Of a DNA stretch of 64,000 bases, positions 1 through 64,000 are shown one piece after another (the first letter of the stretch is position 1; each line of letters starts with the position of its first letter). The DNA is taken from assembly GCA_003290165.1 (NCBI GenBank), contig QNQO01006264.1:248001-312000 (forward strand), written 5' to 3'. Source of the DNA: Berberis thunbergii. Lineage: Eukaryota > Streptophyta > Magnoliopsida > Ranunculales > Berberidaceae. A model generated the notes under the pieces. That model had not been told where the DNA came from, did not search any database, and worked only from the letters and a program-made list of their open reading frames with translations. The position numbers and the translations under genes were made by a program.

Positions 1-254
1 GGTTTTATGAGAAAAACCTCACTTTTGTAGATTTTTGTGTTTTTGTTGGAAATGGGAATCTGGGTTTTGTTTCATTTATTTTGTTTGCAAGTTTTGGATA
101 TTGAGGTGGGTCTAGTTGGGTGTATTTTGATGTTCTCAGTGGATGCTCTGTTTCAATGATAAAATGTGTATTATTAGCTCTGATCTTGTGTTTTGTGTCT
201 TTACCAGCTTTCTCTTCAGAGTAAATCTAGACGCAGAGTGTGGGATTTCTTCAT

Positions 255-2023
255 ATGGTAAGATTATTCTGTTTCTAGCATAAATTTATTCACTCTAGTT
301 CTTTTAATATTGTTAGAACTGTTGATCATAGATGTTGATGTATTTTTGGTTTCCACAATCAGGGTGAAATTCAGGAGATCCTTATAGATGGAATGCAAGA
401 GAAGTTTCCACTAGGAGGGCTCCATTTTGAATCGAGAAGCTCCCAAACATCTACCCTCGTTAACGACAAGATTGTAAGGAATTCGATTATCCTCTGTGAA
501 ATATTTGATCTATTCCTTGCATATATGTTCATTCTAAGATGTTCCTTGCAATCATCTTTATATGAAATTTGCACATATTTTTGTCCAGTATGTGATTGAG
601 GGATTGGATGATGAGGCAAATTCATCACTTGGTATTCGGATTTTTGACAAATTATCAAGCAAATGGTGGGTTTTGGTCTGTTGTATTGCTGCATTTTCAA
701 TCTGGATGTAATATTTAGTAAATTGATTTCTAGTGAAATTGGCAGGGAGAGTCCTGTGGTATTGGGTATAAAACCCAGCTTTTGCAAGGGCCATTCAGCA
801 CTGCTTGTAAATGAAGACAGAATATTGATCCTCAAAAGGGAATCTGCACCAGATGAGTGCATCTGGTTTCTTGAGGTTAGCATCCAATGTCTTTGAAGAA
901 TTTATGGTTTCAGAAAGTTAAACTCTTGTTCTGATCATTCTGTGTCAATATTTTTACATAATAAAATTGGATTCTCGTGATGCACCAATTTAATCTGTTG
1001 GATTTGTTGCTGGTAGGTGGACACTCCATTTGTTAGAGATCAGAGGAAGATCAGGGAGACTGAGGTAGTTGCTTGGAGCAAAGGTGTTATTGGTGATGGT
1101 CCTAAGCCAGTAGTTATAAGTGGTCCCTCCAGAGTTGGAAAGGGAACATTAATAGCCAAGCTCATGAGTGAATACCCATCCATGTTTGGATTCTCTGTGA
1201 GCCACACAACCCGAGGTCCAAGGGAGAAGGAGAAGAATGGAGTTCACTATCATTTTACCGAAAGAAGTGTGATGGAGAAGGATATAGGAGGTGGGAAATT
1301 CCTCGAATCTGCATCAGTTCATGGCAATATCTACGGAACAAGTATTGAAGCGGTTGAGGTGGTAACAGACTCTGGAAAGGTAAAATATAACACATTATAC
1401 ATTTTACTCAATTTATGACTAGTACGGGAATTCTAATAGATGTTTCAAAGCCTTGTTTTGCCTAATACTGACCAAATTGCAAATCTTGACCAAATGAAGA
1501 GTGCTGAACAAAATAAGAGATTGTTTTTACAGAAAACAACTTGGTCATTTCATAGAAAAAAAATCAAAATCCCGGGAGTGCAAAATATGCCAGCGTGAAT
1601 TGGTTTTATTTGATCTTATATGGATGGTGCATTGGTTCTTGTGTTTTGATAAGATGAATTTGGTTTCAATTTTAGAGATGCATTCTGGACATTGATGTTC
1701 AAGGTGCCAGGTCCATGCGTTCTAGTGCTCTTGAAGCAATTTTCATCTTTGTTTGCCCACCCTCTTTTGAGGAACTTGAGAAGCGTCTTCGCTCACGGTG
1801 AGTTACAAAGCCCAAGATCTTCATTTTCAGGTCTCATAAATGCCATCTTCTACTAGGTGACACTAATGCATTTGGCTCCATAAATAGGGGAACTGAGACA
1901 GAAGAACAAGTCCAAAAGCGACTGCGCAATGCTATAGCAGAGCTGGAGGAAGGGAGATCTTCGGGTCTCTTTGATCATATATTAGTTAATGATGACCTTA
2001 ATACCTGTTATGAGAAGCTCAAG
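255..2023 (+). pseudogene. GK: Captured guanylate kinase gene, nearly complete, P-loop altered
   Basis: Guanylate kinase phosphorylates GMP to GDP with ATP. Seven exons can be placed: the start codon 255-257 at the end of a leader exon, then 363-473, 589-665, 746-875, 1017-1379, 1676-1797 and 1888-2023. Splice phases match at every junction and no stop interrupts the frame. The protein starts MGE and has the plant N-terminal extension (YVIEGLDDE, CKGHSALLVNEDRIL). The kinase core follows: [52 protein letters not shown] and CYEKLK. In the Walker A loop the second glycine is replaced by Arg (AGA, 1131-1133): GPSRVGKGT instead of GPSGVGKGT, which should hurt ATP binding. The C-terminal exon and stop codon are missing; sequence after 2023 runs into a WD40 fragment. 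Family identity is secure. Calling it captured rests on the CACTA context. Confidence 0.85.
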
Positions 2024-2050
2024 GTGCACTTCTTGCTTCTTTCACCCAAG

Positions 2051-2268
2051 TGAAGCTCATTTGTGCTCTAACGTTAAAATATTTGAATCCTTTCAATCCT
2101 CGGATAGCTATGAGTGCTGGATATGATGGAAAAACTGTCATATGGGATGTAAGTTTCTGGATCCTGAAGGTTTTTCATGACTCTTCAGTATAAAGTGTTG
2201 TCCATTTCTTATTGAACGCATTAGCATTCTGGTTCCATAGATATGGGAGGGAACCCCCATTCAAATCA
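2051..2268 (+). pseudogene. Captured WD40-repeat fragment, BRWD/bromodomain-WD40-like
   Basis: Seen: 2086-2148 encodes NPFNPRIAMSAGYDGKTVIW plus D, then a GT splice donor. After a 92-nt intron ending in AG, 2241-2268 encodes IWEGTPIQI. Together these match the conserved WD40 blade of plant BRWD/PHIP-like proteins, which carry a similar SAGYDGKT-V-WD-IWEGTPI stretch. Just upstream, GAAGCTCAT (E-A-H in that family) is separated from the rest by about 28 extra bases, so the exon carries a small insertion. Only two partial exons are present, with no start or stop codon, so this is a fragment. It follows the guanylate kinase fragment by less than 100 bases, on the same strand. Confidence 0.75.
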
Positions 2269-2358
2269 CTACAACACAAATGATATTGGTCATACATTCT
2301 CTCAACACAAATGATATTCAAATCAGCCAATAAATTGGTCATACATTCTCTCAACAAC
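2269..2358. repeat. Local tandem duplication, about 49-bp period
   Basis: ATTGGTCATACATTCTCTC occurs at 2285 and again at 2334, and CAACACAAATGATATT also occurs twice. It is a two-copy duplication next to the WD40 fragment. No gene is seen from here to 2502. Confidence 0.8.
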
Positions 2359-2502
2359 ACTAATTGATATTGGAAGTTAGAAGCAAGATTCTTTATTGAG
2401 CATGAGAAATGAATGTGGATATGTTATTTTCATTTATATCTGTCAGATTTATCTTACCACATCTCAAAATTTTCAGGAAGTAAACAATTTGCAAGGAAAT
2501 AA

Positions 2503-2816
2503 ATGGCCACCTTTTCGGATATTGCTGCTTCAGGAGTTGTCAATCTAACAACTGCCATTGTATTCCTGGTGGCATTTGCGATATTGCGACTTCAGCCCTT
2601 CAACGATAGAGTTTACTTCCCGAAATGGTATCTTAAAGGGTCAAGGGGCAGCCCAACATGTTCTGGAGGAGCTGTAAATAAATTTGTCAACTTGGACTTC
2701 AAAACATATATAAGGTTCTTGAATTGGATGCCAGCAGCACTGAGAATGCCAGAACCTGAGCTTATCGCTCACGCAGGACTTGACTCTGCTGTATATGTTC
2801 GAATTTACCTTCTTGG
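2503..2816 (+). pseudogene. OSCA1-like: Captured first coding exon of an OSCA1/CSC1-like osmosensitive calcium channel
   Basis: The exon encodes about 105 residues beginning MATFSDIAASGVVNLTTAIV. A first membrane helix (TTAIVFLVAFAIL) is followed by LRLQPFNDRVYFPKWYL, then NWMPAALRMPEPELI and HAGLDSAVYVRIYLLG. This is the N-terminus of plant OSCA1 (CSC1-like) channels, which open on hyperosmotic or mechanical stress in the plasma membrane. It ends in a phase-2 GT donor (2817). The next OSCA exon is not found downstream; the next coding match, at 3510, belongs to another gene. So only 105 of a family length near 770 residues is present. The start codon is the native family start. Confidence 0.88.
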
Positions 2817-3509
2817 GTGAGTTTTCAGTATGCAGCTTCTCATATTCATCTTTTCTTCTGAAATATGTGATAGCAAAGCATGTCTATGGCATATCTCTTT
2901 TGAATTTCTATCCTTTTTTTTTCTTTTTTCTTAAGTGCTTTGTCACATAGCTTAAGTTATGAACATATTTTAGACCTTTTTAGGAAGGTCGCACTTCAGC
3001 AACTTGAGAAAAATAGATAGACCTTATATTCTAGTGGCACTGGATGTCAAACACTAGTGCAATGGAAGGATTAGGTAAATGAAACTGAAATGAATGATGG
3101 TCAAACACTGAAATGTTTAAAGTATCCCTATCGCAATCCTTAATTTTCTTTCTTTATGCAATGGTTTTGTAATCACCCTGAAAAGATGCAGTTATCTTAG
3201 GAGGTCAACCATAGGGAGTAACCAACTTTCAACTTGTTGGTCTCTTATGTGCATATTGCCTGTATACAAAAATAACAGCTATAAGATGTAATAGTTACAA
3301 ACCCATAGTACATTACCAACTGTCAACTTGTTGGTCTCTTAGTTGATTTCTTCATCGAATGTTTATGTTGATTTCTTATCTGGTTTGATCCTTCACTATA
3401 GTACATTGCACAATTAGTGGACAACATGTATGCATGACATTAAGGAAGTTTTTAATGAAACATTTCATTAAGGAAGTTTAATTCTCTGAACCTGATTCTG
3501 TAACAACAG
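2817..3509. other. Intron-like spacer, no gene
   Basis: AT-rich, beginning with a splice donor from the OSCA1 exon and ending at an acceptor for the UAP exon. A roughly 22-base string containing TCAACTTGTTGGTCTCTTA is present twice (near 3222 and 3316). No coding match is recognised. Confidence 0.6.
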
Positions 3510-3723
3510 GTTGCAAAGGCTCCTGATGGAAATGGTGGAGTATACTCTGGTAAGTACTGACTTCAGTGTTTCAGCTTCAAGTAGGGATTGTTTACTCCTT
3601 TCTCATTTATAACCTTGGTGCAAAATTTTAAATGTTTCAGCTCTAAAAACTTCCAACTTGTTAGAAGATATGGCTAGGCGAGGTGTGAGATATGTGGATT
3701 GTTATGGAGTAGATAATATACTG
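3510..3723 (+). pseudogene. Captured UDP-N-acetylglucosamine pyrophosphorylase fragment, two exons
   Basis: Exon 3510-3549 encodes VAKAPDGNGGVYS and ends in a phase-1 GT donor. Exon 3641-3723 continues ALKTSNLLEDMARRGVRYVD then CYGVDNIL. This is the sugar-nucleotide-binding core of UDP-GlcNAc/GalNAc pyrophosphorylase, which makes UDP-sugars from sugar-1-phosphate and UTP; the family motif is KxPDGNGGxYxAL...YVDCYGVDN. The frame is open across the junction. The next family segment (VRVADP) is absent and the following 200 bases match nothing. Only about 40 of 490 or more family residues remain, so it cannot be functional alone. Confidence 0.85.
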
Positions 3724-3917
3724 TCCCAAAGTCATTTGAATTTTTCACTTATTCTTGTGTTGGGGCTTCAAATCCTAAGCATGGTAAGAAGTGAAGACTG
3801 CTTATTCGTGTCGTTTCTAAAATTTTCCTCTTTGCTTAGTATATTATTTGTAAAAAGGGAAGACTAGTCATTTCTGTGGTTTGTAGAATCTTTCCCTTTG
3901 TTCATACTTCATAGTAT

Positions 3918-4046
3918 ATGTGTGCATGTATGGGAAATGACTTCCTTTCCCTTGGATTTATTCCTGATGGAGTTGATATACAGTCCGTTTCAGATGCTTT
4001 ACGAGCATCCTTTGGTGATGAGACTCGGCCATCCCAAGATTTCCAG
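3918..4046 (+). pseudogene. Captured exon resembling a plastid ABC1-type (ABC1K) kinase
   Basis: The recognisable part, about 3952-4046, encodes GFIPDGVDIQSVSDALRASF then GDETRPSQDFQ and ends at a GT donor (4047). From memory, ALxASFGDxTRxSQDFQ matches a segment of plant ABC1/ADCK-like atypical kinases of the chloroplast. I could not test the match and the exon lacks kinase catalytic motifs, so the call is moderate. The exon start is unclear; no strong acceptor precedes the match and the frame is open from 3918. Confidence 0.5.
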
Positions 4047-4155
4047 GTCAGTGTTATTTATCTATTTTTTTTACTTTTTTTTCCGACCTACGGTAAATAC
4101 AATTCTTTTATTGGAGCAATTCGTTTGATGCCACTATCTTGTCTTGTTCTTACAG

Positions 4156-4230
4156 TTGAGAACTTGTTGGAGGTACCAATGGAGATGCAATCTATTATCA
4201 CATGAAAACAAGGTCAAGTTCTTGATGCAG
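4156..4230 (+). other. Exon-like segment, gene not identified
   Basis: A TTACAG acceptor precedes 4156 and a CAG/GTAG donor follows 4230. The 75-nt interval is an exact multiple of three and is open in one frame (LRTCWRYQWRCNLLSHENKV and four more residues). This fits one more captured exon between the ABC1-like and bZIP fragments. I do not recognise the family, and another frame is also open for part of it. Confidence 0.35.
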
Positions 4231-4531
4231 GTAGTTTCATTTGTCTTTTGAATCAGAAAATTTTAGGGGCGAAATGGAAAACCAAAACTGGAAAGAAAAG
4301 AAAGAACATGGGAGATGTTTAATGCAAAGCTACCTTTTTTCTTTCCTAGTTTGGTTAAGTGTTGTGGGATATTAAAAAAACTTGATAAGTGAAGCTTGTA
4401 GTATCAGTAATTATTAAGAAATGGATTCTTTGTTTTTGTAATGTACTGAGGCCATCCATTATCCCATTGTACATCAATATGACATAATTCATCTTTATGT
4501 TGTTAAAAGATGACATTTCTGAGAAGTAGAA

Positions 4532-4984
4532 CAGCAACAGCAGCAGCAGCAGCATCTGCAACAACAGCAACAACAACAGAGACAGCAGCAGCAGCCACAA
4601 ATATTTCCAAAACAACCTGCTGTGACTTATGCCTCGCCATTGCATCTAACAAATGCTCAGTTAGCTAGTCTGGGGGCGCGGGGTGGAATAATGGGAATTG
4701 GTGATCCAACAATTAACAACAGTTTTGTTCAAGGAGGTGGACTACAAGGTGGAGGGATGGGTATTGGTTTATCAGCTGGAGCAGTGACAGTTGCAAGAGG
4801 GTCTCCTGCAAATGGAAAGAGTAACGGGGATTCATCTTCCTTGTCACCGGTTCCATACATGTTTAATGGAAATGGTTTAAGGGGGAAGAGAAGCAGTGGT
4901 GCAGTGGAGAAGGTAGTTGAAAGGAGGCAGAGAAGAATGATAAAGAACAGAGAATCTGCAGCAAGGTCACGCGCTCGCAAGCAG
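4532..4984 (+). pseudogene. ABF-like: Captured exon of an ABF/AREB (ABI5-like) bZIP transcription factor
   Basis: A glutamine-rich stretch (4532-4600, CAG/CAA repeats) leads into PKQPAVTYASPLHLTNAQLA, a glycine-rich middle, and the bZIP basic region VVERRQRRMIKNRESAARSR followed by ARKQ. It stops at a GT donor (4985), exactly where ABF/AREB genes have their first intron. These factors bind ABRE elements in abscisic-acid responses. An in-frame TGA lies 12 bases before the Q-rich stretch, so the conserved N-terminal phosphorylation domains are missing. The leucine zipper (MELEAEV...) is also absent downstream. The piece could at most encode a DNA-binding basic region without a dimerisation zipper. 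Confidence 0.88.
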
Positions 4985-5473
4985 GTAACTCTCTTTGCAA
5001 GTGTACCATATTATTTCATAGTTTATGTTTACTCTTATTCTATGTAGCTAAGATTGCTTACAGTTTTAACCTATACAACACAATGCTTCTATTTTGCCTG
5101 ATAAAAAAAAAAAATAGAATGGATGTTCAAGTTTACATGTCTATAAACATATGTGCTTCCTTCAATGCAGATCCTTATGTTACTATTAGAAATGAAAAGG
5201 GAAAGGAAAGAAATATTATTTACAAATTTTGTTCGCAAACCAAAGTTTAATACTACCAACTTTCTGAATTACGCCTTCTTTGAGGATATTAGTATAGTCG
5301 GAACCACCCCAAATGGCCCTCTATCTTCAATCCCACATGCCAATAGTTGAATTTTACAACTACAACCAATTGAGTTTTGTGGAAATCTCCTTGATGATAA
5401 CAAAATTTTCATTTTTCAAATACTCGTAAAATGCTATAATTTATTATGACAGTCTTCTTCTATTAATTCAAAA
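4985..5473. other. Non-coding interior of the CACTA element
   Basis: Begins as the ABF intron, then AT-rich sequence with a 12-A run at 5103-5115. A 65-codon open frame (5153-5350) matches nothing I know and has no gene-like features. No gene seen. Confidence 0.5.
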
Positions 5474-5712
5474 GCCACATAGAAATGTGACTAAGTACTT
5501 TACTTTCCTGCTGCACATGCCACATAGAAATGTGACTAGTACTTTACTGTCCCGACGCAAGTGGTGAAATGTGACTAGTACCCCGGATTGCCCAAATCAA
5601 ATGTTCCAACCAACGCTGCGACAGATCAGCGTAGCAGCAGCAGCAATTCAGCGTAGCAGCAGCAGCACCTCAGCACAGCAGCAGCAGCAGCAACTCAGCA
5701 CAGCAGAAGCAA
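5474..5712. repeat. Short direct repeats and CAG-rich minisatellite
   Basis: GCCACATAGAAATGTGACT occurs at 5474 and 5519, with a third degenerate copy near 5561 (period about 45). From 5624 to 5712 follow repeated units of the form TCAGC(A/G)(T/C)AGCAGCAGCAGCA. The CAG-rich part resembles the Q-rich codons of the captured bZIP exon but is not in an open gene. Confidence 0.7.
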
Positions 5713-5993
5713 CATCAGCGATGCAAGAATGGCAATAACATTGGGATTCATGATTTCACACATTGTACAATTGAGCAAATGCTTATTAGGAGATTAAGGC
5801 ATCTCGAACAGCCTACATCATTCAGTTCATATTACATTGTAATTCACTCTTTCGAGTTGTATCTTGTAATTCCAATTTCAGCATTGTCAATACAATTTCT
5901 GTTCCAGCAATTGATTGTTGAAATCTTCTAGTCTTCCATATAAGATGTAATGAAAAGTCATTTGATAGCAAAAAAAAAAAAAAAAAAAAAAAA
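5713..5993 (+). other. 3'UTR-like segment ending in a 24-A tract
   Basis: Non-coding, T-rich sequence typical of a plant 3' untranslated region (TTGTATCTTGTAATTCC, TCAATACAATTTCTG), ending in an uninterrupted run of A at 5970-5993, directly before the CACTA subterminal repeats. This could be a retroposed transcript end or simply an A-rich stretch. I found no flanking target duplication. Confidence 0.4.
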
Positions 5994-6249
5994 TTTGCTA
6001 TGTATACGCTACCATAGCGTTTTTAAACCGCTATGAAAGGCTCTCTATCATAGCGTTTTTAAACCGCTATAAAAGGATCTACCATAGCATTTTATAACCG
6101 CTATAAAATGCTCTACCATAGCGTTTTATAACCGGTGTAATAGACCCTGGGTCTATTATAGCTCCGGCTGTCATAGTGGTTACTAAACCGCTATGGTATC
6201 CTACCATAGCGGTTTTTAAACGCTATTGATCACAATTTTTCTTGTAGTG
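5994..6249 (-). repeat. CACTA 3' terminal region: subterminal repeats and terminal inverted repeat end
   Basis: At least six copies of a palindromic motif of the type CATAGCGTTTTTAAACCGCTA, some with one or two changes, lie between 6010 and 6230. Such motifs are where CACTA transposases bind near the ends. The terminus at 6237-6249 reads CACTACAAGAAAA on the minus strand. The motif is its own near-complement, so single strands would form hairpins. Candidate 3-bp target site after the end: GGC (6250-6252); its left partner is outside the window. Confidence 0.9.
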
Positions 6250-6250
6250 G

Positions 6251-6920
6251 GCGTGCCGACACAATGACAACAATACTGTTGTCAAGTTTATCAAAGAACA
6301 CATTCTATCCCATTTCGGTACACCACGAGCCATTATTAGTGATCAGGGGACTCATTTCTGTAATCGCTATTTTGAAGCTTTGATGCGCAGGTATGGAGTT
6401 CATCACAAGGTTGCCAATGCCTATCATCCGCAGACAAATGGCCAAGCTGAGTTGGCCAATCGAGAAGTAAAACAAATCTTGGAGAAGGTGGTGAATCCTG
6501 ATAGGAAGGATTGGTCCTTGCACCTTCCTAATGCACTTTGGGCCTACCGTACCACTTATAAGACAATTCTCGGGATGTCTCCATATCGACTTATATATGG
6601 AAAAACATGTCATTTACCTGTTGAGTTAAAACATCGCGCTTATTGGGCCGTAAAAAGCACTAACTTTGATCTCAATGATGCATGTATTCAGCGGAAACTT
6701 CAGTTGGCTGAAATTGAGGAGTTGCGGAATGATGCCTATGACAATTCCCGAATATACAAGGCAAAGATGAAAACAACTCATGATAAGCAAATTCTGAGGA
6801 AACATTTCGAGCCCAACCAACGAGTCTATCTCTATAACTCACGCCTTCATCTTCATCCTAGCAAGCTAAAATCGAGATGGACGGGCCCATTCATGGTAAA
6901 ACAAGTTTTTCCCAATGGAT
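6251..6920 (+). pseudogene. Athila-like integrase, C-terminal half, split by insertions
   Basis: Open from the CACTA junction to 6920 with no stop. It includes the second and third catalytic residues of the DDE core: Asp in [11 protein letters not shown] and Glu in [10 protein letters not shown]. The rest of the core ([20 protein letters not shown]), the conserved [11 protein letters not shown] block and the C-terminal [15 protein letters not shown] follow. The first catalytic Asp and the zinc-binding HHCC domain would lie left of the CACTA element. The frame stops only because the nested LTR begins at 6921; the remaining C-terminus resumes at 15231. No decay is seen in this piece, so the host copy was intact or recently active when hit. 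Confidence 0.88.
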
Positions 6921-8768
6921 TGATATACACATAATTCATACATTTTATACTCCTTAATTTATATATGTTAGTGTTTCGATTCTTATATTTTATAATAATT
7001 ACTTCGTTTTTATTTCTTTTCAGGAATTTGCGCGTAAACGATGAAATCATATTAAGGCGACTGTGTAAGGAATTGCACTTGGTGGTGGTACAAAATAGAG
7101 AGAGAAATCCATAAACCTACCCATAAACCAAACCTAAACCCAACACCTAGTTCATAACCTAAAACCCATAAACCAAACACAAACCAAACTCACAAACCAA
7201 ACCCAAAACAAACCCATCATCCACCAACATCCACCATTCTCCACCAACATCCCACATTCTATCCCACGTTCTCCCACAATCCCATATTCTCCCACATCTT
7301 CACCTAACATCACTTGCTATTCATTTGTTCTCAATCTATAAAATCAATGAAAAAGAATAGCAATGGAGGAGGGAGAGAAGGGAAAAGGAATTAGAGACAA
7401 ATCAAAACCTCTCCTCTCTCACAAGTGATTCTCATCACAAGCCACCATTTATCTATCAATCACTCATTCTTTGTCCAGACCCCCCAGCAATCATCACCTC
7501 ACCACCACCGTCACCTCGCTACCTCCACCGCCAGACAGCACGTCGCCACCGCCAACCACCGTGAAACAGGGGTGTGACAACCCTGTTTCACGCCCGAATC
7601 TTCACCATCCTTCAACCCACATCATCCATCACCTCCATCATCACCTCTGCACGAATCCTACCACCACAACAGAACGAAGGAAGCCGCAACAGAGCTCGCA
7701 AAAACAGCAGAAACAGAGCAAAAACAGTTCTAGGACCACGTGGAGGACGAATCCAGCCGCGAAGGAGCGACAAACCGCCGGACTGAGCCGCGGCAGAGTC
7801 GCGAAACAGCCCTGAAACAGGGAGTTTTCCTTCCTATTTTTCCTTGATTTGTTTGCTGTTTTTCTTGGTTTTCTTCACCACAATTCGTCTTTTGCAGGTA
7901 CTAGAGTCGAATTGGATTCGAGAGGAGCTAAAACCAGGCCGAGAGGATCGAAAACCAGGCCGCGAGAGCCGTCGTCTCGCTGGAGAAGAAGCTCGCACTT
8001 CACTGTTCCCTGTAGCAGTACTGTAGCAGGGAGGGAAATTTGAATAAAAACTTATTTTGGCTATTTTCCACCCCCAGAATCACTCTGTACCACCACAAAG
8101 CGTTTTGGGCCCTTTTGTCTCGGGATTTGTGTTCGGACCAACTGCTGTTTGACACCCTATCGAGCTTGTGACAAGCCGAATGAGTTTTGTAAATTTTATT
8201 GTAATTTATTTTACTGAATTAAGATATTATTGCTAATTACAAGTTATTTCTGAAACTGATAATTTGCTTTCACCTTGCATGTTCAATTAACTAAACTTGA
8301 TATGCTTGGTAGTTAGAAGTACTCTTTATCAAGCTTGAAATAATTTGTTAAGGTTTAAAAGAACATGATATAATTTAAATTGGATTTTAACGATCATATT
8401 TTCGGTGTAAGCAAGGGATTCTCATCCCTAAGCTTCTCGTATTTAAATTCAGTAATTTAGATTTAGATAATTTTGCTAACTCATTGGTGAGTCCAAGCCC
8501 ACCAAACCCATTTCATTCCATCCATCTCATTTCATTCTATCATTTTATTTTATTTTTCTTATCTTTAATTTAGTTTTCTTTTAAAAACACTGTAACCGCT
8601 ATTTTCCATTTAAATTAGTTTAGATAATTTCTTAAATATCAATTGCATTCACCTTCTTCGTGGGATCGACCCGTACTTGCCGTTGTCTACCAGTTAGGCA
8701 CCGTGCACTTGCGGTATTACAAGTTGGTTTAATTAACCTATTAATTTGGGTTACTTAAATCCGCATCA
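6921..8768 (+). repeat. 5' LTR of nested element
   Basis: 1848 bp, TG...CA ends. Includes a TATA box (7337-7343), a T-rich AGGAATTTGCGCG block near its start that is shared with the host element LTR, and CGTGGGATCGACC near its end. Long open frames inside (7471-7815, 7844-8043) are shadows of C- and A-rich sequence; they are present in both LTRs and match no protein. Confidence 0.95.
7337..7343 (+). promoter_or_regulatory. TATA box of the 5' LTR (TATAAAA)
   Basis: TATAAAA lies in TCAATCTATAAAATCAATG, and the same sequence sits at 13797-13803 in the 3' LTR. Transcription would start roughly 30 bases downstream. Motif seen; activity inferred. Confidence 0.5.
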
Positions 8769-8774
8769 AGTTTT

Positions 8775-8792
8775 TGGCGCCGTTGCCGGGGA
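8775..8792 (+). other. Primer binding site, tRNA-Asp
   Basis: TGGCGCCGTTGCCGGGGA, six bases after the 5' LTR, is the exact complement of the 3' end of plant tRNA-Asp(GTC) including CCA. It primes minus-strand synthesis. Confidence 0.9.
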
Positions 8793-10182
8793 AGGTTGCG
8801 TTGTAATTGAATTTAAGATTTATTTTCACTAATTATAAAAAAAAAATCAAAAAAAAAAAATTAAAAATAAAAAAAACTTAAAAAATTAAAAATCAAAACA
8901 AAAATTTTATTTTTATTTTGTTCTTTTTACACTCATTTTGTGTTTGATTTTGCAGATTACACGCTTCTCGAGGAATTTGACGATCCTGCAAAAACAACAA
9001 GAAAATTTTTATTTTTATTTTGTGAGGAGAGTTGTACTTTTATTTTCACCTCGTTTTACGAGTGTGCGGTGTAATAATTTTTTGAACTTTACTATTTTTC
9101 ATTTTGTTTAATTAAAAAAAAAAAAAAAAACAACACATTTTCCAAGTCAAAAGAAATTATAGGGAAACAATTTTAATTGTTACCCAATAATTTTTTTTTT
9201 TTTATGATTTAGAAATCCGACTTCTAAGACCAAGACCAGTAAATTTATTTGCATGTGCTTGTGTGCTGATTGAAACATATAAAGAGAAGTCGGACCTTTT
9301 TTTTTATTGTGTTAACTTTTTGTACAGATTTGAATACGCACACTGTAAGTATTTCTATCACACGCAATGTATTAGCGACCAGGGTGCTTGTTGTAATTGT
9401 TTGAAATTGTGTGATTGGTTGTTAAATTTCTGTAATTGTGGATGCTAAAACTTTTGTAATTCATAATAAGCAGACCCAGCTTATAAATAGAAACTGGTGG
9501 GACTTGATATCCCCACCTCATCACTCCAGCTGTGTGCAACTAATATCCTAACATAATTAAAATCAATTAGCAAGTTAGATAGAGCATTTTTTTTAGGTAC
9601 GGTGTTCATAAGACAACCAAGACCAAGGTGAATCCAGTCATTTTTGTGTTGACCGCTGCTAAAAGTGACGATGGGTTTAATCATTCAATGAACTCCGAGA
9701 GGCCACTGCCACAAGGGTAATTTACCCGGTACGCCGAGTCATAAGTAAGCTTCGATCCACAAGAAAAATTGGTGTAACTAACAGTTTTTGGTTAGGAACA
9801 CAAGCCTCAAGTGTGCATTTAACATCACATCGTTCTCACATCTATTGGCTTACAGAGCGGTAGCACAAGGAAGTACTTAATTGGACCATTGTGACCTCCT
9901 TCTCTTGTGCGATAATCCGGTTTCTTTGAAACAAAACTCTAGCCTACTGATTTTGAACTTTGCGGTGTAAAGTGTACACTCTTAGGATCAACTTGTAGTA
10001 CCCATTGCTGTGTCATAAAGATTACATAAGAAATAATTGTCCCCCAAATATAAAAAGATAATTGATCTCAAAAACATTGATTGCTTAGGGGGGCATGTTT
10101 CTTGTGCATTTATTGGTTGTTGATTGCATGTGAGCCTGTGTATATTTTTGGAGTTAGTGCTTAAAAAAAAAAAAAAAAAAAA
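8793..10182. other. Leader of nested element, no gene
   Basis: Very A- and T-rich sequence with long homopolymer runs (A runs near 8840, 9113 and 10163) and no convincing ORF; the frames at 9263-9448 and on the minus strand are low-complexity. It separates the primer site from the start codon at 10183. Confidence 0.7.
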
Positions 10183-11475
10183 ATGAACACGAGGGATTAT
10201 CCAGCCTATTTTTCCGAGCAAGTCAATTCATTTTATGACATGCGACAACCTGAGTATGATCCATATTTAGATTATTACCAAGGTCTAGCTTATCATTCTG
10301 ACTTCTCATGGGCTCATGGTCAGTACCATGAAAGCCCTCTAGACACTCCTCAGACTCCTCAAGCTTTCATTCCTGATAATGAGTTAGAGGCTATAATGAA
10401 CATTTTTATACAGCGAACAGGGGAAATGCTTGAGCAAAATTTTCAGGCTATCACAGATTTGACAACTATTTTTCAACAAAACTCTCAAGCTATCCGGAAA
10501 CTTGAGATGACTGTGAGTTAGATAGTTGAGTCACTTCCTGAGATAGAGTCAGATAAATTCCCTAGTGACTCATTTATTGATGAACCTGTCAATTATGAGA
10601 CACTACAGACATCTCCTTCCCATGTTGACTCATGTCTCTCTAGTGACTCATGCATCGAATCAACCTGTGACCATTCTTTAGAGTCTCCTCTTGACTGTTT
10701 AGAGGCTTGTTTGACTCAATTTAGTTTAGACTTTGATGTTGATGATTCCATTAGGGAAGTCAATGATTTGCTTGACTCAGTCCCCATTGTGGATCCTAGT
10801 TATAAATGGCAGTTTAAAGTGAAGCCTCTTCCACTCAGTGAGTCAAAACTAGCCCCATCAGTTGAGCCACCTGAGCTTAACCTTAAACAATTACCTGACA
10901 CCCTCAGGTATGCATTTTCAGGTGATGAGTTGTCTAGACCAACATCTCTATGTGATTCATGTGATGAGCCTGTACCACTTGATATATCCATCGTCTCATC
11001 TACTTGCATCACATTCCCATTTACTAAGGCTACTTTCACCGATCCCTTGTTTTGTAATGAGGATTTCAGTTTTCACCATCCTGATGTGAAAATTATCCAA
11101 TCATCCGATTTGGAACCAGACATAGGATGTTCCCTTTTTGGAGCACGTAAAGATCAATTGTTGTGTATGACTACTGGTCACTTTTGGAATGTCCTAGCGT
11201 GTTTGGTGCCCAATGTGATTGCTTTATTTGGGTGGACTGATCCTCAACTGTTCAGGTTGTTGATATACGACCATGAACTAAGTGTTTGTCATATTCTTCC
11301 TCTACACTTTTTGATACATCTTTTTTTTAGGAAGAATATTTGTCGGGCTGATGACGGTAAACCAAGCGCTCCTAGGAGGCCGCCTAGCTTTAGTTGTGTG
11401 TCTTTGCTGTTAGTCTGGATTGATTTTCGAGTACCCTATTTAGTTGTGTTTCACTCATACTCGTTAGCTCCGTAA
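10183..11475 (+). pseudogene. Relic gag/pol-linker ORF of the non-autonomous element, one in-frame stop
   Basis: A single frame of about 430 codons is open except for a TAG at 10519-10521. The first 110 residues (MNTRDYPAYFSEQVNSFYDM onward) end in a coiled-coil-like IQRTGEMLEQNFQAI and QQNSQAIRKLEMTVS, similar in style to the C-terminal end of Athila gag. A Ser/Asp/Cys-rich spacer follows. Then comes PPELNLKQLPDTLRYAFSGD, which resembles the LKPLP..LKYAFLG linker found just before RT in Athila-type pol. The last third, rich in hydrophobic residues, is unrecognised. I infer that protease through integrase was deleted and the remnant fused. Near the end, nucleotides 11348-11395 (CTGATGACGGTAAACCAAGC, then AGGAGGC) match a conserved non-coding block known downstream of pol in such elements, so the last codons may not be real coding sequence. 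Confidence 0.6.
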
Positions 11476-13362
11476 CAGTTTTGACTTCCAACTTGCTTTT
11501 TCTTTTTAGTTTTCTTTGTTAGTGTCGAGTTTGCATTTTATCGATTTCTAATGAAAACTCCATGATTCTTATGTTTGTGAGCCTCATTGATGGATGACTT
11601 CTTGGAAATTGGTAAAATCTTCACCGCGGGTAATATTGTTCTAACCTCCTCTCATGTACTTACTTCATTCATTTGTCAGAATTATTTTATTAAACATTGA
11701 GGACAATGTTTGGATTAGGTTTGGGGGTAGGGTTCATGAGTCGGTGAATTTTTTGTAGTATTTTCTTTTCTTATCTTAAAAAAAAAAAAAATTGCTTTTT
11801 CTGTCAAGAAAACTTGGTCTTATGCGATTATGAAAATGAATTTTAAATGTTTTATACTCAAGAAAATACAAACTAACTTGACATATTGGTATATCGATAA
11901 AGACTGAAAGTTTAGTATAATCCTTAAGTTAGATCTAGTTCATGAGATTTTTCAACTCAATTATCTTTGCACCATGAGCCATGTAGCATAACTTGAAGTT
12001 GATGAGTGAAATATATACTAGAAAACCTTAGAATAATAGTGGAGACTTAACCCTGGAAGCTTTGAGCCTTTCTATTTTTCTGAGGGTTATACATAAACTC
12101 TAATTTTTCTTGAGTCTACATTAACTCGTTGATGATCTCATTATTTTCATTCTTTTGATCAATTGCTTTGGAAATGACATAAAAATTGAATTATTACACT
12201 AGAACTTCTTGGCTTATTCAATTGAGATGTCATAATACTGACCCGAACTTAGGAAATGATCTAGGTTTTTTTGTCTTTAAACCATTAACTAGCCTTTTAA
12301 CTTACCCATAGCATTAACTTTTTGTAGCCTTTTGAGCCATAGATTAACCTTTTATTTGTTAACCCATTAACCTTTACCCAATTTTTCTGGGAATGTGTAC
12401 GGATGAATATACTTGGTGTAAAAAGGGCATGACAAAGCAAAATGTGAGATATTTCATAAATCCTCTATGGAAGAAAGAAAAAGAAATAAAGAAAGAAAAG
12501 AAAGAAGAAGAAGAATGTGAATGAGGATAAAGATGTGAGAATGAAGAAAAAAATTGATGGTGCGCAACATTGATTTATTCTTGACAGCCCTAATTGTTCG
12601 TTAAATGGGTGTATACATTCCTAGAAATTTTTGTTAGAATCCCTTGACCTTCCTTATTAACTATTAACCAACCCCCATTACAACCCAACAAAGTCCTAGT
12701 TGATCTTAGGTAAAGGTTGGTTTCGTAGATGTGGAGATTTAATAACCAAGACCTATGGTGTTTGATTCAACATTCCCAAAAGTAATTGATATTCCTGTCC
12801 ATGAGATCATGTTCATTCCATTCTTGAAAAGTCCGTTCTTCATATTACTATATGTGAGATGATTGTTTTCCATTATTTACTCTTTTCCTCACATATAAAT
12901 TGAGTGAAATACCAAATCTCTGAGTGCTTTATTGTGAGTGACATAAGAGATTTGAAGTCAAAACAAACTTTCTACAGGAGATTTAGTCATTGTTTTACTC
13001 TGAAATGAAAAGTTATGTTGACAGTGCTATCCACACACACACATTGAGTTGAGGATGATTATGAATTTTTTCTAACCTTTGGAGAATAATAAATTATTTG
13101 GAGATTTGTTGATACACTAAAATGACACTGTTGGTTTCCTGCATTTCTTGAAGTTTTAAAATAAGTTTTTTGTGACTAAGTTTTGTTGAGTCAGTAATGT
13201 TTGTGGGTAACATTTTCTGGAAACCCTCACGAGACTATAACTCGTCCACTAGAGGTAATCTAAGGGTTTAAAGCCTTGTTGCACGTTTAAGGTAAGTGCA
13301 ACCGATGATTCCTGCGAAAGTGAGTTAGAATTTTATTGTTTTGCTCGAGGACTAGCAAAATA
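11476..13362. other. 3' non-coding tail of nested element
   Basis: No ORF of interest. It shares long blocks with the tail of the host element (15740-17617): ATTGAGGACAATGTTTG, AACCTTAGAATAATAGTG, GACAT/AAAAATTGAATC and CTCACGAGACTATAACTCGTC all occur in both in the same order. This conserved order shows the two elements are relatives. Confidence 0.8.
11716..11729 (+). other. Internal polypurine-tract-like repeat
   Basis: TAGGTTTGGGGGTA here is identical to the 3' polypurine tract at 13363-13376. It lies just after the conserved TTGAGGACAATGTTTG block, about 1.65 kb upstream of the true tract. Confidence 0.6.
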
Positions 13363-13378
13363 TAGGTTTGGGGGTATT
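13363..13378 (+). other. Polypurine tract of nested element
   Basis: TAGGTTTGGGGGTATT directly abuts the 3' LTR start (TGATATAC at 13379). This is the expected plus-strand primer position. Confidence 0.85.
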
Positions 13379-15225
13379 TGATATACACATAATTCATACA
13401 TTTTATACTCCTTAATTTATATATGTTAGTGTTTCGATTCTTATATTTTATAATAATTACTTCGTTTTTATTTCTTTTCAGGAATTTGCGCGTAAACGAT
13501 GAAATCATATTAAGGCGACTGTGTAAGGAATTGCACTTGGTGGTGGTACAAAATAGAGAGAGAAATCCATAAACCTACCCATAAACCAAACCTAAACCCA
13601 ACACCTAGTTCATAACCTAAAACCCATAAACCAAACCCACAAACCAAACTCACAAACCAAACCCAAAACAAACCCATCATCCACCAACATCCACCATTCT
13701 CCACCAACATCCCACATTCTATCCCACGTTCTCCCACAATCCCATATTCTCCCACATCTTCACCTAACATCACTTGCTATTCATTTGTTCTCAATCTATA
13801 AAATCAATGAAAAAGAATAGCAATGGAGGAGGGAGAGAAGGGAAAAGGAATTAGAGACAAATCAAAACCTCTCCTCTCTCACAAGTGATTCTCATCACAA
13901 GCCACCATTTATCTATCAATCACTCATTCTTTGTCCAGACCCCCAGCAATCATCACCTCACCACCACCGTCACCTCGCTACCTCCACCGCCAGACAGCAC
14001 GTCGCCACCGCCAACCACCGTGAAACAGGGGTGTGACAACCCTGTTTCACGCCCGAATCTTCACCATCCTTCAACCCACATCATCCATCACCTCCATCAT
14101 CACCTCTGCACGAATCCTACCACCACAACAAAACGAAGGAAGCCGCAACAGAGCTCGCAAAAACAGCAGAAACAGAGCAAAAACAGTTCTAGGACCACGT
14201 GGAGGACGAATCCAGCCGCGAAGGAGCGACAAACCGCCGGACTGAGCCGCGGCAGAGTCGCGAAACAGCCCTGAAACAGGGAGTTTTCCTTCCTGTTTTT
14301 CCTTGATTTGTTTGCTGTTTTTCTTGGTTTCTTCACCACAATTCGTCTTTTGCAGGTACTAGAGTCGAATTGGATTCGAGAGGAGCTAAAACCAGGTCGA
14401 GAGGATCGAAAACCAGGCCGCGAGAGCCGTCGTCTCGCTGGAGAAGAAGCTCGCACTTCACTGTTCCCTGTAGCAGTACTGTAGCAGGGAGGGAAATTTG
14501 AATAAAAACTTATTTTGGCTATTTTCCACCCCCAGAATCACTCTGTACCACCACAAAGCGTTTTGGGCCCTTTTGTCTCGGGATTTGTGTTCGGACCAAC
14601 TGCTGTTTGACACCCTATCGAGCTTGTGACAAGCCGAATGAGTTTTGTAAATTTTATTGTAATTTATTTTACTGAATTAAGATATTATTGCTAATTACAA
14701 GTTATTTCTGAAACTGATAATTTGCTTTCACCTTGCATGTTCAATTAACTAAACTTGATATGCTTGGTAGTTAGAAGTACTCTTTATCAAGCTTGAAATA
14801 ATTGTTAAGGTTTAAAAGAACATGATATAATTTAAATTGGATTTTAACGATCATATTTTCGGTGTAAGCAAGGGATTCTCATCCCTAAGCTTCTCGTATT
14901 TAAATTCAGTAATTTAGATTTAGATAATTTTGCTAACTCATTGGTGAGTCCAAGCCCACCAAACCCATTTCATTCCATCCATCTCATTTCATTCTATCAT
15001 TTTATTTTATTTTTCTTATCTTTAATTTAGTTTTCTTTTAAAAACACTGTAACCCCTATTTTCCATTTAAATTAGTTTAGATAATTTCTTAAATATCAAT
15101 TGCATTCACCTTCTTCGTGGGATCGACCCGTACTTGCCGTTGTCTACCAGTTAGGCACCGTGCACTTGCGGTATTACAAGTTGGTTTAATTAACCTATTA
15201 ATTTGGGTTACTTAAATCCGCATCA
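13379..15225 (+). repeat. 3' LTR of nested element
   Basis: 1847 bp. Compared by eye with the 5' LTR I count substitutions at four places (for example AACAGAACG versus AACAAAACG) and four indels of 1-2 bases. Followed directly by the target duplication TGGAT. Confidence 0.95.
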
Positions 15226-15230
15226 TGGAT

Positions 15231-15358
15231 CCATAAAAATTGAAAATCCAACAGATGGGAGAGTATTTAGAGTCAATGGGCAACGTTTGAAGCACTATGT
15301 GGAGCGAGTAGAGGTGCCAGAAGAGATCTCTCTGGTTGCCCCTGACTACTTGATTTGA
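15231..15358 (+). pseudogene. C-terminal end of the host Athila-like pol
   Basis: Resumes in the frame broken at 6920: IKIENPTDGRVFRVNGQRLK, HYVERVEVPEEISLVAPDY, then L-I and a TGA stop (15356-15358). These are the usual last residues of Athila-type integrase. With the nested element removed there is no frameshift at the joint, which confirms the insertion site and target duplication. Confidence 0.88.
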
Positions 15359-15407
15359 TGTTCTCTACACTATCTTTAGTTTAGGTTTTTATTTTATTTT
15401 ATTTTTC

Positions 15408-15504
<97 letters not shown>

Positions 15505-17617
15505 TAGTTTAGTTTAGGTTGTTGCTTTTATGTTTTCTTTTAGTGTTTCAGGTTATTTTAGGTGTTGCTACTGGAGTCACTTGGAGCTCTTCATCCCATA
15601 TGTTCCTTTCTCCCGTCGGTATAAATTTCTTCTATTTTGGTGACTGTGAGGACATTGTCTATTTGAAATTGGTAAAGCTTCACCATGGTAATATCACTCT
15701 AACCCTCCTATTTTCTTTTGCCTTGATTTGTCATGATTATTATTTTATACATTGAGGACAATGTTTGCTTTTGGTTTGGGGGTGTGGTTTATTAGATTTT
15801 TTTTAATGCAATTTTCAAAAATCTTTGAGTTTAAAACGTATTTTACAATTAAACCGAGTCATTTTTGTGTTCTACTCAATCTCCATTGAATACTTAGATG
15901 ATTATGGTAATTGTGTAAAATCTTCTTGAAAATGCATTTGAAATCCGAACTCTTGGTGAATCATAAAAAAAAGAGGTTTTGAGTTCTTTTTAATTTTAGA
16001 GAATGATTTTGTTGCTTTAATTTTGAGAAAACACATACTAGCACGTGTCACATAGTTATATTAGTGGAAAACATGATATTTGATATTATCCTTATGTTAG
16101 ATGTATTTCGTGAGACTTTTCAACTCGACTATTCATGCACTATAAGCCAAGTCAACATGATTTGAAGTTGATTAGTGAGGTATTGAACTAGAAAACCTTA
16201 GAATAATAGTGAAGACTTAACCCTTGTGAGTTTTGAGCCATTCTTTATTTCTTGAGGGTTATTAATTACACTCTGATTTTTCTTGAGTCCGCATTATTTC
16301 GTTGATGATCTCATTATTCTTGATTTTCTTATTGAGTGCTTTAAGAATGACATAAAAATTGAATCTTTACACTAGAACTTCTTGCTTTATTTAGTTGAGA
16401 TGTCCTAGTACTAACAAGAACTTGTGAAGTGATATAGGTATTTCTTCCTTTAAACCATTTTTAGCCTTTTTAGCCTACCCAATTATAAATATCCATTTGC
16501 AGCCCTTTGAGCCTTTAGATAGCCTTTTCTTTGTTATCCCCATTCCCAATACCTACTCCAATCAAGGAGTAATACCTTTATTATTTTATCCTTACCCAAT
16601 TTTTTGAGAATGTATACGGTGAGATATATTTCTGGAATGGGCAAAAAAAAAAAAAATTTCATGCACCCTCGAAGTAAAAGTGTTGGATTGTATCAATGGG
16701 GAAAAACATGTTAAAAAAATTGCGATTAAAGAAGAAAATAATGAAGAAAAAGTTAATGGTGTACAACATTGATTTGTTCTTCAATGCCCTATGTTTATTC
16801 AAGAGTGTATCTATTCTCAGAAAATCTTTGTATCCTTTTTTCCCTTATTGTTTGCCATAATCCAAGCCCCAATACAACCTAGTAAAGACCTGATTGATCT
16901 TAAGTGAAAGTTAGCTTAATTGATGTGGAGATTGGATAGGCAAGGACTATGGTGTTTGATTCAACATTCTCAAAAGTAATCAATTTTCCGGTCCATGAGA
17001 TCATATTCATTTCACTCTTTGAAAATTCCGTTTTTCATGATAATTATATGTGAGACGTTTGCATTTTCCATAGTATATTCTTTTCCTCACATATAAATTG
17101 AGTGTCCAATCTCTGAGCGTTTCATTTCTGAGCGACATGAGAGAATTGTAGTCGAAACGTATTTTCTAAAGGTTATTTTGTCACATCTTTACTATAAGAT
17201 GAAGAGTTATGTTGATAAGGCTCCTCACACACACACTTCGAGTTGAGAATGATTATGAAATTCATTTAACCTTTAGATACTATTAAATTATTGTACTCTA
17301 TTGATATACTTTTGTGACATTATTAGTTTGTTGTTTTTCTTGAATTGTAAGCAATCAGAAAAATACTCTAAGGGGAATAAAAGGGAATGTTCATATGTTT
17401 TGCATTATGTTTTTAGAAAATAGATTTTGTTTTATTGAGTCAGTAATGTTTGGGGGTAGCATTTCTTAAAACCCTCACGAGACTATAACTCGTCTTCTAG
17501 AGGTAATCTAGAGGTTTAAAGGCTGGTTGCACGTTAAGGTAAGTGCAACCGTGATTCCTACGAAAGTGAGTTAGGATTTTATTATTTATTTTGTTTTGCT
17601 TGAGGACTAGCAAAATA
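15359..17617. other. 3' non-coding tail of host Athila-like element
   Basis: No env-like ORF. Contains the (TTA)n microsatellite, the TTGAGGACAATGTTTG block at about 15752 and two internal purine tracts, GGTTTGGGGGT (15773-15783) and GTTTGGGGGTA (17448-17458), that copy part of the true polypurine tract. Confidence 0.75.
15411..15504. repeat. (TTA)n microsatellite
   Basis: About 31 uninterrupted TTA/ATT units directly after the pol stop region. Likely highly variable in length between individuals. Confidence 0.97.
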
Positions 17618-17633
17618 TAGGTTTGGGGGTATT
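17618..17633 (+). other. Polypurine tract of host Athila-like element
   Basis: TAGGTTTGGGGGTATT, the same sequence as in the nested element, immediately before the LTR start TGATATACACG. Confidence 0.85.
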
Positions 17634-18839
17634 TGATATACACGTAATTATTACAAAATATATCCCTTAATTTATATATGTTAGTGCTTAAATTAATATA
17701 TTTTATTCTAATTATTTCATTTTCATGTTTTTTTAGGAATTTGCGCGGTGAACGACAAAATCACATTAAGGCGACAATTTGAGGAGATGATTAATTTGTT
17801 GATTCTAGCGGTGGTACAAATAGTGGTTCACATCTCTAAACCTAGCCCAAGTACCGGAGACGTTTGGAGGACGAAGAAGCTCTCGAGGAGCGGAGAACAG
17901 CGGCGGAGCAGGCGCTATCGCGCTGGGAACGAAGACGCAGGAGAGTCGCGAATTCGGGCGGGAGAAAATCGTCTTTCAAACTGAAAAACAGTTTTGGCTA
18001 TTAACACCCCCAATTCTGCTGAGTACCACCACAGAGCCTTTTTAGCTATTTTTTTCTCGGGATTCATGCGTGTACAGGAAGAGATGACGTCCACCTCCAC
18101 TGATGCTGTGACCACCACCACCATGAGCCACTAAACCCCACGCAAGGTGAAGAGGTGAACTCTTAGATGTAACGCACTAAATTAGTAATTGATTCGCTTT
18201 AAGTTTTCACGATGAATAATGATGTTTAATGATTCTCAATTTTATTTAATATAGAAATTTATGTTGTTTTAGTGACAAGGATTTCATAGATTTCTTTGTA
18301 GATTTTTATTATTCCGGTGATTATCTTTTCTTCTCCATATAAGCTTAGTCGCGCTTTTCTTATGTGTGGAATGTTTAAGAATTAATTGATTCCGGTAGGT
18401 TAGTTATATGTGATCGTCATTTATTACGGTATTGTCTCCGGATATATCGTAAGTTTAGGATATCACATATGACAAACCTTTGTGTTTTTTTAGAAGAAGT
18501 GAAATCTAAAATTCATTTACATTAGGGTATATTAATGCATAAAAGATTATTTTTCCGATTACATCGTTTGGGATGTGAAACACGTAGTTGAGTCATCATA
18601 GCGAATCAATACTAGTTGGCGCGTAAAGTCTAGGAGGGATTCTTGGAACCTTGTGATTTTTCCAAACTTAATTTTCATTAAATTAAATTAAATTGCGTAT
18701 TTGAATTTGTTAGAATTTATTAACTTTAGTTTCGCATAGTTTGTCTTCCTTAACTTTGTTTTGTAGATCGTTTTTCCTCGTGGGATCGACACCCCATTCT
18801 TTACTGCAATTGACCGCGTGTACTGTTTGGGCGTAATCA
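17634..18839 (+). repeat. 3' LTR of host Athila-like element
   Basis: Starts TGATATACACGTAATT, related to the nested element LTR start. AGGAATTTGCGCG and ATTAAGGCGAC are shared. It contains CGTGGGATCGACACC near the end and appears to finish at GCGTAATCA (18839). The end is less certain than the start, because the 5' LTR is outside the window and no target duplication can be checked. Confidence 0.7.
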
Positions 18840-18865
18840 ACGGGCCTATTGGGGTTCGCCATCAC

Positions 18866-18912
18866 GGACCTCTCCCTCACCCCCTCAGGTCCGCCCACAC
18901 AAGGGTATCACA
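18866..18912 (-). repeat. Inverted fragment of a TRIM-like LTR start
   Basis: On the minus strand it reads TGTGATACCCTTGTGTGGGC and continues GGACCTGAGGG. This is the same beginning as the + strand LTR at 19728 (TGTGATACCCTCATGTGGAC). Only about 47 bases are recognisable. Confidence 0.6.
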
Positions 18913-19655
18913 ATCCTCGAGATCGACCAAGTGAATAGTTGTGTGCATCGGCCAAAGTATGAGATTTTGGAAAGCAAGGCTCCAAACACGTCTCGACCTT
19001 CAAACTGTTTTCCAAGTTATCTCTCCTTCATATTTGAGGTCACATTTCTCTGAATGTGGAATGCATATATTGGTGTTTGAATTTAGAAATATTATCCTTA
19101 GAGACACGGTGTGATTCAGACTTTAGAACCTGTATAGGGACACCTCTTCCATTTTATGGATCTTGTATCTCGGATTACTCACTTATTCATTATTGTGTGG
19201 CATAGATTTCTCATGCATATTATTTTGTTATCTGTATTTAGTTCACTCGCACCAGTTAGCTTTGTGTTTTTCTGACCCCGCAAGGGGTATGCTTCTATTG
19301 GAGTGCATGTAGTGTTGGCGTTCCTGCTGATCGTGGCGCTTAGGCTCAGTTTTCAGTTGTAGATTTGTTTTGTGTTGTTTAATCATGTCCACCATGTACG
19401 AGTATGTTTTGCTTCCTTTGTATTACCTTGTTAAATACTAGATGTGTGTATATTGGTTTTGTCATTATGACTCTGGCGGGGCGAATCAAATACTTTTATT
19501 TTGTTCAAATTTTATCATAGTTGTTATTTCCGTTTGATTCTCATTTCAAGAATGTGTTATATTATGATGTTGTGGCCGGTTACAATCCATTTGTATTATG
19601 GAATTAGTTCACGTACAGGCACGCTGCGATTCCCGTAGTGGGTCGGGGTGTGACA
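18913..19655 (+). repeat. Probable LTR remnant ending in TGTGACA
   Basis: The end GGTCGGGGTGTGACA, followed by a TGGTATCAGAGCC primer site, has the form of a gypsy LTR 3' end. No matching second LTR is seen in the window. No gene. Confidence 0.45.
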
Positions 19656-19962
19656 GAGCTTGGTATCAGAGCCTGACCCAATTGGAAGTGTGCCAACGAG
19701 GACGTTGGGCTCCTGAGGGGGGTGGACTGTGATACCCTCATGTGGACGGACCTGAGGGTGAGGGAGAAGCCCAAGAGTCCATGCATCCCAAGAGGGTTGG
19801 TAAGCTATAAATGGGAGATCATAGTCCCACATCGCCTGGGTGCGGGAGGGTTATGTACTATATATGTATGAAGTTGGATCTACAAAGTACTATGCATTTA
19901 AAGCCGTGTGGGCCTTGGGCCCAAAACGGACAATATAATACTCTGTGAATCAGGTCGTGACA
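19656..19962 (+). mobile_element. TRIM-like miniature LTR element (primer site, very short interior, LTR)
   Basis: The primer site TGGTATCAGAGCC (19661-19673), complementary to initiator tRNA-Met, is only about 40 bases from a polypurine tract (CTGAGGGGGG, about 19713-19722). An LTR TGTGATACC...GTCGTGACA (19728-19962, 235 bp) follows. It includes TATAAATG (19806-19813) and the plant LTR string GTCCCACATCG. The interior has no coding room, as in TRIMs. The 5' LTR does not match this 3' LTR over its length, so it is a partial or chimeric copy. Confidence 0.5.
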
Positions 19963-20515
19963 CTCCGCCTCCCCCACAAAGCCACAAACATTTTCTTTCT
20001 CCTCAATTCATTTTTCATTAACAAAGAAAGATCTATAACTTTTCCTTCATTCTTCCACAAACTCGTCTATCACTATTCTCTTCCATTCGTCTCTGGCTCT
20101 TTATCAGGTTTCATCTTCTCTATTTTCTTTCCCCAGAACACACACAACACATATCTCTATCTTGATCTCAGATCTCAAACTGAGACGGGGTGAGTGGAAA
20201 GATGAGGAGGGTTTGATTTCAATCTCAAATCTAAGATCCTTCAGCAGCAATAGATCCTTCATAAGGTTCAAGAGCAGGCCAAAGCGATTAGAGAGGGGTT
20301 CGTAGGGTTCAACAGTAGATCTTTCAACAACAAATCATTCAGCAGCAATTAGAGAGGGATTCGTAGGCCGAATTGATTAGGCAACAACATATCGTTTCGA
20401 TGGCAAAGAGATGGTATGGACTACGAACTACACAAAGTTATGAAGGGGTGAAACAAAACGAAATGCAGCAAACCAATAACTAGCCGTTGACAGTACGATT
20501 TGTCTTGATTATTAG
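19963..20515. other. Unassigned spacer
   Basis: C/T-rich at the start, then the string CAGCAATAGATCCTTCA and relatives (TTCAACAACAAATCATTCAG). An 82-codon frame (19945-20193) matches nothing. No gene recognised. Confidence 0.5.
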
Positions 20516-21193
20516 TGATGATACACCAAACCGTCATCTGATCAACATTATACACATGTCATGATAATCCCATCAACATAACAAAGCAGGCTTGATTGCA
20601 TGCTCAATCCAGTGAGGCCCTGACAACATTAACCCACTATTGCAGACTCCAAAATGTTGGACCCGAATTGTAGCGCCTTAATAAGCCCATGCGTCACGCA
20701 GTCAAGCCTAATACTCGTAAGCCCTGATAAAGCAAGTATATGGGGGATTGATCCAAGACATGAAGGCCAACAATACATCAATTATGACTAGGAAACAAAT
20801 ACTAGAGTATAAGTTGAACAATGAAACTCTTTTGCATGGATAACACTCCAAAAGGGAAACCTCTCCTGCAGATCTAGGAACACAAGTTGTGTAGGAAAAC
20901 TACCTCACATGGACAGTTTCCGACTAGAAATTGATCTTCAACAAGACTTTTTCTCTAAACTACACTACTAAAAGCCTAACCGAACAAGGACTCTCACACT
21001 ATAAAAGGGAGATAAGGTCAATGAACTAAGGTACGCTAGGAAATCCAATTTATAGCTTTAAGCCTCTCCTAGCTCTTATCTAACTTAAGCATCGGAGTGC
21101 CATCAGCCACCACATGGTGGTCTATGGCTCACAAGTGCTACTTGTGCAGGTCTAAGTAAATGCAAGGAAGGAGAACATAAATCGACTACATTA
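20516..21193 (+). repeat. 5' LTR of Tat element
   Basis: Begins TGATGATACACC and ends near GACTACATTA, where the 3' copy has ACTACATCA, so the terminal CA was probably changed to TA. A TATA box TATAAAAG at 21000-21007 follows CTCTCACAC and is conserved in the 3' LTR at 56146. Confidence 0.8.
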
Positions 21194-21196
21194 GTT

Positions 21197-21211
21197 TGGC
21201 GTCGTCTGTGG
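21197..21211 (+). other. Primer binding site region of Tat element
   Basis: TGGCGTCGTCTGTGG, four bases after the LTR, matches the TGGCGCCGTCTGTGG type found in Tat elements with one change. I do not assign the tRNA. Confidence 0.65.
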
Positions 21212-21270
21212 AGAACAACAAAGTTCCTCAGAAGACACAGTGATACTACCTTTCCCAGATAACTAGAAAG

Positions 21271-22764
21271 ATGGTGACAACAAGGTCTCGCAACAATGGA
21301 AATGTCGCGGAACCCTCAAACTCTCAAACTAGCAGAGTGTCACTCGCTTCGGTGCCACCACCATTGCGGGAGGAACTCTCTCAGACCCCACGTCAGTGGC
21401 AGGCACATCGAACCCAATGGTGGATATACTGTCAACCCCGATAGGGACGGATCTAGGGTGTCAAGTGGGGGCACTTGCCCCCACTAATTTTTGATTTATT
21501 CTTTTTCGATTTACCGATCATGCAACATTGATTGACACCATCCCGCCCCACAACTTCTTGTCTCCCTTTATTCTCTGTGACGTCGAAGATCTCGCCCCAC
21601 CCCTTTCTTCTTTTCTGCTGCCTTTATCTATTTACTACAAGACTGACAACTGTTCGCATCCTCCTCTCTTCGTCTCCTTCCCTCTCTATTTAATTTATTT
21701 TTCTTTCCCACCATCGCCACCAACTATCAGCAACCCTAACATGTCTCAAAATGAATTCATATATCGAGGTCTAGTTTTGTATTTTATACATAGGATTTTT
21801 CTGGTGATATATGAAAAATTCAACCCATTAGTTTTTCCTCAAGAGACATGTTTGTATCTCGAGATTCATCTGTGGGCTATTGTTTGAAGGGCATTTTGAT
21901 AATCAACGTGAGCCTTTTGACAACCAACGTATGTTGACTGTTGTTTTGAGGGAGATTGCAGTAGTGATTAATGTTGGGGTATCCTCTAATTGCCTTTTTT
22001 ATAGGGAAAATCACAAATAACCCTTTTTTTAAAATATAATTTTACATTTGAAATTAATTTTTGCTCCTTAACTTTATACGCCAATTTGATTTGTCCCCCA
22101 TATATTTATCTTTTATGCTCCTACAAAGTAGCTGGTTGAATCTATTCCCCCCCATCCAATAGATTGGATGAAGTTTTGTTTAGCAATTGGTGTTTTGTAT
22201 ATATTTATGTATTGTTCAAATTTAACAAAAATAATTAATTATTATACTATCATTAATTAACTATGATTCATCACTCTGCCCCCCTTCAACAAAATCTTGG
22301 CTTCGTCACTGAACCCAGATGCAATAGATCATGCGAACGGTAAAGATACTCAAATCCCTAAAGCAGAAGTCGAACGAGATGTTGAGGGAGTATGTCACGC
22401 ATTTCAAAAACAAGTTGACCCCTCATCGACGGTTGTAGTGATGAAACTGTCATCGCAGCCTTTACCTCGAGTCTAAGGATAGGCATGTTCTATTATTTCC
22501 TTACTCTAGACCCTCGACCAATATGGCAGACCTGCTGAAGGAAGCCAAAATTATATCATTCTAAACGATAAGTTGACCGCCAAGAAGGAGACAAAATCTG
22601 AGAAGAAACTTTCTGTCCCCAGGGACAAGAAAGAGGGGAAGAACAAGGAGGACGATGATGAAGTATGCGTCCTGCACGGAGTATACTCAGAGACTGGACG
22701 ATCCAACAGGTCCCGAAAAAGATTGTTCCAAGAATTGAGAACCAAGTCAGGCTATGAGGACTAG
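21271..22764 (+). pseudogene. Tat-element gag, broken by a hAT-like insertion
   Basis: Starts MVTTRSRNNGNVAEPSNSQT at the first ATG after the primer site. The frame is cut at 21441 by the 870-bp insertion, then continues with degenerate gag (about 22320-22560: EMLREYV, HFKNKV). A lysine-rich linker follows (22573-22764, TAKKETKSEKKLSVPRDKKE). Several stops. No zinc knuckle was recognised. Confidence 0.6.
21442..22311. mobile_element. hAT-like non-autonomous DNA transposon in gag
   Basis: 870 bp bounded by imperfect inverted ends: TAGGGACGGATCTAGG on the left and, reversed, CAGTGACGAAGCCAAG on the right. An 8-bp duplication with 7 of 8 matching flanks it, AACCCCGA (21434-21441) and AACCCAGA (22312-22319). 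Eight-base duplications are the hAT signature. The interior has a hairpin GTGGGGGCACTTGCCCCCAC near the left end and no transposase. The short ORF at 21528-21887 is uninformative. Confidence 0.7.
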
Positions 22765-22779
22765 CGAATACAACGCGTT

Positions 22780-24234
22780 TAGATATGGACCTCCAGGGCA
22801 TCCACAATCTCCATAACGATGCTCTGGCAATATCGGTCTTCATAGACAACTGGGAAGTGAAAAGGTCTTTGGTAGACACCGAAAGTTTTTCGAATGTACT
22901 GTTTCGAAACATGCAGTTGAAGGAATAAAACCTAAGCCCCTCGGCAAATCCGCTAGTCGGACTCAGCAAGGAGAAGTACTTCCCTAGGGGGAAGATCATA
23001 CTGATAGTAATGGCAGGAAAACCACGACTTCAGAAAATAATTATTTAAGAATTCATGGTGGTCGATGCGACGTCTACCTACAACATCATCCTGGGGAGGC
23101 TTTGGCTCCACCATATCAAGCCCGCGGCTGATGCATCCCCAAGCCCGGGTCCAAAGTTGGGGGTGGCATCTTCACTCTCAGACGAGGAGGCCCCTGCCAG
23201 TCTGAGGGGATGACCTAACGTTGGACAACTTGAGGGGAAACATGTGACTGTGTATTTGGATAGCCCTAGTGACAGTAAAGCCATCTAGATAGGTTCATGC
23301 CGAAGCGAGGAATTTGCAGAATGGCACAGAATCAAGACGTATTTGCCTGGACGATGCAGGACATGGTAGGAATAGACCCCATCCATAATCACCCATCGAC
23401 TAGCTGTAGATCCAGCCCGAAAAGCGGTCAGACAAAAAAAGAGACCTGAGGCCCCCAAAAGGAACCAGATCATAAACGAAGAGGTGCAGAGACTGCTTAA
23501 TGCTGACATGATCAAAGAGGTGTGGTACCCAGATTGATTGGCAAACACCGTCTTGGTTAAAAAGTAAAATGAAAAGTGGAAAGTCTACATGGACTACACC
23601 GACATGAATAAAGCATGCCCGAAGGACAACTATTCGTTTCCCTGCATCGATCAAATTGTAGATGCCACGTCCGAACGTGGCCTCCTGAGTTTCATGGACG
23701 CTTACTCTGAGTATAATCTGATATAGATGCACCCCCAAATCAAGAAAATATCTTTTTCATAACCAAAAGAGGAATATAATGCTATCGGGTGATGTCGTCC
23801 GACCTCAAGAACACAGGTGCAACATATCAACGACTAGTGAACCAGATGTTCGAAGCCAAATCAGAAGGAACACGGAGGTCTACACAGATGATATACTAGT
23901 CAAGAGCCTCCATTATCTAGATCACATATCTGATCGTGTTGAAGCATTCGACCAACTCTGCAAGTATCAGATGAAGCTCAATCCACAAAAATGCATGTTT
24001 GGGGTTGAGTCAGGCAAGCTCCTAGGTTACATAGTGAACCGGAGGCGAATAGAGGCAGATGCAAAGCAAATTCAGGCTCTTCTTGATATGAAGTCCCCGA
24101 CCTCTATCAGGGAAGTTCAGAGCCTGACAGGGAGGGTGGCGGCACTCAACATGTTTATTTCCAAATCATCCGACAAGTACCTTACTTTCTTTAAGATTCT
24201 CAAAAGAAACAAGAGTTTCAATTGGGACGAATAG
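22780..24234 (+). pseudogene. Tat-element protease and reverse transcriptase
   Basis: The protease is visible around 22870 (VDTESFSNVLFRNM for the usual VDTGSSANIL: the active-site Gly is lost). RT begins near 23390 in a decayed frame. The clearest part is 23880-24230: VYTDDILVKS, the catalytic Y-x-DD box, then LNPQKCMFGVESGKLLGYIV, RRIEADAKQIQALLDM and REVQSLTGRVAALN. Multiple stops and frame changes make it inactive. Confidence 0.8.
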
Positions 24235-24487
24235 TGCGAGCAAGCCTTCCAAAACCTAAAGTCATACATGGGGAGTACCGAGCTACTATCAAAACCAGCC
24301 CGGGAGAGACACTTTACTTATATCTAGTTGCCTCGAATCATGCCGTCAATTCAACTCTTGTACGGAATGATAAGAGGGTACAGAGGCCAGTGTACTACGC
24401 CAATAAAACATTCGTGGAAATAGAAGCAAATTATCCGGATCTAGAGAAGTTGGCTTTAGCACTGGTCATATCTTCCAGGAGATGAGG
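24235..24487 (+). pseudogene. Tat-element RNase H (first)
   Basis: Follows RT with one stop at 24232-24234. Recognisable: LYLYLVASNHAVNSTLVRND, RPVYYANKTFVEIEANYPDL and EKLALALVIS. These match the RT-attached RNase H of Tat elements, but the expected catalytic residues are partly missing. Confidence 0.75.
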
Positions 24488-24544
24488 CCCTACTTTTAGG
24501 CCCACTATATTACAGTCCTGACCAAACATCCACTTCGCACAACG

Positions 24545-24940
24545 TTGCACAAACCAAAATTATCTAATATAATGGTTAAATGGTCGGTGGACTGGGGCAG
24601 TTTGAAAGAAAGCGGAGCCGGTATCGCATTCCACTCTCCTAGCGGCTTCATTTTTGAAAAGGCAGTCAGATTTGGTTTCTCGTCCTCAAATAACGAAACA
24701 GAATACGAGGCTCTCTTGTTTGGCATGAAGCTAGCAAAGGGGATAGAGGTAATTGAGCTAACCGCATACAACAACTCACTCCTGGTCATCGACCAGGTTA
24801 AAGGGGAATTCAATAGCAAAAATCCAAGGATGATAGCCTACCACGAGAAGGTCAATAACGCAGTAGGCCAATTTAGCAGATTTGAACTCCTGCAGTGTCC
24901 CTCAGACGACAACGAAAGAGCCGATGCACTAGCCAGGTAG
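24545..24940 (+). pseudogene. Tat-element second RNase H (archaeal-type)
   Basis: About 131 residues, open throughout: VDWGSLKESGAGIAFHSPSG, NNETEYEALLFGMKLAKGIE, VIDQVKGEFNSKNPRM and NERADALAR. A second, distinct RNase H between the first one and integrase marks the Tat lineage. The Asp at VDWG, the Glu at NETEYEA and the final Asp in ERADALA are in place. The Asp expected in the SDSQLV-type strand reads YNNSLLV, so that catalytic residue is lost. Confidence 0.85.
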
Positions 24941-25051
24941 GCCTTAGCCACTGTCGAGATCGCTAATGGTCTCATTGAATTCCAAGAGCAGTAAAGTCTG
25001 AAGGAAAAGGACTTCAATGATCTCTACGCATTGGAAGTAGACTCAAGCTAG

Positions 25052-26279
25052 ATGAATCTCATTATTGAGTACATCAAGAATGGGGCCCTCCAGGCCGAAA
25101 AGATAGAGACCAGAAAACTAAAAAATAGGGCAACACAGTACACTCTCCTGAGCGACAATCTCTATAGAAGGCTAGCCATGGGTTACCTACTCAGATGCCT
25201 AACCTCCTTCAAGGCAAACCACGTCCTTAGAGAAATCCATGATGGAATCTGTGATAACCACCCAGGTGGGAGAACCTTGGCCCAAAAGGCTCTAACTCTA
25301 GGGTACTACTGAACGCAAATGCAGCAGGATGCCAAAGACATCGTCCGAAAGTGCGACAAGTGTCGGAGGTTTGTGTCGTATACTCACACGCCCGCTCAAC
25401 CCTTGACTCCAATGACCAGCCCATGGCCATTTGCGCAATGGGGGATGGACATCATCGGACCGCTCCTGGCCACAGCCAATAACAAGTTCCTTCTTGTAGC
25501 AGTGGATTACTTCACTAAATGGGTCGAAGTTGAGCCCCTGTCCAAAACTGGCCAGGATTAAATTGAGAAATACATATGGGCATCCATCGTCTACAGGTTT
25601 GGTATTCCAAGAATTGTAGTCAGCGATAAAAGAACCCAATTTGAATGCAGTAAGGTCGAGAAACTATGCAAATACCTCGACACCAGCTACCATTTCTCCT
25701 TGCCAGGGCATTCGCAAGCCAACTGTTAGACAAAAATCACGAATAGAACAATTTTGGAAACATTCAAAAGGAAACTCGATGTGGCCAAAAGAAAATGAGT
25801 CTCAGCACTACCAGGGATACTCTGGGCGTATCGGACCACCAAAAGGTTGCCCACCGGGGAAACATTTTTCGCCCTAGCCTACGAGTTAGAAGTAATGGTC
25901 TAGTTAGAGCTCAGAATACCGACTTTTCGAATAGAGGAGTTCAGAATGGAAGACAACGCAGAAACTCTAGGCATCAAATTATACCTCCTCGAAGAAAGGA
26001 GAAATCAGGTCCCTTCCAGAATAGCCGCCTACCAACAAAAGATGGCTCAGTACTAAAACAAGAAAGTCAAGCCACGTGAATTCAAAGTGGGAGACTTGGT
26101 ACTCAAAAAAACTCACTAGAGCACTAAAGAACCAGGAGCGGGAAAGTTGAACCCGAATTGGGAGGGCCCTACAAAGTGACCGAGGTCAACAGGTCAAGGA
26201 CGTATTGGTAGGGAGACGTGGACGGTAGAAGCCTTATGCGGCCATGGAATGTACAACACCTTAATAAGTACTATCAATA
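25052..26279 (+). pseudogene. Tat-element integrase and pol C-terminus
   Basis: The HHCC zinc domain is present (HDGICDNHPGG; CDKCRRF). The core begins FAQWGMDIIGPL and SDKRTQF supplies the second Asp; the third catalytic residue, expected in GQAE, reads SQAN. The C-terminus has KVGDLVLKK and ends RPWNVQHLNKYYQ with TAA at 26277-26279, the usual Tat pol end. At least seven stops or frameshifts. Confidence 0.8.
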
Positions 26280-26499
26280 AAGAACATTCATTTTTTCTAA
26301 AATTCCACTACTACAAATCAGTCTTCCATTACCTGACTCTCACCCACTCAGTGAATTAAATAAGCTGGGACACCAGAATCAGGCTTATTAGACTCGACTA
26401 GAGCCTAGTCAGTTTCGGCTGACGGCGATGGCCTCGGGTTCTCTTTAATGCCCAGTCTGTTAAACGAGTGTCGACAATTCATAGAGTGGCAACTTAGTT

Positions 26500-27330
26500 A
26501 GTGTTTTAATACCTGATCGAGATGGGTCGCCAGGGATCATTGTCTAAATATGGATAACGATCACCGAACCCAACCAAAGCTTAGTCGGTAATGACCGATG
26601 ACGATAGATTTTGGTCTGCTCGAAGCTTAGTCGGCAAATAACGGATTACGACAACCTAGAAAGTGGGAGCTTAGTCAGTGCTCATGTAGCCTGATGAAGA
26701 AGATTTGTTGGAGATCATTGTCCAACTATAGATAATGATCACCGAACTTATCGCTTGAAGCCTAGTCCGAATAGAACGGATGACGATGGCCTAGAAAGTG
26801 GGACCTTAGTCAATGCTCATGTAGCTTGGTGAAGACGACTTGGTAGGGATCATTGTCCAATTATAGATAATGATCACCAAAATTATTGCTCGAAGCCTAG
26901 TTCGAATAGAACAGATGACGATGGCCTAGAAAGTGGGAGCTTAGTTAGCGCTCATGTAGCCTGGTGAAGACGGCTTGCCAGGGATCATTGTCCAACTATA
27001 GATAATGATCGCAGAACCTTTTCACTCAAAGCCTAGTCCGAATAAAATAGACGATGACAGTGTAGAAAGTGGGAGCTTAGTTAGTGCTCATGTAGCTTGT
27101 GAAGACGGCTTGCCAGGGACCATTGTTCTTTCGCAGACATTGATCGCCGAACCTTATCACTCTAACACCTAGTCTACGAATAAGTGACAATGTTGGGCTA
27201 GAAAATGGGAGCTTAGTCAGTGCTTATGCAGCCTGAAAAAAACGGTTTGTCAGGATCATTGTACTTCTGTGAGCAATGATTGTCAAACCGAATCAAAACT
27301 TAGTCAACTTCGGCTAATAACGATGGATCA
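26500..27330 (+). repeat. 135-bp tandem repeat downstream of Tat pol, about six copies
   Basis: The string CCTAGAAAGTGGGAGCTTAG recurs at 26655, 26790, 26925, about 27060 and about 27197: spacing 135, 135, 135, 137. Each unit holds an inverted repeat GATCATTGTC...GATAATGATC with an 8-10 base loop whose sequence changes between units while the stem is mostly kept. Tandem repeats at this place are characteristic of Tat elements and are a known source of satellites. Confidence 0.9.
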
Positions 27331-28107
27331 TGACCCAAGCTACGACCCAGTCTGACATAAGAAAGTTAAAATGAGTTGAAGAAAAAGAAGTACAAACACT
27401 TCAAAATCTATTATGCAAGTAACAGACTGGTGCAATGGCATGATAACACAGATAAACTATAGAAGGTATAGGTACAAAAAGTTAATTGACAAATTTTATG
27501 TAAGTCATATTTCAAAAGTTACAATTGCTTTTGAGAGCTCGCTCCAGAGACCGAAGAGCTAGTTACATTAGAAGGAACTGTGGGAAATAAAACAACATTG
27601 TTTGAAGCCGATCTTGAGTTGCTAGATGGGGACGCAGGGTCAGAGACTTTTGTCTCGTCAATCTTCTAGAAAGCAGCCTTTCTGTATCGACAAAGTCAAC
27701 CTTTAGGTGGAGACTCTGAAGTTCACGCTGAGCCTTGGCTCCGCTAAACTTGCCTCCGCCTTCAATAGTCTATGTAAGAGCGCAACCACATGAGATTCCT
27801 CTTCCACCAGTCACTATCTTAGCAGACTTAGCTTAGCTAGCGCGGACACAGCTCGAGCCTCCACTTCATGGATACGATGTTGCTCATCCGGGAGCTCGGA
27901 TTTAAACTCCAGGCGCAAAGTAGTCAACTAAGAATAAACTCTATCTTATTCAACAATTTCGGCTAGCAGATCAGCATGCGCCTTGCCCGCCACCTCTTCC
28001 AGCTGCTCGCTTAAGAGGTCTGGCGCATCTTAATACAACTTACAAAGCTCAATAAAAGCCTTCTCCAAAGCATGAACTGTACTACGAGCGTCAGAGTGCA
28101 ACTCACC
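27331..28107. other. Tat element 3' region, decayed antisense gene
   Basis: No long open frame on either strand. By position it is the 3' part of the minus-strand ORF described next plus the gap after the tandem repeats. Confidence 0.5.
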
Positions 28108-29002
28108 CTAAACCAATGACTCCAATCCAAAGGGACCTTTGGGAGACACCGACTCTACACCCAAAGCCTTTTCAACTAAAAGATTAGCCCGACGCTCATC
28201 ATCAGACTCATGGGACGGGAGAAAAAATCCACTTCCTAGGATAGCAACCTCAATAGGTCGGAGATCATCAATGGCAGCATAGACTTTGTCTTCATCCGCC
28301 AACTATGAACAATTCCCTTCCAATACAACTAGTGGAACAGGAGGCTCCAGACAGACACTTTGTTCTTCCATAACCATTTCATGAGCTGACTAGTTATGTC
28401 CAGACTCCGCGACCGTCACTTCCTGTTCTACTTAGAGGAAGAATCAATTTTGTTGCTAGCTCGCTTCCTCTTGGGCCGACCAATGGGCAACATGGCCGCC
28501 TCCAACTCAGCCTGCCTTGAAGGGCTTGGTATCATGAGCTTACTCTTCCTGGAACAACCACCACCATTCTCCCATCGGCAATGACCTAGGCACAATAGAG
28601 CCTACGTGGAAGTATTTGAACCGCTCGTTCTGCACAACGTTGTTCGAAAGCTATGACATCCTTAACAATGATCAAAGGAAGCTCCTTAAACACCCTCCTC
28701 ACTGATTCATTCTTCTCAGTAAGAGTTGGAATCATAATTTTACCTGCACAAAATAGCAAGACAACATGTCAGATTCTATGAAGGCACATAAAAGGAAAAA
28801 ATGAAGAGGGACATTACACTCACTACGATCGAATTTGAAATATCTGACAAGTGGTCGCTCCTCCACCTTGAAGTACAGTGAGTTAGAAGAAGCCAGAAAG
28901 CAATACTTCTGCCAAAACTTCAAATCATCAAACAGGGAGCCCAAACACTTCGGAGTACTCAACCAGCAGACTCCATGTCCATTTAGCTGAGGAGAAATCA
29001 TC
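28108..29002 (-). pseudogene. Antisense ORF of Tat element, distal part
   Basis: Minus-strand frames 29001-28732 (ISPQLNGHGVCWLSTPKCLG, FWQKYCFLASSNSLYF) and 28302-28108 (MADEDKVYAAIDDLRPIEVA) continue, in order, the minus-strand ORF that starts at 55431. A hydrophobic, tryptophan-rich block followed by an acidic tail is typical of the antisense protein of Grande-like elements, whose function is unknown. The gap 28303-28731 holds stops and probably the remnant of an intron. Confidence 0.6.
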
Positions 29003-31589
29003 TGTAACGACCATAATTAAAGCATATTATAAAAAAAATTGGGCTTTATTAAATTTGAAGTTGAGTCATAGAATAACTAAATAAATAAGGGGGTGTCACT
29101 ATAACCTTGTGCAAACCCTAACCTTGTAGGGTTTTGTCGTTAGGTTGGTTAAATAGATATTAGGTTCTTCCCAGCCGCATAAAAAATGTCTGTAAAAAAA
29201 GGGAAAGGAGAAAAACAGAAGGAGCAAAAGGGAGCAAGAAAAAGAGAAAGGAAGAGACAAGCAAAACAGTGAAGTCTTTTTCTCTCTGTTCGTTTTTTTT
29301 TTTTTGTTGAAGCCGATTGAAAACCATGATGTTTGACATACTCTTTTCATGAAAACTCTGATGTTTGACATACCTTTTTGTCATACTTTTTGACATGCTT
29401 TTGTCATACTTTTGGTGTCTGGAAGAGTTTTTATTTCTGTCAACTTCTAGCGAAAAGTATCTAATTGATGTGTTGCAGACTCACAGCACCTCAGTAGGCA
29501 AATCTCCTAGCAGATCTACATCTACTAATAGTATGTCTTATATTCATTCTAATGAACGCGATGCAATAGATGTGACCTAATTTAGGAAATCAATTGGTAC
29601 AAGTACAAGATCTGAGATCTGTAATATTATTAAAGGCCAAAAGCATGGCGTGAGTTGGTACAAAAAATGTTAGAATAAAACTTTACCAATAAAGCATGCT
29701 TTCATGCATACTAAAAGAAGCATTATAAGACTGTAGAAGCACATTTCTACTTGATGTCTATAGCACTCATAAGAAGTAATTTTACGTCATGCTGTAACAC
29801 ACACTCATAAGTTGTAGATTTAGTCTGAACAACATAGGTCACACCATCCCTTCAGACCATGGTTATATAGCAACCAAATAACTCATTCTTTCACGACATC
29901 TTGTTCCTAAATTAGCTTAATTCAAAAGGAAATGACTTATTTTAATGAAAAAGAGGGTACCTATTCTAATGCTACAGTGGACATTGGTTCCTAAATTGCT
30001 TATGTTTTATGAATACCCATGTCATGCAAGTTAGCTTTAAGCTTTATGGATACCCATGTCATGCAAGTTGTTTTATGCTTTATGGATACTCACTTTAATG
30101 CTATAGTGGTCATGTAAGTTATTTTGTGGATATTGATTAAATGAAGTAGTTGCCATGTAAGGGTGTTTTTCTTAAAATTACAAGGATGGTGGAAAGCATG
30201 AATGTATTCTATATCTTGTTGACATGTCCATATGATTGATGAATTGTGATATGGTGTGCCCTAAAAGAATGGGTAGAATTACTTATGAATGACAAAATGT
30301 CATTGGGAAGGAAAACTGAAATATCAGAAATAAATGATATCGATAAACTCGGATTCCTGAAAATTTATTCACATTGAATTGTATCACTTAGAACTACCAC
30401 ACCTCTTTTTGTTGATTACTTTCCCTCTCTTATAGAGAAACTAAATAACTTGTGGGTTGTCTTGTGGAGGTGGGGTGCCTATTTCTTATAGAGAAACTAA
30501 AATAACCTTCGGGTTAGTCTTGCGGAAATGAGGTGAATTTGTATGCCTAAGATATGCTTTAATATTTATCTGTAAAAAATGTGACGTGACTTTTATGCGC
30601 AGTGATAGGCCAATAGTGGCTTTTGTTACACATATAGTTAGGAGTATCTGGTGATGCATGCCTGTATGTGATGTGTCCCAACTTGGGCATGGATGACGGA
30701 GAAATCCTTTTTATATGAGAGAGGCATACAGGCATGTATGTTCGGCACGGAGGTGGTGCGAATGTGGTATCGTCTAAGTGATCAATCTATTAAAAATGAA
30801 AAATATGTGTAAGTCAAATAATGTGCAAAGATAACAGTTTTCATAAATAAAATACATTTATGTTGTTTCTAACCCCTTTCATGCAGGATGACAAGTCCAC
30901 TAATGTTTCTGCAGGTCAGACTTGTCATAGTCAACATTTACAGAGTAAATTCAATTAAATACATATTTATTTATTATGAAGCCTTCATTGCCTCGTGGAG
31001 GAACTACCAGTTTGTTTTGGTTATCTTGTCGTATTATATTTTTTTTCATGCCATGCGACTTCTTTTATTGATTTTTGGGAACAAAGAATTTCACACCAGC
31101 TTAATTACTAACCCAAGTGGGCTTTGGCTTATTGGGTACATTCCTTTGGGAATGTGCCGACAAGCTTGTTTTCAGGATTTAGTAATTTTGGGAGAGCTTA
31201 GAGCAGTTCGTTTCGTACGTGACGAGCATTGCTGGGATTTGTACATAGTTCGAGAGTTTAGGTCATTTTATTTGTAGGTGACAGATAAATCTTTTGTAAT
31301 AGAACTTGGAGTTTTATTTATTATTTATTGGGAAGGATACATTTGTGATTAGTTGAACTTGTTAGAGTTGGTTCTACGAGATTTAATGTATTTTCCTTCC
31401 TTGTGATGGACTTTTTAGATCAGTTGTTTTATTTCCCTCTAGTTTGGTAAATGGTGCATTCGATTATTTCTAGTAGAGACCAATTGTTACTTTTAGTGAA
31501 TGAAAATTTATGTCTTGAATTTTGGGAAAAACGGATAATCATAAGTGGATTTTGAATTTTTGTTTTTTCTTGAAAATCGAGGCGTGACA
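29003..31589 (+). repeat. LTR 1 of chromovirus complex
   Basis: 2587 bp. Starts TGTAACGACC, ends GAGGCGTGACA. Carries T-rich stretches and the exon-like island at 29479-29580. Other open frames on both strands (for example 29099-29371 minus, 30888-31277 plus) are low complexity or unsupported. Confidence 0.88.
29479..29580 (+). other. Exon-like coding island inside the LTR
   Basis: After an acceptor-like TGTTGCAG, 29479-29580 encodes THSTSVGKSPSRSTSTNSMS, then YIHSNERDAIDVT and a stop. The same island is kept in LTR 3 (52106-52207) and, with more changes, in LTR 2 (near 45963-46063). A second island near 30264-30378 (KEWVELLMNDKMSLGRKTEI) and a third after CATGCAG near 30888 (DDKST.VSAGQTCHSQHLQS) are also shared with LTR 3. 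These read like exons of one host gene carried in the LTR. I cannot name the gene. Confidence 0.4.
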
Positions 31590-31592
31590 GTT

Positions 31593-31604
31593 TGGTATCA
31601 GAGC
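31593..31604 (+). other. Primer binding site, internal 1
   Basis: TGGTATCAGAGC, three bases after LTR 1, complements the 3' end of plant initiator tRNA-Met. The corresponding site of internal 2 (46829-46840) has one change, TGTTATCAGAGC. Confidence 0.85.
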
Positions 31605-31724
31605 ACAGTTTATCCTAGGCTAGGGAGAGTCTAGGGGATCCTCAAAGTGTGGTTATGGGTAAGCTGTAGAGTGTTTTGTGGATCTTATGGAGTGTCTAAT
31701 TATTTACATTTTTATTTGAAGGAT

Positions 31725-33556
31725 ATGGCTGGAAGACATACTCGACAGAATCCAAATGGGAACGGTAGCAGTAGCAGTGAAAATGTTGTTATAAATGGAG
31801 ATGGCAATGGAAATGGAAGTGGTCATGGTGAGAATACAATCCAGTTGAGTCAGGCTATGATGATGCAGTTGCTACAAGGATTTCAACAAAATAGTAATCA
31901 GGGTGACCCTTTTGCTAGAAAGGTTAAGGAGTTTGGGACATTGGGGGGCAAGAGGTTTACTGGAGAAAATCCGAGAGATTAAGATGCCTAGGTCCAAAGC
32001 TGTGAGACTATTTTCAGGAGGATGCGACTTACTGAAGTTCAAAAACAGGAGTTAGCTGCACATCATCTAGATGGTGCTGCCAGTTACTGGTGGGAGGCTT
32101 TACTACCCTCCGTTGATATTGCTGTTATGACAAGGGATGAGTTCAAGGATCGGTTTGGGAATAGATTTGTGCCTAATGCAGTTAAGACGCAATGGGTTGC
32201 GGAGTTTAATATGTTGAAGCAGATTGGGAATATGACGGTGGAGCAGTATGTCACGAAGTTTAATGAGTTGTCGCGTTATGCTCCGTATTTGGTGGACACA
32301 CCAGAAAAGAAAAATGCCAAATTTATTGGGGGTTTGCATCACTGCCTATCGAGGGCTTTTCTCACCGCTGACAGGGAGAGTTTTGACAGAGTTTTGGATT
32401 TGGCATTGAAGTGCGAGGAAAAAAACAAGTTGTATCATGAGAGTAGGGAGAAGGGCAAACAGAAGTTGGGCGAGGCGTTAGGAAACACTTGTCACCAGGG
32501 TGAGTCGCGTGATTATCGTAGTGACCGTAGCCGTTTTCGTTCGTATGTCCAAGGGCAAAGGGGTGAATAGTTTCAGAACCAATGATCTCAAGGTGGTTCC
32601 TAGAACCAATAGCAGGGAGGAAACCAGTTCCACCGCCAGGGTGGAAATCAGTTCCAGAGACAGATATATAATCATTCCCAGAAACAAGATGGTAATCAAC
32701 ACCACAGAAAGAATGGGAACCAATTCCATCGTCAGGGTAACCAGAGACACGGTTATCAGGGTCAACGGAATCAGACTACTCAAGCAGCATCGGGGAGAAA
32801 AGCAGTGACCTGCTTCACTTGTGGGCAACCAGGTCATCAAATGGGAGATTGCCCTAATGGTAGGAACGCACCCCAGAATAGGCAAGGACAACCCACCCAA
32901 GGGCGTGTATTTGCCGCCCTACCAGATCAGGAAAACTTTCAAGGCACTCCTGATATTCCTATCCGTAATATGAAAGTTTTATTTGATACCGGTGCATCAT
33001 ATTCTTTCATATCTTGACGTTTAGTTAATCGAAAAATGTCGAAAACTTTGCCACTTGCTATACCATTATGTGTTACTACCCCTTTTGGAGGCTCAGCGAC
33101 ATTAAATGAATAATGTAAAAATTTTAAGATTTCCTTCCTCGACAAAGTGTTTCTTGTCGACTTGATTGTGCTTGACTCTGAGGGTTTTGATGTGATTTTG
33201 GGAATGGATTGGTTGTGTAAGAACTTAGTCACGCTGGATTGTGCAAAGAAGATAGTTTCCATTCATGTTCCAGACATGCCCTATGTTTCTCACATTTGTG
33301 GAAATTGTGAAGAGTCAGTGATGTTTAGTTTTCTGTACTCGGTGGGGACGTCGGAGAAAGAGATCCGAGATGTAGAAGTGGTAAGATATTATGAGGATGT
33401 ATTTCAGGAAATTCCTGGCTTGCCACCTAGGTGAGAAGTTGAGTTCCGAATCAATTTAATACCTGGAACCGCTCCTATCTCTAAGGCGGCGTACCGGGTG
33501 GCACCGAAGGAGTTGAACGAGATTAAAGTCCAGTTGGACGAGATGTTGCAAAAAGG
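31725..33556 (+). pseudogene. Chromovirus internal 1: gag and protease, stop-riddled but one frame
   Basis: From MAGRHTRQNPNGNG to the intron-like donor at 33557 a single frame can be followed with no frameshift. It includes the gag core (SYWWEALLPSVD, YVTKFNELSRYAPYLVDTPE), a CCHC zinc knuckle (CFTCGQPGHQMGDC, 32811 onward), the protease motif VLFDTGASYSFIS and the fold-closing VILGMDWL. Stops include 31980, 31989, 32568, several at 32571-32630, 33016, 33111 and 33432. Most can be explained by one C-to-T or G-to-A change of Gln, Trp or Arg codons, the pattern of methylated-cytosine decay. Confidence 0.85.
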
Positions 33557-33660
33557 GTAATTTTAGTGTTTTTGTTTTGTTTTATTCGAATATACTTATT
33601 GACATGTTTATCCATGTTAATGTATATATGTGTAATCCTTTTGAGGTGTGTATGAACCAG
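33557..33660 (+). other. Intron-like insertion in pol, internal 1 (104 bp)
   Basis: The interval starts GTAATTTTAG and ends GAACCAG, and removing it joins the codons K-G and F-I-R-P in frame (phase 2: GG then G). Ty3/gypsy pol normally reads EKGFIRPS without a break here. Unspliced, a TAA follows at once (33558). The same insertion at the same codon is in internal 2 (48769-48871) and in the second chromovirus (40394-40495). Confidence 0.75.
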
Positions 33661-36256
33661 GTTCATACGTCCTAGTAATTCTCCTTGGAGAGTACCCTCC
33701 ATTTTCATTTCGAAGAAGGATGGTACCTTGAGGATGTGTATTGACTATAGGGAGTTGAACAAAAGGACTATTAAGAACAAGTACCCGTTGCCTCAATTGA
33801 TGATCTTCTTGATCAATTGAGGGGAGCAGTGGTGTTTTCTAAGTTAGACTTGAGAACTGGATATCATCAAATGGGTGTTGAAGAAGATAGTATTCCTCTC
33901 ACGGCATTTCGTACGAGATATGGATTGTATGAGTTCCCCGTTATGCCTTTTGGATTGAGAAATGCTCCACCCTTTTTCATTTACCTGATGAGCCGGATCT
34001 TTCAACCATACTTGGATAAATTCATCAATATTTTTATCAATGACATTTTGGTTTACTCCCGTAGTGAAGCAGAGCACAGAGAACATCTCTGGATAGTATT
34101 GCAGACCTTGAGAGAGCAGAAATTGTATGCGAATTTTAGCAAGTGCCATTTTTGGGAGAAAAAAGTAAAATTCTTAGGGCATGTTGTTTCTAGTCAGGGT
34201 ATAGTAGTTGATCCTGATAAGGTGTAATCAGTGAAAGATTGGAAACAACCTACTAATACAACGGAGGTGAGAAGCTTTTTAGGGTTAGCTAGTTACTATA
34301 GAAGATTTATCGAAAAGTTTTCTCTTATTGCTGCCCCTTTGAGTAAGTTGACTCGCAAGAATGTTCAGTTTATTTGGACCAATCAGTGTGAAAAGGCTTT
34401 TCAAGAGTTGAAGCACCGATTAACTACTGCGCCCATTCTAACTATTCCGGTGCATGGTGGGAAGTTGGTGGTTTTCACTGATGCTAGTGGCCCAGGTTTG
34501 GGTTGTGTACTGATGCGAAACCAGAAGGTTGTGTCGTACGTCTCACGACAATTGAAGCCTTATGAGAGACGATATCAAAGAGCTAAATATGAGACAACAA
34601 AGGTGGGTGGAATTTATTAGAAGTTATGATTTTGAGATCTTAAGCACCCAGGTAAGGGAAATGTGGTAGCCGATGTTGTTAGTCGACAACACACCATTAT
34701 AGTTTCACTCATGGTAGAGGAATGGAAGTCTCTTGAGGCTATTTCTTCTTGTGATGTTCAGTTTGTCCAGGGAGCGAACACGGCTTATGTTGGTAGTTTA
34801 TCTGTTCGACCTTCTTTGATCAACAGGGTTTTAGAGGAGCAACATAAGGATTCTCGTTTGATGAGAAAATTAGAGGACTTAGTGCTTGATAATTTAGATG
34901 ATTGTCCCACAGAGTGGTCAATTGAGTTCGATGGTGGGTTGAGATTTCATGGGAGACTTTGTGTGCCCGAGATTGAGGGATTGAAAAAAGAAATTATGGA
35001 TGAGGCTCATAAGTCACGTTTTACCTTTCACTCGGGAGGCACAAAAATGTATCATGATCTGAAGTGAACTTTCTGGTGGGACGGTATGAAGAAGGATGTT
35101 GGAGATTATGTATCACTATGTTTCACTTGTCTACAAGTGAATGCTGAGCATCAACAGCCCTCAGGTTTGTTGCAACCATTAGAAATTCCTATCTGAAAAT
35201 GGGAAAATATTTTGATGGACTTTGTAGGTGGCTTGCCTAAGACTCGACGAGGTAACGAGTCAATTTGGGTTATAATTGATCGTTTGACTAAGTCTGCACA
35301 TTTTGTTCCTGTTGGTGCGCACCGTACTATCGAATAGTTAGCCAGACGATACATCCGTGAGGTAGTTAGGCTTCATGGGGTACCAGTGTCCATTGTATCT
35401 GACAGAGATCCCTTGTTTGCAGTTGAGTTTTGGGAGAGTTTTTAGCGAGCCATGGGGACTAGACTAGATTTGAGTACAACTTATCATTCTCAGACTGATG
35501 GTCAGAAGGATCGGGTGAATCAGATTCTAGAAGATATGCTTCGGGCATGTGTGCTCGATTTTGGTGGTAGTTGGGAGGATTATTTACCTATCATAAAGTT
35601 TGCTTATAACAACAGTTACCATTCTAATATTGGCATGGCTCCATTCGAGGCTTTATATGGGAGACCTTGTCGATCACCATCCTAATGGGCGGAGGTTGGT
35701 GGCATAGTCTTGTTGGGGCCAGAGATGGTCCGAGAGATATCGGAGAAAGTGCAGATTATTAGTGAGCGGATCAAAACTGCTCAAAGCTGACATAAGAGTT
35801 ATGTTGATCAGAAGCGTAAGGCGGTAGATTTTCAGGTTGGGGACGTTGTCTTTTTCAAGGTTTCACCTATGAGCGGTGTATTGAGGTTCAGTAAGAAAGG
35901 GAAGTTAAGTCCTAGATTTGTGGGACCATTTGAGATCATTGCTCGAGTAGGGAGTTTAGCGTATAGACTCGCCTTGCCACCGAGCTTATCAGTTGTTCAT
36001 GATGTGTTTCACATTTCCATGTCGAGGAACTGTGTGAAGGATTCTGCTCACATCGTCTAACCCACATAAATTGAGATTAATGACGACTTCACCCAAGTAG
36101 TACGACTGATCAAGATTGTGGATCGCGATGTGAAACCACTCCGTAGAAGGATAGTGAATTTGGTGAAAGTCCAGTGGAGTAAAGGAGAATGATGTAACTT
36201 GGGAGCTAGAGGACAAGGTGAAACAGTTGCACCCCGGAGCTATTCATCCAGTGAAT
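33661..36256 (+). pseudogene. Chromovirus internal 1: reverse transcriptase to integrase, inactive
   Basis: RT (FIRPSNSPW to LGHVVSSQ) has a 1-base deletion near 33797, and its catalytic box reads FINDIL instead of FIDDIL, a lost aspartate. RNase H has [13 protein letters not shown] but lacks about 130 bp of its centre near 34577, present in internal 2. Integrase follows: HSGGTKMYHDL, MDFVGGLP and VSDRDPLF supply landmarks, but the third catalytic Glu reads KDR (TDGQKDRVN). The C-terminal chromodomain-like end (VNLVKVQW) is frameshifted. Stops at 34225, 35065, 35195, 35683 and more. Confidence 0.85.
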
Positions 36257-36289
36257 CTTGGGACGAGATTCCTTTTGAGGTGTGTACAA

Positions 36290-36384
36290 TGTAACGACCC
36301 TAATTACTGCACATTATAATTCTTTTTGGGCTTTATTAAATTTGAAGTCGAGTGATAGAATAACTAAATAAATAAGGGGGTGTC
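36290..36384 (+). repeat. LTR 2 of chromovirus complex, first piece
   Basis: TGTAACGACCCTAATTACTG to GGGGGTGTC, cut by the insertion of the second chromovirus at 36385. GTGTC (36380-36384) is the target duplication. Confidence 0.9.
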
Positions 36385-38558
36385 TGTAATACCCGCCCTA
36401 TTTACTTACCAATATACTTGCATTATTTTAGAAGTTAATAATATTTATTGGTAGTAATTATTAATTGATAATAATTACAAGTAATAATAGTTTATGATTT
36501 TTAATTTCAAACTTAGGTTTAGACTAGTGGTGGGTAAGAGATAAAGGGTGGGTGTGTTTAGCCAAAGAAACCCTAAATTTTCCTTTAAAGATACAACCCT
36601 AGTTTATTTTTCTTCTCTTTGCACACACACACAAAAGAAAAAGAAAAGAAAAAGAAAAAAATCCTACGTTGAAAGTGGGAGGAGCTTGGAAAGAGGAAGT
36701 TTGGATTCTTGCAAAAATCAGTGAGTTTAACTCTATCCCTCTTCAACATTTTGTTCCTTTAATGTTTTTTTTTTCTTCTTTTTGAATGTGATGATGGGTT
36801 TGTGAGTATTATCTGCTCCTTTTACTTTCTTCACTTATTCAATCAACATTGAATCGATATAAACATGATAAGTTTTAATTTTTGTTACGTTTGATGGTTC
36901 GAGATGATTATGTTTGTAGTATTAATTGGTTTTGAGTAAATTCATTTTGAATATGAATTGTAGGAGGGAACTATAATTGTTTGCTAAGGGGTTTTTTTTT
37001 TTTTTCGAAACCAAGTTGAATTGATATTGACATGAAGTAGAGTTGAATTTGAACATGTGAAATGGGTATGTACGTCGTGAAATTAAGTTTGCATAACTCA
37101 GAAATTTATCAAATTAAGTGACATGGATTGATAGATCTCGTCCTAACCCATTTCAACAATGATTTTTGAAATTTATAGTACAAATTCTAGTCCAACAAAA
37201 CCCCCTATGATATGTACATCAAACCATCAAAGCTTAAGGCGTAGTTCCATACTTCACTACAAAAACCCACAAACAACACAACCCCACGGCAAACCAAGTT
37301 ATCCCTTGCCAAGAATTAGTAAAAATAGACAAAACCCTCTTTAGTTCAGCTTCAAATCAACTCAGATCAGTTGAATTAGTGGAGTTCCACCTCCTGACGT
37401 CTCTGAACAACTCCACAATGTATCCTTGTGAAGAAATCTTTGAAGAACTCGTGAAACCCCTTTTCGAAATCCTTTGATTTCGATCAAAACCATCACAAAA
37501 CCTTGTTGATGCCCTTTCCTCATTCTCTTAGTCGTCTTTTCAAGGTGAAGAATTGAAGGAGGAAATAAAGAAGAAAGGAAAAAGTCTATACATGCGATGG
37601 CTATATGCTGCTACTTGGTGTTACATAGCATTATACACTATTAAACGTTAACTACGAACACTAGTACGACATGTGATCTACATGCACTAATACACTAATG
37701 GCTCAATTAAAATAATTGGTAAATGTTCTTTTTTCCACAACTCCAAAAAAAAAATGTGAAAAGAAAAAAAAATTATTTGTATACAGACTTGCTTGTATAC
37801 GTGTGATAGAATTATGGGTATGCAGACTTGCTTGCATATCAGTACACCGTTCCATGTGAGTTCGGTTGTACGTGTAGAATGCTTGTCAGTGATCGAACTT
37901 CGGGTGAGATGACATGACACTCGAGGTGGCACCCCACTTGGGTCATGTACGCTCCGAGTGGCTTCGATGGCAAGGGAGGCACACTTGGGTGAGGTGTGTT
38001 CGGCACAGGAGGAGAGTGCGATTGTGGAAAAAGAAGCCAAGAATTAGAAATCAAAAACAAATAATTGCATAAAACCATTTAATTGAGCATGTCATTAAAT
38101 TGTGTAGAGATTATGTTAGCTCGTGCTAGGTTAGCCTTGAGGGAAGAAACTAACAGCTCATTCGAATCTTGAATGAGAACTACCTGTCTTCCTCAAGGTG
38201 AAATTTGCATTTTGTACTTTTATATTTAATTGTTTGATTTGTAAGTTTGCTCACACCAGTATAATTATACTGACCCAGATTTTGTATTGTTTTACAAATT
38301 TGGGTATGTTCTTAATGAGCGTAGTTCCAGAGAACTATCAGGGTTAATTGGTGCGTAAGGAAGGATAGTAGCTGCGTGGCGATAACTAAGGAGTCGACGC
38401 GTTTTTTTTTTTAGTTCTTTATTATTATTCCTAGGTAATCAGATGTAGGATTTGGAAATAAATGCTAAGTTTTGTCAGATACTTATTTGGGGAATTGATT
38501 ATTGTAATTTTCATTTATTCTTTGTGGACCTCATCTTTAGAGGAAGAATATTGAGGAA
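36385..38558 (+). repeat. 5' LTR of second chromovirus, 3' end deleted
   Basis: Identical in layout to the 3' LTR up to GAATATTGAGGAA, then stops. The last ~120 bp of the LTR (present at 45448-45568) and the whole primer binding site are missing, and the gag leader starts directly at 38559. This copy cannot prime reverse transcription now, so the deletion followed insertion. Minus-strand frames 37687-38078 are shadows repeated in the other LTR. Confidence 0.88.
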
Positions 38559-38619
38559 ATGGGATTATGTACGTTTGTATTATTAAGTACTAACGATTAT
38601 TTATTTTCGCTTGAAGGTA

Positions 38620-40393
38620 ATGGCGAACACTCGATCAAATGGGGCCAATGGACAGAATAGTGATAACGGGCGGAATAACACTAATGGCCCAAATGGTTCA
38701 AATGATCAGGGAGGGGGTCCTAACTTGGTTCAGGTAGACGTGGGAGCCATGATGACACAACTTTTGCAGGTTGTGCAGAACAACCATCAGGATAGTCATG
38801 GTGACCCGTTTGCCAGGAGAAATAAGGAATTTGGGAACTTAGGCGGTCAGAGGTTTAATGGAGAGACTGGCCCTATTGCAGCTGAGAAGTGGATTCGCAA
38901 GTGTGAAACTATATTCAATCGGATGCAGATGACTGAGGTGCAGAAACAAGAATTAGATGCTCATAACTTGGATGGTAATGCCAGGTATTGGTGGGATTCT
39001 GTGGAGGAGAGCATGGATACGACTGTTATGACTTGGGAGACTTTCAAGTCCAAATTTGACTGTCAGTTTGTACCTGAAGCTGTGAAGTCTCAGCTAGCTG
39101 CAGAGTCCTTTAGTTTGACGCAAGGTACAAATTCAGTGACCCAGTATGTGACAAAATTCAACGAGTTGACTCGGTATGCTCCGTACTTGGTTGATACCCC
39201 TGCCAAGAAGAATCAGAAGTTTATCAAGGGTTTGGGTCATTATCTGTCAAAGTCGCTTTTACCCTTTGATAAAGAACCCTTTGACAGAGTTTTAGACTTA
39301 GCTCTCAAGTTTGAAGAGCAAGACGCTGCTTTTCGAGAGGCTAGAGAGAAGAGCAGGGAGGTGAGTCGTCTAGAAACTCGCGTTCATCTGGGAACTGAGA
39401 TCAGAACAGGTATAAGCCTTATGATCAAAATCAGCGAGGATCTGGATTTCAGTATCAGCCGAGGTCCCAATCTGGAGGTCAGTTCCAGCAGAGGCCCCAG
39501 GGAGGTTTTAGGCCGCAGGGTGGCTACAGGCCCCAAGGGCAGCAGTGGCAGAGACCGACATTTCAGAATCAGGACCCACAAGGCCCATATCAGCAACCTC
39601 GACCTCAGGTACCTACAGCACCACGAGGACAGGCTCCCACTGGTAAGTTATGCTACAAATGTAACCGACCAGGGCATCTCATTCGTGATTGTCCCAGTTG
39701 GCAAGGCGCTCCACAGGGTAGGCAGGCCCCACCAGCTCCAGCACGTGCATTTGCGGTTATACCAGGGCAAGAGAATGTTGAAGGTACCATCACCACTCAG
39801 TTTCCCTTGCGAGTATTATTTGATTCTGGTGCTTCTCATTCTTTTATTTCTCGACGAATGGTAGAAAAAGAAAATCTTAAAACTATGCCACTTATCAAAC
39901 CTTTATGTGTTGAGACACCCATAGGAGGCACTGTCACATTATTTGAGCAATGTAGAAATTTTGAGATCTCTTTAATGGGTCAAAAACTTGTTGCGGATTT
40001 GATAGTTATGAATTTTGAGAATTTTCATGTTATCCTTGGGATGGATTGGTTGGGTAAAAACTATGTTACTATAGATTGTGCCGCGAGAACCATTTTGATA
40101 GATACACCAGGGTTGCCGCGAGTTAGTCATGTTTGTGAACCTTGTGGGGACTCCACAATGATGAGCACTCTATACTCTATGGATATACCAGAGAAAGATA
40201 TTAGCGTGGTTGAGGTGGTGAAAGATTATGTAGATGTGTTCCAAGAGATTCCTGGTTTACCACCTAAGAGAGAAGTCGAATTTCGAATTGACTTGTTGGC
40301 AGGAGCAGCACCGATTTCGAAAGCTGCATACCGATTGGCTCCTAAGCACTTGGATGAGATGAAAGTCCAACTGGAGGAATTACTCCAGAAGGG
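38620..40393 (+). pseudogene. Second chromovirus gag and protease, one frameshift
   Basis: Gag starts MANTRSNGANGQNSDNGRNN, with a variable N-terminus and the conserved core HNLDGNARYWWDSVEE and VTKFNELTRYAPYLVDTPAK. Near 39358 the frame shifts, and a TGA (39396) stands where an Arg codon is likely. In the shifted frame follow a Gln/Pro/Arg-rich linker, the zinc knuckle CYKCNRPGHLIRDC (39651 onward) and the protease LFDSGASHSFISRRMVEK with VILGMDWLGKN. Gag and protease are one frame in this lineage. The frame ends at the intron-like donor 40394. Confidence 0.87.
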
Positions 40394-40495
40394 GTAAGGA
40401 AAATTTTCTCATATGTTTTTTTTATAATAGTTATATATATATGTGCTTATTTGTGAGTAACTATATGGTTAATCCTTTAAGGTGTGTATATTTAG
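40394..40495 (+). other. Intron-like insertion in pol, second chromovirus (102 bp)
   Basis: GTAAGG donor and TATTTAG acceptor; removal joins QKG to FIRPSNSP in frame. A TAA at 40395-40397 ends translation of unspliced RNA right after the protease. The donor is a good match to the plant consensus and the interval is T-rich, as plant introns are. Position and phase equal those at 33557 and 48769. Confidence 0.75.
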
Positions 40496-43221
40496 GTTTA
40501 TACGACCAAGTAATTCTCCATGCGGTGCGCCTGCTATTTTTGTTTCTAAGAAGGATGGTACTTTGAGGATGTGTGTCGACTATAGAGAACTAAATAAGGT
40601 GACAATAAAAAATAAGTACCCTCTTCCGCGGATAGATGATTTGTTAGATCAGTTGAAAGGGGCGGTTGTATTTTCGCAGTTGGATTTGAGGACTGGGTAC
40701 CATCAGATGGGTGTTGAAGAGCAGAGCATACCTCTGACGGCGTTTCGGACTCGGTATGGGTTATATGAATTTCTGGTCATGCCATTTGGATTGACCAATG
40801 CTCCTGCTTTCTTTATGGATTTGATGAACCGTATTTTTCGTCCGTACCTTGATAAATTTGTTGTCATTTTCATTGATGATATTATGGTATATTCTCGAAA
40901 CATGGAGGACCATCGAGAGCAATTTGAAAATAGTGTTGCAGACTTTAAGAGATCACAAACTGTATGCTAAATTTAGTAAGTGTCACTTTTGGGAGAAAGA
41001 GGTGAAATTTCTTGGGCATGTGATTTCTAGCGAAGGGATAGCCGTCGATCCTGACAAAGTTGTAGCAGTTAAGGAATGGAAACAACCCACTAATGCAAGT
41101 GAAATTCGGAGTTTTTTAGGGTTGGCTGGATATTACAGGAGGTTTATTGAGAAATTTTCGTTGATTGCAGCACCTTTGACGAGTCTGACTCGAAAGGATG
41201 TCAAGTTTATATGGACTAAGGATTGTGAGACTGCATTTCAAGAGTTGAAGCAAAGTTTGACTACAGCTCCAATTTTAATCATTCCCACACGTGGCGGAAA
41301 GTTAGTGGTGTTTACAGATGCTAGCGGAACAGGTTTGGGATGTGTTTTGATGCAAGATCAGAAAGTAGTTTCATACGCTTCTAGGCAGTTAAAGCCACAT
41401 GAGAGGCGATATGCCACGCATGATTTGGAATTAGCAGCAGTGGTTTTTGCTTTAAAAATATGGAGGCATTATTTGCATGGAGAGAAATTTGAGTTGTATA
41501 CTGATCACAAAAGCTTGAAGTACCTATTTTCACAACGTGATTTAAACATGAGGCAACAGAGGTGGATGGAGTTCATTAGTAGTTATGATTTTGAAATCCT
41601 TTACCATCCAGGCAAAGGGAATGTGGTGGCGGATGCCCTTAGCAGGCAACATAGTGTGTTGACCGCTCTTATGGTGCAAGAGTGGAAGATTCTCGAGGTT
41701 ATTGCAGCTCATGACATTTTGACTGTTCCGCATAATAGAGGAGCTTATGTTTGTAGTTTGACAGTGAAACCTACCCTGATTACCCGGGTCATTTCCATGC
41801 AGCACACTGACCCGTTTCTCATGAACAAAATAAATGATTTGATAATGGATACGTTGAATGACTGCCCTACTGATTGGTCCGTTGACATAGATGGAGGATT
41901 GCGATTTCATAGTAGACTTTGCGTACCAGATATTTTGGGCATTAAAGAAGGAGATTATGGACGAGGCTCATCGTTCTAAATTTACTATTCATCCAGGGGG
42001 TACGAAGATGTACCATGATTTGAGAAGGAGTTTTTGGTGGGAAGGCATGAAACGAGATGTTGGGGAATATGTCTCTCACTGTTTCACTTGTCAGCAAGTG
42101 AAAGCGGAACACCAGAGGTCGTCTGGTTTATTGCAGCCTCTAGATATACCCATGTGGAAGTGGGAACACATTTCGATGGATTTTGTTGATGGGTTACCTA
42201 GATCTCGGAGGGGTAATGAGTCCATTTGGGTTATTGTTGACCGTTTGACTAAGTGTGCACATTTTATCCCCATTGGTGCATCTCGAAATACTGACAAGTT
42301 AGCTGCTATGTATATCCGAGAAGTGGTATGGTTGCATGGGGTTCCTATTACCATTGTTTCAGATAGAGATCCATTGTTTACATCTGCATTTTGGGAAAGT
42401 TTCAACGTGCTATGGGTACTACCTTGGCTATGAGCACAACGTATCATCCACAGACTGACGGGCAGACTGAGCGGGTAAATCAGATTTTAGAGGATATGTT
42501 GCAAGCTTGCATCATGGATTTTGGTGGTAGTTGGGAGGATCACTTACCGTTGGTGGAGTTCTCGTACAATAATAGTTACCAATCGAGCATTGGTATGGCA
42601 CCCTTTGAAGCTTTGTATGGTAGGCCTTGTAGATCTCCTAGTTGTTGGGCAGAGGTAGGTGATACCGTATTGTTGGGACCATAGATTGTTAGAGAGACTG
42701 TAGGGAAGATTGAGATTATTCGGGGAAGGATAAAAACTGCCCAGAGTAGACAGAAAAGCTATGCAGATCAAAAGCGCAAGAATGTAGTGTTTGCGGTTGG
42801 TGATTTAGTTTTCCTTAAGGTGTCTCCCATGCGAGGTGTGATGAGATTTGGCAAGAAAGGAAAGTTGAGCCCGCGGTATATTGGGCCATTCGAGATTGTC
42901 GGATGTGTTGGTCGCTTAGCTTACAAGCTTGCGTTGCCGCCCAGTTTGTCGATGATTCATGATGTCTTTCATGTCTCGATGCTGAGAAAATGTGTGAAAG
43001 ACCCAACTCATATTGTTCAACCTACAACTATTGAACTAAATGAGGATTTGACCTATACAGTTGGGCCAGTGAGGATAATTGATCGTGACGTGAAACAACT
43101 ACGACGTAAGAAAGTCAACTTGGTCAAAGTTCAGTGGGTTCAGTGGAGTGAAAAGGAGAACGATGTCACCTGGGAGCTGGAGCACAAAGTAAAGCGTATG
43201 CACCCAGAATTATTCGCCTAA
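40496..43221 (+). pseudogene. Second chromovirus RT, RNase H, integrase
   Basis: RT is intact in motif ([11 protein letters not shown]) but has a 1-base insertion at about 40921. RNase H is complete ([55 protein letters not shown]). Integrase has HHCC (HPGGTKMYHDL; HCFTCQQVK) and all three catalytic residues ([26 protein letters not shown]), with frameshifts near 41945 and 42407 and a TAG at 42682-42684. The C-terminal GKLSPRYIGPFEIV and VNLVKVQWVQWSEKENDVTW region is a chromodomain-type tail ending MHPELFA. Five lesions in pol and gag together, so it is recently dead. Confidence 0.9.
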
Positions 43222-43254
43222 TCCTTATCCTAACGAATCTCGGGACGAGATTCT

Positions 43255-43271
43255 TTTAAGGTGTGTATATT
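43255..43271 (+). other. Polypurine-tract region of second chromovirus
   Basis: TTTAAGGTGTGTATATT spans the last 16 internal bases and the first base of the 3' LTR (TGTAATACCC from 43271). The identical 17-mer occurs inside the pol intron at 40476-40492. Confidence 0.8.
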
Positions 43272-45568
43272 GTAATACCCGCCCTATTTACTTACCAATA
43301 TACTTGCATTATTTTAGAAGTTAATAATATTTATTGGTAGTAATTATTAATTGATAATAATTACAAGTAATAATAGTTTATGATTTTTAATTTCAAACTT
43401 AGGTTTAGACTAGTGGTGGGTAAGAGATAAAGGGTGGGTGGGTTTAGCCAAAGAAACCCTAAATTTTCCTTTAAAGATACAACCCTAGTTTATTTTTCTT
43501 CTCTTTGCACACACACACAAAAGAAAAGCAAAAAAAAAAAAAAAATCCTACGTTGAAAGTGGGAGGAGCTTGGAAAGAGGAAGTTTGGATTCTTGCAAAA
43601 ATCAGTGAGTTTAACTCTATCCCTCTTCAACATTTTGTTCCTTTAAAGTTTTTTTTTTCTTCTTTTTGAATGTGATGATGGGTTTGTGAGTATTATCTGC
43701 TCCTTTTACTTTCTTCACTTATTCAATCAACATTGAATCGATATAAACATGATAAGTTTTAATTTTTGTTACGTTTGATGGTTCGAGATGATTATGTTTG
43801 TAGTATTAATTGGTTTTGAGTAAATTCATTTTGAATATGAATTGTAGGAGGGAACTATAATTGTTTGTTAAGGGTTTTTTTTTTTTTTTCGAAACCAAGT
43901 TGAATTGATATTGACATGAAGTAGAGTTTGAATTTGAACATGTGAAATGGGTATGTACGTCGTGAAATTAAGTTTGCATAACTCAGAAATTTATCAAATT
44001 AAGTGACATGGATTGATAGATCTCGTCCTAACCCATTTCAACAATGATTTTTGAAATTTATAGTACAAATTCTAGTCCAACAAAAAACCCCTATGATATG
44101 TACATCAAACCATCAAAGCTTAAGGCGTAGTTCCATACTTCACTACAAAAACCCACAAACAACACAACCCCACGGCAAACCAAGTTATCCCTTGCCAAGA
44201 ATTAGTAAAAATAGACAAAACCCTCTTTAGTTCAGCTTCAAATCAACTCAGATCAGTTGAATTAGTGGAGTTCCACCTCCTGACGTCTCTGAACAACTCC
44301 ACAATGTATCTTTGTGAAGAAATCTTTGAAGAACTCGTGAAACCCCTTTTCGAAATCCTTTGATTTCGATCAAAACCATCACAAAACCTTGTTGATGCCC
44401 TTTCCTCATTCTCTTAGTCGTCTTTTCAAGGTGAATAATTGAAGAAGGAAATAAAGAAGAAAGGAAAAAGTCTATACATGCGATGGCTATATGCTGCTAC
44501 TTGGTGTCACATAGCATTATACACTATTAAACGTTAACTACGGACACTAGTACGACATGTGATCTACATGCACTAATACACTAATGGCTCAATTAAAATA
44601 ATTGGTAAATGTTCTTTTTTCCACAACTCCAAAAAAAAAATGTGAAAAGAAAAGAAATTATTTGTATACAGACTTGCTTGTATACGTGTGATAGAATTAT
44701 GGGTATGCAGACTTGATTGCATATCAGTGCATCGTTCCATGTGAGTTCGGTTGTACGTGTAGAATGCTTGTCAGTGATCGAACTTCGGGTGAGATGACAT
44801 GACACTCGAGGTGGCACCCCACTTGGTTCATGTATGCTCCGAGTGGCTTCGATGGCAAGGGAGACACACTTGGGTGAGGTGTGTTCGGCACAGGAGGAGA
44901 GTGCGATTGTGGAAAAAGAAGCCAAGAATTAGAAATCAAAAACAAATAATTACATAAAACCATTTAATTGAGCATGTCATTAAATTGTGTAGAGATTATG
45001 TTAGCTCGTGCTAGGTTAGCCTTGAGGGAAGAAACTAACAGCTCATTCGAATCTTGAATGAGAACTACCTGTCTTCCTCAAGGTGAAATTTGCATTTTGT
45101 ACTTTTATATTTAATTGTTTGATTTGTAAGTTTGCTCACACCAGTATAATTATACTGACCCAGATTTTGTATTGTTTTACAAATTTGGGTACGTTCTTAA
45201 TGAGCGTAGTTCCAGAGAACTATCAGGGTTAATTGGTGCGTAAGGAAGGATAGTAGCTGCGTGGCGATAGCTGAGGAGTCGACGCGTTTTTTTTTTTTTA
45301 GTTCTTTATTATTATTCCTAGGTAATCAGATGTAGGATTTGGAAATAAATTGCTAAGTTTTGTCAGATACTTATTTGGGGAATTGATTATTGTAATTTTC
45401 ATTTATTCTTTGTGGACCTCATCTTTAGAGGAAGAATATTGAGGAACCTTATTAGTTGTTTTTTTTTTCTTTTATGCCTTATGACTGTACCATTTTTATG
45501 TGTTCCTGTCATGCTTTGGTTTTTGGACAATCTATTTATTTATGTTGTTCGAAAATTGGGGCGTGATA
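43271..45568 (+). repeat. 3' LTR of second chromovirus
   Basis: 2298 bp, complete, ending GCGTGATA where the family end should be GCGTGACA (C to T). Followed by the target duplication GTGTC. Confidence 0.93.
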
Positions 45569-45573
45569 GTGTC

Positions 45574-46825
45574 ACTATAACCTTGTGCAAACCCTAACCT
45601 TGTAGGGTTTTGTCTTTAGGTTGGTTAAATAGATATTAGGTTTTTCCCAGCCGCATAAAAAAAATCTGTAAAAAAAGAAGGAAAGGAGATGAAGAGAATG
45701 AGCAAAAGGGAACAAGAAAAAGAGAAAGGAAGAGACAAGTAAAATGGTGAATTCTTTTTCTCTCTATTCGTTTTTTTTTTTCCATTTTGTGTTGAATCCG
45801 ATTGAAAACCTTGATGTTTGACATACTCTTTTCATGAAAACTCTGATATTTGACATACCTTTTTGTCATACTTTTTGACATGCTTTTGTCATACTTTTGG
45901 TGTCTGGAAGAGTTTTTATTTATGTCAACTTCTAGCGAAAAGTATCTAATGATGTGTTGCAGACTTGTTGTACCTCAGTAGGTATATCTCTTAGTAGATC
46001 TACATTTACTAATAGTATGTCTTATATTCATTCTAATGAACGTGATGCAATAGATGTGACCTAATTTAGGAAATCAATTGGTACAAGTACATTTATGTTG
46101 TTTCTAACCCCTTTCATGCAGGATGACAAGTCCACTAATGTTTCTGCAGGTCAGACTTGTCATAGTCAACATCTACAGAGTAAGTTCAATTAAATACGTA
46201 TTTATTTATTATGACACCCTCATTGGCTCGTGGAGGAACTATCAGTTTGTTTTGGTTATTTTGTCGTATTATATTTTTCTGTCATGCCTTGCGACTTCTT
46301 TTATTGATTTTTGGGAACAAAAAATTTCACACCAGCTTAATTGCTGACCCAAGTGGGCTTCGACTTCTTGGGTACATTCCTTTGGGAAAGTAGCCGACAT
46401 ACTTGTTTTCAGGATTTAGTAATTTCGGGCGAGCTTAGAGTAGTTCGTTTCGTACGTGACGAGCATTGCTGGGAGTTGCACGTTGTTTGAGAGTTTATGT
46501 CATTTTATTTGTAGGTGACAAATAAATCTTTTGTAATAGAACTTGGAGTTTTATTTATTATTTATTGGGAGAGATACATCCATGATTAGTTGAACTTGTT
46601 AGAGTTGATTCTACGAGATTTAATGTATTTTCCTTCCTTGTGATGGACTTTTTAGATTAGTTGTTTTATTTCCGTCTAGTTTGGTAAATGGTGCATTTGA
46701 TTATTTCTCGTAGAGGCCAACTGTTACTTTTAGTGAATGAAAATTTATGTCTCGAATTTTGGGAAAAACGGATAGTCCTACATGGATTTTGAATTTTCGT
46801 TTTTTCTTGAAATCAGGGTGTGACA
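45574..46825 (+). repeat. LTR 2 of chromovirus complex, second piece, with internal deletion
   Basis: Continues LTR 2 (ACTATAACCTTGTGC) and ends GGTGTGACA. Compared with LTR 1, about 1.24 kb is missing: GGTACAAGTAC joins directly to ATTTATGTTG (46090), with TAC shared at both break points in LTR 1 (29599 and about 30855). This fits a deletion at short homology. Confidence 0.85.
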
Positions 46826-46960
46826 GTTTGTTATCAGAGCACAGTTTACCCTAGGCTAGGGAGAGTGTAGGGGATCCTCGGAATGTGGTTATGGGTAAGC
46901 TGTAGAGTGTTTTGTAGATCTTATGGAGTGTCTAATCATTTCCATTTTTATTTGATGGAT

Positions 46961-48768
46961 ATGGCTAGAAGACATACTCGTCAGAATCCAAATGGGAACG
47001 GTAGCGGTAGCAGTGAAAATGTTGTTCTAAATGGAGATGGCAATGGAAATGGAAGTGGTCATGGTGAGAATACGATCAAGTTGAGTCAGGCTATGATGAT
47101 GCAGTTGCTACAAGGATTGCAACAAAATAGTAATCAGGGTGACCTTTTTGCTAGAAAGGTTAAGGAGTTTGGGACATTGGGTGGTAAGAGGTTTACAGGA
47201 GAAAATTCGAGAGATGCAGATGCATGGGTCCAAAGCTGTGAGACTATTTCAAGAGGATGCGACTTACTAAAGTCCAAAAACAGGAGTTAGCTACACATCA
47301 TCTGGATGGTGGTGCCAGTTACTGGTGGGAGGCTTTACTACCCTCCGTTGATATTGCTGTTATTACATGGGATGACTTCAAGGATCGGTTTGGGAATATA
47401 TTTGTGCCTAATGCAGTTAAGGCGCAATGGGTTGCGGAGTTTAATATGTTGAAGCAGACTGGGAATATGACTGTGGAGAAGTATGTCATGAAGTTTAATG
47501 AGTTGTCGCGTTATGCTCCGTATTTGGTGGACACACCAGAAAAGAAAAATGTCAAATTTATTGGGGGTTTGCATCATTACCTATCAAGGGCTCTTCTCAC
47601 CGCTGACAGGGAGAGTTATGACAAAGTTTTGGATTTGGCATTGAAGTACGAGGAACAAAACAAGCTGTATCATGAGAATAGGGAGAAGGGCAAACAAAAG
47701 TTGGGCGAGGAGTCAGGAAACACTCGTCACCAGGGTGCATCGCGTGATTATCGTAGTGACCGTAGCCATTTTCGTCCTTATGATCAAGGGCAAAAGGGTG
47801 AACAATTTCAGAACCAAAGATTTGAAGGTGGTTCCCAGAACCAACAGCAGGGAGGAAACCAGTTCCAGAGACAGAGATATAATCATTCCCAGAAACAAGA
47901 TGGTAATCAGCACCAGAGCTAGAATGGGAACCAATTCCATCGACAGGGTAACCAGAGAAAAGGTTATCATGGTCAGCGAAATCAGACTATCCAAACAACA
48001 TCGGGGAGACATGCAGTGACCTACTTCTCTTGTGGGCAACCAGGTCATCGAATGCGAGATTGCCCTAATGGTAGGAACGCGCCCCAGAATAGGCAAGGTC
48101 AACCCACCCAAGGGCGTGTATTTGTCGCCCCTACCAAATCAGGAGAACTTTCAAGGTACTCCTGATTTTCCTATCCCTAATATGAAAGTTTTATTTGATA
48201 CCGGTGCATCATATTTTTTCATATCACGATGTTTAGTTAATCGAAAAATGTCGAAAACTTTGCTATTTGTTATACCATTATGTGTTACTATCCCTTTAGG
48301 AGGCTCAGCAACATTAAATGAATAATGTAAAAATTTTAAGATTTCCTTCCTCGACAAAGTGTTTCTTGTCAACTTGATTGTGCTTGACTTTGAGAGTTTT
48401 GATGTGAGTTTGGGAATGGATTGGTTGTGTAAGAACCTAGTCACGCTGGATTGTGTAAAGAAGATAGTTTCCATTCATGCTCCAAGCATGCCCCCTATTT
48501 CTCACATTTGTGGAAATTGTGAAGAGTCAGTGATGTCTTGTTTTCTGTACTCGGTGGGGACGTCGGAGAGAGAGATCCGAGATGTAGAAGTGCTAAGATA
48601 TTATGAGGATGTATTTCAGGAAATTCTAGGCTTGCCACCTAGGTGAGAAGTTGAGCTCCAAATCAATTTAATACCTGGAACCGCTTCTATTTCTAAGGCG
48701 GCGTACTGGATGGCACCGAAGGAGTTGAACGAGGTGAAAGTCCAGTTGGAAGAGATGTTGCAAAAAGG
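46961..48768 (+). pseudogene. Chromovirus internal 2: gag and protease
   Basis: Starts MARRHTRQNPNGNG. A 1-base deletion (near 47248) moves the frame before EVQKQEL-like KVQKQELATHHLDGG. The zinc knuckle has lost its first Cys (YFSCGQPGHRMRDC, about 48022). An extra C at about 48128 shifts the frame into the protease (VLFDTGASYFFIS). Stops at 47920, 48323 and 48644; the last two are at the same codons as in internal 1. Confidence 0.85.
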
Positions 48769-48871
48769 GTAATTTTAGTGTTTTTGTTTTTTTTATTCGA
48801 ATATACTTATTGACATGTTTATTCATGTTAATGTATATATGTGTAATCCTTTTGAGGTGTGTATGAACCAG
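48769..48871 (+). other. Intron-like insertion in pol, internal 2 (103 bp)
   Basis: GTAATTTTAG...GAACCAG at the same codon as in internal 1. It contains the 17-mer TCCTTTTGAGGTGTGTA (48847-48863). Confidence 0.75.
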
Positions 48872-51574
48872 GTTCATACGTCCTAGAAAATCTCCGTGGG
48901 GAGCACCCACCATTTTGTTTCGAATAAGGATGGTACCTTGAGGATGTGTATTGACTATAGGGAGTTGAACAAAAGGACTATCAAGAACAAGTACCCGTTG
49001 CCTCGAATTGATGATCTTCTTGATCAATTGAGGGGAGCAGTAGTGTTTTCGCATTTTGACTTGAAAACTGGATATCATCAGATGGGTGTTAAAGTAGATA
49101 GTATTCCTCTCACGACATTTCGTACAAGATATGGATTGTATGAGTTCCCCGTTATGCCTTTTGGATTGAGAAATGCCCCAGCCTTGTTCATGGACCTGAT
49201 GAACCGGATCTTTCGACCATACTTGGATAAATTCGTCATTATCTTTATCGATGACATTTTGGTTTACTCCCGTAGTGAAGCAGAGCACAGAGAACATCTC
49301 AGGATAGTATTGCAGACTTTGAGAGAACAAAAATTGTATGCGAATTTTAGCAAGTGCCATTTTTGGGGGAAAGAAGTAAAATTATTAGGGCATGTTGTTT
49401 CTAGTCAGGGTATAGCAGTTGATCCTGATAAGGTGAAATCAGTGAAAGATTGAAAACAACCTACTAATGGAACGGAGGTGAAAAGCTTTTTAGGGTTAGC
49501 TAGTTACTATAAAAGATTTATCGAAAAGTTTTCTCTTATTGCTGCCACTTTGACTAAGTTGACTCACAAGAATGTTCAGTTTATTTGGACTAATCAGTGT
49601 GAAAAGGATTTTCAGGAGTTGAAGCACCGATTAACTACTGCGCCCATTCTAACTATTTCGGTGCATGGTGGGATGTTGGTGGTCTTCACTGATGCTAGTG
49701 GCACAGGTTTGGGTTGTGTACTGATGTGGTTGTGTTGTACGCCTCACAACAATTGAGGCCTCGTGAGAGGCGATATCCTAACCATGACTTGGAATTAGCA
49801 GCAGTTGTGTTTGCTTTAAAGATGTGGAAACACTAATTTTATGGGGAGCATTTTGAGTTGTTCACGGATCACAAAGGTCTAAAGTATTTGTTTTCGCAGA
49901 AAGAGCTAAATATGAGACAACAAAGGTGGGTGGAATTCATTAGTAGTTATGATTTTGAGATTTTTACCACCCAGGTAAGTGAAATGTAGTAGCCGATGCT
50001 CTTAGTAAGCAACACACTATTATGGCTTCACTCATGGTAGAGGAATGAAAGTCTCTTGAGGCTATTTAATTTTGTGATGTTCAGTTTGTCCAGGGAGCGA
50101 ACACGGCTTATGTTGGTAGTTTATCTGTTCGACCTTCTTTGATCAGCAGGGTTTTAGAGAAGCAACATAAGGATTCTCATTTGATGAGCAAATTAGAAGA
50201 CTTAGTGCTTGATAATTTAGATGATTGTCCATCAGAGTAGTCAGTTGAGTTCGATGGTGGGTTGAGATTTCACGAGAGACTTTGTGTGCCCGAGATTGAG
50301 GGACTGAAGAAAAAAATTATGGATGAGGCTCATAAGTCACATTTTACCATTCACCCGACACAAAAATATATCATGATCTGAAGCGAACTTTCTGGTGGGA
50401 CGATATGAAGAAGGATGTGGGAGATTATGTATAACAGTGTTTACCTTGTCAACAAGAGAAGGTCGAGCATCAGCGACCCTCAGGTTTGTTGCGACCATTA
50501 GAAATTCCTATCTGGAAATGGGAAAATATTTTGATGGACTTTGTAGATGGCTTACTAAAAACCCGACGAGGTAACGAGTCAATTTGGGTTATAGTTGACC
50601 GTTTGATTAAGTCTGCTCATTTTGTTCCTGTTGGTGTGCACCGTATTACCGAACAGTTAGCCAGACGATACATCTGTCATGTAGTTAGGCTTCATGGGGT
50701 ACCAGTGTCCATTGTATCTGACCGAGATCCCTTGTTTGCAGCTGAATTTTGGGAGAGTTTTTAGCGAGCCATGGGGACGAGACTAGATTTGAGTACAACT
50801 TATCATACTCAGACTGATGGTCAGAAGGAACGGGTGAATCAGATTCTAGAGGATATGCTTCGGGCATGCGTGCTCAATTTTGGTGGTAGATAGGAGGATT
50901 ATTTACCTCTCATAGAGTTTGCTTATAACAACAGTTACCATTCTAGTATTGGCATGGTTCCGTTTGAGGCTTTATATGGGAGACCTTGTCGATCACCATC
51001 CTAATGGGCGGAGGTTGGTGACATAGTCTTGTTTGGGCCAGAAATGGTCCGGGAGACATCGGAGAAAGTGAAGATTATTAGAGAGCGGATCATAACTTCT
51101 CAAAGCCAACAGAAGAGTTATGCTGATCAGAAGCGTAAGGCGGTAGAATTTTAGGTTGGGGACGTTGTCTTTCTCAAGGTTTCACCTATGAGCGGTTTAT
51201 TGAGGTCCGGTAAGAAAGGGAAGTTAAGTCTTAGATTTGTGGGACCATTTGAGACTATTGCTAGAGTAGGGAGTTTAGCCTATAGACTCGCCTTGCCACC
51301 GAGCTTATAAGTTGTTCATGATGTGTTTCACATTTCCATTCCGAGGAAGTGTGTGAAGGATCCTGCTCACATTGTCCAACCCACAGAAATTGAGATTAAT
51401 GATGACTTCACCCAAGTAGTATGACCGATCAAGATTGTGGATCATGATGCGAAACAACTCCGTAGAAGGATAGTGAATTTGGTGAAAGTCAAGTGGAGTG
51501 AAAAGGAGAATGATGTAACTTGGGAGCTAGAGGACAAGGTGAAACAGTTGCACCCGGAGCTATTCATCCCGTGA
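48872..51574 (+). pseudogene. Chromovirus internal 2: RT, RNase H, integrase
   Basis: RT is open for 185 codons (48896-49453) with an intact catalytic box FIDDILVYS. RNase H retains the central block missing in internal 1, but decayed (stops and frameshifts from about 49720). Integrase pieces [16 protein letters not shown] and TDGQKERVNQ keep the three catalytic residues. Stops at 50762, 50890, 51002 and others. The C-terminus ends HPELFIP with TGA at 51572-51574, giving the true end of this family's pol. Confidence 0.85.
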
Positions 51575-51608
51575 ATCTTGGGACGAGATTCCTTTGAGGT
51601 GTGTACAA

Positions 51609-54600
51609 TGTAACGACCCTAATTACTGCACATTATAATTTTTTTTGGGCTTTATTAAATTTGAAGTCGAGTGATAGAATAACTAAATAAATAAGGGGGT
51701 GTCACTATAACCTTGTGCAAACCCTAACCTTGTAGGTTTTGTCTTTAGGTTGGTTAAATAGATATTAGGTTCTTCCGAGCCGCATAAAAAAAATTTGTAA
51801 AAAAAAAAAGGAAAGAAGAAGAAGATAATGAGCAAAAGGGAGAAAGAAAAAGATAAAGGAAGAAACAAGTAAAACGGTGAATTCTTTTTCTCTCTGTTCG
51901 TTTCTTTTTTTTTCCTTTTTGTGTTGAAGCCGATTGAAAACCTTGACATTTGACATACTCTTTTCATGAAAACTCTGATGTTTGACAACCTTTTTGTCAT
52001 AATTTTTTCATACTTTTTGACATGTTTTTGTCATACTTTTGGTGTCTGGAAGAGTTTTTATTTATGTCAACTTCTAGCGAAAAATATCTAATTGATGTGT
52101 TGCAGACTCGCAGTACCTCAGTAAGCATATCTCTTAGCAGATCTACATCTACTAATAGTATGTCTTATATTCATTCTAATGAACGTGATGCAATAGATGT
52201 GACCTAATTTAGGAAATCAATTGGTACAAGTACAAGATCTGAGATCTGTAATATTGTTAAAGGCCAAAAGCATGGCGTGAGTTGGTAAAAAATGTCAAAA
52301 TAAAACTTTACCAATAAAGTATGCTTTCATGCATACTAAAAGAAGCATTGTAAGACTGTAGAAGAACATTTCTACTTGATGTCTATAGCACTCATAAGAA
52401 GTAATTTTAGGTCATGCTACAACACAGTCACTTCTATCGACCTGTCATATCGTGCTGGGTTAAAACTTGAGCCAAACAATATGTTATCATGTACCTACAT
52501 GGGTAGGATAGTGAGGTCATCAACGCATGTTTACTTACAAAATCAAAAGTGAACTATGGCCCAGAAGCCATTCTATTTAAGTTGTAGATCTAGTCTGAAC
52601 AACATAGGTCACACCAAATTACTCATTCCTTCACGGCATCTTGTTCCTAAATTAGCTTAATGCAAAAGGAAATGACTTATTTTAATGAAAAAGAGGGTAC
52701 CTATTCTAATGCTACAGTGGTCATTGGTTCCTAAATTGCTTATGTTTTATGAATACCCATGTCATGCAAGTTGGCTTTATGCTTTATGGTAGGGGTGGGC
52801 ATCCCATCCCGCGATCTCGTTCCTGTCCCGATCCCGTCCCGATTTTTTCGGGTCTTAATGGGATTGAATAATTTCATCCCGATCCCGTCCCGTCTCGGTC
52901 TAGAATGGGATGGGATGGGATGAAGATTTTCAATCCCGCCAATCCCGTCCCGTTCCGAACTAATTTATTAATATTAATTATTAATATTTTTATTTAATTA
53001 TTTATTTTAGAATTGTGGAATTGCGCGAAGTTCTTGGTAATTGTCAATCATTAGGATATACCATATAGTAACCTTATAATACTAATGCTTTCTTAGTATG
53101 TGTGAAGTAAAAGGCATAAGTGTCAACTATTACACCTATGCCTTCTATAGTATTGTGTAGCATGTATGTAATCTGATTTAATTAGTGTCTTTTTTTTATT
53201 TAGCAAAAGAAAATGTTCATACTTGTTCAAGCATCTCGACTGAAATACCTATAAATGGTACTTTCCAAATAAACAGTATTGTACTTGTTTTGCTGATCTT
53301 GTTGTGTTTCGAAACGAATTTAAGTGGGAACTTGGATTTGAATCCATTAAATTAGACCCTTAGCTATGATCAAATCATAGCCATCACAATTGTCGTCCCA
53401 AAAAAAATTATATATGATTAGCACGCTGATCCCATCCCGAACCCATTTGGAATGGGACGAGGTCGGGATGGGGTTTTTCCCATCCCGTCCCGTGCCCACC
53501 CCTACTTTATGGATACCAATGTCATGCAAATTGCTTTATGCTTTATGGATACCCATGTCATGCAAGTTGCTTTATGCTTTATGGATACTCGCTTTAATGC
53601 TATAGTGGTCATGTAAGTTGTTTTGTGGATATTGATTTAAATGAAGTAGTTGCCATGTAAAGGTGTTTTTCTTAAAATTACAAGGATGGTGGAAAACATG
53701 AATGTATTCTATATCTTGTTGACATGTCCATATGATTAATGAATTGTGAGTATATGGTGTACCCTAAAAGAATGGGTAGAATTACTTATGAATGCAAAAA
53801 TGTCATTGGGAAGGAAAACTGAAATATCAGAAATAAATGATATCGATAAACTCGAATTCCTGAAAATTTATTCACATGGAATTGTATCACTTAGAACTAC
53901 CACACCTTTTTTGTTTATTACTTCCCCTCTCTTATAGAGAAACTAAATAACTTGTGGGTTGTCTTGCAGAGGTGGGGCGCCTATTTCTTACAGAGAAACT
54001 AAAATAACCTTCGGGTTAGTCTTGCGAAAATAAGGTGAATTTGTATGCCTATGATAGGCTTTGATATTTATCTGTAAAAAATGTGACATGACTTTATGCG
54101 TAGTGATAGCCCAAGAGTGACTTTTGTTACTCATATAGTTAGGAGTATCCGGTGATGCATGCATGTATGTGATGTGTCCCCACTTGGGCATGGATGATGG
54201 AGAAATCCTCATGTATATGAGAGATGCATACGAGCATGTATGTTTGGCACGGACGTGGTGTGAATGTGGTATCGTCTAAGTGATCAATATGTTAAAAATG
54301 ATTAATATGTGTAAGTCAAATAATGTGCAAAGATAACGGTTTTCATAAATAAAATACATTTATGTTGTTTCTAACCCCTTTCATGCAGGATGACAAGTCC
54401 ACTGATGTTTCTGCAGGCCAGACTTGTCATAGTCAACATCTACAGAGTAAGTTCAATTAAATACATATTTATTTATTATGAAGCCCTCATTGCCCCCTGG
54501 AGGAACTACCTGTTTTTTTTGTCATGCATTGCGACTTCTTTTATTGATTTTTGCAAACAAAGAATTTCACACCAGCTTAATTGCTGACCCAAGTGGGCTT

Positions 54601-55058
54601 TGGCTTCTTGGGTACATTCTTTTGGGAATGTAGCCGACTAGCTTGTTTTCAGGATTTAGTAATTTCATGCGAGCTTAGAGCAGTTCGTTTCGTACGTGAC
54701 GAGCATTGCTGAGAGTTGCACAATGTTCGAGAGTTTAGGTCATTTTATTGGTAGGTGAAAGATAAATCTTTTATAATAGACCTTGGAGTTTTATTTATTA
54801 TTTACTTGGAGTTTTGATTAGTTGAACTTGTTAGAGTTGGTTCTACGAGATTTAATGTATTTTCCTTTCTTGTGACAGACTTTTTAGATTAGTTGTTTTA
54901 TTTCCCTCTAGTTTTGTGAATGGTGCATTTGATTATTTCTCGTAGAGGCCAACTTTTACTTTTAGTGAATGAAAATTTATGTCTCGAATTTTGGGAAAAA
55001 CGGATAATCCTACTTGGATTTTGAATTTTCATTTTTTCTTGAAAATCGGGGCGTGACA
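51609..55058 (+). repeat. LTR 3 of chromovirus complex
   Basis: Starts TGTAACGACC, ends GGGGCGTGACA. About 2.73 kb after removing the hAT MITE and its duplication. About 140 bp near 52430-52590 is absent from LTR 1. Retains the exon-like islands of LTR 1. Confidence 0.88.
52790..53504. mobile_element. hAT-type MITE, 715 bp
   Basis: Terminal inverted repeats TAGGGGTGGGCA and TGCCCACCCCTA are perfect over 12 bases, and a perfect 8-bp duplication CTTTATGG flanks them (52782-52789, 53505-53512). LTR 1 has the single uninterrupted target. Subterminal CCCGTCCCGATCCCG-type repeats are rich at both ends. No transposase ORF. A mapped empty site plus exact ends make this call firm. Confidence 0.96.
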
Positions 55059-55431
55059 TCAGTAGGTGGATCACTTGAGAAGTTAATCGAAAGTCAACGT
55101 CCTTCGCCCTAATAAGGAAAACAATCAAGGTCCTGAATCCGTTAGGTACCATCTGAACAAGAGGAATACGATGGTGCGCCACGAAGCACCAAATGTCTTC
55201 CTGAACCAGAAAGTGAAGCCCGGCTTGGAACATGCTTTTGTTCAAGGCTATGAACCCTTGTGCAGCCGTCAATGGATTGTGAGTAGCACCCAACAGAGTA
55301 AGTTCTAGGTCTTCAGAAATCCAATAGTCCTTTCGAAGCTTAGCCAAATCGGACCCCTTATGCTCCCGAGAAAAATCGAGGCAGACATGAGACAGCTTCT
55401 GCCCAGAAGTAAGTTCGATGTTGTCCGTCAT
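55059..55431 (-). pseudogene. Antisense ORF of Tat element, proximal part
   Basis: On the minus strand from ATG 55431: MTDNIELTSGQKLSHVCLDF, WISEDLELTLLGATHNPLTA, then VPNGFRTLIVFLIRAKDVDF, and IHLLM at the chromovirus junction; it resumes at 29001 with ISPQL. Reading through the insertion point in frame proves the complex is an insertion into one gene. The gene lies between the tandem repeats and the 3' LTR and points towards pol, as in other Tat elements. The track-like continuation into the LTR (down to 54898) is not part of it. Confidence 0.65.
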
Positions 55432-55716
55432 GAGAGAAAGTTTTAACTTTCAAAAAGAGTTGCAGCAAAGAACACAAAATAAGAAAACAAAAAAGAGGCA
55501 AAAAATATACAAAAGTAAATAAACTCCCTATAGCAAAGTCAACGACTTATATAAGCACCAGGCAGTCGCGCTCTCTTCCTTATTGAACGGTCAGATACTC
55601 ATTTAATTACATGCACTACTCGAGATGACGTTTCGGGTTCAATCATCACGCCTGTACAGACTCTATTAAAGTGACAGTGGATCGACATGATGGTACACTA
55701 ACTTGGGGGGATCAAC
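55432..55716. other. Tat element 3' untranslated region and polypurine tract
   Basis: No ORF; contains the likely leader of the antisense gene. ACTTGGGGGG (about 55701-55710) just before the 3' LTR is the polypurine tract. Confidence 0.7.
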
Positions 55717-56340
55717 TGATGATACACCAAATTGTCCTCTGATCAGCACCGTACATGTGTCATGATAATCTGGTCAACATAGAAAAAAAGCCCGATTACA
55801 TGCTCAATCCAGTGAGGCCCCAGACAACATTAAGCCACTATTGGCAGACTCCAGAATGTTGGACCCGAATTGTAGCGCCTTAATAATCCCATGCATCACA
55901 CGGTCGTTATCCCTGATAAGGCAAGAGTAAGCCCTAATAAGGTAGTATATGGGGGATTCACCTAAAATAGGCAAGCCAACCATTGATTTCGACTAGGAAA
56001 CAAATACTAGAGTATAAGTCAGGCAAGGAAACTCCCTTGCATGGACAACACTCAGAAAGGGAACCCAACTAGAAAAAGATTTCTAGCAAGATCTCTTTCC
56101 CTAAACTATTCCACCAAAGGCCTAGCCGAACAAGGACTCTCACACTATAAAAAGGGACATAAGGTTGATGAACTAAGGTACACTATAGAAACCCAATTTA
56201 CAACTTTAAGTTTCTCATGAGTCTTATCTAACTTAAGCATCGGAGTGCCTAGGACCACCACACGGTGGTCTTTGGCTCACGGGTGCTACTTGTGAAGGTC
56301 TAGTTAAAATGAGGAATGAGAGAATGAATCAACTACATCA
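55717..56340 (+). repeat. 3' LTR of Tat element
   Basis: TGATGATACACC to AACTACATCA, 624 bp, with TATAAAAAG at 56146-56154. About 85% like the 5' LTR by eye, with several indels: an old element. Confidence 0.8.
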
Positions 56341-59147
56341 AATTTCATATTACCTGTGCCATTGGTACTCCAAATAAATTTTTTTGCTACTAATTATCAT
56401 GCACTGACACCCTCACCAACATCCCAATCATTGTCCTCAACCAGTTCCATAAAAAAAATCACATTTTATAATGTAAACTAATATTTTCAACAAAACTCGA
56501 TTAAAATTAGAATTGATTAAATGTTTAAAGTCTTCATTTGAATGTTCGTTTAAATGTCAATCTGTTTCTTTGAAAAATATTATACTTAGGCATGAAAACA
56601 TAAAAAAATACTTGCATGTTTTAATAATAAAATACATATTTTGAAATTTTAAGCTTTTGGATTGATATTTGGTTTCATTGGAAAAATCTTCAAAAATGCA
56701 TTTCAATGATATCAAATTTACCAAAATCCAACAAATATGAACATAGTTATGTCAATTTTCATTTTGAGAAAAAAAAACACAATTTTCTCTATCCGCCACA
56801 TATACACTTCACCAACGTTTTTCACCATTTTTTAATTTTCTTTACCCTTCCACATGTTTTATAATTACAAACATGTCATTATAGATAATGAATCTCAACC
56901 CTCAACATCTTTCCAACTCTCAATCCTAGCCCTCTTTTATCTCCACCTTTTGTTTGTCTCAGTCAACAATGAATAGTAAAATGCTACTCTGATTTGTAAG
57001 ATAGACTAATATATTACTTGTGCCGTTGGCACTCCACATATATTTTTTTGTTGCTAATTATCACTCATTTGACACCCTCACCACCATCCCCAACATTGCC
57101 CTCAATTAGTTTCATAAAAAAAAAATCATATTTTAGAATTTAAACTAATGTTTTGTAGGTGCGAGTTTATTTTACTGTAAAAATACTAATTTTTTTAGAA
57201 TCAAACTCGATTAAATTATAGTCGATTGAATGTTCGGGGTCTTTGTTTTAATGTTCATGAAAATGTTCGTCTGTTTCTTTGAAAAATATTATACTTAGGC
57301 ATGAAAATAAATAATTATGATAACTATTTGTATTTTGATCATTGATTTTGTTGGAAGGCATGAAATATTAAATAGTTATGACAAGTGTTTGTATTGATCA
57401 TTGGTTTTATTGGTAAAATCTTTAAAATTGCATTTCGATGACACCAAGTTTACCAAAATCCAACAACTACATAAATAGTCATGATTTTCATTTTCAAAAA
57501 AAAAAAGGAAAATACACTTGAAACAGCTCTTCTACTTAGAAATGAAATTTTCCAAATAATTACACGTTCAAGACTTAAGCAAAACATCATTTGCTATGTT
57601 ATTTAAAATTTTCAATTTTTTTATCCATATGAATATGAGAATATCTTCTTTATAACTTTATAATATGATTATAAGAAGATATTTATCTTATGATTATAAT
57701 AATATGATTATAGTAAGATAATATCTTAACCTTCCATATCTTTCACTTTCCATATATATATAAATAGAAAAAGATAGGCTAGAAATGACATTTCTTATGT
57801 CAATGACACCAAGGGATATTAAATGAATGGAATTGGGATGTGGATAAAATCCCTTGGATGAGTAGAAACATAAATAGTGAGTAAGATTTTTACAATTTTT
57901 TTATGACCAAAGTAAGAAACATTCTAATTTCATTGAGTGATTGTGTGTAATTTTTGTTGGGGATTTTCGGGAATAAATCGTGTATCTTCTTTCAATTCCT
58001 TATGAGAGATATCCAATCGATTAAAGTAGCGGTTAAAGACGGTCCTTGGAAGGCTAGGGGTTATAGTCGACATTAATTCATCATTTTTAATGTCTCTAAT
58101 TCAAAACTGAACATATCTATTCCCCACATGTACATTCCACCAATTTTTTCACAATTTGTTCATTTTATTTGCCCTCATCACATTTCCCAACTTTCAATTT
58201 TAACCATTGTTTTACCTCCAATACTTAGGTTGTCCAAATAAACAATGAATAGTAAAACATGAATTATAATATATTATAATATTATCCTTGCTGTTGGCAC
58301 TCCACATATATATTTTCTACTAATTATCATGCACTGGACACACTCACCACCATCTCCACTGTTGCCCTCTCAATCAGTTCAATAAAAAAATCATATTTTA
58401 GAATGTAAACTAATTTTTTGAGGCGTTTTATGGTAAAAATACTAATTTTTTTTATAGTCAAACTCGGTTAAAATTAAAAATGGATTGAATGTTGGGGGTC
58501 TTTGTTTGAATATTCATTAAAATGTTCGTATGTTTCATTGAAAAATATTATACTTAGGGATGAAAATATTAAAAATACTTTTTTGAAATTTTAAGTTTTT
58601 GTCTTGAACATTGGTTTTGTTGGAAAAATCTTCAAAATTGTATTTCAACGATACCAAATTTACTGAAATCTGACAATTATGTAGATAGTTATTGTAATTT
58701 TCATTTTGAAAAAAAAAACACAATACTTTCTTTCTCTGTCACATGTATATTCCACCAACTTTTTCACAATCTTTTCATATTCTTTGCCCTTCTTCATGTT
58801 TTATATTTACAAACATGTTATCATAGGAAATCAATCTCAACTGTCAACACATTACCCAACTTTTGATCATTCTCCAAACCTCAAGTTTGTCCCAGTCTGC
58901 AATGAATAGTAAAACACCACTCTGAATCGAAATATAAACTAGCATGTCACCCATGTTGTTGGCACTCCACACACTTTTATTCAACTAACTATCATGCACT
59001 GGACACCTTCCCCACCATTTCCCTTAATCAATTCCATAAAAAAACTTATTTTAGAATGTAAACTAATTTTTTAAAATCAAACTCGGTTAAAATTATAATT
59101 GATTCAATGTTTGGGCATTTGTTTGAACCTTCATTAAAAGATAATCA
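56341..59147. repeat. Tandem array, unit about 664 bp, roughly 3.3 copies
   Basis: The landmark GTTGGCACTCCA (or ATTGGTACTCCA) recurs at 56361, 57025, 58293 and 58958: spacings 664, 1268 and 665. The long spacing is one unit plus a 604-bp insertion. Each unit also carries TAATTATCATGCACTG, ACACCCTCACCACCATC, GAAAAATATTATACTTAGG and AATGAATAGTAAAA in the same order. Units are moderately diverged. No coding potential. Confidence 0.85.
57508..58111. other. Insertion of about 604 bp within the second array unit
   Basis: Present in unit 2 only, between CATTTTCAAAAAAAAAAA and AACATATCTATTCCCCAC. AT-rich with ATATGATTATA repeats near 57660-57720. No ORF, no clear inverted ends or target duplication found, so its class is unknown. 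Confidence 0.55.
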
Positions 59148-59882
59148 AGAGAAATATTATCATCATTACAATGAGAGTTTCCTAACAACATCTACATTTC
59201 TTTTGTGCTCCACTTTCGGATGCAACTTCTAACAAATGTAAGAGTTAGAATATGGAGTTCATGCATGACGACACACCAAATGGAGGTTCAAAAACTTTGA
59301 CTGAGCGTATGATCTAAATGAATGCCTTTCAGAAACACGACATTAAAATCCAGAAACAGAGCATCACAATCACAATTCTTATTGGTGAATTTTTTGTCCA
59401 AATTATATGACAATTCTTATTAACCCACGAAAATACCTCTTTGGAAAATGTAACTGGGCAATGTAGATCTCTGCACAGTTGATATTATTAGTATATCAGC
59501 TGTGAATTTCTAAACACAGAAATTTTTTGTTCTAATTATATGACAATTCTTATTAACCCACGAATTTTTTTTTTTTTTGCTAAACACAGAAATGAAGCAT
59601 GCACCCCACAAATCTAAAATCCCATTTGTTCAAAATTCAGGATTCCCATCAAAAAAATTGTCTCAACACAGAAATGAAATCGATTTTTTTTTTTGCTAAA
59701 ACACAGAAATGAAGAATGCACACCACAAATCTAAAACTCCATTTGTTCAGAATCCATAAACCCATCAAAAAATTGTCTCAACACAGAAATGAAATCGAAA
59801 TATATTTTTTTCTTCGTCCAAATCTTAAAAAGATATATTAGTCTACCAAAAAGATCTAATTTGTCATGACTATACCTTACAT
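59148..59882. repeat. Spacer with two local duplications
   Basis: AATTATATGACAATTCTTAT plus AACCCACGAA occurs near 59401 and 59534. ACACAGAAATGAAG...ACAAATCTAAAA...TTGTCTCAACACAG occurs at 59585 and 59702 (period 117). No gene seen. Confidence 0.7.
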
Positions 59883-60441
59883 TTCAAACTAAAATATGAT
59901 CCAAGGAGCTGAAAATTCCCCCAAAAGGATAAGAGAAATAGATCACAAGGGTCTCTTTCAAGGACCGAGGGGGGCTCCTGCGCGGGGTGTGCTGGAGGGC
60001 GTCCTGCGCACCATTGTGAACCGTTGGATTTCATCCAACGGCTAATAATGACGAAACTCAAATGAAGATTTAAAGCAAAAGGGTCGCAGGTTTTGAATAT
60101 ATTACAGCCGTCCGACGGCTGAGATTTTGGCTTTGGAATGTAACATTTGAAAACAGAGATTTTGCTTGGAAAATCCATTTGCAAACAGAGTCAGAGGTTG
60201 AAAAAAAAAAACTTCTTCTCGATCTAGATCTGAGGGAAGAGGAAGAGGAAAGGACATCTGAGGGTTCACTCGAGAGGAAGAAGAAGAAGAAGAAGAAAGG
60301 GGATCTGAGGGTTCGTATCAAAGAGAAATCGAGAGGAATCTGAAGAAGATAATGGGGTGATTGGTAGGCGAAGCAGCTGGAGATCTATACGCACAGTTGC
60401 TCATCGATATCCCATCCTCACTAGCTCTTATTTGTTTTCTT
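59883..60441 (+). promoter_or_regulatory. Promoter / 5'UTR-like segment of a plant gene, orphaned
   Basis: GC-richer than its surroundings. Contains a GA-rich leader (AAGAAGAAGAAGAAGAAAG, GAGAGGAATCTGAAGAAG) typical of a plant 5'UTR, and a strong donor TTGTAAGTATCTG with GT at 60442-60443. No downstream exon of a matching full gene is found; the next coding match is a mid-gene P4-ATPase exon. So it is probably a captured leader exon. Confidence 0.4.
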
Positions 60442-61831
60442 GTAAGTATCTGATCCTTCACTTTTTTTTTGAGTTTACAGATACCCATTTGGGTGAAACT
60501 TTGTTATAGTGGGTTTTAAGTGTAGATTCATTTGGATGAGTTGTGATTTCCAGTTTTTGATCAATGGGTATCTGTGTTTTATACTCAATTTGTCTGGGCT
60601 GTTGTTGCTTTTGAGTGATTTTTCATGATTTCTGATCTGGGTGTTCTTGATCATGAAAAGGGTGAAATGTTGTGAAATGAAAATCAGATTTTTTATTGGT
60701 TTTGATTTTGCTTTATGTGTAAGCATTCATGTTTGTTATAGAATTTGGGTTAGTTTTGTTATGTGGGTTGTTGATCAAACATGTAAAGTAGAATTTTGAA
60801 TGAAATTTTGGATTTTAGATGTTTTGTCCTGTGTTTGTTTGATGAATTGACACAACTGTTTGTGGGTTTTGAGTTTTACGTGTCTATACTGATTATCTGA
60901 TCCACTGTAGATTTAGGATAGTTTTATGTTTTGCTTGTATGCACTTGTGGGGTTAGTGATTTTTGTGTTTTGAGGTTTTGTAAGAGTTTCAATTTGGATA
61001 TGTGTTTCATTAGGTAGTTGGATGGTGTGGAGACAGGAGTTGCGGTTGAGAAGTGAATTGCAGACTTGTTTTCTGTTGATTAGGTACATTTCATCCTATT
61101 TAAGAAGTTGATGTTGAAGTGTATGTAATGTTGGGATATCGAAGAATTTGATCATGTTCTGACTTTGTTTGTTTCATGTGATATCTCAATACAGAAGAAA
61201 AGGAAACATACTGATGTTACTGTAGATGACCTTTTTACACTCAACTTACATGACTTTTAATTTAGAAATGACCATCATTCTTTCTTTGAATCATGTTATT
61301 ACTTCTCATGATCCACATAACCTTACATTGCAATGAAATATTGTGTTAAAGGAAGTAAGAGCATAAAAAGTTTTATGGCTATTTGGAAAAGATAAAAACT
61401 TAAAATACTATCTTGAATTCTTCAAAAGCTAGTTCCCTATGTTCAATTTTCCTTCTTTAACTTAGAAACTGGTGATTATCTGCATTTATGATTTATAGTC
61501 CCGAATTAAAACAAAATGAAGCAGAACAATCACTCATGAGCATGAAAACATCAGTCGCAAACCTTTGTGGCCTTTTGAGCTTTCTCAGCAATTCATATCT
61601 CAATCATTTTATGATTATGAATTATTAGCTTAATTCTAGCAGAATTTCCTATCTGATATGGTGGATTCCTATTGCACGAATATGTTTGGTTCTCTAAGCA
61701 GAAGCCGTGTCATTGAGGAAAGCATCTACATAGCATACTTTCTCACTTGTATTTTTGTATTTGTTATTGGATGAGTACATATTGTCATTAAACTATGATT
61801 CTTATGTTCATATATATATTTTTTTGCTCAG
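60442..61831. other. Intron-like stretch, no gene
   Basis: T-rich sequence between the donor at 60442 and the acceptor TTTTTGCTCAG at 61831. No coding match on either strand. Confidence 0.5.
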
Positions 61832-61920
61832 GTTCCTGAGTCTATTGACAAGCTTGCCCAAGCTGGTATTAAGATTTGGGTTTTGACTGGTGATAAGATT
61901 GAGACTGCAGCCAATATTGG
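61832..61920 (+). pseudogene. Fragment of a P4-type ATPase (phospholipid flippase, ALA family)
   Basis: One 89-nt exon encodes [20 protein letters not shown] then [10 protein letters not shown]. This is the hinge motif (VLTGDKxETAxNIG) of P-type ATPases, in the form specific to P4 flippases ([20 protein letters not shown]). Flanked by an AG acceptor and a GT (GGTCTGG) at the end. The ALA family is over 1100 residues, so this is under 3%. No neighbouring ALA exon is seen. Confidence 0.85.
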
Positions 61921-62064
61921 GTCTGGTTCACTAAGCTTTTCTGCGATGCTTGTCAATATATCATGACAAGTCCAGGGCTGTCAAGAAGAGAGACTCGGTC
62001 AAGAAGAGACCCCGACAAAGATGTTGTAATGAATTTGTAATGTACATGAGATGAATCAATACAT

Positions 62065-62163
62065 GACTCTTCCTTTTGGTTTGATGTAAAATGCCTTTCC
62101 TATATTAATTGTTGTATTTTTTTTGTTAAGCTCTGTATAGCTCTGCAGTGAATTTTTTGTTCA
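62065..62163 (+). repeat. Inverted repeat, left arm
   Basis: Nearly identical, in reverse complement, to 63353-63455: GACTCTTCCTTTTGGTTTGA, TAAAATGCCTTTCCTATA and AGCTCTGTATAGCTCTGCAG are all shared. The arms enclose the phytepsin fragment and the TTACAGATT minisatellite. Confidence 0.9.
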
Positions 62164-62170
62164 CTTCTAT

Positions 62171-62575
62171 TCTGGCTTCTTCAGTGAAGACAATGTTGAA
62201 GTTGGGGATCTTGTTGTGAAAAATCAGGCAAGTTCTCTTCTATTTTCTGTTTTTGTTTTGAAGAACTTCAGCTGCAGTTATGCTTATGATTTTATAATAC
62301 TTCAGGAGATCATCGAGGCTACACGAGAAGGAAGCCTTACTTTTGTGATATCAAAGTTTGATGGAATACTTGGACTTGGGTTTCAGGAAATATCAGGACA
62401 TGTTGTGCCAGTATGGTATGGTTTAGTTATCTTTACTTCTCCTCAGCTAGTCATTTGTTAACATTATCTCCAACTTAAATTTCCTGTCTTCCATTTCTAG
62501 GTATAACATGGTTGAACAAGGATTGGTAAGTAAAGAAGTCTTCTCCTTCTGGATCAATCAATCGAATGTCTTCTC
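62171..62575 (+). pseudogene. Fragment of a plant aspartic protease (phytepsin)
   Basis: Three exon pieces: 62171-62227 ([19 protein letters not shown]), 62306-62415 ([32 protein letters not shown]) and 62501-62570 (YNMVEQGLVSKEVFSFWINQ). They match the N-terminal lobe of phytepsins between the first and second active-site Asp. The intron after 62227 starts GCAAGT, a GC-AG intron or a mutated GT. A single base seems missing just before SGFF, where the family has an I-S-G-F sequence. Neither catalytic DTG nor the saposin-like insert is present, so no protease activity is possible. Confidence 0.87.
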
Positions 62576-62899
62576 CAGTTGATGAATTATTATGTTCAGT
62601 GGTCTCAAATGTTTTCTCGGCTCCTTAACATAGTTGGCTTTTTGTTTCAAATTCTTGTGAAGATCTCTGGAATTGCTTATACTCCTAGCTACCATTAATG
62701 AAGCTGATGAGAATTGTGAGGGCTTCCGTAGGGAAGGAAGAGCTCTGGAAATGGTTGATGAGTGAATGATATGTGAGGTTCTATTTTGTAGTTTTATTTT
62801 GTAATGTACATGAACAGATGTTGTAATGAATTTCTATTATGTAATGGGATTATCGATGAATAAATACACCTTTTTTGATGGTTTGGTTTTCTTTTGTAA
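62576..62899. other. Non-coding stretch beside the phytepsin fragment
   Basis: A short exon-like frame near 62672-62766 (NEADENCEGFRREGRALEMV) is not recognised. The string ACAGATGTTGTAATGAATTT and TGTAATGTACATGA is also seen near 62020-62050, a partial copy of the sequence next to the left inverted arm. Confidence 0.4.
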
Positions 62900-63190
62900 C
62901 AGTATTTGCAGATTGCTCTTTTATTACAGTATTTGCAGTATTACAGATTGCTCTTTTATGGCATTTTTTACAGATTGCTCTTTACAGATTTACTCTTTAT
63001 GCTCTTTATGGCATTTTTTTTTACAGATTACAGGAATTGCAGATTCTTTATGGCAATTTTTTTACAGATATAGTTTTTACAGATTACAGTTTTTATAGAT
63101 TACAGTATTTGCAGATTTTTTATGGCATTTTTTTTTTTACAGATTACAGTATTTGCAGATTTTTTTTTTTTTGCAGAATGTTATTTACAA
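62900..63190. repeat. Degenerate TTACAGATT-type minisatellite
   Basis: Irregular repeats of TTACAGATT, TTTGCAGATT and CTTTATGGCATTTTTTTT. Open frames here (62826-63282) only reflect the repeat. Confidence 0.9.
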
Positions 63191-63352
63191 TGCAGAATGC
63201 AGAATGCATAATGCTATGTCAATTGAATTCTCTGCAATTACAATTGAAATTCTCTGCAAATTTACATATGAACAAAAATTAGAGCATACAAAAAACTGTA
63301 TTTCTTCCATATCCATCTATAACCCAGAATGGAGATGGTAGAAATACAGAGC

Positions 63353-63455
63353 TGAACAAAAAATTCACTGCAGAGCTATACAGAGCTTAACAAAAAGGAA
63401 AAATACAACAATTAATATAGGAAAGGCATTTTACATCAAACCAAAAGGAAGAGTC
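63353..63455 (-). repeat. Inverted repeat, right arm
   Basis: Reverse complement of 62065-62163 with a few changes, including four extra bases in a T run. The nine bases outside the arms (left ...TCAATACAT, right GTTCCTTCT) do not match, so a transposon target duplication is not shown. Confidence 0.9.
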
Positions 63456-64000
63456 GTTCCTTCTACAGAGTTGTAACTTCCAAAACTCAAACTCAAGCTC
63501 AAACCCTCACCCGGGTGTGCTTGTTTTGGAGGTTGAAAGGGTACATTGACATTGCATACACCTTCTCCAACAACATTAAAGTTTGTGTTATCACCTTACA
63601 AGGAAATATACACATAATTATATAAGTGCCACAATTGGAAATATACATTTAGTTAGTATGAATTAAAGCAAGATTACCTTGGAGGGCGAAGTCTTTGTTC
63701 TCTTAGCCTTTCCTATACGTATCTCATGTAGGGGTTTCATTCGTTTTGAACTTTTTCGGCCTTCTTTTTTCTTCAAACCTTTCATGTTTCCAATTTGGAG
63801 CACACTATTTTCCTTCAAAGCTTCTTGGGGTGCACTGTCATTGTTCATGATGACTTCTTCATGCAACCCTGTCATTTGATACACGTTTACCTTTCACTCC
63901 CCTTGTCCATCTATCCAGTAAGTACATTTTCGAAATTTCCATGATATCAAGTCGGCCAAACACTTTCAAAACATGAAAACACAATATTCCCATTGTCTCA
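63456..64000. other. Window end, possible minus-strand exon
   Basis: A minus-strand frame 63884-63663 (MYQMTGLHEEVIMNNDSAPQ, then KKKEGRKSSKRMKPLHEI) ends at a donor-like AAGGTAATC. The Lys/Arg-rich tail would suit a nuclear or DNA-binding protein, but I recognise no family and the gene would extend beyond the window. Otherwise no feature. Confidence 0.25.

What the first reader, a model, noticed from the sequence alone, without database searches (positions are those of the whole stretch)
33557..33660. Intron-like insertion at one codon of pol in all three chromovirus copies
Seen: 104, 103 and 102 bp insertions at 33557, 48769 and 40394 interrupt pol at the same place (K-G | F-I-R-P), in the same phase. 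Each has GT...AG borders, a T-rich body, and a stop codon directly at the donor. Removing each one restores the frame. Two clearly different LTR families share it, so it predates their split and has been kept. Established: Ogre/Tat elements are known for an intron between protease and RT; I do not know it as a regular feature of chromoviruses. Inferred: unspliced RNA would give Gag-Pro only, spliced RNA Gag-Pro-Pol, setting the Gag to Pol ratio without frameshifting.
Basis: partly seen in the sequence, partly recalled or inferred. Interest (0 to 1): 0.88.

Follow-up and report, generated by a model that had tools for sequence, protein, structure and literature searches.

The report
Spliced introns inside plant chromovirus polyprotein genes
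Jumping elements in this plant genome carry small removable introns inside their main gene, so one RNA can make two proteins of different length; some copies have lost an intron exactly at its splice sites, and one intron also holds a copy of the element's own DNA-synthesis start signal.

Summary
The 104, 102 and 103 bp insertions sit at one codon of pol, in one phase, with GT...AG borders and a stop codon made by the donor itself. The window's genome (2.24 Gb, unnamed, a plant by content) could be searched. There the insertion is in 26 of the 30 RT loci read. It keeps GT in 27 of 29 rows and AG in 29 of 29, is T-rich, and varies in length outside multiples of three. Families A and B have an intron at protease|RT; D has that one plus a second at gag|protease; E, probably sister to D, has only the second. 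Splice-exact copies lacking E's intron lie at 7 places on 7 contigs (control 0). So splicing is strongly implied, although no RNA data were available and no spliced-out copy of the A/B intron was found.

In family B it is the most conserved stretch of about 2.9 kb. It may be an internal second plus-strand start, or a splicing element. Plant precedents seen (Ogre, CRR, BARE, EVADE) differ in lineage, place or logic.

The parts
33557..33660 (+). protease|RT intron of element A (104 nt, GTAATTTT...TGAACCAG)
40394..40495 (+). protease|RT intron of element B (102 nt, GTAAGGAA...ATATTTAG)
48769..48871 (+). protease|RT intron of element C (103 nt, same family as A)
33636..33652 (+). 17-nt copy, inside intron A, of the sequence next to A's own 3' LTR
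   Evidence: exact 17-nt match to 36270-36286
40476..40492 (+). 17-nt copy, inside intron B, of the sequence next to B's own 3' LTR
   Evidence: exact match to 43255-43271, whose last base is the first of the LTR; 40469-40492 has 0.29% substitutions against 3.4% in the intron body
48847..48863 (+). same motif inside intron C
   Evidence: 13 nt exact to C's own 3' LTR flank, 17 nt to A's
36270..36289 (+). plus-strand primer (PPT) position of A, abutting its 3' LTR start at 36290
43254..43270 (+). plus-strand primer (PPT) position of B, abutting its 3' LTR start at 43271
51592..51608 (+). plus-strand primer (PPT) position of C, abutting its 3' LTR start at 51609
29003..31589 (+). 5' LTR of A; iMet-type PBS (TGGTATCAGAGC, type recalled) follows
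36385..38558 (+). 5' LTR of B (its 3' end and the PBS are not present)
43271..45568 (+). 3' LTR of B, followed by target duplication GTGTC (45569-45573; other copy 36380-36384)
38587..39864 (+). gag open frame of B (Retrotrans_gag, Ty3_capsid)
39399..40397 (+). zinc knuckle and protease open frame of B, ending ..KG-stop at the intron donor
40473..40970 (+). open frame with the start of RT after the intron (RVT_1)
40828..43221 (+). B: RT end, RNase H, integrase H2C2 and core, SH3_Tf2-1 and chromodomain frames (several open pieces)

Best explanation
The insertion is a spliceosomal intron of a subclade of plant chromoviruses. Unspliced RNA is read as Gag-Pro and stops at the codon formed by the 5' splice site (GG|GTAA = GGG TAA); spliced RNA is read as Gag-Pro-Pol. 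The fraction spliced would set the Pol dose, and unspliced RNA would be the usual genome. Shown from sequence: borders, phase, T-rich body, free length, conservation in families A, B and D, exact absence in family E, a second intron at gag|protease in D and E, and splice-exact copies without the E intron. Inferred: that splicing of the protease|RT intron occurs now, is partial, and controls the protein ratio. The 3' part of the protease|RT intron is also a copy of the plus-strand primer site beside the 3' LTR; I take it as a second (central) plus-strand start with moderate confidence.
For: Own genome, B family: 31 of 31 rows keep GTAAG...TTTAG; insert lengths 97-114, with 13/10/8 rows at remainder 0/1/2 of three; length changes shared by 3 or more copies number 4 in the 102-nt insert and 3 in the 2 kb around it. 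A, B, D: 26 of 30 RT loci read carry it; 27 of 29 rows GT, 29 of 29 AG, lengths 99-130, T 44.6-56.9% against 23.7-30.0% in flanks. Upstream frames end at K-G before the donor in 7 of the 8 A, B and D loci looked at (L129 stops earlier). Database relatives: P0123 and P0124 end exactly at ..LLSKG and ..MLQKG (contig ends not excluded), P0122 reads on into an insert; P0009, P0011, P0017 and P0040 start with unrelated letters just before the site (P0017 and P0040 show only three such letters). B and those four RT-side rows lie in one clade, 100/100, with P0002 and P0004, which read through; P0121-P0124 were in no tree. E has an uninterrupted K-G-F-I-R-P-S (4 of 4 loci), groups with D (93/92 and 92/91) and shares D's gag|protease intron of 136-140 nt. 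E-intron empty sites: 7 on 7 contigs, reversed-pattern control 0; one of them (L179) reads through as GNVEG-FVHSS..LFDTGAS. No A/B copy seen has lost it: 0 of 91 interrupted-type matches read through and 0 empty B sites at up to 3 mismatches in 2.24 Gb, as expected if unspliced RNA is the genome.
Against: No RNA reads. No splice-exact copy was found for the A or B intron itself (the A pattern and the occupied-site denominators did not complete); the same absence would be seen if that intron were not spliced. The 7 E empty sites may descend from fewer events; this was not tested. Two A copies (L128, L131) have a changed donor. Splicing could be near complete, or play no part in Gag:Pol dose. 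The tree in which E branches outside all intron bearers is not rejected at 5% (AU p 0.060), and it counts P0017 and P0040 as intron bearers on weak grounds.
Confidence: 0.85

Rival explanations
1. The conserved 3' motif is not a DNA-synthesis primer but a splicing element: branch-point-like TAAT, pyrimidines, a decoy AG (TTTTRAG) and a second AG that is used, keeping splicing inefficient. Its likeness to the 3' LTR flank is then a relic of where the intron came from.
For: It lies where a branch point and tract belong; an AG precedes the used AG in A, B and D. In family A the used AG is inside a perfect palindrome GTATGAACC-A-GGTTCATAC.
Against: The second intron of the same clade (D, E) ends without the motif, so splicing does not need it. 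The match to the 3' LTR flank reaches past the AG through GTGTGTA, in three families whose intron bodies look unrelated.
Confidence: 0.4
2. The intron is an old passenger, spliced almost always, with no role in protein dose.
For: E does well without it at this site: 59 of the 150 scored P0002 matches are of the uninterrupted type.
Against: E has instead an intron at gag|protease, so some intron splitting the polyprotein is present in all four families read. If spliced RNA were the usual genome, intron-less A/B copies should be common; none of 91.
Confidence: 0.15
3. Not an intron: an unspliced insertion in dead copies, or a stop read through in translation.
For: All three window copies are damaged; no spliced-out A/B copy was found.
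Against: Borders conserved while length drifts out of frame; exact absence in E; exact empty sites for E's other intron; copies with open RT frames of 904-926 aa downstream of it.
Confidence: 0.03
4. E is the ancestral state and the protease|RT intron was gained later, so E shows no loss.
For: AU test does not reject E outside all intron bearers (p 0.060).
Against: D+E 92/91 and 93/92, not starred; D and E share a second intron at one place; A+B+D as a clade without E p 0.0435.
Confidence: 0.12

Closest known systems
Ogre (Tat lineage, non-chromovirus Ty3/gypsy) intron
   [quoted passage not shown] the 2008 splicing paper was not held).
   Different: Ogre is non-chromovirus with an extra RNase H; the gap averages 274 bp there. 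Here: chromodomain elements, about 100 nt, at K-G|F-I-R-P where RT begins, a second intron site in other families of the clade, and a copy of the 3' primer site inside.
CRR (rice centromeric retrotransposon; a chromovirus, recalled) splicing
   Same: A Gypsy element of plants whose RNA is spliced (one sentence in PMC3735527).
   [quoted passage not shown] here splicing would join Pro to RT.
BARE1 and EVADE (Ty1/copia) splicing
   Same: Splicing used to balance Gag and Pol in plants; the BARE1 intron is 104 nt and U-rich (passages in PMC3735527 and PMC12786077).
   Different: There the unspliced RNA gives Gag-Pol and the spliced RNA gives Gag; here it is the reverse.
Extra PPTs: Ty1, HIV-1, Sirevirus PPT clusters, Athila4/Calypso
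   Same: A second copy of the plus-strand primer inside the element (passages in PMC2829016).
   Different: The passages seen describe none in an intron; the primer here holds pyrimidines (RAGGTGTGTA), while Beta chromovirus PPTs are 7-14 purines (PMC3605345 passages).

Membership tests
Chromovirus (Ty3/gypsy with chromodomain) | GAG-PROT-RT-RH-INT order with a C-terminal chromodomain | tested here: met
   Retrotrans_gag, RVP_2, RVT_1, RT_RNaseH, Integrase_H2C2/rve, SH3_Tf2-1, Chromo (E 9e-05, 22.8 bits, just under the 25.1 cut-off)
Tekay/Del clade | Long LTRs and tRNA-Met PBS | tested here: met
   B LTR about 2.2-2.3 kb, A about 2.6 kb; A PBS TGGTATCAGAGC (that this is the Met type is recalled); B's PBS is missing. 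Compare Mtr58, Tekay, LTR 2.1 kb, PBS tRNA-Met (PMC2533021 passage)
Tekay/Del clade | RT groups with named Tekay references | not tested
   no named reference elements were in the trees; the Tekay label is therefore provisional
Ogre/Tat | Non-chromovirus with extra RNase H, no chromodomain | tested here: not met
   one search shows a chromodomain in B; the six B frames scanned there show one RNase H region; Ogre traits from PMC6317226 passages
Spliceosomal (GT-AG) intron | GT...AG borders, T-rich body, length free of frame | tested here: met
Spliceosomal (GT-AG) intron | Exact intron-less DNA copies of spliced RNA | tested here: inconclusive
   Seen for the gag|protease intron of E, 7 places, and as the E lineage at protease|RT; none for the A/B intron
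Spliceosomal (GT-AG) intron | Spliced RNA observed | not testable with these tools
   no RNA reads available
Central PPT | Internal copy of the 3' PPT with its upstream T run | tested here: met
Central PPT | Plus-strand DNA starts there | not testable with these tools
   needs particle DNA

The most novel reading that the evidence does not exclude
The protease|RT intron is a dual device: it splits Gag-Pro from Gag-Pro-Pol by splicing, and it carries a central plus-strand primer copied from the 3' PPT, so that only unspliced RNA is a full replication template. Lineages then moved the split from protease|RT to gag|protease through a two-intron stage (D) and lost the central primer with the first intron (E).
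Probability: 0.4. Interest if true: 0.87.

Novelty: new variant of a known kind. Interest (0 to 1): 0.74.

Why it matters
Retroelements should lose introns when spliced RNA is copied, so introns kept across several families are unusual and point to function. Here families of one clade in one genome show intron-at-one-site, both-sites and other-site states, plus exact intron-less copies. That makes the link between splicing, Gag:Pol dose and choice of genomic RNA testable by plain RNA sequencing. A primer copy inside an intron would tie reverse transcription to intron retention. No title or abstract start in the (capped) listings of searches, nor any passage read, describes introns in Tekay-type chromoviruses; that library lacks most subscription papers.

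Tried and rejected
IMG/VR scans: no relative; the motif pattern hit 64 viral stretches, none of which encodes a relative at a meaningful E-value (best 0.16): chance, dropped. A third protein search with a clade profile returned mostly elements without the insertion. Strict matching of the motif to each copy's own primer site: at the A/G position 8 of 10 pairs agree, 2 do not (L129 with L168, L145 with L158), and an eleventh pair had no primer site in the stretch fetched; so only the shared core is claimed. A general acceptor hairpin was rejected: the fold stands out in A and C (z -2.6), not in B (z -0.28). Use of the upstream AG as the acceptor: by reading the sequence, it would put A and D at a stop and B out of frame. 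P0089 also departs from the usual letters but further downstream, and was not counted. Rfam and tRNA scans of the window were empty.

Full report
Observation. Each interrupts K-G | F-I-R-P in phase 2; the donor GTAA completes GGG and makes TAA. One search identifies B as a chromovirus (gag, zinc knuckle, protease, RT, RNase H, integrase, SH3_Tf2-1, chromodomain; the Chromo match is slightly under its cut-off). One search shows A and C as one family (about 92% alike) in a tandem pair sharing a middle LTR, with B (about 70% alike in pol, LTRs 98.6% alike) nested in that LTR. The target duplication GTGTC is read.

Aligned, the A/C and B introns are well conserved only at the donor and over the last 30 nt or so. 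The pattern AATCCTTT-(0-2)-AGGTGTGT occurs 3 times in the window, all in these introns (mean 0.00 in 100 shuffles).

Relatives elsewhere. Among 120 listed protein hits to B's RT (of 7998 scored), most that reach the site read straight through it. Four start with unrelated letters just before it: P0009 and P0011 with a stretch of them, P0017 and P0040 with only three, which is weak. Two with the same RT signature read through (P0002, P0004). Two plant-like contigs filed under bacteria, L001 and L002, have no insertion. Among 120 listed hits to B's gag-pro part (of 1280), P0123 and P0124 end exactly at K-G (a contig end is not excluded), and P0122 reads into an insert ending ILLRCV, which is what A's intron end would encode in that frame (my reading). 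In the RT trees B, P0009, P0011, P0017, P0040, P0002 and P0004 form one clade, 100/100; the gag-pro rows P0121-P0124 were not in a tree. So the insertion marks a subclade, not chromoviruses at large.

Own genome. One search located the window in an unnamed 2.24-Gb genome (a plant by its elements; that is my inference). A 211-nt B query gave 1068 first-look candidates; 40 were scored, each aligned across the insertion (query 1-208 or 1-211), and 30 were read. In those 30 (L077 is the window itself) plus the window copy, 31 of 31 rows keep GTAAG and TTTAG; lengths run 97-114, with 13, 10 and 8 rows at remainder 0, 1 and 2 of three; 4 length changes shared by 3 or more copies lie in the 102-nt insert and 3 in the 2 kb around it.

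A protein query (P0017; 46,253 candidates, 150 scored) gave the best 30 loci, in four groups: A 9, B 11, D 6 and E 4. A, B and D (26 of 30) have the insertion with bodies that differ between families; E has none. Over 29 rows (26 loci and 3 window copies) GT is kept in 27 and AG in 29. Lengths are 99-130, with 3, 13 and 13 rows at remainder 0, 1 and 2; T is 44.6-56.9% against 23.7-30.0% in flanks. The two GT failures, L128 and L131, share one change. Upstream frames end at K-G before the donor in 7 of 8 A, B and D loci examined; L129 stops earlier. Several loci have RT-side open frames of 904-926 aa.

Second intron. In D and E the frame also breaks between the gag zinc knuckle and protease, after GNVEG, where A and B read through (ENVQG-TFDF.. 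in L132, ENVEG-TITTQF.. in L138). E has GTATG...TGCCAG of 136-140 nt in 12 of 13 copies read; D has GTATG...TATTAG of 136-139 nt in the 3 copies where it was measured. Of the other D loci, L149 lacks the end of the intron by a deletion, in L148 and L152 this stretch holds an LTR end and leader instead of gag, and L136 holds other sequence there. The thirteenth E copy, L179, lacks exactly the GT...AG stretch and reads GNVEG-FVHSS..LFDTGAS. A whole-genome pattern for that empty site (up to 3 mismatches) gave 7 places on 7 contigs, all with 0 or 1 mismatch, L179's among them, and 0 for the reversed control. Such exact losses are what reverse transcription of spliced RNA leaves. Whether the 7 are separate events was not tested.

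E as a natural loss at protease|RT. D and E group together (93/92; 92/91, neither starred) and share the second intron. E outside all intron bearers is disfavoured but not rejected (AU p 0.060); A+B+D without E gives p 0.0435. So the likely path is: ancestor with the protease|RT intron; gain of the gag|protease intron before D/E; loss of the first in E. In contrast no A or B copy without it was seen: of 150 scored P0002 hits (40,689 candidates, counted by eye) 91 start at residue 5 or 6, as an interrupted A/B-type frame does, and 59 start at 1 or 2, the E type at lower identity; none of the 91 reads through. 0 empty B sites occur at up to 3 mismatches. The matching A search and the occupied-site denominators did not complete.

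Primer-site copy. The last part of the intron equals the sequence abutting the element's own 3' LTR: 17 nt exact in A (33636 with 36270) and B (40476 with 43255), 13 nt in C. The longest cross matches are 9-10 nt between A/C and B. In 2000 dinucleotide shuffles of each intron the longest match was 11 nt (A) and 13 nt (B). In other copies the motif stands beside the 3' LTR in 16 of 17 A, D and E stretches, 13 as TTTT(A/G)AGGTGTGTAT and 3 with one change, and in 18 of 20 B stretches. AGGTGTGTA stands 17-20 nt before exon 2 in 26 of 26 A, B and D loci, and nowhere on the coding strand of the 4 E loci over about 3.6 kb. In 29 B copies compared with B, the motif (40469-40492) has 2 of 696 changed letters (0.29%), the intron body 67 of 1971 (3.4%), flanking exons 3.7 and 2.9%, donor and acceptor none; the 15 lowest 24-nt windows of 2900 along the alignment all start at 40464-40478. 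These copies were chosen by similarity over 211 nt, so the fair controls are in-query exons (1.0 and 2.5%) and body (3.7%). By distinct changes the contrast is smaller: 2 at 29 sites against 16 at 65, 9 at 44 and 16 at 65. The second intron of D and E has no such motif, so splicing in this clade does not require it.

Function. The sequence beside the 3' LTR is where the plus-strand RNA primer must end (established biology); a T run before it fits a U-box (recalled). Internal second primers are on record for Ty1 and HIV-1 (PMC2829016 passages). A central primer in the intron is therefore reasonable. Against it: E does well without it, and the motif is not all purine (Beta chromoviruses have 7-14 purines, PMC3605345 passages). 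At the A/G position intron and primer site agree in 8 of 10 copies and differ in 2. The rival is a splicing element with a decoy AG. I give the primer reading about 0.4.

Protein logic (inferred): A/B unspliced Gag-Pro, spliced Gag-Pro-Pol; D three possible products; E unspliced Gag, spliced Gag-Pro-Pol.

Prior work seen. PMC6317226 (passages) describes the Ogre intron and a gap in Bianca; PMC12786077 (passages) says plant LTR elements generally lack introns except Ogre and EVADE; PMC3735527 (passages) adds BARE1, Bagy2 env and CRR. PMC3485330 on Retrosat2 (passages), which a table in PMC6317226 puts in its Tekay row, holds no occurrence of the word intron. No title or abstract start in the capped listings of searches concerns introns in Tekay-type elements; no paper was read whole.

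Noticed in passing
window 29003-55058: A and C form a tandem pair sharing one LTR, with B inserted into that LTR (5-bp duplication GTGTC); B's 5' LTR end and PBS are missing.
   Followed up: partly
window 33645-33670 and family A loci L127-L133, L153, L154: In A the acceptor AG lies in a perfect palindrome (GTATGAACC A GGTTCATAC) that could hide the splice site; B and D lack it.
   Followed up: partly
window 6920-8768 and 13378-15225: LTR-like pair 99.5% alike; the 317-aa frame between (10522-11475) has no credible Pfam match: possibly a young non-autonomous element.
   Followed up: no
window 26618-27262: Tandem repeat, period 135, about 4 copies.
   Followed up: no
window 4523-5047: 174-aa open frame with a weak bZIP match (below cut-off).
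   Followed up: no
window 48668-49381, minus strand: 237-aa antisense open frame over C's pol, no credible family match.
   Followed up: no
L148, L152: D copies in which the stretch upstream of protease holds an LTR end, PBS and leader instead of gag: gag-less derivatives.
   Followed up: no
G000:C78:23295, 30298, 37301: Three E-type matches spaced exactly 7003 bp: probably a tandem array of an element.
   Followed up: no
L001, L002: Plant-like retroelement contigs filed in Mycobacterium and Streptomyces clavifer assemblies: likely contamination.
   Followed up: no
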